NCBI GenBank assembly: GCA_019843655.1
Contig: JACDQD010000104.1
Coordinates: forward strand, 5,580,001-5,644,000
DNA length: 64,000 nucleotides
Origin: Lethocerus indicus
Lineage: Eukaryota; Arthropoda; Insecta; Hemiptera; Belostomatidae
Direction: 5' to 3'
Positions 1 to 64,000 of this stretch are shown piece by piece (positions within the stretch are counted from its first letter, which is position 1; every line of letters starts with the position of its first letter). Below the pieces are notes generated by a model. That model was not told where the DNA came from and ran no database searches. It was given only the letters and a program-made list of their open reading frames with translations. The translations under genes were made by a program, and so were the position numbers.

Positions 1-304
1 TAAACTGATCAAAAAGAACAAGAAACCAACGACGAACCTCACAAACCCTGAAGAATCCCCCCAAAAATGGGCCACATTCGCATACACTGGCCATGACACT
101 TACATAATAACAGGTACAAAATAACATGCGGAACGTGCGACTTGTGAGGATGCCCGAAAAACATCCAAAGTGCCGAAGTGACTAACACCGCTACTGAAGA
201 TGGCGAGCAGCCGAAACCGGTCTAGCAAAAGACCAAACCAGCGAGAGGAGACACAGACGCACGAAATCTACGGTATTCAAACCCGTCGCAGGCCAGAAAA
301 CAGC
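1..304 (+). mobile_element. Penelope-like element remnant, internally deleted, 3' end
   Basis: Positions 1-150 match the linker just before the GIY-YIG endonuclease of the fuller copy at about 29260-29470, with stops. After the ITCGTC segment (equivalent to ITCGSC in the fuller copy) the sequence jumps to the element's 3' region (from 146), which runs through a hammerhead ribozyme to the family terminus near 304. It is therefore a non-coding, internally deleted copy cut by the window edge. The identity comes from comparison within the window. Family assignment rests on the RT and GIY-YIG motifs of the 28.6-30.1 kb copy. Confidence 0.75.
190..226 (+). ncRNA. Hammerhead ribozyme (minimal type, PLE-borne)
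   Basis: The order of conserved parts is stem I strand GCTA, core CTGAAGA, an extra T, stem II GGC/GCC with loop GAGCA, core GAAA, a very short stem III region CCGG, cleavage triplet GTC, then TAGC closing stem I. This is the minimal hammerhead architecture described for Penelope-like elements, in which the palindromic stem III favours dimers. The extra T after the first core box is present in every copy here that keeps that box. Activity is inferred. Confidence 0.8.
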
Positions 305-3003
305 TATTCTAAACTGATTGGAGGTAGTTGTGCAGGCTGCTTCCTTCCGTAAACCGGACCCTGGTTCCGAACACAGAATTTACCCCGTCGAACCCGGGAG
401 ATAACTACTAGAACGGAATATCGGAAGCCTGCCCTGTTGGTTGGACTTAGTTGTAGTTAACGTTCGAGAAAAGTTAATTATTGAACGTATTATCGTTCCC
501 CGGAATATTTTACATCGTAGACAGCACCAATCCGTACGTTATTAATTATCGAATAAATAAATAAATTGATCATTTTTCTCTTCACTTTAAAGACAACCTC
601 TAGAACGGTGGCGGTCGCCGCTAACTTCATTAACCTGTATTTATTCAAGACTTGGGTACACAAAACATAAATATTGTCATTCATATATTACAATTCATGT
701 ATTAAAATTTTATGTTTCGTAGTAAAACTGCGATTGTTCCTCCTCGGTTCGTAGTACGTGTTGTTCGTTACATTGATAACGGTTTATAATATGACTAAAC
801 GTGACATAAGAATAATTTCGCTTACCTTAGTCAGCGTCCCAGTATTTTCCAATAACAGATCAGCGTACTCAAAAATCGTGGAAATGTTTTTAATGACTTA
901 ATTCGACCCAAATCCGCCGTCTTAGATCGTGAATTGAGTTCACCTTCCGAAGGTGGATAATTTGAAAATATAAGTAGGTTCTTGATGTCATAAATTTCTT
1001 GTTATTTTTAATACGCGACCAATAAATATTGTCGTAATGGCACGAAGGAATCAATTGTTTTATTCAAATAGACTAGCAACGTAGTCTGCTTTGATAGCTA
1101 TGATTATCGATGTTTGGAGGGAAAATCTGAAATGAAAGTCCGATGTAATAAACATGTTTAATTAGAGCAGTTGTTTTTTGTTAAACATTCATAATAACAT
1201 AGTGGCAATATTTGATTTCGCAACAGAAAGCTCATTATTCATTATTTACAGAGTGTCTGATATGCAATGTTTACGATAACATCCCGTACAAAAAACTTCA
1301 GCTCGGAAATATTTATTTTTCGTTACGTTTTAAAACATATATATCATTTGTCTTACATTTAAATTAGATAACCATTTTTTTGTTGTCATTAAAACACATT
1401 ATATAAACACGTCGACTAACACTCAAATTTTCTTACAAACGGTTAACAAGTAGGTCGTTACTCCCAGTTTTAATAATTTTTGTATAGTTACTTTTCGCCT
1501 TACAAACTAATCCATAGGACTTTACTTTGTTTAATAGCGTTTGTTTTCCTTTTTATTTTTATAATCTAATCAACGTTATTGTCTGAGAACGTTGAGTCGT
1601 CAATATACAAAATATATCACAACGATCGGAGAATATTTCATTTGTTTAGAATCTACGAATGTTCTAATTTTTCTTTTTTTCGCCTCGAATAATTCGTCAT
1701 GAGTAGCGTCTTATTGAATGTTACAGAATGCATCGGTGACATTAGCGGAGTCATTATCATAAAGTTTGCCATGTTTATGTTACTAGACTTTATAAGAAAT
1801 AGGCAATTATATGAGGAACCCACAATAAGTATTCGAATAGGTCTATTCCGTAACAAAATTTATTTATGCCGCTAATAACCTTAACACCCCGATAGTACAG
1901 TTGCCAGAACTCTTAATACTGAGATAATTGTGGCCGTAATAATGACATTTTTATAATGAGAAAACCAAAAATTTCTGTCCGTTTACAATTCTTATAATGA
2001 TCGATGAAGAGATAGTCCAAAGCATATAAGGATTGAAGCATAAACCTTTATCGTAACCTGGGGGTTTTGGGAGACCTGGGGTTTGCGATATGATAAGTTA
2101 AAAAATAAATTTACAATTTGATATTGATGCGCAGAACAAGAAACGGTTTTGAACACCGTCCTTAAGCTGGGCTATCAGGTTGTTCAAAAATTATAAATAT
2201 AAGAAATATTTAAAAACGTTATTGTCTATATTTATTCGAGCGACGGACAGAACTTTTCAGTAGACTCGATACTAATCAGGTACTAAAACTAATCATTTCC
2301 TCGCGATTGTGTCGACAGGTACCAGTAGAGCGGATAACCAATACCTTCCAGTTGCATATGTTCTTTACACATTCAAATTAAGTTCAATTTATATTCATTC
2401 GTATTCTAAACTCGTCCCCGTCGCCCTTAGTGTCCCTCTTAGCTTTCTTCTGGTTTATAAACGTTGCACATGTCTTTTTTAATTGTACCACGTGGACTGA
2501 GTTGACGCCCGGTTATGTTTTAATTATCCATCCGATTAATCGCTCAATCCGAACTCTCACGATTACTATTATTATAAGAATTTTCGTCGACTAATGTCTC
2601 GATTACTAATCTTAATTTTAGCACCGTATTATTTTGCGACTGAATCGAATGGATCCATATTAGTGTAAGGTCAGTCGCTTCTGAAACCATTAGATTCCGC
2701 GTCAGAAAGTTCGGCCCCATATGATAGTTCATATTATAACGTAGTATCGAGTACAAACAAAACTGTTTGTAACGACAAAAATTCGGCCGATTAAACGGCA
2801 CCTTCCGTTCGATACTACCGGAATCCCGGGGGGCCGGCCTTACCCGAGTCCCGAGCGTAAACCACCGCCTGATAACAGTCGAACCGGATAACGCGATCCG
2901 CATAATAATAAAAGCGAGTGCGGCGTATAAGGGCCGATAGGGCCCGGTCGGCACGAGGAGTCCGCAGGAGCTAGACGATGTCCTCGTCCGAGTTGATCTC
3001 GTG
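305..3003. other. AT-rich non-coding stretch
   Basis: No splice-supported exon, RNA gene or clear repeat was seen. The short open frames lack codon bias. GC content rises from about 2780 towards the TARP terminal exon, so 2780-3003 may be its 3' UTR. Confidence 0.5.
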
Positions 3004-3850
3004 TCAAATAACCGGCGGTGGCGGCTGGTGTAGCGGTGGCGGGTGGAGGGGCGGGGGCGGTTGGACGCAGTTGGTCTTGTTGGGTAGGTGTTGGTGCTTG
3101 TGCCTGTGGTGGGCGGCGGCGGCGGCGGCTGCGGGACCCACCGAGAGGGAGAGCGAGCTGGAGGAGCCGCTGCTCCAGGAGGAGGGAGGCTCGGAGACGG
3201 CGAGCACCCCCGAGTGGAGCACGCCGCCCCCGGCTGGCGGGTGGTGGTGGTGGTGGTGGTGGTGGCCCAGGGTGGCGTACCGCCTCGAGTAGTCCTGCTG
3301 GTGCGCCTTGTGCGGCCTCAGCGTCTGCGAGCCGCCCACCGCAATGGGCACGGTGATGCCGGCCAGCTCGCGCTCCCGTTCCCTCTCGCGCTCCTTCTTG
3401 CAGCTCTGGCACTGGGGCTCCCTGGTGCAGAGGTCCGGCGTCCTCGCCAGTAGGGGCCTGCCGCCGGCCTCCCCCCCGCAGCCGCCGGCGCTACCGTCCG
3501 ACTTCTCCGGCGGCGGGCACCTCTCCTCCTCCTCGTGGCTCACCGGCGGCGGCAGCCTCCCGAGCCTGTCGGAGGGCCGCCCCGCCTCAGCAGCTCGCTC
3601 CGCCCCGGCACCACCGCCCTCACCATCGCCTCCACGCTGGGGAACCTCCTCAGGTAGGCGGTGATGCAGAGGAGGGCGGCCAGCTCGCTCAGCACGAACG
3701 CGGCCCCCGCGCTGAAGAAGGACCAGCCGTACCTGTACTGGAAGGGCGGGCTGCCCCCGGGCCCCGTCCCCTGTCCTCTCCTCGGCCTCTCCAGGCTCAC
3801 GTCGCTCACCACCGAGGCGAACACCACCAGTCCGCTAGCCAGCGACAGTC
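3004..3850 (-). CDS. stg1: Stargazin-like TARP (calcium-channel gamma family), terminal exon
   Basis: This exon encodes the end of the third membrane segment (LSLASGLVVFASVVSD), a short extracellular loop rich in Gly/Pro, the family motif YGWSFF, the fourth membrane segment to about AALLCITAYL, and a long cytoplasmic tail. TARPs are four-helix auxiliary subunits that traffic and gate glutamate receptors at synapses. The acceptor is the CAG just upstream of 3850, and the join to 49126-49250 restores the codon across a phase-1 junction, as expected for the family. The tail appears shifted by one base near 3576-3583 (a G-run on this strand). Past that point it is Arg/Glu-rich, then has His8 and Ala7 tracts and a Pro-rich end, stopping at 3004. 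Without the shift it would stop at 3540. The frame of the last 150 codons is inferred. The gene symbol follows the insect stargazin-like gene, and a paralogue cannot be excluded. Confidence 0.82.
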
Positions 3851-4058
3851 CTGCACAAATCAACATTTTCCCGTCAACTACATCCCTCATTATAGTGCTC
3901 TACGCTATTCGATAATGCGATTACACATTTGGTCGGGCTCGGTACCTCAGGACCAATATCGTTAGTCTCACGCTCTTTTTCCTATTATTTATATATTATT
4001 ATATTTTATATCCGACGAGGACCTGTTCTTAAAAGGCTATTCGCCGAAATTTGAGTTA

Positions 4059-4112
4059 CAACGGCCGAAACAGATCTAGCGGAAGACGAGACCAGCGAAC
4101 AGATATTCCGAA
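4059..4112 (+). repeat. Degenerate fragment of the Penelope ribozyme tail
   Basis: The segment keeps the spaced blocks CCGAAAC, TCTAGC, AAGACG and ACCAGCGAA in the same order as the hammerhead 3' half and downstream tail of the copies at 213-250 and 30004-30035. The first hammerhead box is gone. It is short and diverged, so this is a moderate call. Confidence 0.5.
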
Positions 4113-5262
4113 TCTTGTCAATACGTTTACTACAATGTCACAGAATTATATCGAAATGTTCTGGGAAAATTATAGATTTTCTCGACGAGTCGTGGAAGGG
4201 TTTCCAATTGACACCGCCTATGCTTTGAGGGACCGATCTGTAATTTGGTGCGGGGAGTCGGGGGCCGATCGGGCGGACGCTCTCTGATTAGGGATGTCGC
4301 GAGTGGTACTGGATACCCCGCCTGTATCAGGCCTTGGACATTGGACTAATCCAATTTTAGAAATGGACTTGCGCTCAAAGTGCGGAGGGAGGGGGAGGCG
4401 GTGGTGGCGGGGCCCCCGCCAAATGATGGTCTGGACCCATAATGAAGCTCAAAGAGACCCACAGAGAAGCCCCGGCCAGTGGACGCAACTCGTCTTTCAC
4501 CTCTCCTCCCACAACCCTACGGACACTATTAACCTATAGAGACCCCGTTTTTACAGTCAAATGCCACTACAGATGTTGATTTCGACAAAGAGAATACGGG
4601 AAATAAATTAATTGTAATTCTGACAAACCCACCTGAAAGCCACAACATACAGGTATAATTAAAATAGCGCAGGGTTCGACGAGGTATCGACGCTTTATAA
4701 GTTCTGAAACAAGTTTAAGAATTAGAAATGTAACAACAATATGAGGACACATGGACTACAAAAGGTGCGAGAGTTGGCCGTAATTATTTAAAAGTTGATG
4801 GTTTATTCATATTTTTCAGTCAGCGTTTTAATTATCTCCGTGCCGTGTACTGGGTCCCTTTATTGAAATATTAGCGTTCATCCATTTTATTCGCCCCCAC
4901 CGCCTTCGGCCGGATAACAGTGATTTAATCCCGACTTGGTTCGGACGTGAGGCGGGATCTGAGGGGAGTGCCTCCTCCGCTACCCCGGGGAATGGCAATA
5001 GGCCCGCTCGTCCCCTATCCCACTTTTCTCTCCTTTACCATTCCCTTCACAACTCCCAAATCTAATCCACTTTTGTCCAATCTCGATAAGATTTAGCGTC
5101 GCCGATATTTCATTCAGAGGGAGTGAACTCGAAACCCAGAAAGAGAAGAAGAGTGGGGAGGGAAGGGGAAAGAAAGAAGTAAGAGAGGATTGAAACCCGG
5201 AAATCCCCATCCCGCCCAATGGGATTTCTTCCTTCCGCCTATTCCTTGTCTTCGGCCCTACA

Positions 5263-5264
<2 letters not shown>

Positions 5265-5324
<60 letters not shown>
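5265..5324. repeat. (AT)30 microsatellite
   Basis: An uninterrupted AT dinucleotide run abuts the left inverted repeat of the element at 5325-6872. Confidence 0.97.
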
Positions 5325-5326
<2 letters not shown>

Positions 5327-6872
5327 GAGTGTGTATTATAGCTTTAGCTTCCTTTTCGCATTGACCAGAGCGTGAAAAAAAACCCTTGCTGTCGCCTTTT
5401 CTATCCAGGTCATAAGAGGGCCACGTATACGCAGGGACCCATTCAAAATGTACTCACATCTTATTGTATCCCACAATTATTTTCATTCATGAACGTTTGA
5501 ATACAGATAACCCTACTCTGCTCAAGAGTATTTTACAGTGCATCTAAAATATATTTTTAGATTTTAATCTGAATGTCAAACTCCCGTTCCCAACTCTTAA
5601 AGTTGTTATGTTTTCTCATCATCTAAATATTAGTTATGTAAAGCAAGGACGAATTTTTACGAAATAAATCACTCCCATGAACCGTTTTTATACATTTCCA
5701 AGCGAAAAATTGAAACATAGTATATGAACAAGTAGGATTACAAATCAATGAGACAGTTCACTACATTCAGGGGGTGAATATATATGTCATATTTGATTGA
5801 ATAAATGATTAGAACCAAAGAAAAACATAGAAATTACATAGATACTGATAGGAAACAAAACGGACTTTGAATGGCCGTGTACTGGTTTAAGGCGGGCGTC
5901 TGGCCCGGTCTAATTGTCCAGAGAACGGTAGAGGTCATTTGAAGGTCGTCCTGTCAAGTAGCCACAGTTTAACTGATATTTCGCATTTTCCCTGGAATAT
6001 TCTACCGATTTCCGATTTTTCCTTTACTTCTCTCCTATATCAGACTCTAATACACACTTTTAGTCATATAAATAACAGGGAATGATATAACGTTAGTTAT
6101 AATGTGATGTAAACCGTCTAAAATGTTATCCCGTTCCCAACTTCTAAAGTTGTTGTTTTCTCATCGTCTAAATATCAACTATGTAAAGCAAGGACGATTT
6201 TTTTTAAATAAATCACTACCATGAACTGTTTTTATGTATATTTTCTAGCGAGTGGAGACTGAAAGTCTCAGGAGCGATTATGTCGATACCAATTTATGAG
6301 CTAAAATTTACCATTACACACGTCAAAATAGCAATATATGTAAAACTTGTCACGAATAGTTCATTGCCTAGTGTTTCGCTACGGCACAACCTGTTGCTAC
6401 ACGTTCTACGACTCACGCGCGAAAACCTGAAAGCGTGGCGGAGTGGTGAAACCTTGACGATAATTCCGAGAGAACTGTGCTTCTGAAGAGATGGTCGTTC
6501 CATTCACCTAGTTCGCGTACGAGGGGTTTCTCTCTGCCGACGAACAAACTCCTCCACTATACAATTTATACATAAAACTGAAATACTGCTCTAGTACAAC
6601 TCTCTATTTCGCAAGCGTTTCCTCTGAGTTTTTAGGCCAATTCAAGACCCGGTGTTCATGTGTCTACGAACGTAAACATTCTGGAAGTAACCAATAGAGA
6701 TTACACTTTAAAAAAAAATATATAATTCAGTAACAAAAATGATGCAAGGTCAGATTTAACGGACAATTAATAGTCGTGGTCTAAGGGTGTAACGTTTATT
6801 GTTACTGCAAGCCGGGGCTTCGTCCCTCCGCCTTCGGTGTCAAAGGAAGCTAAAGCTATAATACACACTCCC
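5325..6872. mobile_element. Candidate TIR element (non-autonomous), about 1.55 kb
   Basis: Positions 5325-5355 and 6842-6872 are perfect inverted copies of 31 bp, both ending in GGGAGTGTGT at the outer edge and both bordered outside by ATATAT. That fits a DNA transposon inserted at TA, or fold-back DNA next to a TA microsatellite. No transposase frame is seen inside. Two diverged direct copies of an about 109-bp segment lie inside (5583-5691 and 6130-6237). The class is not determined. Confidence 0.5.
5583..6237 (+). repeat. Diverged direct repeat pair of about 109 bp
   Basis: 5583-5691 and 6130-6237 share blocks such as CCCGTTCCCAACT, AAGTTGTT, TATGTAAAGCAAGGACGA and AATAAATCACT, in the same order with small indels. 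The copies are about 547 bp apart, inside the TIR-bounded segment. Confidence 0.8.
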
Positions 6873-7749
6873 ATATATATAGTATTTTGTGGCATTGAAT
6901 ACTATTTTTTTTTGTCGTATTTCTGTTTCGATTTTAAACACATTAGCCGGGAAATATCTTCCCGGGTTACTTCTAAGGCAGTAACCATAAACGTTACACC
7001 CTCTGCCTTTCTGTAAGGCTGTAAACATAAGCATTCCTCTTATATACAATCGAATTCTCAACTTAAATAATCAAACTAGTGTTTGATCTTAAATCGGGAA
7101 GATAAACCCTACGATTTGGAAAGTGTTCGACCTGTCCCTTAACTTCGAAAAGAGATTGGTGACCAAAACGGGGCACTGGAAATGAATGGGTAAAGTAGGC
7201 CGATTAATCGTTCGGCTGGCCAAATCCGGACCGGAAGCCGCTAATGGGAACAAGGGGAGAGGGAGGGTTGACTGTGGCCAAAGAGGACGAGCGGAGGAGC
7301 GAGTGAGTCTGGGAGCAGTTAGAGAAGATTTAAGGAGGCCCCATTAAGGAATTTATAGGGGGGAGGCCCACCGAAAAGTACGGCCCCGGGCCTTACACGC
7401 CGTAGGCCAATTTGATGAGAAGGCGAGGAAAAGTGGAATTTTAAATGCAAATTAAAATTGTAACGGTGTCACGATTCAACTGTTCCATCAGTGTTTACAG
7501 TTAATTAGCGGTATTTGTCTAGTTGAAGACCTAATGTCCAACCTCCTTTCTACCCTGAGCCTCGGCAAACTCAGAGTAATTTTTCCTTCTTGGTCTCACG
7601 TTTTCCTTACCTTTTTCATCAGTCAACAGAAGAAATTGGATAGCGGAATCGTAAGCCAGCCACTTAGTACATATTTCATCAACTATACTAGGGCATGGTT
7701 TCTACCAGTGTGTTTGATACAATTAACGCATTAAAATATGTTTAAATAT
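6873..7749. other. Non-coding stretch
   Basis: No gene or repeat is supported here. Some moderately GC-rich sequence lies near 7240-7400, without a convincing frame. Confidence 0.4.
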
Positions 7750-7975
7750 GCCTCCCTCGCCATACAACGATACAGTAATTTCCACTCACGACTCCACCAT
7801 CACCTTAATCCAACCCTAATCAAACCCTACTATCTCCCGACATCCCAAACGTTCCTTACAGACGCCTGAAAAGGAAGTGGCCACGCGACCTAAATGTTTA
7901 AATAAAATTAAAAAAAATAATAAATAGATAAATAAAATAAAATAAAAAATTAAATAAATAAAAAAAAACAGTGGG
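7750..7975 (+). mobile_element. LINE 3' end, jockey-like, with A-rich tail
   Basis: The plus strand encodes RRLKRKWPRDLN followed by a stop (about 7862-7902). This ending resembles RRLKRHWPRDFL in the LINE copy at 33997-34294, and both look like the C-terminus of jockey-clade ORF2 proteins. An A-rich (AAAT)n tail extends to about 7970. The upstream sequence is decayed and the 5' boundary is approximate. Confidence 0.55.
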
Positions 7976-10005
7976 TTTCTCCTCTAATTGTTGACTATTG
8001 TAGCTAGGGCCTATATGAATGTTGCTTGTTGTATAATTTTACAGTTGTAACAATAAAAGAGTGAAAAAAAATATGCCTCGATAAGAGCATAAGCTTTATA
8101 TACATACATATGTACGTTTCGCAGATTAACTAATCAGTATATATTTCATCAACTGAATATACTATCGTAGTATTACCTGTGTATGCCGAAAAAAAGAAGG
8201 AACGTGAAAAATCAATTCGATTTCAGATTTGAAAATCTTGTCGAGCCGGTTGTTCCGAACATTAATTTCTTAGTTTACACGAGGAACATTCAGAAAGTTG
8301 CTGAAAAATCTTTTTCTGTTCGGATCCCTTGACAAATTCCGTTTTAAGCATAAACTCCGTTTATAGTCGACAGAGAGAATGCGCCAATAAATTGAGTTAG
8401 AAATAGAATGAGTCGGTAGAGTGTCCCACTTCAAACAAAGAGGCCGACTTAATCATTTTTTAATGGGACTTGATACAATCGACCAATGGTGGCGGGCTGT
8501 AAGAGGAATTTTTACAAAGGGAAAAATATTTTTCATTAAGACCGCCCCCAACATAATTAGCCGACGAGATTTTTCATCATTTCCAATTTCGTGTCGAGAG
8601 ACGATTCAATTTATATTCTAATTAAATTTAAAACTCTGATGAAGCTCTTAAGAATACAAAAAAAATACGGCTCTCGGGGGCGATGTTGAGAAAATAATCA
8701 TCGCCCAAATATTAATTTATCAAGGCATAATTAAATAATTATTAACAGAAATAAGAAATTGTTCGCAAATTAAGAAATTACATCTAAAAATTTATTACCG
8801 TAATAATTCTGTAAAATAAATACCGCTTCAAGTCAATCTCATAACACCAGATTGGATCCTCCAATTTGAGGAAACTGTGAAAAAGCTAGTGCATATCTTC
8901 CTGTTGAAAGTATCAACTTAAATGATTTCTTTCCATATCATGTACGTATCTAGATATTAGGTATTTTAATTATTTATTATAATGTATACTTCTTTCTGTG
9001 GCATAATATTTTGATAAGTATTGCCGTTGACATCCACCATATGACTTTGATAAATGATTTTCTATAAATATATTTCCAAAACACATCATATTTGTAAATT
9101 GATCAGATGGAGCATTTAAACACATTGAAATAATTCTTGATTCAACAACGTTATACACAATACGTGCACCGATTATTTTGCAGGGAAGTCACTGTTTCTT
9201 TACCTCACTTGAAAGGGGTAAAGCGACATGTCTCCACAAAAATGATTCTGCACGTTTAAATAGCCAGCGTACAATTCAAGACTCAAGATGTATTCGATTG
9301 TGAGGATTCTGGCGTACACGCTGAAGCCGAAGATTGGGAGAAAACCCATATCTTCGAAAGGGAGGAAGCAAAGTGTACTTCCCAAATGCCGAAAGGACAC
9401 TAACAAGTATCAACATGTACATTTCATACGCATATATTCATTAGTTTTAAGAATATTTCTACTTAAATTATAACAGTCCATGTTATAATTTAATAACAAT
9501 TATGAACAGAATTATTTATAATAGCTTTACTTAATTACGTTATATATGCTAGCTTTAATTTTACATATATTATTGCCATCAGTAATATTTTTATTATTTA
9601 TTTACGATATAATAAACATTATTCTCTCAATAAAGTCTGCTTCTGCATTGAAGGGAGCACGGAACAAGGCCCATACCGATGTTATTATTCAATGTGTACG
9701 GTTGGGTTAGTGTAAAAGCGATAATTAAATATAAATTATAATGTCCCGAACTCCCGGATGTTTTTATAACGGCGAAATGAATTTTCCCCTAATTCGAAAT
9801 ATGAACACGAATAAGCCAACAAGAGTAATACATATAATCGAATTTTAAATATTAATTATTGTTCGGAGTATAAACAGGAAGTTAATATTCGTAATTTACC
9901 AAATATCCCAATATATATTATGTTTTATCCAAAACTCTCATGTCCCGCAGTGTTAGTTCAGGAAATGGATTTATTAGAAAAATACTATGTGGGCCACATG
10001 TCATG

Positions 10006-10009
<4 letters not shown>
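7976..10009. other. AT-rich non-coding stretch
   Basis: No exon with splice support, RNA gene or clear repeat was recognised. It presumably contains the intron preceding the exon at 10088. Confidence 0.4.

Positions 10010-10049
<40 letters not shown>
10010..10049. repeat. (TA)20 microsatellite
   Basis: An uninterrupted TA run ends 38 bp before the predicted splice acceptor of the 10088 exon. Confidence 0.97.
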
Positions 10050-10052
<3 letters not shown>

Positions 10053-10087
10053 TGCCTAACTAAAACTGTTCCTTCATCCTTCCTTAG

Positions 10088-12873
10088 GCCGAAAAAGATA
10101 AAAATCAACTTCAGTTGGAAGCCAAAGGAAATATGATATCGGACTGGCACGGGACTAACTTGGGACAAAGTCGAACCTCAAGCCAGGACGAAGGCCGAAC
10201 GATGAGGAACAGCCGTCTTCAAGTAGTCCCAGAGGACGAACGCCCACCACCAATGGGACCTAGGTACAGGAGCAGATTGGAGAAGAAAAGGAGAGTTGAA
10301 TCTAGCGCCACGTACATGGCCTTGCTCGAGCAGATAGTCGACCGAAAGGAACGCTTCCGGAAGGCGGAAAGCAAACAGTGGATCCAAAAGTACACGCCCG
10401 AGCATCAGACGGAGTTTGGACAAACCGCTCGGAAACATCGCGGTCTCCCGGAAGGGAAAAAACACGATCCCGCCGAACTGAAATCCAACAAGGATACGTT
10501 CACGATTTATCCCACTGCCTATAATAAAATAGCCGACGACAGGAATAAGAGAAGGCCGTCGCCAAAGCCCGTAACGGAGGCTAACCGCCTATCTAGTCCG
10601 ATACAGAAATCTGATGAGACTTTGGATAGTTCAAGGGCTGATAAAACCGAAGAGACAGTTAGCGACAGCTATGTGGCACGTTCTAATTTATCCGAGCGCG
10701 ATTCGGTACTTATTCGGAATTCGATATCAGTAGGAGACGCTCCGCATCCCCAGGTCTTTAGGGAAAAAACTGAAACGAATTCCCAAGAGAAGGGAACAAA
10801 TCGTGATTGTATTGAAGGAAGCCCTGATCGCTTTGGTAGAGGGGCTCTAATGTACGCCGGACATTCGGAGAAACGAACTTGTGTTCCAAACAAAGCTCAT
10901 AATGCCTCAGAAATCGTCACTGCGGAGATCAATAATCAAAACGCGCCAATCGAGACGAATAAAGTATATTCGAATTCGAGGTCTGTTGGTGCATTTCCTA
11001 CTGTGCGCTCTACTCTCAGAGGACGTGGTAATATGGAAAAGGAAGAAGTGTCGTGTAGCACGCTGTGCTCTGATAGTCAAGAAAGCAACGAAGTAACGAA
11101 GAAGCTGTCCGGTTCGTTTGATTCGGAGAGCCATCTGCCTAACGTAAGTTTCGCCATCGATATTTCAAGCCAAGATGACAAGGCGAGTATCCCGGAAGAC
11201 CGAACTTTGAGAAGAAACCATTCGTTGTCGGTGGTGCCAGATAACAGGACCGGTTCTGAAATTTCGGAACCGACCGAAAACTCGAAAGTAAAAACTGCTG
11301 ACGAACATCGAAATGTGGCGATTGGTGACGTTAACTCGGGTGGCGTACGAAAAGACGATCTCGCCGCGAATAAAGTGAATATATCGAGCCCATCGTTAAA
11401 AAGCGAAGAGAAAAATAGAGGAATCGATTCAACTGACTGTAGAGCGGATTCGGTATCAACGTTAATGTCAGTTACCGACGATAAATGTGACAAGATCGCG
11501 TGTATACCCTGCAGTAGTAACGTACAAAGCGAACGGGGTATGGATGACCCCGTTGGGAATCCAACTGTAATTGCACCTTGTGCAGGAGTCGACTCAAATA
11601 ATAATGAAAGGGGAGCATCGTGTCCTGAACAAACTCGAGAAGACGCCCCTAACCCTGAAGGTCATTTGATTCCAGAATGTCGAGATTTGAAACCAAAAAC
11701 TGGGGGCGAATCCTTTTTTATAGACGAAAAAAAATTAGATTTACATTCAACCTCCGTTAGTACCTTAGAAAAGGCTCGATTCTTAATGCGTGCCAAATAT
11801 CGACAAATAATACAGGCGATAATAAAGAACATCGGAGTTCTGAAATTTCGAAGTATACAGTCAATGAGGCCACCCAGGGGAGAGATAAAAACGGATTTAT
11901 GGACTCTCCAGGGGAACATGGAGTGATCGGTGAAAGAGCGGATGTGAAATTTGACCAAAATATTAGCAGCAATGAAACAAGTGCGAATACTACTTTGAAT
12001 ACTAACAGCGATTTGATTCAAGTTAAAACCTCCACGCAAGATACGAGGAGTTCGACATTGCAGGATGATGGGATTCCGCAGTCCAGAACCGAACGAACCC
12101 AATCCTTGTCTTCATCGACTCAATCGGACACTGGCAATCTGAAATTGAATAAGTTTATTTCAAAGGAAACAACTCTGGCCGATTCGCAGTTGCTGGTAAT
12201 GAACTTACACTATGTCAGCATCAACCAGGTCATATCAAATGAATCTACTAACGAGAATTCGGAACCATCTGAAAGTGTTGTCGCATCCGAAAAACCTCAG
12301 CCCAATGGAGCAATCGAAACTCGCTCAAATGGTCCTGAATGCCTAATTTTAAGGACGATAGAACCGTCAGTACAACCGGGAGAAAAGCTCGATCTAATGC
12401 CAGCGTGTTTACCGCAGGTAGATACAGGAAAGGGCGTAAAAGCAACCAAAGTCGATATGACTCCGAAAGAGATAACTAAATTTGAATTTTCCGGCAGTAT
12501 CGAGGCTGAAGTGGCCCCAACGGCAGGTCAACGCGCCGAAGATAACATTCAAGGACTCTCGAGTGTCCTGCCGCTCAGCCTTCTTCAGAGCACGGCCGGC
12601 GGGACGGACGACGTCGCCTACCAGATATTGGACCCGGAGGATCCAACCAAAAGGATAATGGTCGAAGAGCGGCTCGTCGTCGCAGCGACGCCCGATACTC
12701 TGTCCTGCCTTTGGGACGGCGGCCCTCGAATTAATGGGGACCGACCCGGGTATACCAGTACGGACGTGGAGCTGAAAAATTCCTGGGTTTCCATCGACAG
12801 ACGGAAGATGGAGGAAACGGAGATCAATCCATACAGACGACGTATCCTTAAGAATGCCGATGAAACCCAGTGA
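10088..12873 (+). CDS. Unrecognised large disordered protein, last exon, one frameshift
   Basis: I do not recognise this gene. A pyrimidine tract and TTAG acceptor end at 10087, and the frame is open from 10088, so upstream exons are expected. The first part has a basic segment (YRSRLEKKRRVESS) followed by a short helical stretch (TYMALLEQIVDRKERFRKAE). The bulk is hydrophilic, rich in Ser, Asn, Glu and Asp, and probably disordered. The last 90 residues look more ordered (DPEDPTKRIMVEERLVV, then INPYRRRILK). Frame 1 runs to 11926. Another frame is open from 11761, stays acidic and Ser-rich, and continues to the stop at 12871-12873. The switch probably lies at the A-run 11769-11772, consistent with one missing base, and the joined product would be about 925 aa. 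An AATAAA lies 68 bp downstream. The gene sits antisense inside the TARP intron. It could be a recent pseudogene, or intact with an assembly error. Confidence 0.7.
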
Positions 12874-12940
12874 TGGAACCAGTATAGGGGAGCGTTGGAC
12901 TTGTCTCGTGTCTCTGCACTGTCATACATTTATGATTTCC

Positions 12941-12946
12941 AATAAA
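12941..12946 (+). other. Polyadenylation signal AATAAA
   Basis: A canonical AATAAA lies 68 bp after the stop of the 10088-12873 gene. It supports this as the last exon. Confidence 0.6.
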
Positions 12947-13416
12947 TTATTCCGCTACTCTCCAGCAATGCAGTTTATAGTTATTTCAAACACTAGGTTG
13001 CCGCCAAAAACATTCGTGCCTTAGAAAATTTCCTTAATATAATTGAGCGTTCTTAATAAAGGTTAAAAAATTAATTTGAACTGGTGATTAAAATTCTGGA
13101 TATATCAGCGCAAAACACTACGCCCTTAACGAAGTTACACCGACCTTACAGATAGCCGTTATCAAATGGCGGTGTCATGTTTTCAAAACAATCAACACCA
13201 AGGAGAAAACTAATTTTGTAAATTAATTCCATCTGTTTGGACTTTAGATAAGCAGACTTCAGTTTTCCTCGAGGAAAGGAGAAATAAGCTTGAAATGGAG
13301 TTGGTTCCGGTCGTCAACTCAAACGAGATAACCAACTTTTGTATAAATGTTCACAACTAAAATTCTTCAGGAGGAAGGAGTTCTCGGAGAAATGATTATT
13401 TTAAAACGTTTTTGTT
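12947..13416. other. AT-rich non-coding flank
   Basis: Nothing is supported between the polyadenylation signal and the target-site duplication of the composite element. Confidence 0.4.
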
Positions 13417-13431
13417 AATTAATAATTAAAC
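13417..13431 (+). repeat. Target-site duplication, left copy
   Basis: The 15-mer AATTAATAATTAAAC is identical to 30105-30119 and directly abuts both outer ends of the Penelope composite. It is AT-rich, so chance is not excluded, but its position at both edges argues for a duplication made on insertion. Confidence 0.7.
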
Positions 13432-13764
13432 TGTAGGTTCGTGATGTTTCTGTCTCCTCTCGATGGTTAGGTCTTTTGCTAGACCGGTTTCGGCTGCTCG
13501 CCATCTTCAGTAGCGGTGTTAGTCACTGTTAGCACTTTGGATGTTTTTTGGGCATCCTCACTGCACTGTCACTTACACATGTACTGTAATGTTTGTCAGT
13601 ATGTCAGTCGTTTATATATGTGTTCTGTTATTGTTATTGGGGGTTATCTTTGTCTTCGGATTTTGTTAATCCGTTTTCTAGTTATGAGTCAGATTGTCGG
13701 AAGGGGGTGGTGTGGTGGTAGGGTGGGTGTGATCCTTTAAGAGGATTATAGGTGTAAATATCGC
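13432..13764 (-). repeat. Inverted PLE 3' region (left arm)
   Basis: This is the reverse complement of 29733-30070, with about three substitutions in 330 bp. It lacks the last 34 bp of the family terminus present in the right arm. It ends abruptly at the shared GCGAT, where the 77-bp array begins. Confidence 0.9.
13478..13514 (-). ncRNA. Hammerhead ribozyme (left arm of composite)
   Basis: On the minus strand this is the same 37-nt core as the other copies: GCTA, CTGAAGA, T, GGC/GCC stem II, GAAA, CCGG, GTC, TAGC. All conserved core positions are intact, so transcription leftward out of the composite could self-cleave here. Confidence 0.8.
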
Positions 13765-16700
13765 CGGGCGGAGGATGTGAGCTGTCGACGGGCCAGCGGG
13801 GTCAGGGAGGATCCGGGCGGCACGGCGGGCAGGAGGCCGGGCGGAGGATGTCGTGAGGGAGGATTCCGGACGGGCTAGGAGGCCGGGCGGAGGATGTGAG
13901 TTGTCGACGGGCTGAAGGGGTCGTGAGGGGCGGCAGGCGGGCGGAGGATGGAGTGTCGACGGAGCCAGGGGGGGCCGGAGGAAGGGCAGGAGGCCAAGTG
14001 GGCGGGAGGCATGGGGGGTCGGGAGGAGGATCGGCACGGCGGGTAGGAGGCCGCGGAGGATGGGAGGGAGGTCACGGCGGCAGGAGGCCGGGCAGGAGGT
14101 CAGGAGGATGGAGATGACGGGGCCAAATGCGAGGGAGGGATGGTCTGACGGCCAGAAACCGGGGGTAGGAGGCCGGGCGGAGGATGATGACGACGCTGTG
14201 GGTCCCGGCACGGGCGGAGAGGCGGAGCGGGCGGATAGACGTGGAGACCAATGAGGGGAGGGTCGGGAGAGGATCTGTCATCGTGAGACGGGGCAGGAGG
14301 AGGCGGAAGGGGTCCATGCGGGGTCGTGGGAGGGATAAGGCTGGCCTGAAGGATGGAGGGAGGATCCAAGGTAGGCGGCATGAGCCACGCAGCCAACGGG
14401 CCGGCGGCACAATGGCGGGAGGGCCCATGGAGGAGGCTGGACGGCCATGTGAGCCTGACGCGAGGCCAGTTTGTGGATGCTGTGGAGCTGACAAGGGCCA
14501 GCGGGAGGGAGGCCGGGCGGAGGAGGATCTGGCGGCAGCGGTCGGGCTCAGGGAGGCCGGGGCGGAGGATGGAGTGTCGATCAACAGCGGGGGTCGAGGA
14601 GATCTGGCACGGCGGGTAGGAGGCCGGGCGGAGGATGAATGCTGTCGACGGGCCATTTGGGGGGGTCGGAGGGAGATCCGCACGGCGGGTAGGAGGCCGG
14701 CGGAGGATGTGAGTTGTCGACGGGAGACCATGCGGGGGCGGAGGGAGGATCTCAAGAGCACGGCGGGCAGGAGGCCGGCGGAGGATGATCTGGCCAGCGG
14801 GGGGGTCGGAGGGGAGGGAGGATCCGGGGAGCTGGGGGCCACGAGGGAGGATGGAGCTGGCGGGTGGAGGCGGGTTGAGGATGGAGCTGTCGACGGGCAT
14901 GGGGGTCGGGAGGAGGAGGACGGCGAGGAGGGCGGGGGTCACATAGGAGTGTCGACGGGCGAGATGACGGGTCGAGGAGGTCTGGGGCCCGGTAGGAGGA
15001 GGATGGAGCTGTCGACGGGGCTCGGAGGACTGTGGGAACGGCAATGGAGGTCGGCGGGAGGGCGGAGTGGAGTGATGTCGACGGGCCATGCGGCGAGGGA
15101 GGATCAAGTGGCGGCACGGCGGGCAGGAGGCCGGAGCGGCCATGGGGGGTGAGGGAGGATCTGAGGCGGGCAGGGGAGGGGGCGGAGGATGAGCTGTCGA
15201 CCGGCTGACGGCGGGCAGGGGGGTGGAGCGACGGGACGGTCGGAGGGATCTCAGGAGGAGGCCGGGCGGAGGACGGCATCCACGGGCGGCAGGGGTGGTA
15301 GGAGGAGTAGGAGGTCGGACGGCCAGTTGGGAGGATCGACGGAGGACGGGCCAGGAGGCCGAGCGCGTCTCATGGGCGGAGGGGAGGCCGGGCGGCCGGA
15401 GCTGGTCGACGGCCAGGGGGGGAGGATCGGGCGGCAGGGGTAGGAGGTCCAAGGCACGGCGGTAGGAGGCCGGGAGGATGGAGTGGTCGACGGGCCAAGC
15501 ACGGGGAGATCTCAAGGGGGGCAGGAGGCCGGGCGGAGGATGGTCAGGGGGGTCGGGAGGAGCCTGGGCGGCACGGCGGCAGGAGGCCGGGCGAGGATTC
15601 GACGGGCCAGGTGAGGGGGTCAGAGGCAGGGATGGCGGCACGTAGGAGGCCGGGCGGAGGATGGAGTTGGTCGACGGGCCAGGCGGGGGGTCGGTCCTAA
15701 GTGATCTACCAGGATGAGCGGTCGGACGGCCACAGGAAACGGCGGGCAGGAGGTCCGTTCCGGAGAGGAGTTGGACGGGCTAAGGCCGGGGATGGTTCCG
15801 AGAGGATGCGGGTGAGCCGGGGGTCGGGAGGCCGGAGGATCCGGAGTGATGGGCGGAGCTGAGGGGGGGGTCGAGCTAATGACGGAGGGAGGCTGGAGTA
15901 CCCCGTGTGAGAGGTGGGCGGAGGAGAGCGTCGGCCACGTGAGGAGGACACAACGGCGAGGAGGCCGGGACGGCGGGCAGGAGCCGTGAGGGAGAGGTAG
16001 GAGGTCAAGGATGGAGGCCGGGCGGAGGATGGCGATCGCCATAGCGGCCGGAGGGAGATCCGGCGCACGGCGGAGGGTAGGGCAGGATGGAGTTGTCGGG
16101 AGAAGACGTGAGTTAGGACGGGAGGATCCAGGGGGGTCCGGAAGGCACGGGCCATGGGGTGGGAGGCCGGCGCGGCGGCAGGAGGCCGGGAGGAGGATGG
16201 AGTTGTCGACGCTCGGGTCCAAGGCACGAGGAGCCCGGAGGAGGATCACGACCAGCAGGGGTCGGAGGGAGGTCAAGCGGCCATGGGGAGGCCGGGAGGA
16301 GGCCGGGATGGGAGTTCGACGGGCCAGGACGGCCAGGTGAGGGAGGATCGGGCGCGGCAGGCGGGCAGGAGGCCGGGCGGGAGGATGGAGTTGTGACGGG
16401 GAGTGGGGTGTGAGGGATCGGGCGGCACGGCGGCCGTAGGCCGGGAGGAGGGCAAATGACGGCCAGCGGGGGTCGGGAGAGGAGTCGGCACGGGGCCAAG
16501 GAGGGTCGGAGTTGAGGCCAGCGGGGTGTGGAGGGAGGTTCAAGCGGCACGGCGGGTGGGGGTGAGCTGTCGACGCCAAGGGGGGTGGAGGGAGGCTCAG
16601 GGGGTGGTAGGAGTCAAGCGGAGGATGGAGCTGTCGACGGCCACTGCGGCAGGCGGGTAGCCGGGGGAGGATGGAGCTGGTAGGGGTGGAGGGAGGATCT

Positions 16701-19700
16701 GATGGCGGGTAGGAGGCCAGGAGGGGGTCGGGAGGAGGATCCGGGCGGCACTGGAGCTGTCGACGGCCACAACGAGGAGGATCCGGGCGGCACGGCGGCA
16801 GGAGGGGCCGGGCGGAGGATGGAGCTGTCGACGGGCGGAGGAGGTGGTAGGAGGCCGGGCGGAGGATGCTGTCGACGGGCCAGCGGGGTCGCTGGCGGCA
16901 CGCGGGTAGGAGGTCGGGGGAGGATGAGCTGTCGACGGCCATGGGGGGTGAGGAGGTTCAAGCAACGGCGGGTAGGAGGCCGGGAGGAGGATGAGCTGTC
17001 GACGGCGGGGTCGAGGAGGTCTCGACGGCGGGTGAGGCCGGGCGGAGGATGGAGATGTCGACGGCCATGGGGTCGGAGGGAGATCCACGGCGGTAGGAGG
17101 CCGGGGGAGGATGAGCTGGTCGACGGCCATGGGGGTCGGAGGGAGGGTCGGCAGGGTAGGAGGCCGAGGGAGGATGGAGCTGTCGACGGCCAGCGGGGGT
17201 CGAGGAGGTTCCGCGGCACGGCGGGCAGGAGGCCGGGAGGATGAGCTTGTCGATTTCAGCCATAACGTGGAGGAGGATCCGCACGGCGGGCAGGAGGCCG
17301 GGCGGAGGATGGAGCTGTCGACGGCTAGCGGGGGTCGTGAGGGAGGTCTGGGCGGCACGGCGGCAGGAGGCCGGGCGGAGGATGGAGCTGTCGACGGGCC
17401 AGCGGGGTCGGAGGAAATCTGGCGGCACGGCGGGTAGGAGGCCGGGGAGGATGGAGCTGGTCGACGGCCATGGGGTCGTGAGGGAGGTCTGGCGGCACGG
17501 CGGGCAGGAGGCCGGGAGGATGGAGCTGTCGACGGCCATGGGGTCGGAGGGAGGATCCAAGGCACGGCGGTAGGAGGCCGGGCGGAGGATGGAGTTGTCG
17601 ACGGGCCAAGGGGGTCGAGGGAGGTTCTGGCGGCACGGCGGTAGGAGGCCGGGCGGAGGATGGAGTGGTCGACGGGCCAGGGGGGTGGAGGAGGTTCAAG
17701 CGGCAGGAGGTCAGGAGGATGTACGTCGACGATGCCAGTGGGGGTCGTAGGGGATTCCGGCAACGGCCAGGAACGGAGAGGACGGCTGCATCTGATCAAC
17801 GGGCAACGGGGAGGTCCTGGCGGCAACGGCGTGGAGGTCGGGCGGAGGACGGAGTGGTCGACGGGCCATGGGCCCGGTGAACCTGGCAACGGCGGGCAGG
17901 AGGCCGGGCGAGGATGGGTGTCGACTAACAGCGGGGGTCGTGAGGGAGGATCCGGCGGCACGGCGGGGCGGAGGATGGAGTGTCGACGGCCAAGGGGTGG
18001 AGGGAGGTCTGGCGGCACGGCGGCAGGAGGGGCGAGGATGTGAGCTGACGGGCCATGGGGGTCGTGAGGAGGTTCATGGCACGGCAGGAGGTCGGGTGGA
18101 GGATGGAGTGGTCGACGCCAGCGGGGGCCGAGGAGGTCTGGCGGCACGGGGGTAGGAGGCCAAGCGGAGGATGGAGGGTCGACGGCCAGTGGGGTCGGAG
18201 GAACTCAAGCGGCACGGGGGTAGGAGGCCAAGATATGGACTACGAAGGGCCGGAGGAGGATCCAAATGGAGAGCAGGAATAGAGGACGGAGTCATCGATC
18301 TACCATGGAGGATCCGCGGCACGGGCAGGAGGCCGGGAGATGTGAGCGATCACCACGGGAACGGAGGAGGATCCAGGCGGCACGGCGGGTGGAGGCCGGG
18401 CGGAGATGCGACGACAGCGGGGGGTCGGGAGGAGGATCCGGCGGCACGGCGGGCAGGAGGAAGGAGGATGAGCGTCGACGGGCCAGGCGGTGAGGGGAGG
18501 ATCTGGCGGCACGGCGGGCAGGAGGCCGGGCGGAGGATGGGAGTGGTCGACGGGCCAGGGGGTCGGAGGGAGGTCTCAAGGCACGGCGGCAGGAGGCCGA
18601 GGATGGAGTGTCGACGGGCCAGTGGGGGTGGAGGAGGTCTCCGGCAAGGGGTAGGAGGCCGGGCGGAGGATGTGGTCGACGGCCATGGGGGTCGGGAGGG
18701 AGGTTCAAGCGGCACGGCGGGTAGGAGGCCATGGAGGATGTGAGCTGTCGATGGGGGGCAATGGAGAGGATTCAAGGCAACGGCGGGCAGGAGGTCGAGG
18801 AGGATGTGAGCTGTCGACGGGCCAAGCGGGGTCGTGAGGGAGGTCTCGGCGGCACCATGGCAGAGGCCGGGCGGAGGGACGGATCGACGGGGTCAGGGCC
18901 AAACGGAGGAGGTCCTGGGCACGGCGGGCAGGAGGCCGAGGAGGACGGAGCCTGGTCGATCACCAGCGGGGTCGGAGGAGGTCCGGGCGGCAATGGAGGC
19001 CGGGAGGAGGACGAGCTGTCGACGGGCCAGCGGGGGTCGTGAGGGAGGTCCGGGCGGCACGGCGGGCAGGAGGCCGGGCGGAGGACGAGCTGTCGACGGG
19101 CCTGAAGGGGTCGAGGAGGATCTGGCGGCACCATGGCAGGAGGCCGGCGGAGGATGTGAGCTGTCGACGGCCAGGAGGAGATCCTGGCTGGGCGGCGGGC
19201 AGGAGGCCGGGCGGAGGATGAGCTGTCGACGGGCCAGGGGTGAGGAGGTCTGGGGGCACCATGGCAGGAGGCCGGAGGAGGATGAGCTGTCGACGGCCAT
19301 GGAGGGATGAGATCGGCCAACGGCAAGCAGGATCGGCGGAGGACGGTCGCATCGATCTACCAGTGGGGAATGGAGGGAGGGTCCGGGCGGCACCCATGGC
19401 AGGAGCGGGCGATGGACGGAGTCGACGGGCCAGCGGGGTCGGAGGAGGTCCGGGCACGGCGGGCAGGAGGCCGGGCGGAGGACGGGCTGTCGACGGGCCA
19501 GCGGGGTCGGGAGGAGGTCCGGGCACGGTGGCGGCAGGAGGCCGGGCGGAGGATGAGCTGTCGACGGGCCAAGGGGTCGAGGAGGTTCCGGCGGCACGGC
19601 GGCAGGAGGCCGGGCGGAGGACGGAGCTGTCGACGGGCCAGCGGGGGTCGGGAGGGAGGATCCGCGGCACGGCGGTAGGAGGCCGGGCGGAGGACGAGCT

Positions 19701-22700
19701 GTCGACGGCCAGCGGGGTCGTGGGAGGAGATCTGGGCGCACGGCGGGTAGGAGGCCGGGAGGAGTGGAGTTGTCGACGGGCCAGTGGGGGTCGGAGGGAG
19801 GTTCCAAGGCACGGTGGCAGGAGGCCGGGCGGAGGATGAGTGTCGACGGGCCAGCGGGGTCGAGGGAGGATCTGGCAAGGCAAGGGGGTAGGAGGTCGGC
19901 GGAGGACGGAGCTGTCGACGGGCCAAGGGGGTGATCGATCCACCAATCGGAGGCATGGATGGAGATGACCTCGATGATCCACTGGGCCAATGGAGGAGGT
20001 TCCGGGCGGCACGGCGGGCAGGAGGCCGGAGGAGGATGGATGGTCGACGGGCCAGCGGGGGTCGGAGGGAGTTCTGGCGGCACGGCGGTAGGAGGCCGGG
20101 CGGAGGATGGAGTGGTCGACGGCCAGCGGGGGTCGAGGGAGGTCCGGCGGCACGGCGGGTAGGAGGCCGGCGGAGGATGGAGTGTCGACGGGCCAGCGTC
20201 GGGAGGGAGGTCTGGCGGCACGGCGGTAGGAGGCCGGCGGAGGATGTGAGTTGTCGACGGGCTGAAGGGGTCGGAGGGAGGTCCGGGCGGCACGGCGGGT
20301 AGGAGGTCAAGGAGGATGGAGCTGTGACGGCCAAGGGGCCGTGAGGGAGGATCTGCGGCACGGCGGCAGGAGGCCGGGCGGAGGATGAGGTGTCGACGGC
20401 CAGTGGGGTCGTGAGAGGAGGTCCCGGCGGCACGGTGAGGAGGCCGGGCGGAGGACGGCGGTCGACGGGCCAGCGGGGGTCGGAGGAGGTCCCGGGCAAC
20501 GGCGGGCAGGAGGCCGGGCGGAGGATGGAGTGGTCGACGGGCCAGCGGGGTCGAGAGGTCTGCGGCGGCAAGGGGGTAGGAGGTCGGGCGGAGGATGAGC
20601 TGTCGACGGGCCAAGGGGGTCGAGGGAGGTTCCGGCGGCACGGCGGTAGGAGGCCGGAGGGAGGATGGAGTTGTCGACGGGCCAGCAATGGAGGGAGGTC
20701 CGGGCGGCACGGCGGGTAGGAGGCCGGGCGGGATGGGAGTTGTCGACGGGCTAGCAGGGTGGGAGGGAGTGATCTGGCGGCGGCAGGAGGCCGGGCGAGG
20801 ATGTGAGCTGTCGACGGGCCAGCGGGGTCGTGAGGGAGGTCTCAAGGCACGGCGGGTAGGAGGCCGGGCGGAGGACGGTCGACGGGCCAGCGGGGGTCAG
20901 GAGGTTCAAGGCACGGCGGCAGGAGGTCGGGAGGATGGAGTGGTCGACGGCCAGCGGGGGTCGGAGGAGGTTCAAGGCACGGCGGCAGGAGGTCGGGAGG
21001 ATGGAGTGGTCGACGGCCAGCGGGGGTCGGAGGAGGTTCCGGCACGGCGGCAGGGAGGCCGGCGGAGGACGGGGTATTCGAGGGAACGGAGGAGGATCCG
21101 GCTAACGGCGGCAGGAGGTCGGGCGGAGGACGAGCTGGTCGACGCAACAGGGGTCGGAGAGGGTCCGGGCGGCACGGCGGGCAGGAGGCCGGAGGAGGAT
21201 GAGCTGTCGACGGGCCAGCGGGGGTCGTGAGGGAGGTTCTGGCGGCACGGCGGTAGGAGGTCGGGCGGAGGATGTGAGCTGTCGACGGCTCAGCGGGGTC
21301 GTGAGGAGGGATCTGGGCGGCACGGCGGGTAGGAGGCCGAGGAGGATGTGAGCTGTCGACGGCCAGCGGGGTGTGGGGAGGATCTGGCGGCACGGCGGGG
21401 AGGCCGGGAGGAGGATGGAGTGTCGACGGGCCAGGGGGTCGTGGAGGAGGTTCGGGGGCACGGCGGCAGGAGGCCGGGCGGAGGATGTGAGTTGTCGACG
21501 GGCCAGCGGGGGTCGTGAGGGAGGTTCATGGCACGGCGGGTAGGAGGCCGGGCGGAGGATGTGATTGCCACGGGAATGAGGGTGATCCGGGCGGCACCCA
21601 TGGCAGGAGGGCGGAGGGACGAGCTGTCGACCATGGGGGGTCGGAGGAGGTCCGGGCGGCACGGCGGCAGGAGGCCGGGAGGAGGACGTGAGCTGTCGAC
21701 GGCCAGGGGGGTCGGGAGGGAGGTCTGGGCGGCACGGCGGCAGGAGGCCGGGCGGGGAGGATGTGTGGTCGACGGGCCAGGGGTTGAGGAGGTCTGGGCG
21801 GCACGGGGGCAGGAGGCCGGGGAGGATGGAGTGGTCGACCGGCCAGCGGGGGTCGGAGGAGGTTCAAGCGGCACGCGGGCAGGAGGTCAAGGAGGGATGT
21901 ATGTGGTCGAGGCTGAAGGGGGTCGTGAGGAGTGTTCAAGGCAATGGGTAGGAGGTCAAGGAGGATGGGAGTTGTCGACGGCTGAAGGGGGGGTCGGAGG
22001 AGGATCTGGGCGGCAACGGCGGGTAGGAGGCCGGGAGGGGAGATGGAGTTGTCGACGGCCATGGGGTCGGTGGAGGATCTCAAGCACGGCATGGTAGGAG
22101 GCAAGTGGAGGACGTGAGCGTCGACGGGCCATGGGGGTCGGAGGGAGGTCTCGGCACGCGGGTAGGAGGTCGGCGGAGGACGGAGCTGTCGACGGCCAGC
22201 GGGGCCCGTGAGGGAGGATCCGGCACGGCGGGCAGGAGGCCGGGCGGAGGATCGGAGCTGTCGACGGCCAGCGGGGTCGTGAGGAGGTCCGGGCGGCACG
22301 GCGGGCAGGAGGCCGGGCGGAGGATGGAGTTGTCGACGGGCTGAAGGGGTCGTGGAGGGAGGTCTGGCGGCACGGCGGTAGGAGGTCGGGAGGAGGATGG
22401 AGCGTCGACGGGCCAGCGGGGTCGAGGGAGGTTCTGGCACGGCGGGTAGGAGGCCGGGCGGAGGATGTGGCGTGGTCGACGGGCCAGGGGGTCGGTAGGA
22501 GGTTCCGGGCGGCACGGCGGGCAGGAGGCCAAGTGGAGGATGGCGGTCGACGGGCCAGGGGTGGTAGGGAGGTTCCGGCGGCACGGCGTAGGAGGCCGGG
22601 CGGAGGATGGGCGGTCGACGGGCCAGCGGGGGTCGTGAGGAGATCTGGCGGCACGGCGGGTAGGAGGCCGGGCGAGGATGAGCGGTCGACGGCCAAGGGG

Positions 22701-22975
22701 GTCGGTAGGGATCCTGGCGGCACGGCGGCAGGAGGCCGGGCGGAGGATGGAGTTGTCGACGGCCATGGGGGTCGTGAGGGAGGTTCCGGGCGGCACGGCG
22801 GGTAGGAGGCCGGGCGGAGGATGTGAGTTGTCGACGGGCTAGCGGGGGTCGTGAGGGAGGTTCCGGGCGGCACGGCGGGTAGGAGGCCGGGCGGAGGATG
22901 TGAGTGGTTGATGGGCTAGCGGGGTTCGTGGGCGATGTTACGGGCGACACGGCGAGTTAGTGTGTCGGGGGGTGG
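13765..22975 (+). repeat. 77-bp satellite array, G-rich on plus strand (about 9.2 kb)
   Basis: Head-to-tail monomers share GGAGGCCGGGCGGAGGATG, a GTCGACGGGC block (palindromic GTCGAC in almost every unit) and a GGCGGCACGGCGG block. Clean monomers at 22800-22880 are exactly 77 bp. Many others are shortened by small deletions. The right edge (after about 22890) decays into diverged units. The left edge is cut within a unit by the PLE arm. There are roughly 115-120 units. The complementary strand is open for hundreds of codons in all frames only because it is C-rich. 77 is not a multiple of three, so coding is unlikely. G-runs could form quadruplexes. Confidence 0.93.
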
Positions 22976-22984
22976 AAAAAAAAC

Positions 22985-23016
22985 TTGACGGGAGACGGCT
23001 TATCGCCGTCCGTCAA
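22985..23016 (+). other. GC-rich hairpin at the array/spacer boundary
   Basis: TTGACG pairs with CGTCAA and GACGGC with GCCGTC around a TTATC loop, with a GGA bulge on the left side. It lies just after the decayed end of the 77-bp array and an A-run. The function is unknown. Confidence 0.6.
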
Positions 23017-23145
23017 AGTCTGGTTTATTCTTACCGTGAAGGGCCCGTCGACCCCGGTCCTGCGTGTCTAAACCTATCTTAAGAGGGAGTTAGTAAAAAT
23101 GCGAAACAGAGCTGGTTATGATACTGTGTGGTGTGGGACTGAATG

Positions 23146-23520
23146 CTGCTAGGTCCCGGCACCGATTACAGTACAGTGTGCCCAGACATGGTGGAAGGAT
23201 TATTGAGACAGTTTTGTTTTGATTCAATTAATACATAGTGGTACGGTCGTTCTTACGAACGAGAGACTATATTTATAGCCTAACAATAGGCGATTCCGGT
23301 ATCCAATGCTACCGGTAACACAATATTCTTCTTAGAGGGCCAGGCGGCTTTTACCGCTTTTAAACTGAGCAAGAACAGGTCTGTGATGAATTTAGATGTT
23401 CAGGGTTGCACCCGAACTATACCGAAGAGAATTCAGACTGTTTCCCCTTGGTCCAAGAGGCCGGGAAACTCCGCTGAACCTTCGTGTTAACATTGCATAT
23501 CGCAATTGTTCTCATGAACC
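23146..23520 (+). pseudogene. Degenerate 18S rRNA segment (3' domain)
   Basis: Blocks in the order of eukaryotic 18S rRNA are present: GTCGTTCTTA and CGAACGAGA near 23246-23265, CTTCTTAGAGGG at 23328, CAGGCGGCTTTTA, AACAGGTCTGTGATG, TTAGATGTTC, GCTGAACCTTCGTG, CGCAATTGTTCTCATGAAC. Known 18S genes carry these in the same order with similar spacing. Many substitutions and indels lie between the blocks, so it is not a functional rRNA gene. Similarity fades before about 23146 and after 23520. It sits between the two satellites within the composite. Confidence 0.75.
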
Positions 23521-23599
23521 CCCTCGGCGACCGTACGAGGTTTCCGGGTTGCGGCGGAGGGGAGGGATTTATCCTTAATTATCTAGATTTGTTATTTGA
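23521..23599. other. Spacer before the 173-bp array
   Basis: A short GC-rich then AT-rich linker with no recognised content. Confidence 0.4.
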
Positions 23600-26500
23600 G
23601 CGCGCGCCCGATGTGTTCAGGGCCCTGCCTCCCGGAGGACAGACTTGAGTCGGCCTGACCGACCACCGTGTTCCCTCGGGTGGTGTGTAGTGAGCGTCCG
23701 TCGTCCGTCCACGGTGGGATGACCAGTCGTATACCTTTTACGAGAGGCGTCCAGGCGTCCAGCGCGCGGCAGACTTGTTGAGTCGGCCTGACCGACACCT
23801 CGTGTTTCCCTCTCGAGTGTGTAGTGAGCGTCCCGTCGTCCGTCCCATCGTGTCCGTCCCACGGTGCCCGGGATGACCAGTATACCTTTACGTTCGGCCG
23901 GCCGGGGAGGGAACAGACTTGCTGAGCCCTGACCACTGCTCTCCGAGAGGAACGGTGCCCAGGAGACTCGTATACCACGAGGCGTCCAGCGCGCGGCCTT
24001 TAATGTGTGGCCGGGAGCCCCGCCTCCGGGAGGAACAGACTTGTTGAGTCGGCCTGACCACCTCGTGTTTCCTCTCGGAGTGTGGTGAGCGTCCCGTCGT
24101 CCGTCCCACGGTGCCCAGGATGACCAGTCGTATACCTTTACGAGAGGCGTCCAGCGCGCGGCCCGATGTGTTCGGCTGGAGCCCCGCCTCCGGAGCAGAC
24201 TTGTTGAGTCGGCCTGACCGACCACTCGTGTTTCCCTCTCGGAGTAGTGAGCGTCCCGTCGTCCGTCCCACGGTGCCCAGGATGACCAGTCGTATACTTT
24301 TACGAGAGGCGTCCAGCGCGCGGCCCAATGTGTGGATCCGTTGTTGAGTCGGCCTGACCGACCACTCGTGTTTCCTCGGAGTGTGTAGTGAGCGTCCCGT
24401 CGTCCGTCCCAGGTGTGACCAGTCGTATACCTTTTACGAGAGGCGTTGTGTTCGTCGGCCTGACCGACCACTCGAGTGTGTAGTGAGCGTCCCGACCAGG
24501 ATGACCAGTCGTATACCTTTACGAGAGGCGTCCAGCGCGCGGCCCAATGTGTTCGGCCGGGAGCCCCGCCGGAGAACAGACAGTCGGCCTGACCGTCGTG
24601 TTTCCTCTCGGAGTGTGTAGTGAGCGTCCGTCGTCCGTCCCACGGTGCCCAGGATGACCAGTCGTGAGAGGCGTCCAGCGCGCGGCCCAGTGTTCGGCCG
24701 GGCCCCGCCCGGGAGTCGGCCTGACCGACCACTCGTGTTTCCCTCTCGGAGTGTGTAGTGAGCGTCCCGTCGTCCGTCCCACGGTGCCCAGGATGACCAG
24801 TCGTATACCTTTTACGAGGAGGCGTCCAGCGCGCGGCCCAATGTGTTCGGCCGGGGCCCCGCCTCCGGGAGAACAGACTTGTTGAGTCGGCCTGACCGAC
24901 CACTCGTGTTTCTCTCTCGGAGTGTGTAGCGTCCGTCGTCCGTCCCACGGTGCCCAGGATGACCAGTCGTATACCTTTTACGAGAGGCGTCCAGCGCGCG
25001 GCCCAATGTGTTCGGCCGGGAGCCCGCCTTCGGGAGGAACAGACTTGTTGAGTCCCAGACCGACCACTCGTGTTTCTCTCTCGGGTGTGTGTGAGCGTCC
25101 CGTCGTCCGTCCCACGGTGCCCGGGATGACCAGTCGTATACCTTTTACGAGAGGCGTCCAGCGCGCGGCCCAATGTGTTCGGCCGGGAGCCCCGCCTCCG
25201 GGAGGGAACAGACTTGTTGAGTCGGCCTGACCGACCACTCGTGTTTCCTCTCGGAGTGTGTAGTGAGCGTCCCGTCGTCCGTCCCACGGTGCCCGGATGA
25301 CCAGTCGTATACCTTTTACGAGAGGCGTCCAGCGCGCGGCCCGATGTGTTCGGCCGGGAGCCCCGCCTCCGGGAGGGAACAGACTTGTTGAGTCGGCCAG
25401 ACCGACCACTCGTGTTTCCCTCTCGGAGTGTGTAGTGAGCGTCCCGTCGTCCGTCCCACGGTGCCCAGGATGACCAGTCGTATACCTTTTACGAGAGGCG
25501 TCCAGCGCGCGGCCCAATGTGTTCGGCCGGGAGCCCGCCTCCGGGAGGGAACAGACTTGTGAGTCGGCCAGACCACTCGTGTTTCCCTCTCGGACGTCCC
25601 GTCGGATGACCACTCCCGTCTCGTGTTTCCCTCTCGGAGTGTGTAGTGAGCGTCCCGTCGTCCGTCCCACGGTGCCCAGGATGACCAGTCGTATACCTTT
25701 TACGAGAGGCGTCCAGCGCGCGGCCCGATGTGTTCGGCCGGGAGCCCCGCCTCCGGGAGGGAACAGACTTGTTGAGTCGGCCTGACCGACCACTCGTGTT
25801 TCCCTCTCGGAGTGTGTAGTGAGCGTCCCGTCGTCCGTCCCACGGTGCCCAGGATGACCAGTCGTATACCTTTTACGAGAGGCGTCCAGCGCGCGGCCCG
25901 ATGTGTTCGGCCGGGAGCCCCGCCTCCGGGAGGGAACAGACTTGTTGAGTCGGCCTGACCGACCACTCGTGTTTCCCTCTCGGAGTGTGTAGTGAGCGTC
26001 CCGTCGTCCGTCCCACGGTGCCCAGGATGACCAGTCGTATACCTTTTACGAGAGGCGTCCAGCGCGCGGCCCGATGTGTTCGGCCGGGAGCCCGCCTCCG
26101 GGAGGAACAGACTTGTTGAGTCGGCCAGACCGACCACTCGTGTTTCCCTCTCGGAGTGTGTAGTGAGCGTCCCGTCGTCCGTCCCACGGTGCCCAGGATG
26201 ACCAGTCGTATACCTTTTACGAGAGGCGTCCAGCGCGCGGCCCGATGTGTTCGGCCGGGAGCCCCGCCTCCGGGAGGGAACAGACTTGTTGAGTCGGCCA
26301 GACCGACCACTCGTGTTTCCCTCTCGGAGTGTGTAGTGAGCGTCCCGTCGTCCGTCCCACGGTGCCCAGGATGACCAGTCGTATACCTTTTACGAGAGGC
26401 GTCCAGCGCGCGGCCCGATGTGTTCGGCCGGGAGCCCGCCTCCGGGAGGAACAGACTTGTTGAGTCGGCCTGACCGACCACTCGTGTTTCCCTCTCGGAG

Positions 26501-27987
26501 TGTGTAGTGAGCGTCCCGTCGTCCGTCCCACGGTGCCCAGGATGACCAGTCGTATACCTTTTACGAGAGGCGTCCAGCGCGCGGCCCGATGTGTTCGGCC
26601 GGGAGCCCCGCCTCCGGGAGGGAACAGACTTGTTGAGTCGGCCAGACCGACCACTCGTGTTTCCCTCTCGGAGTGTGTAGTGAGCGTCCCGTCGTCCGTC
26701 CCACGGTGCCCAGGATGACCAGTCGTATACCTTTTACGAGAGGCGTCCAGCGCGCGGCCCAATGTGTTCGGCCGGGAGCCCTGCCTCCGGGAGAGAACAG
26801 ACTTGTTGAGTCGGCCAGACCGACCACTCGTGTTTCCCTCTCGGAGTGTGTAGTGAGCGTCCCGTCGTCCGTCCCACGGTGCCCAGGATGACCAGTCGTA
26901 TACCTTTTACGAGAGGCGTCCAGCGCGCGGCCCAATGTGTTCGGCCGGGAGCCCTGCCTCCGGGAGAGAACAGACTTGTTGAGTCGGCCTGACCGACCAC
27001 TACTCGTGTTTCCCTCTCGGAGTGTGTAGTGAGCGTCCCGTCGTCCGTCCCACGGTGCCCAGGATGACCAGTCGTATACCTTTTACGAGAGGCGTCCAGC
27101 GCGCGGCCCGATGTGTTCGGCCGGGAGCCCCGCCTCCGGGAGGGAACAGACTTGTTGAGTCGGCCAGACCGACCACTCGTGTTTCCCTCTCGGAGTGTGT
27201 AGTGAGCGTCCCGTCGTCCGTCCCACGGTGCCCAGGATGACCAGTCGTATACCTTTTACGAGAGGCGTCCAGCGCGCGGCCCGATGTGTTCGGCCGAGCC
27301 CTGCCTCCGGGAGGAACAGACTTGTTGAGTCGGCCAGACCGACCACTCGTGTTTCTCTCGGGTGTGTAGTGAGCGTCCGTCGTCCGTCCCACGGTGCCCA
27401 GGATGACCAGTCGTATACCTTTTACGAGAGGCGTCCAGCGCGCGGCCCAATGTGTTCGGCCGGGAGCCCCGCCTCCGGGAGGGAACAGACTTGTTGAGTC
27501 GGCCTGACCGACCACTCGTGTTTCCCTCTCGGAGTGTGTAGTGAGCGTCCGTCGTCCGTCCCACGGTGCCCAGGATGACCAGTCGTATACCTTTACGAGA
27601 GGCGTCCAGCGCGGCCCGAATGTGTTCGGCCAGCGCCTCCGGGAGGAACAGACTTGTTGAGTCGGCCAGACCGACCACTCGTGTTTCCCTCTCGGAGTGT
27701 GTAGTGAGCGTCCCGTCGTCCGTCCCACGGTGCCCAGGATGACCAGTCGTATACCTTTTACGAGAGGCGTCCAGCGCGCGGCCCAATGTGTTCGGCCGGG
27801 AGCCCCGCCTCCGGGAGAGAACAGACTTGTTGAGTCGGCCTGACCGACCACTCGTGTTTCCCTCTCGGAGTGTGTAGTGAGCGTCCCGTCGTCCGTCCCA
27901 CGGTGCCCAGGATGACCAGTCGTATACCTTTTACGAGAGGCGTCCAGCGCGCGGCCCAATGTGTTCGGCCGGGAGCCCCGCCCGGGA
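23600..27987 (+). repeat. 173-bp satellite array (about 4.4 kb, about 25 units)
   Basis: Monomers contain CTCGTGTTTCCCTCTCGGAG, GTCCCGTCGTCCGTCCCACG, AGTCGTATACCTTTTACGAG, GGCGTCCAGCGCGCGGCCC and GAACAGACTTGTTGAGTCGG. The spacing between equivalent points is 172-173 bp over 25.8-27.3 kb, where units are nearly identical. The left part (23.6-25.3 kb) has many small deletions. Long minus-strand frames cross it only because stops are rare in this GC-rich, CpG-rich sequence. The period is not a multiple of three. It is not related to the 77-bp unit by eye. Confidence 0.93.
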
Positions 27988-28064
27988 TTCGTAGTTTGAA
28001 AGGTATACGTAATTGTGTGTTTCACTGCGTCTGTAAGGTTTCTGTTTGTTCTGTGTGTGGGTCT
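27988..28064. other. Spacer between the 173-bp array and the inverted 77-bp array
   Basis: A GT-rich 77-bp stretch with no recognised content. It differs from the 18S-like spacer on the other side. Confidence 0.4.
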
Positions 28065-28523
28065 GGACAACTCACATCCTCCTCCCGGCCTCCTACCCGC
28101 CGTGCCGCCCGGAACCTCCCTCACGACCCCCGCTAGCCCGTCGACAACTCACATCCTCCTCCCGGCCTCCTACCCGCCGTGCCGCCCGGAACCTCCCTCA
28201 CGACCCCCGCTAGCCCGTCGACAACTCACATCCTCCTCCCGGCCTCCTACCCGCCGTGCCGCCCGGAACCTCCCTCACGACCCCCGCTATCCAATCGACA
28301 ACTCACATCCTCTCTCCGGCCACCAACTCGCCGGTCCATCCGGAACCTCCCCCACGACCCCCGCTATCCAATCGACAACTCACATCCTCCCTCTTGCCAC
28401 TTACCCGCCTTGCCGCCCGGAACATCCCCTACGACCCCCGCTATCCAATCGACAACTCACATCCTCCCTCCGGCCACCAACTCGCCGGTTCATCCGGAAC
28501 TTCCCCCACGACCCCCGCTATCC
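28065..28523 (-). repeat. 77-bp satellite, inverted short array (about 6 units)
   Basis: This is the reverse complement of the 13765-22975 monomer. The first units (28070-28290) match the clean consensus, including GTCGAC. The later ones, nearer the PLE, read ATCGAC and carry other substitutions. Divergence therefore increases toward the TATA box, as at the ends of satellites homogenised by unequal exchange. It forms the inner part of the composite's inverted repeat. Confidence 0.9.
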
Positions 28524-28527
28524 GTGG

Positions 28528-28539
28528 CTATATAAAAAT
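28528..28539 (+). promoter_or_regulatory. TATA box upstream of the PLE
   Basis: CTATATAAAAAT occurs directly after the last 77-bp unit and about 110 bp before the RT remnant. Its place suggests that the array plus TATA form the element's 5' promoter region. No initiator was assigned. Confidence 0.4.
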
Positions 28540-28648
28540 AGCCAAACACATCGCGAAAATAATAAAGAAAAAATCACTCTCAACAACAATTACACACAAA
28601 AAACACATTAGAACTAATAAACTCCATAAACACAACTAAAACAACTAG

Positions 28649-29706
28649 AAAAACGAATTAATATCATTGGACATAAAAAACTTATACACGTCTATACCAA
28701 TCAAAGAAACGATTAAACTCTTAAAATCACAACTGACAAAGAATAACACAATAGAATTCACAAACGAACTCATAAAACTCACAACCCTAAACCTTAATCA
28801 AAACTACTTCCAATTCAACGGGAAATATTACCAGGGTAAATAACGGACTCGGAATGGGCAACCCCACATCCGCCATCCTATCCGTACTCTTCCTCCAAGA
28901 CCTAGAAGACAGACACATTGAAACACTTAAAAAGAAATACAACATCAGCCACTATATCAGATACGTAGACGACACACTACTAATCACAGACCACCACAAC
29001 CCCGACGAAATACTAAACGACTTCAACCTGCAATACACAACGAATAATCCGTTACCATATCACATTTGACATTTTAGGAAAGATACCACCACAGACACTC
29101 ATCCACCAACAATCCAAACCCATAGCGGCACTAAAATACCTAACAGACAGACTAAACAAATACCCTTATCCAGCGAGAAAAGAACATAAAACAATCCTCC
29201 AAGTCGCAATAACAACGAATATCCCGCCAATACACAAAACTATTAAAGAAGAAAGAGAAGCCCACAACGAACCTCACAAACCCAGAAGAACCCCCCAAAA
29301 ATGGGCCACATTCACTTACACTGGCCACGAAACCTACAAAATCACGAACATCTTTAAAAAACTAAAATTCAAAATATCATACAGAACAACCAATAAATTA
29401 GAAAAACACATCAGCACACAACAACAAAATAAACACAAACAAAGCGGGATATACAAGATAACATGCGGATCATGCGATGGAGTTTACATCGGCCAAACCG
29501 GACGAAAAATTGAAGACAGATACAAGGAACATATAAAAGCCATAAAATACAAAACAGATTCCAATTTCGCCAACCATATCATAAACACCGGGCACGAAAC
29601 AATGAACATCAAAAGATCTTTAAAATTATTACACGCAGGTAAAAAAGGAAAAGCATTAAACATTATAGAAACTAAAGATCTTCAAACAAGAAAAACAACA
29701 TTATAA
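28649..29706 (+). pseudogene. Penelope-like RT plus GIY-YIG endonuclease, truncated and frameshifted
   Basis: Reading three frames in turn gives RT motif A (SLDIKNLYTSIP, from 28664), the GLGMGNPTSAIL block, the catalytic YVDD (IRYVDDTLLI), a linker with WATFTYTGHETYKIT, and a GIY-YIG nuclease (SGIYKITCGSC from 29443, then VYIGQTGRKIEDRYKEH), ending at a TAA at 29704. RT followed by GIY-YIG is diagnostic for canonical Penelope-like elements, which use the nuclease to nick the target. The finger region before motif A is missing, and at least two frameshifts and a TGA at 29067 break it. It cannot supply a full RT, so mobilisation would need another copy. Confidence 0.9.
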
Positions 29707-29732
29707 ATGAGAAAATTAATTCCTAGTGTGAC

Positions 29733-30104
29733 GCGATATTTACACCTATAATCCTCTTAAAGGATCACACCCACCCTACCACCACACCACCCCCTTCCGA
29801 CAATCTGACTCATAACTAGAAAACGGATTAACAAAATCCGAAGACAAAGATAACCCCCAATAACAATAACAGAACACATATACAAACGACTGACATACTG
29901 ACAAACATTACAGTACATGTGTAAGTGACAGTGCAGTGAGGATGCCCAAAAAACATCCAAAGTGCTAACAGTGACTAACACCGCTACTGAAGATGGCGAG
30001 CAGCCGAAACCGGTCTAGCAAAAGATCTAACCAGCGAGAGGAGACAGAAACATAACGAACCTACAGTATTCCAACCCCTCGCAGACCACAAAACAGGTAT
30101 ATCA
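29733..30104 (+). repeat. PLE 3' region (right arm), ends ACAAAACAGGT
   Basis: It follows the endonuclease stop and contains the hammerhead. It ends with CCACAAAACAGGTATATCA right before the target-site duplication. The first 330 bp are repeated inverted at 13432-13764. Its last 170 bp recur in the short family members elsewhere in the window. Confidence 0.9.
29983..30019 (+). ncRNA. Hammerhead ribozyme (right arm of composite)
   Basis: It is intact in all conserved boxes (CTGAAGA, GAAA, cleavage GTC), with GCTA/TAGC stem I and GGC/GCC stem II. It matches the left-arm copy in opposite orientation, so the two could also pair in a long transcript. Confidence 0.82.
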
Positions 30105-30119
30105 AATTAATAATTAAAC
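30105..30119 (+). repeat. Target-site duplication, right copy
   Basis: Identical to 13417-13431 and directly adjacent to the PLE terminus. Confidence 0.7.
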
Positions 30120-30870
30120 GTTAACGCAGGGTTCTTTTTCGTCTGGATTACTTTAGCACCTCTACATAAAACACTTAGGGGAGAGAATGAAAAAATGGGA
30201 TAATAATGTAAGGGGAAAACATTAAAAATTTCGTGAATTAGGCTCCCGGAGGTAATTCTATTCCAAATAAATATTACCTCCTGTAAACGGGAGTAAAGGT
30301 TCACAAATTACGTGATGATATATTGTTTTGCCCTGTTCAACTTCAGTTCCTGTTTAACATTGTACCCAATTAAAACAGCCCATATTGAACTCGTCCAACA
30401 AAGTTTCTCAATTATAATTTCCATGGAATTTTCAAATAACGAGATTATTTAAAATAATGAAACCTCTGCAATTTCCCCCAAGAAAAGGTCTAACCCATTT
30501 TCTGGGAGTCTGACTAGAAATTAGAAATTAGCAAATGACAACGAACTATTGCAAAGATACAAAGACTTGTCAACTGGCCATTAATTATCGGAAATCACCT
30601 AATCGTTGGTGCTGTCATAGTACAAACTATTCCATGATTTCCAGATAACCGGAAAATATTTTCAATTCTATTTTATTTGTTTGTGTGTGAATGTGTGAGC
30701 TTTTCTGTGTAAAAGAAAAGAAAGAAAACGTCATCTCAAGGAGAATTCTGACAACTTTTAACAAAGAAACTATAGATCGTTGGTGTTCCGGTCACATGGA
30801 GGGAAGAAATGACGGGTGGCTTTCCTTCGAACAAAATATTTTCGTCCTCCAAATATCTTATTCCTCTGTT

Positions 30871-30933
<63 letters not shown>

Positions 30934-32063
30934 ACTTGCGAAACAAGGACTACACAACTACTTTGAAAACAAGGATTACGCAATTGTATTATAACGGTTT
31001 GGCATTCCTTAAACTAAATAAAATATCGCGTTGCAGTCATTAATTTATTCATCTTTATGTTTATTTCATTTCTATTTATTCTGTACTTTTTTCTAGTAAC
31101 AAATCGAATTTCGGCTGAGTTACAGAGTACAGTTATTATCACGAAAACAACTACATGTCGGCCAACAGCGATAATTTTCGGTCGTTCAAAACCAGGACGG
31201 GTTGATTTTATTTTAATGAAGGCCTTGTTAGCTTTAGGCCTCCTATACAGTATCTTTGTATCCAATTTGCCAGTACAATACGTGTGTGTGTCACACATAA
31301 TCAAAAGCGATTTGTTTTCAGCTTAAAGTGAATGAAAGCGTTTATATTACAAACGTAAATCACCGCCCTCCTAGCGTTGATTCAGAAATTAGTAAAGCAT
31401 TTTTTCGGTAGGAATATAATATTTCGCCAGTAGGAGTAATTATATAATATATATAAATGTTGAGGACGGGAGGAAATTCTGACGATAAATAAAAGTCCGG
31501 GATTGTTCCTGGAACGATTTGTCAAGTCCAGGCTCTAAATTATGGGCATAAATCAAGGCCGCAGGCTGCCGACTGGACCACTATCTCACTCCGGAACCAA
31601 CCCCAGCCTCCCCACCACGCTACCAATCTCAAATCTTACCTTCACTTCAACGAAACCCTACCTACCCTCAAATCACACCCGAACGTGAGACTTCATGATT
31701 ATCAACCGTCTGAAGCGTCGTGGCCAATCGTGGTCTTGTACTAATGTAAAGGGGGCTTTTAAAAGAATTAAATCACGGGTTGCCATATTTGCAAAGTGAT
31801 CTACTTATTTGGCCCAAATAACCTGAAGTGGGGAATATAAGCGATGCTATAAGAACATTAGATATACAGTCTAGTAAAGGTAATTTACTACAGGATTTAA
31901 ATTTATTGAAGTGTTTTGATAAGTCCGGCAGTTTTCGCCTTCACCCTGGATGTAATCTTCAAATTCGAATTAGAGCTTGAAATATTTTTCCGATCGGTGT
32001 TTGGAAGGGGTATCTTAATAACTCAAAGCAAGGACAAGGTCCCCACTCCGAGGTTAGCCAACG
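30120..32063. other. Non-coding stretch with a (TA)n run
   Basis: No gene was recognised. It holds an about 57-bp TA microsatellite at 30874-30930. Confidence 0.4.
30874..30930. repeat. (TA)n microsatellite
   Basis: An uninterrupted TA run of 57 bp. Confidence 0.97.
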
Positions 32064-32071
32064 CATAAATA
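32064..32071 (+). promoter_or_regulatory. Possible TATA box of EcKL gene 1
   Basis: CATAAATA lies 36-43 bp before the start codon at 32107. If it is the TATA box, the 5' UTR would be very short. A weak match judged by position only. Confidence 0.25.
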
Positions 32072-32106
32072 GCTCGAAATCCGGCGGGTTCGTTCTCTGT
32101 TTAGCG

Positions 32107-33746
32107 ATGGACGGTCTAATAGGCGAGAAAGATTGCTTGAGAGTACTGGAGGCCCTCTACGGGGACCTGGAGGGTCTCGAGATCCTCGAGTACAGCTTGA
32201 AACCGCTGACAGAAGTCGTCGGCTTTCATTCGGACCACGCCAAGTTGAGAATGTCCATCGGCACCGCCGACGGCGAGAGGAGGCAGCTGGAGTTCTTCGT
32301 GAAAGTGGCGGCCCTCGACGGTCCCGTCTACAAGCACTATTTGAGCAAGATCGGCTGCTTCTTCAAGGAGCACGTGATGGTGACGCGGGTGCTGAAGGAC
32401 GTGCGCGAGCTGAGCGGGCTGAAGCTGACCGCCGAGTGCTACTTCGCCCGGCTCGAGAGGTTCATAGTGCTGGAGGACCTGAGGCCCAGCGGCTACTCGG
32501 TTGAGGCTCGGCTGGGGCTGGAGCACGCGCAAGTGGCACTGGACGCGTTCGCTGCCCTACACGCCGGGACGGCGCTGCTAGAGAGGGCCGGCATAGACCC
32601 GGCACAGCACTATAGGGACATCATGTTCGAGACACTCTTCTCCTTGCCCGATACCGGAGACGAGTGCCTAGCCGGTTCCATACACAAAGGGCTTAAGGTC
32701 TTCTTCAGAAAACATTTCCCTCAGGTATTATATCGATTCGTCGAAAAATTTCCGTTTCTCTAATAGTTTAACAACCTAGAATCTAAAACGTTGTTTGCAT
32801 CTACGAATTATTAGTACTCAGGTGACCCAGTTCCATGAGATTACCATTCAATTTAACCTATCTTTAGGGATATATAGTTCAATCAGCCAAGTCTGCCGAT
32901 CTAGGTTTCTGCACGAATTCTTTCCATCATCGTTCACAGTATATACAGGACGACAGTGAGACGAAACTAATATTTCTGGGCCATATTAGTTTTCTTGAGT
33001 ATAATTTTGTGGTTTAGGAATATTTTTTTAGACCTCATTTCTAAACTAGCTTATAAGGGAATGAAAAGGCAGATCGCAGGAGTCTCAGAACTCCCGAGTT
33101 GAATAAGTCTAATGTTTAATCGTTTTTCTCCAAGGTGAAAGACTCACTGCGTGACTATTTGAAGACTACAATCGTGGAATGCTGCAGGCCCTCGAGAAGG
33201 TTCAAGAATGTGCTAGTCCACGGCGACCCCTGGGGGAACAACATACTGTACAGGCGGGACAAGAGCGGAAGGCCGGAGAAGGCGATGCTGGTCGACTTCC
33301 AAGCGGCGCGCTACGTGCCGCCGGCGGCCGAGCTCTCCCAGTTCCTCTACCTGGCACTGCCCAGGAAGCTGCGCCTCTCCGAGAGCCGCCACCTCCAGGA
33401 CTACTACTACCGCGCCCTGAAGGCCGCCCTCGCCGACCAATCGATAGACGAGGAGTTCATACCGCGGGCCGAATTCAACGACGCCTGCCGGTTCTACGAG
33501 AAGTTCGGTATCTGCACCAAGGTCTACTACCTGTACATTACGGGCCTGCCAGCCGAGTACCTGAGGCGGGCCTGCAGGACGCCCGAAGACTTCCTCGGGC
33601 TCATGATACGCGGCAACCACGAACAGCCGATGGCCGCCTTCGAGGCCGACGAGGACTACAGGAAGGAGTTCATCAACGCGGTCAACGACGCGGCCCGACT
33701 CTACGACAGGGAACTCAATCTCAGACAGATTAAACATTACAATTAA
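32107..33746 (+). CDS. Ecdysteroid kinase-like (EcKL/CHK) protein 1, two exons
   Basis: Exon 1 is 32107-32724 (206 codons, ending CAG before GTATTA). Exon 2 is 33135-33746 after the acceptor CCAAG. The phase-0 junction gives a 409-aa protein, the usual EcKL length. Kinase-like landmarks are the nucleotide-binding Lys in EFFVK (about residue 66), VLEDLRPSGY (hinge, about 121-130), the catalytic loop HGDPWGNN (235-242) and VDFQ (259-262), in which DFG is replaced by DFQ as is usual in this family. EcKLs phosphorylate small molecules such as ecdysteroids and, by proposal, xenobiotics, in the cytosol. The actual substrate cannot be told. All key residues are present, so it is probably functional. 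The exons are GC-rich with GC-ending codons. The gene lies antisense inside the TARP intron. Confidence 0.93.
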
Positions 33747-33795
33747 GTCTCCAAATCCTCACTTTCTAGCTTACGATATTCCCCACTTTTATGAA

Positions 33796-33801
33796 AATAA
33801 A
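33796..33801 (+). other. Polyadenylation signal AATAAA of EcKL gene 1
   Basis: The first AATAAA after the stop codon, 50 bp downstream. Confidence 0.55.
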
Positions 33802-33996
33802 TGAAAACAAGAAATTGTATACGGTAATATACCCTCAATGTTATAAGTCGCCTGTTTAATAAGTACTTTATATATCTAAAACCATTTACTAATATTTACA
33901 CCATATATTTTTCTAACAAATGCATGATATGTACCTTAATAAAAAATATAATATAAATGAAAATATAAAATTAATATTTTGTTTCTATAATTGAGT

Positions 33997-34294
33997 ATCC
34001 ACAATGACCTCAACATACCGACAGTGGACGAAGTCGCAAAATCACGCTTCCTTAAATTCTACTCCAGCCTCTCTCCACATCCAAATCCTCTCGTTCAGTC
34101 CCTTTCCTCTTTTACCCACCCATTATCCACCCCGCGTCGGCTCAAACGCCACTGGCCTAGGGACTTTCTGTAGACCGGATACAGGTCAAAAGTACCATCA
34201 CTGGATGGCGTCTTTTTTCTAGCAAAGCAAGTCAAACAACCACCTAACTAGCAATAGTTGATTGTACAAAAAAAAATAAAGTTTAAAAAAAAAA
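33997..34294 (+). mobile_element. 5'-truncated jockey-like LINE, 3' end
   Basis: It encodes the C-terminal end of a LINE ORF2 (NDLNIPTVDEVAKSRFLKFY, then HPNPLVQSL and RRLKRHWPRDFL followed by a stop at 34171-34173), a 3' UTR and an A-rich tail. The 9-bp AATTGAGTA occurs at 33989-33997 and again at 34293-34301, bracketing the copy as a target-site duplication. Related 3' ends occur at 50440, 56971 and 62705. Confidence 0.85.
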
Positions 34295-34301
34295 TTGAGT
34301 A

Positions 34302-37300
34302 AACATATCCGTAAGAATCAACATGTTATCAACACATGAAACACTGTTCATTTGTGGGCAATCGATAGCCATGAATATCTTATATTTTTTCCATAATATA
34401 GCAATGTATATTTAGAAGGGAAATACATTCGAATATTTCTTAATTTAATTCATTAATGAAATTTGTTTTAACAGAGCCGATCATTTTTCTTTTGGTATTA
34501 AACCTACTGAAGATTTTTACATTACAGGATAGTTAATCTTCTGGTAAGAAAATACCTTGGACGTAATATAGTTGAATTTAATCGGCTATAAAAATGTATT
34601 TAATCGTTTTATAACAATCCGCAAATTGTGGAAATAGACGAGCGTAAGATATCTCCCGGCGACCCCAGAAAGAACACAGATTGAATAAGAGCCAGCCAAC
34701 TTTACAAAGTTAATTTCAAGGGCTCGAAAGCATCCGATAAAACTTTGTTACAAAACCCTAATCTTAATACAGCGAAAAATGGAATTTTTAGGAAGTCCTA
34801 GGAATTCTGTAATTAGAAATGCATTTCGACACTTATTAACTGCTGCGAAATTCTCACTTCAATTTCCGATATTACTCAAGGGGTTTATGGTATTTGAATA
34901 AAAATTTTTTTTAGAAGACATTCGATTTTGCCCTCAATTTTTGTATATATTCAACGGTTCATGGAACTCTTTAATAGGGTTTAGATGATTTTTCCATTAG
35001 TTTAATAACTATTCAGTGTTATCAAATGTCCCAGTGGTCATTCAAGTGTATATGACGTCGGGCGTTAATTGATGGGATTGCTACAGCATATGCGTAGCTA
35101 TCGTATCGATAAGCATATTGTAATGAGAATAAATGTCATTGTTTACACGACGATGTGGCATATTCAGCTCAAGTATGTTACATTGTTACAAGTGATATGT
35201 CATTGGGAGTTGCCTGTTTGTTACCTCCCTAATATATCTAATCTACATACCGTTTATGCCTATGTGTGTATAGGCTAACAAATTGGAGATGTTTCGGCTT
35301 GAGAAATTGCTCCTGAATTTAGCAATTACCAAATAATATTAACACAATTTTAACATACTGGAGATATTTACAAATGGCTATCCACGAACTATAATTAGCC
35401 AACTCATAATTCGTTAATCTAAGATTAAATCCGATATCTATAATTAAATCTATAATTAATCTTTACATTTACCGAACGAAAGATTTTATCCGATGAGATA
35501 AAATCCCCCCAACAGGATTGCAATTTGCAATTCTATCACTAAATAAATCCCACAAAATAAAATACTGTATTGAACGAAGTGTGCCCGCCAATGCCTGGGA
35601 ATAATGGCATATTTTATAATTATATGAATAATATTTGGTTCTCTTTAACAATAATATAAATATTATTAGTAATTATTATTATTATACATAAAACGTTGCC
35701 GGAGGTCACAGTTTAGAGGATTATATTAGACTTCATTATTATGTAATGCATGCACCAGGGAGAAGCAAACTGTATATATTTGTGTAAATAAAGATTACTG
35801 AAAAATAAAAGCCATGAAATTAAAGGCCTACCTTTAGTCGAATATGAATTGAAAGGCGACGAGAGAATCGCTGTTAAATCCTTCGGAACCTCGCAATTGT
35901 ATTAAACATAGTGTCCATTAGTGAAACATAAATTTCTGTTAATAAAATAATAGGATTAATTATAAATTGGTGAATCCAATTTTGACTCGCATTGTACTAA
36001 TAATAATAATTCTAATCCTAACATGCATTGTTGGGCCGGAGACAAAGGGATTTGAATTAAACCGTTGGCATTAATTGGTTTTCCTCACAATGGCACATTG
36101 ATATAAGCCAATATCTCCTGCGTATGGATTTATTATTCGTGCTCTTGAGGTTAGCCCAATTAATATTCGAGTAACAATACCTTGTCTAGAACAGTATTAA
36201 GACACTAACACCACAAAGTGAAAGGTATCGGTTTGTAATTGGTCTGAAATGATATGATAATTATTGATAATATTATCACGCAGATAGTCACTATAGTAAA
36301 TTTTTATATTATATATATTTTTAGATATACGTATATTTTTAGTACCGAAACTACTTAAAATTTTAATCTCTTCGGAAGAGAGGAAAATATTTTTAAAAAT
36401 TGTAAAAACGTAGCCCCCTGCTCAATTATATAAATGGAACATTCTTCATTTGATTTCACAAATTTAAATATCGAATGAACAGTTAATATTTTTTTGGGGA
36501 GAGGTTTTTTTTGTGCATTGGTTTTTTCCTTCATATTCTCTCTTATTGTTCTTTCAATTTATAGAAAGTTTCGACAGGACTATGATATTAAAGAAATAAT
36601 TTCAATTTTTATCAAAATCAGTATAATAGAATTTGAATTTATACTTTCTTATTTCGTTTATTACCAGCTGAACATGTGGGATAAAGGATGCGTAATAAGG
36701 GAAAGTGATTGAACGAGCCTGTTTTTTCTAAAATCTTACATATATTTTACTTCTGTAATTTGGTTTATAATTCTGGCTATATCAATTTAAGCGAGCTGTT
36801 CATGTCTCCCTTTTCGTGACCCGAGACGGCCAATCTATGAATGTTCTACATTTTTAAAATTATATCTACGATGATTCGATTATACGGAATTCTTTCTGGA
36901 ATTCACATCGCATTTATTTGATGAATCATACTTACGATAGAATATTTATAAGTGATATTTGTTTCCTTTTAACGAATAATAAGTTGTACAAACGGGTATA
37001 TTTTAAGCGTTGTACAAAACGCGACTTACTTCTCCTACATTAATTAGCGCTACTCTCTCCTGTAAAATGTTAACTGGAATAAATGCTCTGCCGTCGCCGT
37101 ACCGTTCAGAAATAATATAAAATATCGCCTCAAAGGGCTTCAAAAAGCTTTCCCCTGTGCGCAACCGTTTTGTGATGTGGTGTAGTTCGCTTTTCTGAGC
37201 CTGCCAGTAGACCGCCCGCTCTCTCCCGATCAAGAGAGCACCGGGGAAGGGGAAAAACCACAAAGGGACTCGGCATTAAAATAATATCCTGCCGTCGCTT

Positions 37301-37587
37301 TGTCACAACGTTTAAATGTAACATCGGCAAACGCTTTCAATATTTATGCCCATATTCGAAATTGTGACCATAAATATTGTTCCTCGTTTCGTTACAATAT
37401 AGAATTGACTGAACCGTGAATTACTGTCTGCAGTAGATTTATTATAAGGAATATACTTGAATCGCATTCAATTACTACTGTTATGTCCAGTTTTTTGGTA
37501 CAATCAACCAACAATTGACAGTCTGTGCCATTTAAATTTTTATTATAATAAAGTTTATTTATAACGTTTATTGTTACCGTAAACAAC
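34302..37587. other. AT-rich non-coding stretch
   Basis: No gene, RNA or clear repeat was recognised. Confidence 0.4.
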
Positions 37588-37896
37588 GTGTTTTTTACAC
37601 GTGTTTTCTATCGTACAGCTGTGACAACAACTGCGAGTCGTACGGTCGCGGTTTGCTTCAGCGTCCTGTCGTCGATGTTTCTCGCCGTCCGAAGGTGGGT
37701 GAGTGGTTCGCGAATACCCAGTATCGCGTTCCGGAAGACGAAGGAAAAGCGGAAAAGTCGTCCCAAAGAGGACATACAGAGAGGACCGGCGCCGAGGCCT
37801 CCTGAGGCGCTCGCCCGAACCCCGCCATCGATCGGAAGGAAACCGATCGAACCGGAAGAAATAGAAGCCATCAACAGTGGCGGAGCGATAAACTAG
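37588..37896 (+). CDS. Hypothetical 102-aa protein, possible mitochondrial presequence
   Basis: An ATG-started frame in a locally GC-rich island. The first 40 residues have Arg and hydroxylated residues but no acidic ones (MFFTRVFYRTAVTTTASRTV), like a mitochondrial targeting signal. The rest is basic then acidic, ending RKPIEPEEIEAINSGGAIN. I do not recognise the family. A second frame in the same stretch (NNCESYGRGLLQRPVVDV to GAEAS) is also open, and an AAG/GTGGGT donor-like site lies inside. It could instead be one exon of another gene or a retrocopy. Confidence 0.3.
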   Translation: MFFTRVFYRTAVTTTASRTVAVCFSVLSSMFLAVRRWVSGSRIPSIAFRKTKEKRKSRPKEDIQRGPAPRPPEALARTPPSIGRKPIEPEEIEAINSGGAIN

Positions 37897-40800
37897 TCAG
37901 TTGACAAGTTGTGTAATGTTGTAGGGCGTTGCAGTTTGTATAAATACCGATATCAAAGTAATTTAAATGGTTATATTTATTGGTCCAATTCCCAGTTTAC
38001 GGACCGAGGCCTATTTATGTTATATGAAAAATTACTGATATTACGACTATTTCTTCCATTTAACGACTTCCGATCTTCAGCTCCTTACCCAATTCCATTA
38101 TGGTTTGTAGGAGTGGGATTTGGATGGTTGTGATTGATTAGGAATATGGGTCGAAATTTGATGTAGAAGCGAGGTGCGTTAACTGAAATTTTACCAATCG
38201 GGAAGTTTCGTTTTTATCCAGCAGTCGAATTCTGAAGACGTTCCTGGAGCTGCTGTTCGCGCGGGAGCACAGTTCGAGGGTCTCGAGCTCGATTACGGGG
38301 AGTTTGGGGCGTACACTTTGGACAGAAGAATTCACTCTGAAGACGAATAGTGCCTTCACACTCTGTACCGTTCACTGTAAAGCGGGCTATAAACTTATCT
38401 GAGACAGTGTACAATTTAGAGTTTTCTGGAAAACCGGAATGGTTTGGCATTGAAGCGTTCGGCGTTATCTCTTATCGCCGTGGCCCCGTCATGGCTTCGG
38501 GTACCGCCCGAAGGTTGGTCACCTCGGGAACAAAAAAAAAATTAGAATGCGTTAAGTTATCGTAATTGTTGCCCACTGTGCCGGGGCTCGCTATCGCCCC
38601 TCTAAACTTCTAAACCTGCCTTTTTGGCCATAAAATATTTTGCTTCACCTCACTGTTGGAAACCACACATTATTTGTGGAAAAAAATATATTTTTAATAA
38701 ATTGAAATATTTTGTTGGAGTACAAATAATTAAAATATTATTTTAACTAATGTAGCGAAAACGGTTTATTTTGCATATTTTTTGTATCAACGGTATTCTC
38801 GTCCATTTCGGGTACAATCGAGAGTAGTTTAAATCATTCTGTAAGATCCTTTTCGGTTTATTAAATGGTGGCGGGAGGGGATGATTTTCTCAATACTTAA
38901 ACAGAGGGCACGTAAAGGTATTTTTCTCAAAAAGAAAACTGATAAAACTAATAAATCGAAGGTTTACAGTCTCATTTGGAGCCAGCGGATCAGAAAGTAA
39001 TGGCTAGGGGAGCGTGTCCAGTGCTATCTACTAGGCCCGCCCCCGCGCTACCGGTGCCGCTTCCTCCGCGGGCAATTAATAACGCCGCCCCCGCACACCC
39101 AATGATTAATCGGCAGGGGCGGCCGCCTCCACCCCGCCGTCCCCGATCCTCTGTTCCTCTTGTTCCTCTTTCTGCGTTTCCGTTCGTCTCCCACAGTCCG
39201 TCACCGCCCCCGCCCCCCACACTCAGTATTATCCGCCTTCCCGGCCGACGAAATATTTGTCAACGCTGTAATCGTTCCGCGTCTCAGTTCGGTCTACATC
39301 GCCGTTGATTGATGCGACCGTGCCTATTCGGCAATAAACTCGAGTCTCGAATAACCCTGATTGGGGTGGTTGGAATATTATCGCTCTTCTGGTAACCTCC
39401 CCTCTCAATTACTGGCTATTTACCAACGGAAGACACAAAAATAAGCGAGAGGAAACGCAGAAATAATTATTCTTCGAGTGAATTACCGTTTTAAATATTC
39501 AAATATAGTTGACGTGTGTCCGTAAAGATCGAAATCGGTGGTTCGAATCTAATCAGGTAAATGAGGATAAGCCTGACATCTGCCATGGACTTTTAAGTCA
39601 GTCCGTAAGTAGGTATAAAAAATGTATAAACGTAGCGCAATGTACAGCAATTGATTTTATCTGCCCTTCCTTTGTTAAATAAATATGAAAAAAATTATCC
39701 ATACACGTTTCTTACTGAATATATTCTCTAACTTCGCACAGCGATTGTAAACCTCTAAAATGCTTTCCTCAGTAGGTTTTCTCTCCGGTTTGTTGAGGTA
39801 ATTTGTCTTTGGAGTCAGAAATGTAATTTATATCCAATTAGGAGTGAAATAAATTTCAATGGAATTACGAAAAATAAGCGGTAGTCAGTTTTCAGATGTT
39901 CGCAGACCGAAATCGAGACTGTGAATCCCTCTGTCTCGGTCTTCTTCTTGATTAAATTTTCAATATCCAATAAAAATTCGGATGTTTTTATCATAAACGA
40001 ATTTTTCTCATAAAATAGGAACATTAAAATAATGTTAAATATGTACCAAATATATCTATTATGTAATTGTAATCTCTATTGCTAATATTACTGTTTACCA
40101 CTATATACAAGCCATGAAAAATTGTTTCAACACATTTTAGTTTGTCATAAAAATTACACGGGGTGATGTGTCATCAATCATATTTTAATTCGGCAATAGA
40201 ACGAATGTGTTTGTGGTATTCCGCCAGAAATGTTCATTCCACCACAACTCGCTGAATAAATTAATATGAAAAGAACAACAGCGGGCAGTAAAAAAACATT
40301 TTTTGTCGTTATCAGTCGATTTACACGTTTTTTTCTCTAATTTCGCACCAGCTTAATTATGTTTTTATGTGAAATGTATTGGGCTACTATCAGCCCCTCG
40401 ATTTTTTTTTATTACTCATTGTAATGATTACCCTATTGATTGAATGGACGAAATTTAATTAAACCCGCCCCCGCTATAAATTTTATCTCAACATTTACCT
40501 GTCTGGCCGTTTATTGGAATGTGTGAAGCCAAAACTGAACGTGTATGCCAAACTATTTTTTTTAATCGACACTTTTTTTTGTTCACTCTCAATAAAACGC
40601 CTACACTCGGAAGGTGATTTTCTATTATTGGGAGATACAATGTACAGCCTTTGTACCAATAACCGGAAAGTTGATTGTGGGACAAAATCCTTTAATGTTC
40701 TTCATTTTATTTACAAATATTTAGGCGAAGAGTTTCGTAGAATAGAACGGTATTAAAATGAAATATAGACTACTTACTGTGTAATCCCGTGCATAGAAAA

Positions 40801-41032
40801 TTGAAATGTAGACGTATGTGTATACAAACTCAAGTGTATGACCGAAATCAAGTGAAGTGTAGCGATCCCTCTGCATAAAAACCCATTAGCCTAATTAATC
40901 CTGCTGTGGTTGTATAATTTTCAAAGCTCCACTTAAAAACCTCGTGTTAAAAGACATTGCGGATAAAAAAAATACCGCAGTTATTTACGAACTTCATGAA
41001 GAAACCTTCACCTTTGAGTTTTACATTTTGGA
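37897..41032. other. Non-coding stretch
   Basis: Small GC-rich islands lie at 38220-38340 and 38970-39310, but no exon could be assigned with confidence. Confidence 0.4.
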
Positions 41033-43018
41033 TTATTGTAACTCTAGACAACGGTACGGACTTACCGTTGTCCCAACTGATATGCGCTCGCAGTGGCGCA
41101 ATAATTTCTCGAAAATAAATTCCATCTCGGTCCTGTAATTTGGGTAAGAGCGCATGGCCTCGATGGCGGGTCGGGGATCTCGGGAGAGCGTAAAGTCGAG
41201 GAAACTTTCGTACGATTCGACGAACGGAGCCAATACCGGAGCCGGCATCAGGGTCAGATATTTGTAAAGGGGCGCTATACAGAGGGCGAGAGTGAGTGAA
41301 TGCTGGGAAGATTCTTCGAACTGGGAATCCGTTTCCTGGGGAATGTTTAACGTTGTTAGACGAGTGGCTAGGTGTGCCCTGTAGGAGGCCAACAGCCCGC
41401 CGAGGTCGCCACCCGGAGGTCGATCGTAGACGTGGAGCAGGAGCAGCGCGTCCATCGAAGGATGAGCCAGCCTGCAACTGGACAGGTCCACCATCCGCGC
41501 CTCGACCGGAACTCCCCCGCCGCCGTAGCGGAACAGGAAGTTGTTGGCCCAGGGGTCCCCGTGGCAGAGACAACGGCCGGAAGTGCGGGACGCCTCGCCG
41601 AGCATGTCCGGCAGCCGCGACATCGCAAGCAGGGCGGCCGGCCTGCGAGCGTCTTCCGGGAAAAGCTCGTCCAGCAGGCCCCTGGAAACCGCCAGAAAGG
41701 AGTTCCAGCACCGGGCTCCAGGGTGACCCTCTTCCCTGCTGAAGAATGTCTCGTAATTCACTTCCGGCCACGGCGTATCGTCCCCCGTGTTTCCCCGATG
41801 CTATTATACGAGGTATATATATTGTAATGAACATATAATAAAATACAGCAGAGGCAAAAAGATTGAAGGATGACAGTAGACAAATTATCAGGCTGAAAGT
41901 GTAATGTCAAAGCAGTATAAACAAACGCGACACAATTTTAAAATGTTATATGTGTTATATGTAAAGTTTGAATTGACTTAGACCACTTTCATAATTATGG
42001 GCACATATGAGTGTTTTTCGAGGGTCAGTGGATTTATCAAAGATGAAATTCTTAGCCAATCAGGCTCATATACCAAGCCGATAGTCGTATATCGTAGATT
42101 TCGTGTGTTTCTATCTCCTCTCGCTGGTTGTTCTTTTGCAAAACCGGTTTCGGCTTCTCACTTTTGGCACTTTGGATGTATTTTGGGCATCCACTGGGGG
42201 CACTGTCAGTACAAGTGACAGTGTCAGTGCAGTGAGGATGAATGAGGGTGCCCAAAAAACATCCAAGGTGCCAAAAGTGACTAACACCGCTAGTGAAGAT
42301 GGCGAGCAGCCGAAACCGGTCTAGCGAAAGACCAAACCAGCGAGAGGAAATACACGAAATCTATTCCAACCCCTCGCAGTCCACAAAACAGATTTTTCTA
42401 AACGATAGTGGTATGTTTGATAATGATAACATTTATAATACACACAGCGTATTTGGGCAATTAAACCACACTACGGGACAGAATATGTACTTGAGGATTT
42501 CCGGAAATAATTTGGACGCACAATTTGTCTACCTTGGTCGTATATTGGGCAGCGATCGATGCGGCGTGGAAATCGGCCAAGGCCCTGAGCGCCAGACGAC
42601 AGTGTTCATCGTCGAACTGCCTCGGCGGGAAGTATCCCGACTCTTCCAGATCTTCCAGGACCACGAGCTCTCCCTCCTTGGCCAGATAGCAGTCGGGCAA
42701 CAGCCTGTAGCTAGTCCACGGGTGCAGCCGCGGGTAGACCCGCAGGTAGAGGGCGGCCTCCTTCCGGAAGCACCCGAGCCCCTCGTAGTACACCTCTATC
42801 CTCCGGCTCGACTCTGGCCTCTTCTTGACGAAAGCCGTGCACCTTCTGCCGTCCTCCAGGCTCACTTCCAGCCTGTAGTGGCACCCCTGGAAACCGCGAC
42901 CTTTCGCCCAATCCTTCAACTCCGCCTTCTTCACACCAGGAACCTTTGTCTGGGCGTCGCTCGGTCCCAACATCCGCCGGACTATGAGAGCGATTTCTTC
43001 ATCGGAAAATTCGTACAT
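41033..43018 (-). CDS. Ecdysteroid kinase-like (EcKL/CHK) protein 2, two exons
   Basis: Exon 1 runs 43018-42533 (162 codons, ending CCAAG before GTAGAC). Exon 2 runs 41800-41033 after the acceptor AATAG. The phase-0 junction reads AAQYTTK/HRGNTGDD, giving 417 aa. Landmarks are FVKK (Lys about 65), VVLEDLEESGY (119-129), HGDPWANN (242-249), and MVDLSS (264-269), where the expected D-F-Q is D-L-S. The catalytic Asp and the metal-binding Asp are kept. A strong donor-like GTAAGT near 41063 could allow another 3' exon. Without it the protein ends in YRCLELQ at a normal family length. The intron contains a Penelope-family fold-back element. It is clearly diverged from EcKL gene 1, so this is not a recent duplicate. 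The substrate is unknown. Confidence 0.9.
42091..42402 (+). mobile_element. Fold-back, non-autonomous Penelope-family element (312 bp)
   Basis: The two halves are inverted copies of the PLE 3' tail, meeting near 42200-42230 in a GTGACAGTGTCAGTGCAGTG spacer. It ends with CCACAAAACAG like the full element. The 12-mers CGATAGTCGTAT (42079-42090) and CGATAGTGGTAT (42403-42414) flank it with one mismatch, a likely target-site duplication. It lies wholly inside the EcKL2 intron. Confidence 0.8.
42289..42325 (+). ncRNA. Hammerhead ribozyme, probably inactive
   Basis: The layout is that of the other copies, but the first core box reads GTGAAGA instead of CTGAAGA. Loss of the invariant C should abolish cleavage. 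The opposite arm (about 42139-42165) has lost the first box altogether. Confidence 0.6.
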
Positions 43019-45224
43019 TTTCAGGACGACGCGGAGAACGGTACTGGGGTTTTCGTGAAATACCGCGAAACGACCGACAATTTACGCCTGTTTAGATAGC
43101 GTAATATATAGCGAAGAAAAAAGTTATGCGATAGTGGAACGAGGTAATGGGTTAAAATTCTAAATATTTCCCTATACAGCCAGTATTTTTGTGTAAACTA
43201 TTTATTGGTTTATATTCGTCTGACTACGGATGATGTGTATTAATACATAATATGTTGTTGAGCGATCTTTCTTTCCTTGCCGTTCATATATGAGTCAACG
43301 TACTGGTCGAAATGATGTAGAACTCTAGATAAAATGTTTATCTTCTGAAATATTCACCGACGAAAAGCATTGTTGAAACAAGAATTCTTCAGAGAAGGAA
43401 TTTTTTTAGTTTGTATCCGAAGTAAGAAGAACAATTTCGAAAGTGAATGGAAACCGTATCTTCCCGGAATGCCAAAACTGGATAGAGGCCTTTTTGGAAC
43501 GGATCCGCGCCGGGAAAACTCTTTTCAGAAATAAACCGGTTTCCGCTTTCATTCTGTTTCCTTTTCATCTGAAAATTAAATTAATTCGTTTTGATCGGTG
43601 GAAAAGGGGAAAACTCCCGTCCGTAACTCCGGTCGAGCATTTACCAAATTGTTTATTACTAGCCTCCCACCAACATCCACACCGTCGCCATCGGATAACC
43701 GGTAGATATTAAAACAGAACAAAGAGAAACAAAGAAATAACGAATGGAAACAAAAATGGTGGACCTGAAATTCATTTTAAAAATTAATCCAATGCGGAAA
43801 TAAGCACACTGCAGAACCCACGCTCTCTTCCTTGCCCGTTCTCATTTTATTCAGCAGTAATGAAAAGATAAAATTGTAACAGCAGGATCGTTAACAACGA
43901 TATTGTTATTATTTTTCACTAACAAGCCCCTGCGTTATTATTAATTTCATAATTGTTTCATTAACACAAGCCATGCAGCATTTGAGGTATTCGTTGCTAT
44001 TCCACTGCCCACAAGCGTATTACATTCAATAGTGTTATTTTCACGAATGAAGAAACTAATTCCTCCTCGAAAAATCCACGGATTACCCCCAAAACCTCCG
44101 ACTTAATCCAATTTTACGCATGCGACTTGTTATATCGACTATGATATCGAAAGCGGGAGTGCCCAACTTTTGATAGGAAGCAGTTGTCGAGGAACAAACT
44201 ACCTGGCAGTGAACTCGTTTAATCTGTCGGAATCGGCAATTGAAGGAAGGAAGTAATTTGGGGGCGGTAATAGTGGTACTAAAACTGTAACAATTCAGCT
44301 CTATTCGCATAGAACTTGCGCCAGGTCAAGAATGCTTCAAGCCACAACTTCATGTCTTCCTTTCAGTCTTAACGTGATCATTCTATTATGTTAATAGTCC
44401 CCTGTATTAAAAAAATTAAAAATACATTTTACGTTATTGCGGCCAGAAGGATTGTTTCTAAAATCAAATTAATGAATTGAACCACCTTGATCAGCTTACG
44501 CACCACTTTTGATGAGCTTCCCACATAGCTGTTATATAAGACTTGATTTTTCAAACTTGGTGGGGCGTCCTTGTGTCAGCTGTCTTTGAAATAGACCGGG
44601 AGTTATTTGGCCGGGTATAAACCCGCCAAAGAAATTCCTAAAGAAAGAGAGACAGGACAGGCGGGGAGAAATAATAAATGGGCCCAATAATAAAAGAGTT
44701 TTCCGGCCGATCTACAGAGGCTTTAATTAAGTTACCGCGACTTCCTTTGAACGCCCGCACTCAATATCCTTTTTTTTTCATTTTTTTTGTACCGACTTTT
44801 TCTTCTGCCTTCTTCTTCTATCTATCTATCACAAAAGTAATTGAGCGGACACGAAATAAGAGGGATGGTCCTGAGGAAGGAATATCCGGCTCGGATTCAG
44901 TTCGGCAATATTTTCGCCAAATCAAAAGCCAAATGTCAAAGAACCTTGGGACTGATTGTTATTTTACTGTAATAGAATACTTCAAATAAAATAATTGACA
45001 GCATAATTTTTTTAAATTCCTAATTGTTCAATAGACATTTTCGTTGTTACATTCTACTCTAGAATTAGATTGAAAAATTACATCAATCCAATTTGTTAAT
45101 TGTCTTTCCAATAAGCTTATTTTTCATTGGATGATTCGTTGCAAGGAGTTATAATTTCTTTTTTAACAGTTTGCGTTTACAAAAAATTTTATTTTATAAT
45201 TTTTACTTAAAATTTAAAATGTTT
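43019..45224. other. AT-rich non-coding stretch
   Basis: No feature is supported. The EcKL2 promoter presumably lies at its left edge. Confidence 0.4.
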
Positions 45225-45931
45225 AAACTGCCGTCAGTTTGTCACCAACGTACACAGGAACCTAAGTCAAGTACAGGATACGTTCTCCGAAGTTCTCCTT
45301 TTTTTCCATCAAACAAGGTATTAAACGGTATCTCCCTTTGCCTATTGTAAAAGTATAATGAAATAAAGGAGGATACAGTGGAATCGTGGGACAACTTTAG
45401 TTACTGGACTGCAATGCCCTGAATATTTCTGCGTTGTTATTTAGTGATTAAACCCTTCTTCCAGACCTTTTTCAGCTTATTTTTAAACAGAGCGCATAAT
45501 GACATATTGAATAACCGTCCGTTATATGTTTGTGGCACCGAAGAGGGTATAATTGATTTATTTACTGGCTCAAATGTCAAACTGTCGTCAGTTCGCCACC
45601 AACGTACACAGGAACCTAAGTCAAGTACAGGATACGTTCCCCGAAGTTCTCCTTTTTTTCCATCAAACAAGGTATTAAACGGTATCTCCCTTTGCCTATT
45701 GTAAAAGTATAATGAAATAAAGGAAGATACAGTGGAATCGTGGGACAACTTTAGTTACTGGACTGCAATGCCCTGAATATTTCTGCGTTGTCATTTAGTG
45801 ATTAAACCCTTCTTCCAGACCTTTTTCAGCTTATTTCTAAACAGTGCGCATAATGACATATTGAATATCCGTCCGTTATATGTTTGTGACACCGAAGAGG
45901 GTATAATTGATTTATTTACTGGCTCAAATGG
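45225..45931 (+). repeat. 354-bp tandem duplication, two copies
   Basis: 45225-45578 and 45579-45931 are nearly identical and head to tail. Shared blocks are spaced 354 bp apart, for example TTAGTGATTAAACCCTTCTTC (first 20 bases at 45440 and 45794). No convincing coding content was seen. The few substitutions indicate a fairly recent event. Confidence 0.9.
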
Positions 45932-47228
45932 GGGTGCCCTACACCGCTCAATAATATCTGTCGCCGTACATCTGAATGCTGGGCTAATTCCGCGTCCTCT
46001 TCCTTATCCCGAAGCCGGTCTCATTACTATGGGCACCTCGCCCCTTGTGTCTGTCCCCCTTTGTCCCCCCCCCCGCCGCCCCCGACCGCTTTTATGGAAC
46101 AAATCACCGAACTGAATTCTAATGAGCGTTCGTCGGATTTATTCGAGCTCCGTGCAAATAAGCAATTGATTGCCAGTGGACGTCATTTCGCCCCGATAAG
46201 CTCACTATAGCAACAAATAAAACGAATATTATGGGGCACAATTTTTCGCTCCAATTGTAATTACAAGAAATTAAATTTATCCTTTCAGCACGGTTTGTAC
46301 AACATTTTAATTTCCACAGATGCCAATTGCGCTCTATATAGTATAGGCAAAAAAAAATCTTATTTAGGACAATTGCTCCGTTCTGAAAGCGAACTGCAGA
46401 ACGGAAGTGTTTATTCATTAAAAAAAAACTCGTTCAATTAATCATTGTTCCGGCGTTAACAGGTTTTTCCGGATTTAAAAAGGCGTTCTAATTAAATTGT
46501 TTCAATTATAAATTCAGCGCGTATAACGTATATTTAAAAAGCTCGCTCTTTCGCACTGACAAAACACGGTTGTAGAAGAAAAAGCTAACAAAAACTGACT
46601 CCAGCATTATATTATCAAGGAATGTAGTTATTAACATATATACGGCCGCCTTGGATAATTTCGCCTCGACAATTTGCTCGATTTGAATTTAGATTGATTA
46701 ATCTCTTTGACGTCATGACGAGAGTAAATATTTCAGGTTTCTCCGTTCGGTTGGAGCTTTTACTAATTATTCCTGATTGTTTATCTATAGTCCAACATAA
46801 ACCATCAGTATATATATAATATTGCGCCCAGATTATTTGGAATGAAGCGTGTTCTCAAGAGATAAGTTTTTTCTCTGACTAACACGAAAATCAACAGTCA
46901 ATTGAACCTTTGTGAGAGCAAAAATCCGACGAACTGCATTCAACTGCACATTACGGACTGAAACTCCCAGCTTTCACCTGGAATATAACTCATAGCTATT
47001 TACGTTTACCAAGAAATGAATTGGACGGGAGGGGGTGGGGGGAAATACGATTCTTTTGACAAGAAACGTGAGGAAAATTCTAGATTTTTTACTCTCTTTT
47101 TTTTAATTAGGAAAGAGAGAGCTTCGAAAGGGTGAGGGGACGGCCTATCTGGTATTCGGGACACAGTGCATCCAGACAGATGAAACTATTCTTCGTTTGA
47201 GCAGAAAGATAAATACTGGCGATAGAAA

Positions 47229-47279
<51 letters not shown>

Positions 47280-49125
47280 AACACATAAAGGGAGAAAAAG
47301 GTAGAGGGACAGAGATAGAGTGAAGGGAATCGTGTCACGTTCCCAATCAGCGTTGGGGGCCGTTTTAAAAATTCGTCTTGTCCATTTGAAATTGGCCCCA
47401 GTTGCGGAAGGCCGTCCCCCCGGCCTTCCGCCGCGTTCGGTAGGACGGTGGGAAGATAAAATCACAAACAAAAAAAAACGCTAAATTAATTTTCGGCTAC
47501 CGTTTTAACATTCAGTGCCCGCCCGACGGGGGCCCAATTAAAATAAGGGCCTCGAAACAACTCAATATAGAAACTGTCATTCTGGGGACGGAAGTAAATT
47601 TGAGATAACGCGTCGTTTTTCGCGTACAGAAAACGGACGATTTTCGCGGTGTCATCGATGCTCGAACCCGCGTCCGTCCCCTCGTACAAAATAAGGCACG
47701 AAATTCAGAATATATTTAAGCACAAATTAAATATGATGGTGTCATGTTCGGAATGTAATTTAATCGATTTCGGGGTTCCGAGTTCCCAGTTCGGGTTAGA
47801 ACCAGGGACTAGATGTTCCATAATGACTACTCGACCAATTATTTGCGAAAAATATTCAATCCTTTAACCGAGCGCATAACCACGATAGAGTTCGGAACAA
47901 TTACAAAATAAGACAAAACTAAGATCAAGTCCAAATTACATTACACAAAAGATAATAAATTTTATTGGATGTGCAACACGCAAGACTTTTTCACTTAGGA
48001 GTATCAAAACATTTCTCTTGGAAACCAGTCTATGTGACTACGAAACGTTCCAGTAATCCGCCCCCCGCCCCCAAGCCGTTCCAAATAAGAAAAAAATTGG
48101 GTGCGGTCGTAAAACCGAACGCCGGACGCTTTATTAAAACTCAGCCAAAATTTTGTTCATTATTCGTTCTGGGGGAAGAAACGCTCCGGACCGGACGAGT
48201 CTGCCGGCTGGAAATCTTTTAGTCGGCAAACTTTTTCACTTTAGCGCCGTCCAGCCTAAGATAACCGATAATCGGAAAAACATCTATAGAAGTTCCTCCT
48301 CCGGGATTTTTCCCTTATTTTTTTTCCCATCGGTAATTCTCTAAATCGATCGGGAAAAGTATTATTAAACTACTCCGCGGACTGTTTCCGATCTGTTATT
48401 GAATTCAGCGAGATAATTCGAAGAGCGAATGAAATTATAACCGGTCTTCGAATTTAGTTCTGTTTTATCCTTATACAGGATCTGTGGATGATTAACGACT
48501 CTTCTTCGTTTCACAGTTTGCAATTTCGGTTTTAATGGCAGTACTACGAGTATAGGAACGAGTGTTGATAATGAACATGGAATGAAGGGAGTGGGATTCG
48601 AGTAGAGGAACCTCTAATCTGAATCACTAGATGAAATCAGGATGGAATACGTTCAGAGGGGAACAAGAAAAGAATATTGTCATTCTTTCTTGAATTATTC
48701 AATTTATTAATATACAAAATTTTGCCTCAGGCCCGAATATAAACCTATAGTTTGGCCGGTCCGAATATCAATGTTTACACAGGTGTCCTCTCCAAACAGG
48801 TTAATCCGTGCGCTAAGAGCAGCGCTCTAATTACCGCCCGATCACAAGCCCATCATTTGGGTTAAACGTGTAATAGAAATGGGCCAAACTCCGATAGAAA
48901 TATGGCTAATTGTTAATATACGGTTTATCGCCCCCAAGTTGACGAAATCGATTTCAACTGATTACAAAACAATGTTCACTACATTAGTACAGAACAGGTC
49001 CTTGGTTGATCTACTTAACTTTGTAACTAATTGTTTTATCGAACCGAGAGTTCAATACAAATGTCGTCGTCGAACATAACTGAACAATTACCTTGGTATA
49101 TGTGAAGTGAAACTGGCTTACTTAC
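45932..49125. other. Non-coding stretch (within the TARP intron)
   Basis: No gene was recognised. It has a TA microsatellite at 47234-47277 and moderately GC-rich patches at 47340-47450 and 48020-48200 without supported frames. Confidence 0.4.
47234..47277. repeat. (TA)22 microsatellite
   Basis: An uninterrupted TA run. Confidence 0.97.
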
Positions 49126-49250
49126 CGGCCAGAGTGTAGAGTGCGCACGCTATAAGCGTTTTATGGTCGTTGTTACAGTGACCGATGAGGGCGGCTAGCG
49201 TCGCCATGAAAAGGAGAAGAACGGCGACAGCTGCGAAAGGCATCGAGACC
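49126..49250 (-). CDS. stg1: Stargazin-like TARP, internal exon (membrane segments 2-3)
   Basis: A 125-bp exon bounded by acceptor TTTTTCAG and donor GTAAGT on the minus strand. It encodes VSMPFAAVAVLLLFMATLAA (second membrane segment), a short loop with GHCNNDHKTL, and the start of the third segment (IACALYTLAG). Vertebrate TARPs have the same exon, starting at the FP-(I/L)-LSV block and ending at SAG/L, with the same phase. It joins the 3850-3004 exon. Exons 1 and 2 (signal anchor, large extracellular loop with GLW) should lie upstream, above 49250, on this strand. I could not find them, so they are probably outside the window. Confidence 0.85.
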
Positions 49251-52200
49251 CTGAAAAACGTACAAACTTTCAGTCATTTCCCCCATTCAGTTTATATTTC
49301 GCTACTGTGCTATGTAGTCGATTTGTAATTTTCACTTTCTTTCCACAATTCAGGCCGAAGCCCGCTCCCCAGCAGAATCCTGAAACGAAGTCGAAGCGAG
49401 ACTTGTTTTATTGATATCCGACTACTTTACGCCTATAGTTCTTGTTTTACGCCCCTCGTTTGAACTTACACTACGTCGGATTGAAAATTTTCCTCTTTGG
49501 TGAAACAGAACTAACAAGTGGGTGCTGACAAAGGTGGAAACTTTCCGTGATCAAACTTCACCCAAATCGTTTTATAATTTTGTACGAATCTCTTTTAACA
49601 TTTATATTCGACTCATCTCTTCTATCATAATAGTAATTCTTATTATTTAGAAATGTATCTAGGTTTAGCACGATTTTGTGAACAATATCCAGAGCAATAA
49701 TAACCCAAACCTCAAGTAATTTATTTGAGGTCTAATCTTTGAGAGGATATTAAACTCAGTCAGCCACGAAATACATTATCCGATATATCCAATGATTTTT
49801 AACTCGAAACCGAGCCTGAGAAAAAGCGATCGTAAATGAGTTATCGACGTATTTTGATGAAGATTTTCCCGGCTTCGATTCGAGTCACGTCCGTAGCCGT
49901 GTTTCTCAGGTGTGAAAACCAGCGCGTGGGACAAAGCCAAACCGCAGACGACAAGAGGGACTCGGCGGGATGAAGAAAGGGGATGTGGAGGGGGTTGAGA
50001 GGGAGAGGGAGAGAGGGTGGGAAGGTGAGAAGCCGCGGGCAAAGAAGGACGAGGGGGCTTTTTACGAGATGAGAAAAAACCCGTACAGTACCGACCGACC
50101 TTTCACACCTCCACCCTCTAAAACTATCCAACGCGACAGGAGCCACGCGTAAAACATGACCCGCGATGGGAAATTTGTTATATCACATCTTCCCTAATAT
50201 TGTATTGTAGAAATATATTGACGTTGCAATACTAAATGTAAAATTTCTGATTCTTAAAAGGTCATCCAAAAAATTGAAGAAAATGACTATTTTATCAAAT
50301 ATAATTTTTTAAGTAAATCGGACCGATTCAATTATAATTAAGAATATTATAAGGTTAAAATTATTTCCTTTAACAATTTTCTGGGGTTCCGCCAAGAAAT
50401 CCAACATCGCCCGCATCCAGAGTACGTTTCTAACCGAACAATCCATAATGACCTCAACATATGCCATCATTGGGTGGTCTCTCTTACTGAGACATTCACG
50501 TGAAAAGAAAACACTCAACATTTGTACCAATAACTTTATGTAGTTGATGGTACAAAAATAAAAATGGTTAAAAAAACAAAAAAAAACAATTATTAGCTCT
50601 CGGATTTTGTATTGTATATAGTTGAACAGAATATTGAACACAAACCAAAATCTAACTATTAAATTCTAAATAAATTATCCCTAAAATATTGAGTTGATAA
50701 GAACAATTCTATCTGAGAAATGTCACCCTAAAATTATAATGTTATTTAATTTTAATTCTGCAGTTAACTCTCGGGTTGGCATCCGATCAATATTGTCATT
50801 TCTATAATTTATATGTGCCATAAGTTAAGTACATTTAAGGTATTTACTTGGGGATTTGCAATGCGGATGAAACCCAAATAATGGCCAGCGAATATTACTG
50901 GCTAAATAACGCAGAGATATTATGAGAGTTGAAAACTATTTAATTTTAAATGGAATAGTTCAGAATCTACTGGAATAGTTTAGTTTTTGCCGGCGTTTTC
51001 CAAGGATTAAGACGATTAAAATTCAATGACCCACTGAAAGTTTAATAGTTCAGAAATAATATAGTTACTAATTTAAATTTACCTGACGGTATTAACTGGT
51101 TTATATTCAAAATACGGGAGCAGTATTATTAAATGTTTTATGAACGTAATCCGAGCTTCACTGGCATATTTGATCAAGCACCTGATCATTATGAAAACTG
51201 TTAGTCGAGGATTGATAAATTATGTATGCTATATATGGTATAAGGGAAGATTTCCATTAGAGATAAATATAATGTTAAATAAAATTAATAAATCAATTCC
51301 TAACCGTGTAGTTGAATAATTAAAAAAGAGTTGAAGCTACGTCTACTCATGTATTACACTAGTGGGATTTCGCCATAGTTGGTAGGCATAGACCTAGTGA
51401 GGCACTTACACGAGCCGGCTGCTGATAAAGCGTCCCGTCAGCACTGTCATTGCAATTTGACTATCTGCAATAGGAGAAACCGAAATCAGTCTAGTGTAGA
51501 ACCAAACAAGCTCCTTGTGAAGATCACTAGAGCAGATATACATAACAGACCCGGACTCCTAACAGGTAAAACAAGCGAGGCACACTTTGACGTGCAAGTA
51601 TCTTGACAGCATTATCACTGGTCTAGTTAAATCTAGAACTGTCATTCTTGCAGAGAATACAATTTATTGTAGAGACATATTAACAAAATATTGAAGGGAT
51701 ATATCAGTATTTTCCGCGTTGTTCATTTTCGGCAGCATTAGCCATAATGAATTTCAGGTAATTATTTAATAATTAATTTCCGGCCAAAATCAATAGCTGA
51801 AATATTTTTGGGGGCATCAGGGGTTCCCGAAAACTCAGTTATGTTTCCAATAAACCTGGCCCAAGGACGAGTAATCGAATCGCATTAAAAGTTAAAAGCC
51901 TTTTAGCGGGAGAAGATTTTTTTATGAAACGCCCACTTCATTTCGTGAAATCCACGCGCCAGTAATAACCGTCGCTTTCATTCAAGTTTATTTTTGTATC
52001 ATCCCCCCCCCGCCCCGTGCATTATTACAGGCTGAATTTCTATCTCGGCCAACAGTAGTGGGCGGAACGGAGAAAAACTTCGTCGCGAAACTTTCCAAAC
52101 AGGGTGAACATGTAAAGCACCGTTAGGACTTATAAAGTCCCTAGTATATAGCTGGTATCAAAAGAGAACTGCCGCCTGAATTACCAGCAGCGTATCCTAC

Positions 52201-53672
52201 CGCTTATAAGATGAAATTCACGGGATACGCTCTCTAGAGGCGAAGTCCAACTAAAGGCCATCGAACGTATAATAATTTATATTCACTGGGTAAGAGTGAA
52301 AAGTAAAAAAGTAGCCATAAATGAGTCACTCAATGATGAATCTACAGTAGAAACCACGCAAGAAAATCACCCAAACCGACCATATTTCAGATGGTTCCAG
52401 TCATCCAGTCCGGAGACTATTCCTAGGAAAGAAGTTTTTTTTTGCAAAGGGGGAAAAAACAAACGAAAGGAAACAAAAGGAATCGGGAATCGGGACAGTC
52501 CAAGTGGGGGGGGGGGGGCAGAAGGTAAGAATTTACAATATAAAGGTCCATCTTTAACGGCTCCTCCCGAGAGCGTCAAGAGAGCCTGAATATTTTCGTT
52601 TCATGGAAATGAAGTTGACTTCAAATAATTCATGACTGCCGGGGTCCCGTGGGATCGATCCGAGAAGGAGCGCCAAAACCGACAACCGGACTTGCGAAAA
52701 CTGACCGCAGAGAAAAGGCTAACCTCGGAAAATTGATACCGGAAGAAAGTAGTGGCAATTCTGAAATATTAAACTCGATTAATGGAATATGACTTCCATC
52801 ACTTTACACACTTTACGTTGGGCCAGAAGAATAAGTGAGATAATACCGAGGATAATACCGATATAAATATTTAATACGATTCGCGGCCGTCCCATTGTGC
52901 CGGGGCAATTTAAAACTATGAATTAAATGTCAACACAGTTCTAAGTTTGTTCAGCATTCATAAAATTATTAATATGCATCCGGTCATCAATATTAATATT
53001 ATTACGTTGAAACAGAGAACAGCGAATTCCTGCGATATTTCATTATAAAATCGTTAGTTGAATTGTATCAAATTGGCTCCATTAATTCATAAAATGATAT
53101 ATTGAACGTGTTGATTTGACGAAATTCGTTTCTATAAAATATTTATTTAAATTAATAAGTACACGAATTTCTTCGCTATTAAATTTCGAATTTATTTGAT
53201 TTTAATATATTGAGCTGTTTTTTTTTGTGTACAGTCACATGATTCTCATTTTCGGCCGAGAGATTGGCCGACTGAATTTAGAAGAATGAAAAGCGTATAG
53301 AGTTTACATTTACGACAAGAATGTAAACTCATGGCAAAACACAAGACGACAGATACACTGTATACTGTAATGAATACGATACAGAGTATATTAGCGATTA
53401 CACGTTATTATGATTGTCCGATCGATTATTGGCTTGACGTCCATCTTATATTAATCGCTCGCCGGTGTGTGTAATCAAAACGTCGGCGATGACAATGGGC
53501 TGGGTTAGATGGGAACAGTTTACACCTAGGGGAGGCCCCCGGGGGTGAGGGGTTGAGCTGCATTGTGCATTGTGAACAATGGGACCGAGCACCAGCAATG
53601 GGGCGCTGCGACAATGGGGGTGGGAGAAGGGGCACCTACACACCCTCCCTTTGTCCCTTCCAATCCCTCCGT

Positions 53673-53675
<3 letters not shown>
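49251..53675. other. Non-coding stretch (probably the preceding TARP intron)
   Basis: Apart from a LINE tail at 50440-50590, no exon, RNA gene or repeat could be supported. Confidence 0.4.
50440..50590 (+). mobile_element. LINE 3' end, internally deleted
   Basis: It starts with the ATAATGACCTCAACATA of the jockey-like ORF2 end, then jumps to the 3' UTR (CCATCATTGGGTGGTCTC, GAAAACACTCAACA) and an A-rich tail. It is collinear with the copies at 33997 and 62705 except for the deletion. The 5' and 3' flanks share only ACAAT. Confidence 0.7.

Positions 53676-53722
<47 letters not shown>
53676..53722. repeat. (TA)n microsatellite
   Basis: A TA run of about 47 bp. Confidence 0.97.
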
Positions 53723-53724
<2 letters not shown>

Positions 53725-53933
53725 CAATCGTTCAATACCTATCTAGCCCCACAGAACGAACGATTAGCGCGCTGACAGTCGTTTGGCTAAAATACCGTTA
53801 AATCCGAAATGAGAATGATTCGCCTACAGTATCCATACACGAGCGAAAGTTATACCCTGGAATCCCTTTATAGGTGGGGACTTGAGTTCAAAACCGTACT
53901 GAGCTAACTAAAAAGTCCGTTAAAGTTCAACAT

Positions 53934-54192
53934 ACCTGTTTTGTGGTCTGCCAAGTGTTGGAATACCGTAGATTTCGTGCGTCTGTGTCTCCTCTCGCTG
54001 GTTTTGTCATTTGCTAGACCGGTTTCGGCCGCTCGCCATCTTCAGTAGCGGTATCAGTCACTGTTGGATGTTTTTCGGTGCATCCTCGCTGCACCGTCAC
54101 TGTCACTTGTACTGTGGCGAGCAGCCGAAACCGGTCTGGCGAAAGGCCAAACCAGCGAGAGGGGACAGAAACACCACAAACCTACGGTATCC
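53934..54192 (-). mobile_element. Fold-back Penelope-family element
   Basis: It begins ACCTGTTTTGTGGTCTGC, the reverse complement of the PLE terminus. It carries an intact inverted hammerhead arm, then a shorter opposite arm (54115-54192) with CAGCCGAAACCGGTCTGGCG. No clear target duplication was seen. Confidence 0.75.
54013..54049 (-). ncRNA. Hammerhead ribozyme (fold-back copy)
   Basis: The minus strand keeps GCTA, CTGAAGA, the extra T, a stem II of GGC/GCC, GAAA, CCGG, GTC and TAGC. The stem II loop differs by one base from other copies (GAGCG instead of GAGCA), which leaves the stem intact. Confidence 0.7.
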
Positions 54193-57100
54193 GATAGAAA
54201 TAATTATCTAAGGTCTGTATGATTCCTTTTCATCTGTCGGTAAGGAACTTACAGGATCTCGTGAATAAGTGGGTGTAATTCGTTCTATTTTTGTACGGGG
54301 CAGGCTCACGGACATAGTACTGTTTTCAGACCGTGCAGTTCGAATTTTTTTGACGTTCGACGGTTTGGTCGAACCCAGAACACGGACATTATGAAAAACT
54401 GAATAAATAGTGTAGTAAACAATGTAATAAACCTGGATGTAAATACGCTATTCCCTGCGTTATCGAATGATTTATCTACTGTCGTATTAATACCGTTCCA
54501 TCAAAATTCTATTTCTCATATAGATATTAAATATCCCCCCTGTTCTGCTGCTATAATGGCAGTGGGGGGGTTACTTACGAAGTGATTTACTCTGAAAGAT
54601 TATCTCCCTCCAACGTCACTCGTGCTCAGGCTTTTTTCCGCCCGCCCCCCGCCCCGTCACTGCAGATTAGGCGGCTTATTAAAGCCCCTGTCGTGTCCTA
54701 TCGTGATGTTAAAACGCCGATGAATTAAACGCCCCCATCGCCCCCCCCCCCCCGACCATCCGCTCTGCCTAAAATAGCGACCGGAAAGTTTTTAGGCGAA
54801 GATAAAACTGTATTAATAATAATGATTGGGCGAGGAAAAGCAATTATGATTGAAATTATAAAGGGCCCGAATGAATAAATAATTTTATACTTTAAGATAT
54901 TTTTTTTTCGGAACATAACGCGAGGGTTGGGAACGTACGCGACCTTCTGTCACCACAGCGAAAATTGATTCTCAGCAGCAAAAATGAAGCGGCCGATCGA
55001 CCGCCACAAATTATATTTTTCTGGGACAAGTTATTTCCGCTCGAGTCAGTTAATTCAGTCCTCCTCAGCTGAAATTTAGTGTTTCTCTTTAGGGTTTTTT
55101 TTCTTTTTCTCCTTTTATATTCCCCCGTCATTCTTTTGCCTAGGACCTCCCCCTCAACCCCAGCCCCAACTTTTATTCCGAAAAAACAATATTGTTGTTT
55201 GTAGGCGGCTCGGCAGATAAAACTGGGAAAGGGAGTATTGGGCCTAAGCCATCCCCCATACCACCACCAATACCCGACTGAATAAAGAAAGGGAACGTCG
55301 ATGATACGGAATAGAGAGAAGGGAGCACAGAGAAGCACACACGCACACACACCCGGGCGAATGTACACACGGGCACACATAAATAAGCTCAATATGTTGT
55401 GTGTTGCTTCCCTCTTCAAAATAGGCCCACCTTCCTCAACCGAAAAATATCGTATTTTTTTCACAGTACATGCAGTGAGTCAGCATCTTTTATATTTACA
55501 GTGTACAGCGATCATATTTAAAACAGTACATGCCACCTGAACGAATGCCCATTTTAGCTTAAAACGTTTAGAAGTATCCAACTAATTTGTACATATGCTT
55601 AGTAATAATTTATAATTTATGTCAATGTCTCTGCTCTACTTTGCATATACAGAACATTGCATTTGCCTCAACTGAAGCACTTCTAATACACTAGGTAAGG
55701 CATTACAATATAAATAGTAGACTTTTAGTTATATTTAAAATCATTTATGTAGCTCAAAAATATCAGAGAAAATAAAATAAATGGCACTAATATTCTGGCT
55801 CATTTTTAAAAAGTTTTAATTTTACATGCTAAAGCGATCATGGTTTCCTGTGGCATATCCCCTTCCAAATCAGCGGGCGTTACTTATTTAATCATTAAAC
55901 AACCTCTAGAGAATTTAAAGCGCCTCCCCCACTTATTTTCATTATTTATTCCCGGCATGAACGTCGACCCGTATAATATCTATCCTTCATACTTAACCCC
56001 TTTCTCCGGTAGAGCGGGTTCAGTGTGGAGGCGTACGGCCAATTTGTTTGTTTAACAAAATTCGTTTTTGCATAATCGGTCGCTGCGACGCCAACGTTAT
56101 TCGAACACTGCAGTCATGTGCGGATCGTAACTGAGCTTCATCTTAAATCGATAGCTGCATTAAAACGACTGCAGTAACTTTCAGCTGCCGGTAAACAATG
56201 CCGGCCGTGTACCTGCAGAAACGCTTTGTGATCGACTGGACATTTAACGTGAATTAACATAAAATGTTATCACTATTAGTATGTCTGCTCCCTTACCGCT
56301 CATTAAAGTGTAGTGATAGTGACAGTATTGCCGATTAAATGCTACTGATTCTGAACAGAAGCTAAAGCAGCACTCTTTAACCATCACTTACTGAATAACC
56401 TCCACCTGATTTTAATTATTAGGATACGCAAAGTGATAGAAAAATGAAGATTATACCAATAAGAATGGACACAGATCCCTAAAATTAATAAATTGGTGAC
56501 AATTAAACAGAATTGTAATTTACAACGTAATTTAGGATCTTGCCGAAGTGGATATATGAGCTATTACAAAAGTAACACGGGGCTGATACTAACCCGCACA
56601 GTCGCACTACGTTGCCGGCTCGGTATTAGCGCCGTTTTTTCGAGTAGAAATATCTTTACACTAATTACAAATAGACATTTTTTTCTGATCTAGGATATAC
56701 TTGATTTTGAATTTCATTGACGTAAACCGGTATATACTTACATCGAGACCCACAGAACGTTTGATTTAAAAATAAAAATAAATCCAATATGCTTGTAATT
56801 CAGTTTGAATTATTTGGAGTTGTATATATAAAATTTTGATTGAAATTAAACCATGTTTCATTTAATTTTAAACAATTCATGCTACAAACAGCTATATTTT
56901 CTTTGCATTATGCAAAACTTTTTTTAATTGTAAATCGTACTCTGGTACAAAGTTGGTTATTATATTAAAACGCCACTGGCCAAGAGATCTCCTTAGTATG
57001 AATCCGTAATTACTCGTTCATGTCTCAAAAGTGCCATCATTGGGTGGTTTTATCAAGACAATCATGCTAGGAAAATACACTCAGGTTGTACGAAAATAAA

Positions 57101-58310
57101 AGGTGAAAAAAATAAATTAAAACCTAGAGATAGCCAAGAAAGGTACCGAGCCGGCTTTTGAGCGATACTATAGTGTTGACCCCGTTTACTGTGTCCACTG
57201 GGGCCGGGTCTTACCCCATATAACACAGGGAAGGGTAAAGAGCCTCGGGCATTCGACAAGAGCCAACATTCGTTCGCCGCCGCCACAAGTTTCGGTACAA
57301 AAGGGACAAAACCTATATTTGGAGGGGGGGGGCGGGGCGGGCGGGTGTAGCTCCAACCGACAGTCGTTGGAGGGGTCGCCTTCGAGGCAAGTTCAAAGGG
57401 CCCCCAAACGAACGAGGCTTCCCAACACAGTTAAACGCCAATTTGTGTCACAGCCGGGAAATCGAATCGGCGATATTGGATTCTGAGGTCTGAGGAAAAA
57501 TCTTCCCGACTTGTGATATTAATCGTTTGCAGCTGTTGTCGAAGAAGGGGGGGGGGTCTAATGTCAAGTATCCCACCCCTTCCCCAGAGGGCATCTCATA
57601 TTGGGGGCCCCTTCGCAATTTTCCTTTTGTCCCGCTGAAAAGTTCTCATTTCAACTCCCGAGAACTGCCCACTCCGAACCTCTAGTAGTGCCCATTCTTT
57701 TACTTTATTACATTTGTGTGCGTACGGGCTCAATATGGATACAAAATAAAGGAACCTAACCGCGTTTGGAGTTATCGGTTGAAGTTATTTGCAATTTATT
57801 GCGGAAGGTTTATTCTTAAATTTTTTTCGCTCACTGCCGCCTTTGAAATTCAACTTAATTTAATAGAATACCGGAAAAACTTTCCCTCGCGTAGCCCCGG
57901 AGAGTTATTTTCTATTTAATTAAAAATTATTTCAGTAAAAGTTTATTTCAAATTAAGGCCTAAACTAATTTGTTTCCCCTTCATCGCGGCCTGCAAGTGA
58001 GATAGCCCTGGGCACGAGCTGGTAGTCCCTTCCATACTCCTTTCAATTTTCTCTCAAAGTTTTCGTCCATCCTTCTGCCAACGAATTTATCTCATAACCA
58101 ATATAAAATCGTAATTAAAATCACGAATGAATGAAAACTATCTGGAGGTACAATATTATAGTATGGTTCAATTCTATATTATGACATTTGTCATTTTATC
58201 TTTACAAAATAGGCATAAGTGCTGGTCGTTTGATATTTTCAGACCTATTTTCGATTTCGTTAATTACAAATTTCTGGTCTTTAAAGTGTGTTGTATACTA
58301 GTTCAGAATA
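54193..58310. other. Non-coding stretch
   Basis: Only a LINE tail at 56971-57122 was recognised. C- or G-runs occur near 54745 and 57323. Confidence 0.4.
56971..57122 (+). mobile_element. LINE 3' end fragment
   Basis: CGCCACTGGCCAAGAGATCT, then GTGCCATCATTGGGTGGT and an A-rich tail, match the end of the ORF2 and 3' UTR of the copies at 33997 and 62705. It is short and diverged. Confidence 0.65.
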
Positions 58311-58510
58311 CCTATTTTGTGGTCTGTGTGGGGTTTGAATACCGTAGATTTCCTCTCGTAGGTTTGGTCTTTTGCCAAACCGGTTTCGGCTGCTCGCCAT
58401 CTTCAGTAGCAGTGTCATTCTGGTAAGTTGGATTGGCACGCGGGTCATCCAAAGTCTAGCAGAAGATCAAATCGGCGAGAGGCGACAGAAGAGGACGAAA
58501 TCGACGGTAT
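58311..58510 (-). mobile_element. Fold-back Penelope-family element, diverged
   Basis: It starts with ACCTATTTTGTGGTCTG and carries an inverted hammerhead arm. The opposite arm is shortened (AAAGTCTAGCAGAAGATC, GCGAGAGG, GACAGAAG). It is more diverged than the other copies. Confidence 0.65.
58374..58410 (-). ncRNA. Hammerhead ribozyme (diverged copy)
   Basis: CTGAAGA, stem II and GAAA are intact. The cleavage triplet is GTT instead of GTC, and stem I is GCTA/TGGC with one G-T wobble. Hammerheads accept U at the cleavage position, usually with lower activity. Confidence 0.55.
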
Positions 58511-60815
58511 ACTGTTGTATATACACGAGGCGTTTTGTAGGTGTTTCACCGTTCAACAAATTTATAATAATAACAGAAAATACTGAGTGGGGCGGACTGA
58601 GTAATTCTGTTTATCCCGATCCTCGAAAGATCTTAGACTGGGGCCGGGTGTATTTGATGCCGGCTACGGGCCGTCATGTGTTGTTTGCATAATGTGCGTT
58701 TGACGCCCTAACGGGGCGTATCCCGAATGTGTAAATGAGCCAAACTGACTAATGCCGGAGAGTTAACACCTTCGCTCGAGCCCAAAACGACGCACCCAAA
58801 ATAAGGGATGGTTGCGAAGGCCAACAGGAATCGATTACAGGAAAATGGCACTTGGAGAATAGAATAAGAACTTGACTTCTTGAATAACACATCAATAATG
58901 ATAAATATGCGCTTCAGATCTTTAATTTCTAACTTTATTGGTTAACTCTTCGCTTTTTAAATTCTTTTGTCTCATCGATATTCGAACATTTTCACCCAGT
59001 TAAGCTAAATATCGGAATATTTCCTGATTATCATTCAGATAATCGGCTTAGATCCCTTATTGCTCGTGTACAGGGAGGAATTACGTTTTATATTTCTAAA
59101 TATTAGAGCCATAAACACTGTTTTTCAATAATGACAAATAAAGTATACGCTTCAATGCATATAGGCATCTCTTTTCGGTACAGAAAATATTTTAAGGGAT
59201 GAAATTTATATGGTTTTAAAAATATTATTTGCAAAAATAAAGATTTTTAGTTTGTGTTAAAATTGACGAATCAATATTATTGATGATTCATTATAGTGAT
59301 GATTCACTGGGACTGTTACATTACAATGGGATAGCCAAATGTTTGTTATAACTATGGCATAATATAATATTGAGCCATAATGGAATTTAAATTAACTCTT
59401 GGAAATAACTCTTTTGTTCCGGCATTATTTATGTGGCCTCTTACAAGTGGGCCGAAGCCGGTTATCTATTGTCTTGTTCAAGCCGCGGGTTGTTGGAGGC
59501 GGACCGAGAAGTTTTCCAATAAAAGTTTACCGGGAAGAGGATGGAAATCCGGAAAATTGGTAGGAAACCCGTAAGGTTTTCGGGTCGCCGCGATTTTAAT
59601 TACGACTTGGCCGACCCTTATCGATATGGCCTTTTGTTTTGACCCGGTTTTATCACGCCGTTATCATTTTCCAAGGATATAAACCGACCCGGTCGAGTTT
59701 TAATTGAGTTGCGCTAACCCGCCGTACGGCCCATTCACGACAGATTCCACGTCCCCACGCGCTGGATTCGAACGGTGAACATCGATTCAAATTCAATTAC
59801 AGTTATTTGATAATAAATAAACTCCGAGAAGAAAAGCACCAACGCCGACACTGAAAACATTCGTTATGGTTATTGAAAAATTAAACGATTAACACGTTCA
59901 CTTTGACAGTAATGGCGAAATTCCGTGACCCTATTGGACGGTAAACAAAACACGTTTCTGTGATAGCTTATCGAACGGGCTCCAATCTATCAACTTCCAT
60001 AAAAGCCGTGAATAGGGTTTTAAAAGTCGTTAACATTTCCCAAGGCAATTTAACAAAACCGGTTAATTAAATCGGTACAAAATAAAAATCATACAAGAAA
60101 TTAATATAATAGTTTATTATATTATATTACGTTAATTTCTATACATATCTTTTCTAAATGACGTTTAGGTGTGCTTCTAAGATTCATAAAAAAGTATATT
60201 AATCAAATTTATAATTTAATCTTCACGGCGCTTAATACTGAACCGTGGATGCAGGGCGATTGTGCGGGCGTAGTATCAGCGCCGTGTTGTTTTCACAATA
60301 TTATTATTTAGTGCATTGTACCAAACCGAACTTTATAACATATTAGCTTTAATTACAATCGGTATGAATAATGGGAGAATTTTAATTTTGAAGTTCTATA
60401 ATGAATAATACATCCGAAATAATAATTTACAATATTACGTTATTCCCAAGTAAAGTTGGTATGAGCAGTGACAATTTAATTCGAAAACTTTTTTCACATT
60501 TCGCTCCCGAAATTTGTTTTTCGCTCTCCATTCATACGCGGCCCTCAATTTCGGGGCCGTAACGCCCTAAAGGCCGTATAACTGTAATTTTTACGGCCCG
60601 ATCTCTCGCAAAGCATAAACGGCTTTTAAGACGTCGGCCTCTTTTAGTGCCGATAGTTCGGAGTCGTAAAAGTTCCGATGGCAATAGCCCCGTTTTGGGG
60701 AAGGGGGGTGGAAAATCAGCAATAGCGTTTTCACAGTTTACGGGGCATTGCTCATGATATACAGTTTGGGGGGCTCCCTCTGGGTTATATAACTGCTGGC
60801 TATTTCTTCCATTGC

Positions 60816-60858
<43 letters not shown>

Positions 60859-62704
60859 CCCCGGATAGTTCTCTCAGTGCTATCAAATACAAATATCAAT
60901 GCCGCCCTCTGTTCGCCCTAATAACGCGTTCCGACCGACGTATAAAACGCCACGGAGAAATATCTCGGTCTTTTTGGTCAATTTCAGAAATGACGCTGGG
61001 GCGGAAAGAAATACTCTACTGAAATTTATGACAAACGTGTAGTTACGTTGTTCTGACGACGGGGAATTAAGAAACAGTTCCTTCCTCCTATTCTTGATGG
61101 TATTCATAGGACAGTCTGTCTACTGGACCCAGAACTTAGGTCTGTTTCGGAACTTTGCTAGTGATTCTCCATCAGAAAACATTAAACCCTCGTTTCGGAG
61201 TAAATGCATCATCAGGTAAAAACTCTCTATTTTTTAACCTTTACATTAAAATTAATTCAGCCTCAAACATACCAAAAGAGAGGGAAAATACGATGTGCGT
61301 TGGAATAATACTGCCTGTATTAATAGTATTATATTAATTACGTCTAAATGAGTAACAACAACCGGGTAAATGTACTCGACTCCAACGCTTGACGCCCACC
61401 ATCACCACCTTTTCCGCTGAGCCAGCTCTCATTGCATCTCGTTATATTTATTGTAGCGTAATAAAATTCTCAGGAATCTTGCCACTCGGTGAGAAAGCAG
61501 ATTTGCTTCCTCAAATCGAGTATGTCGGACACTTCCGGAAACCAAAACCTTCGCGTCAATAGATCGCACAATCGTGTCGGGTTTACGAGTCCGCGTTTTA
61601 CATCCGTTTTTAGATCATAGAAATTGCAAAATTAAATATTGAAGAAAATGTCTGTCTCTCCGGCATTGTTGGCTCGGTTCGGTCGTAGTTGAATATTGTA
61701 ACATTTAAAAAAATTCAGATTCCCGAATTGTCGGCCATAAGCAAGTATCAAGAAAAATTAACTTGTTTTCAGGCTGAGAGATATTATTGTGTACTTTGTA
61801 AATAATATAATTTGTTGAAATGTCGTACGTTATATAGCTCATGAAGGGGCTTAAGTGTCAATATAACGTGTGTATGTGTGTGTATAGAGGATTGAATCGA
61901 TAAGGTGTATTTATGGAGGTGTCGTGGGTGGGTGGGGGGGGGGGGCTGGGGGGGGGTAGGCCGCCCCGGGTGGTAGTGAGCAAGTAATAAAAGAAGTCAT
62001 ATAAAAGCTGAGTTTCCACTATTCGGATTGAGGGCTGTGCCGGGCCAGCTTGGGGAAGGTTTGAATTGGGGGCATTTGTTATCAGGGCCTTGGTGTGGGC
62101 GGGTGTTCCCGGCAATCCTGGCATCGTGCCCCGCGTTTTACCACCGACCATATCACCTCGCCCCTAACGCCCAACTCAACCCAACTGAATACCATCCAAC
62201 TTCCTTTCGGCGGTCGCCCCAGCCGTCCTCCACTGTCTTACCGGCCCTCCATACCTCGTTTCAAATTTCTCCCGCCTCAATTCTCGAAAAAATACAGTAT
62301 TGAAATCAAGAACTTCAGGATGCCGTACAATGGCATCAAGTATTAAGAAAAATCTCTTCGAGACTTCGAGGCGCACCAGAAATTTTCTTCGAACCCGACA
62401 TAGGTATTACATTACGAACTCTTATTCGATTCACGGACGAAGCGTTGAATATTCAGGAATAGAATTTATTTATGGGACGAGACTTTGAAATGTTTCACGG
62501 CTATATCACCCTTCGTCCGACTCAACTTCCTCCGCGCACTTCCAACTATCTTCCCAGCCCCGCTACACACCACTACGACTCTCTTTTGTCTCAATGGTCG
62601 GAGAAACGAATATTTGAATCATCTAATTCCCCGTTCTCAGCGCAATAATCACACGAGGCCCGTAGACTTTGAGACGCCCCCGAACTTTTCATCGAACTTG
62701 ATTT
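58511..62704. other. Non-coding stretch
   Basis: No gene was recognised. It has a CT microsatellite at 60819-60855 and a G-rich patch at 61925-61970. Confidence 0.4.
60819..60855. repeat. (CT)n microsatellite
   Basis: An uninterrupted CT run of 37 bp. Confidence 0.97.
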
Positions 62705-63034
62705 TTTTTTTAAACCTTTTTTATTTTTGTACAATCTAATACGTATAGTTATGGGTACAACTGTTGAGTGTTTTCTTTTCACGTGAATGTCTCGATAAAA
62801 GAGACCACCCAATGATGGCACTTTTTCCACATTTCCACAGTTTACGGCTTCGGGCTAAGAAGATCTCTGGGCCAGTGGCGTTTGACCGATGCGGGGGAGA
62901 CAATGGATGGGAAACAGAGGAAAGGGACTGAACGAGTGGATTTGGATGTGGAGAGAGGCGGGAATGGAATTTAAGGAAGCGTGATTTTGCGACTGCGTCG
63001 ACTGTCGGTATGTTGAGGTCATTACGGATTGTTC
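62705..63034 (-). mobile_element. 5'-truncated jockey-like LINE, 3' end
   Basis: The minus strand encodes NDLNIPTVDAVAKSRFLKFH and HPNPLVQSLSS, collinear with the copy at 33997. It is followed by the 3' UTR with CCATCATTGGGTGGTC and an A-rich tail at 62705-62730. CGAACTTGATTT occurs at both edges (62693-62704 and 63035-63046), a 12-bp target-site duplication. The frame shifts before the RRLKRHWPRD-type ending. Confidence 0.85.
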
Positions 63035-63046
63035 CGAACTTGATTT

Positions 63047-64000
63047 AGTTATTAGAATAGGAGTCGGATCATATACAATTCGTGGACAGCGTTGAATAGT
63101 TTTATCTCGCCGACCACAGTGGAATATTCCCCAGACAATATTCAAGAGAAAAGTGCACGGAGAAATATATTTTTAATTTATTTATTACCCCCAATAAATC
63201 TCTGATCTAGCACTTAGAAGATATAGAAATTATTTCGGAAGTATATGTATATCAATAGTTTTTTAATTACTTAAAGATAATAATACTTTTATTCATTATA
63301 ATAAAGACTAAGTTATTTTCTATTTAACTGAGTCTCTCCGGGTATTTTTCCGTTCGTCGTCTCACTATTTTCCCGAAATGTATTTATGAGAATGAAACTC
63401 TCCGATAGGGGGGGAGGTTATTGGGGCGTCCTTGTTTCCAATCCGGAGACCCGGAATCCTGGAGTCGAAGCCACAATAAAGTTCATAAAATATCCTCTGG
63501 ACGTCCTCCCCCCCTCCTCCTTCCTCCCACCGCAAGGCCGTGCCGGGGACTGGGCCCGCTCCCCGGGGAGAATCCCGCTATACCGAAAGAAAAAAAGAAG
63601 CAGGGGACCGGCAAATAGAGAGGGGGAGTAAAAGAGAATGAAGGTACTATCCCGGCTAATGCTCCCATTTGGAAGGAGTCACTGTTTGGAACGGTAACCG
63701 GTTTAATAGGACCCGAGGAAAATCTAATCAGGACGGGGTTAGTGACAGTGTTATGATAGTTTTATGTTATACACTGTTATAATTTCTTTTGTCGCTTAAA
63801 CTACCTTTCATTTTACATCATATCGGCTGCAGAATATTTCTACTTTATTTTATTTTTTTTAGTTACCGATGGATGAAAGTTTTATTCTTCGAAGACAACA
63901 TAGCCGTTAAAATAAAGAAAATCCTCACTAATATTCCTATAACTATGCTCCTATGATTTTCTATTCATGCCTTGCAGTATATTCTGATTTCTATTAAAAC
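63047..64000. other. Non-coding stretch
   Basis: No supported gene. A moderately GC-rich patch lies at 63410-63660. Confidence 0.4.

Follow-up and report, generated by a model that had tools for sequence, protein, structure and literature searches.

A 16.7-kb block in the genome of Lethocerus indicus is probably one copy of a multi-copy, non-autonomous giant composite derived from a Penelope-like element (PLE), moved in trans by a PLE protein that would prime at both target nicks. The block spans positions 13417-30119 of the window, the whole 64-kb stretch of DNA that was analysed, and a 15-bp direct repeat adjoins both of its ends. Two PLE-derived arms with their 3' ends outward would enclose an array named A77, usually an 18S-derived spacer, and an array named B173, and the whole would have entered an AT-rich site as a unit in a single insertion, duplicating 10-15 bp of target. 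The unit status of the block is well supported; we infer the route of its insertion, through a long RNA or through DNA. The block contains the following features.

13417..13431, + strand: target-site duplication, left copy, 15 bp (exact match)
13432..13764, - strand: left arm, PLE 3' region/pLTR in inverse orientation, without the 37-bp tail (complementarity to 29733-30067)
13476..13516, - strand: minimal hammerhead-ribozyme-like motif of the left arm (motif scan)
13765..22957, + strand: A77, a heterogeneous GC-rich tandem array of ~63-77-bp units, ~9.2 kb (Tandem Repeats Finder, map)
22958..23620, + strand: spacer that recurs in the element family and contains an 18S-derived segment (genome matches, 17 loci read)
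23180..23519, + strand: 18S-rRNA-derived segment, best part 23285-23469 (Rfam RF01960 below gathering; BLAST to one 18S copy of the same genome)
~23621..27978, + strand: B173, a 173-bp satellite array (Tandem Repeats Finder, map, unit comparison)
27979..28065, + strand: 87-bp linker between B173 and A77', found in locus L026 too
28066..28523, - strand: A77', six 77-bp units inverted relative to A77 (Tandem Repeats Finder, inverted-repeat comparison, map)
28524..30104, + strand: right arm, a 5'-truncated PLE with the later part of RT, the GIY-YIG EN, the 3' pLTR and the tail (genome matches)
28959..28973, + strand: RT catalytic motif RYVDD (direct reading)
29017..29706, + strand: 229-aa open frame with a GIY...YIG endonuclease motif (homologue comparison)
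29733..30067, + strand: part of the right arm shared with the left arm, pLTR (inverted-repeat comparison)
29981..30021, + strand: minimal hammerhead-like motif of the right arm (motif scan)
30068..30104, + strand: 37-bp tail, right arm only (arm comparison)
30105..30119, + strand: target-site duplication, right copy, 15 bp, first 5 nt ambiguous with PLE sequence

The perfect 15-bp direct repeat that had been noted at both outer ends was borne out by exact matching. The sequence AATTAATAATTAAAC is present on the + strand at 13417-13431 and 30105-30119, with no further copy in the window. In other PLE copies the tail is likewise followed by AATTA, which makes up the first 5 nt of the right repeat here. 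The duplication in the window is therefore 10-15 bp long, and the target would be AATTAATAATTAAAC (or ATAATTAAAC). In the whole assembly, duplicate contigs included, this 15-mer occurs 44 times (21 + 23), and the reversed-letter control 27 + 29 times. The 15-mer by itself is thus not rare, and the weight rests on its placement exactly at both ends of the element.

The two outer arms are inverted copies of each other over 335 bp (13430-13764 versus 29733-30067, 98.8% complementary) and derive from the 3' region of a GIY-YIG PLE. The 229-aa frame of the right arm has one homologue that carries PF01541 (E 1e-21, 38% identity), a family which we take to be GIY-YIG; the window frame itself gave no Pfam match at 1e-3. 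RVT_1 was matched in a fuller PLE copy, L018, at E 7e-4, below the RVT_1 cut-off. Judged from sequence, the arms appear to fit an EN-containing PLE, in which a PLE-type RT is followed by the GIY-YIG endonuclease. The pLTR, with an optional tail of ~30-40 bp and both direct and inverted copies, likewise fits, and a direct pLTR lies upstream of the ORF in the PLE copies L015, L018 and L027. For the right junction, given as 28523/28528, comparison with fuller PLE copies identified 28524 as a recurrent 5' truncation point within the RT frame rather than the start of a PLE. A PLE leader with a TATA box at 28524 was ruled out, as fuller copies have RT coding sequence there. The frames were broken in all four translated PLE copies (the window, L015, L018 and L027). 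Since RT is truncated at 28524 and the frames are broken, the unit lacks the intact ORF of an autonomous EN-containing PLE and is PLE-derived and non-autonomous. Both arms also contain a core-like motif, possibly of a hammerhead, that folds with two stems; Rfam gave no hammerhead at gathering in the window, and none in 29900-30119. Four further short PLE fragments are found within the 64-kb window.

Between the arms, the order was predicted to be mirror-like. This holds for the inverted arms and for A77 and A77', but the left arm lacks the 37-bp tail of the right arm. The 18S-like spacer proposed for the middle of the block is present, although its Rfam match is weak. The segment matches RF01960 with E 5e-7 and 32.4 bits, where the gathering score is 50, and Rfam at gathering returned no match in the window. 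BLAST against one 18S copy of the same genome gave 152 identical columns out of 186 (82%). The 18S likeness is real but weak.

The same package recurs in the genome. PLE loci were taken as the best 40 scored of 2,666 candidates, which led to 63 genome matches and constitute a biased sample. The search for further copies of the array-PLE junction found the A77-PLE junction at the same nucleotide in 14 of the 22 distinct PLE loci read. In 20 of these 22, A77 or B173 was present within the 1.5 kb read upstream of the PLE. The spacer search gave 43 genome matches and 48 candidates, 40 of which were scored. In the spacer copies read, A77 lies on the left in 14/17 and B173 on the right in 17/17, these 17 loci having been picked because the spacer is present. 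Of 26 distinct spacer places, counting the window, 10 have one of the 30 scored PLE places no more than 12 kb away; random placements yielded a mean of 0.07 and a maximum of 2 (2,000 trials, with the sizes of C9 and C11 assumed). Six of the 20 B173 clusters listed lie more than 12 kb from any scored spacer or PLE. Right arms vary: they consist of A77' with a truncated PLE, or of a fuller PLE after B173. The recurrent order around the spacer and the common junction indicate that the satellites belong to a repeated element, which supports the proposal of a satellite-carrying PLE.

Five composites were read at both ends. Perfect direct repeats of 13-15 bp were found in three of them, an imperfect one in one, and none in one. 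Besides the window, C8:14283474-14302184 shows the matching order, its own 13-bp direct repeat AAATAAAGATTCG and parts of the spacer. C8:10874708-10891153 also has the matching order and its own 13-bp direct repeat, GTGGGATAATTAA; no spacer was detected in this copy, and its arrays are 133 bp apart. The repeat of C1:12096041-12102967 is imperfect, 9 bp by longest match, and its 7 in a uniformly trimmed frame is inside the control range; neither spacer nor B173 was found on the map of this copy. C1:16936935-16946329 has no direct repeat and a broken right arm. The spacer was thus undetectable in two of the five. In the trimmed frame, the three perfect-repeat composites (window, C8:14283474 and C8:10874708) gave 15, 11 and 11; among 272 mismatched flank pairs, a single one came to 10 bp and none to 11 bp. 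Where both arms are unbroken, as in four composites, the tail is found on only one of the two, and the arm ends fall at two PLE end positions. The whole unit shows the target-site duplication and AT-rich target of a PLE, the duplication being perfect in three of the five, imperfect in one and absent in one. Among partly read copies, C8:7560399 and C8:19191318 showed no spacer in the parts covered, and ~100-130 bp separate their A77 from their B173. A pattern search for the other end of the C8:7560399 copy gave 10 genome matches (reversed control 2), with 0 on C8. At C6:14682000, B173 is present and a clean left arm was not found.

These loci bear on the possibility that an old satellite/rDNA block came to lie between two PLE insertions that are unrelated and oppositely oriented, with the 15-bp repeat matching by chance. 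PLE fragments are common, as the four short ones in the window illustrate, and the assembly has 44 occurrences of the 15-mer. However, the matching order comes with its own direct repeats at two other loci, the flanks of the other composites differ from those of the window, the A77-PLE junction is shared, and mismatched flanks never reach 11 bp. Chance bracketing is thus extremely improbable, and the two further composites uphold the original prediction of one insertion unit. An assembly artefact, in which repeats were collapsed or mis-joined, is also very unlikely. The assembly does contain duplicate contigs, the pair C4:24594552/24632492 shares its outer flanks, and array lengths may be wrong; yet the order recurs with different flanks and different direct repeats. 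C123 was considered as a second allele and ruled out: it is letter-identical over 30 kb with 0 differences, which makes it an assembly duplicate that gives no independent support. L017 and L019 were rejected as separate insertions, having the same outer flanks.

For the composite moved by a PLE protein, the following course is proposed. The PLE RT-EN protein, supplied in trans, would cut both strands, and reverse transcription would begin at internal start sites in the pLTR. With a pLTR in inverted orientation at each end, both ends would present the same start signal: the RNA would supply one, and a second RNA or the first-strand cDNA would supply the other. The DNA between the two signals would be carried along. 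The arrays may later drift in length, with local homogenisation in some copies. Alternatively, the same composite could have spread as DNA, by an extrachromosomal circle, break-repair capture or foldback-type DNA transposition, the arms being mere terminal repeats. Long terminal inverted repeats and flexible arms would suit such a route, as would GC-rich arrays of up to ~10 kb, which would be hard to reverse-transcribe; the foldback DNA element Tetris of D. virilis likewise contains internal tandem repeats (PMC4079207). However, the repeat lengths vary (13, 13 and 10-15 bp) and the repeats are mostly AT-rich, as for PLEs, the arm ends fall at the two PLE positions, and no DNA transposase was found among six open frames scanned in the window, one of them inside the block. 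We regard spread as DNA as rather unlikely.

The element had also been proposed to move or amplify satellite DNA. That it moves satellites is well supported by the recurrence of the package at many loci. Amplification is only suggested, by B173 unit likeness. Within arrays, this is 0.971 in the window and 0.985 in C8:7560399, compared with 0.857-0.943 between loci; four other B173 arrays show little or no within-array excess (0.898-0.945). A wider reading, which we offer tentatively, is that this PLE lineage has a two-ended, cargo-blind mobilisation, that the package is an 18S rRNA relic core flanked by two satellites, and that the element seeds arrays across chromosome arms. With an RT start signal at both ends, one PLE protein could copy a 7-19-kb package, and the recurrent 18S-satellite package would make the element a vehicle that seeds satellite arrays.

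It has long been asked how satellites reach new places on chromosomes. In the family described here, a retroelement that produces target duplications seems to carry two satellites and part of an rRNA gene as recurrent cargo, which opens the vehicle to direct testing. Cargo capture by PLEs would then extend beyond single loci in rotifers to a family of dispersed copies that reach ~19 kb.

No satellite-carrying PLE of this kind appeared in the titles and abstract openings among the matches listed from the open-licence literature. Its nearest known relatives are the pLTR-framed cargo of rotifers, the Terminons and Tetris. Two of the Penelope families described in PMC3124438 have short internal repeats, and no such composite figures in the passages concerned. 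Tetris resembles the L. indicus composite in being a mobile element with inverted repeats and with tandem repeats inside that build satellite-like arrays, but it is a DNA transposon (PMC4079207), whereas the composite has PLE arms and PLE-type ends. Rotifer Terminons are likewise giant PLE-derived composites (PMC6431247). They are described as telomeric, carrying telomeric repeats at a truncated 5' end (PMC6431247), whereas the L. indicus block retains a remnant of a GIY-YIG EN and occupies an internal AT-rich target, which is duplicated. The 28.7-Mb contig has the window at 5.4 Mb, and the direct repeat next to each end of the block is ordinary sequence. A precedent for the proposed course comes from the Anolis PLE Poseidon PAc, whose protein in vitro cuts both strands and extends them; an optional tail of 30-40 bp is defined by two internal sites at which RT starts (PMC11167929). 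Unlike the composite, PAc is a canonical RT-EN element, with no satellite cargo described in the part of the report concerned (PMC11167929). A further precedent, with non-PLE DNA between PLE terminal repeats, is seen in Adineta vaga, where pLTRs frame an NRPS gene, with a TSD and an empty site, and Pen1 spacers (PMC3846280). The 5' inverted pLTR of one copy, Pen2a, is 37 bp shorter than a full pLTR, and the authors concluded that PLE enzymes act in trans (PMC3846280). In A. vaga the cargo consists of a host gene or of a short spacer from the host (PMC3846280); in L. indicus, two satellite arrays plus an 18S relic make up as much as ~15 kb of cargo, and the composites form a dispersed multi-copy family.

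The block at 13417-30119 is very likely one copy of a recurrent unit that was inserted whole. The original prediction of a single insertion unit is supported: the analysis showed a repeated unit, duplicated target sites, and ends that fall at two positions of a Penelope-like element (PLE). A 15-bp repeat is present at both outer ends (13417-13431 and 30105-30119) and occurs nowhere else in the window. It directly adjoins a 335-nt inverted repeat (98.8% complementary). The arms enclose a heterogeneous 63-77-bp array (A77), a 663-bp spacer, a 173-bp array (B173) and a short inverted 77-bp array. The repeat was placed correctly, but its full 15 bp need not be target duplication. Several PLE copies that bear the optional 37-bp 3' tail read on as ATATCA|AATTA, and the direct terminal repeat (pLTR) of fuller copies continues through CAAATTAG. 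The right repeat may thus open with five letters that come from the PLE itself, which puts the target duplication at 10-15 bp. The window also carries the following features.

144-315, plus strand: short PLE 3' fragment (pLTR plus tail)
31981-33746, plus strand: ecdysteroid-kinase-like (EcKL) gene, in pieces (Pfam)
41033-43081, minus strand: ecdysteroid-kinase-like (EcKL) gene, in pieces (Pfam)
42207-42403, plus strand: short PLE 3' fragment (pLTR plus tail)
45217-45930: two tandem copies of a 354-bp unit, 96% alike
53924-54115, minus strand: short PLE 3' fragment (pLTR plus tail)
58300-58420, minus strand: short PLE 3' fragment (pLTR plus tail)

All four short fragments bear parts of the 37-bp tail and have no adjoining satellites. 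Two have a hammerhead-like motif, one at 188 and the other at 54051. The EcKL genes adjoin the block and suggest that the host is an arthropod, probably an insect.

The assembly searched comprises 427 Mb in 209 contigs, and the window corresponds to C8:5435360-5499359 on the minus strand. Contig C123 matches the region of the block letter for letter over 30 kb and was therefore treated as an assembly duplicate. With the right arm (28524-30104) as query, 63 matches were obtained from the best 40 of 2,666 candidates. Thirty PLE loci were extracted; removal of seven on C123, C144 and C99, which duplicate other loci, and of one overlap, left 22, including that of the window. A77 or B173 is present within the 1.5 kb read upstream in 20 of the 22, and neither was found over that stretch at L035 and L037. 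The A77/PLE border recurs in the same genome, at the identical nucleotide in 14 of the 22 loci, among which L017 and L019 are one duplicated insertion and L020 and L022 are two arms of one composite. The fuller copies L015 and L018 place this point within the RT frame, so the right arm is a recurrent 5' truncation fused to satellite.

Some PLE loci have further features. One composite insertion is present both at L017 (C4:24594552) and at L019 (C4:24632492), 38 kb from each other; the outer flanks correspond, with 99% likeness over 2.5 kb, and the pair is a segmental duplication or a retained haplotype. L035 (C4:20528859-20531091) is a compact mirror PLE of two inverted copies 38 bp apart, one with and the other without the tail, and no satellites. 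It is a possible cargo-free counterpart of the composites. L044, the right-arm PLE of C8:14283474-14302184, matches L018 at 74% in the N-terminal part and 96% in the 3' part, as if it were a recombinant PLE.

Five composites were read at both ends.

Window 13417-30119: composite described here; 15-bp repeat
C8:14283474-14302184: PLE (minus, tail), A77 (plus), spacer pieces, B173 (plus), PLE (plus, no tail); 13-bp repeat
C8:10874708-10891153: pLTR (minus, no tail), A77 (plus), B173 (plus), direct pLTR, PLE (plus, tail); 13-bp repeat; spacer not detected
C1:12096041-12102967: A77 and PLE arms in mirror arrangement, only the left one bearing the tail; direct repeat imperfect; neither spacer nor B173 seen
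C1:16936935-16946329: inverted core with an A77 array on either side; tail present on the left arm, right arm broken; no direct repeat at its two ends

With all flanks trimmed alike, the four true pairs tested share 15, 11, 11 and 7 bp, and the second and third share 13 bp when untrimmed. In 272 mismatched control pairs, a match of 10 bp occurred once and none was longer; the C1:12096041 pair (7 bp) falls within this range. At C6:14682000, B173 is present and a clean left arm was not found.

The order of the core also recurs. The spacer search gave 43 matches from the best 40 of 48 candidates scored. At 17 places selected for having the spacer and read with 250 bp on either side, the left neighbour is A77 in 14 and the right neighbour is B173 in all 17 (over only 27 bp in one of them). 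Composites found via the PLE may be without it: about 100-130 bp separate A77 from B173, with no spacer detected, at C8:10874708 and, over the parts read, at C8:7560399 and C8:19191318. Ten of 26 distinct spacer places lie within 12 kb of one of 30 distinct scored PLE places; 2,000 random placements averaged 0.07 and never exceeded 2 (lengths of C9 and C11 assumed). This count left out duplicate and 18S-only spacer places, and PLE places on C40 and C177.

The predicted rRNA-like insert is supported: the spacer carries an 18S-derived segment, which agrees in 152 of 186 columns with one of the genome's own 18S copies. Its Rfam score is 32.4 bits (E 5e-7), under the gathering score of 50 bits. 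Spacer positions 328-512 are the portion common to six or seven further genome places. Four of these fall within 0.17 Mb of the C1 start, and the one of them that was read is 18S sequence. L066 (C1:28800-30800), near the C1 start, holds an apparently truncated 18S copy, and C1:112305, 136325 and 161826 also match the 18S-like part.

The B173 search gave at least 359 matches, from the best 22 of 69 candidate places scored. Among the matches listed, 20 clusters fall on non-duplicate contigs; 14 of them have a scored spacer or PLE no more than 12 kb away, and the other six have neither at that distance. B173 thus appears to be a moderate repeat in this genome, most of it linked to the element. 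The comparison covered 157 B173 units, each matching most of a consensus derived from the window; within-array similarity is 0.971 in the window and 0.985 at C8:7560399, against 0.857-0.943 across loci, which suggests local homogenisation in some copies. Four other arrays (0.898-0.945) have little or no excess over the across-locus values.

It is also probable, at a lower level of confidence, that a unit inserted whole was moved by a PLE route. The PAc protein is described in PMC11167929 as cleaving and extending both strands, with two internal start sites that bound the tail. Inverted pLTRs would place such a start signal at each end, and PLE protein acting in trans could then copy a package whatever its content, with a 16-kb RNA as candidate intermediate. 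The main rival is that the unit spread by a DNA-based route rather than by PLE copying. As a precedent, PMC3846280 describes A. vaga Penelopes with unrelated DNA between their pLTRs; in one case the target is duplicated and the empty site is known from the other allele. In the literature searched, no dispersed PLE composite was found whose recurrent cargo combines two satellites with an 18S relic. The parts of this combination are already known separately: PLEs can capture cargo, some PLEs are giant, and satellites occur within mobile elements.
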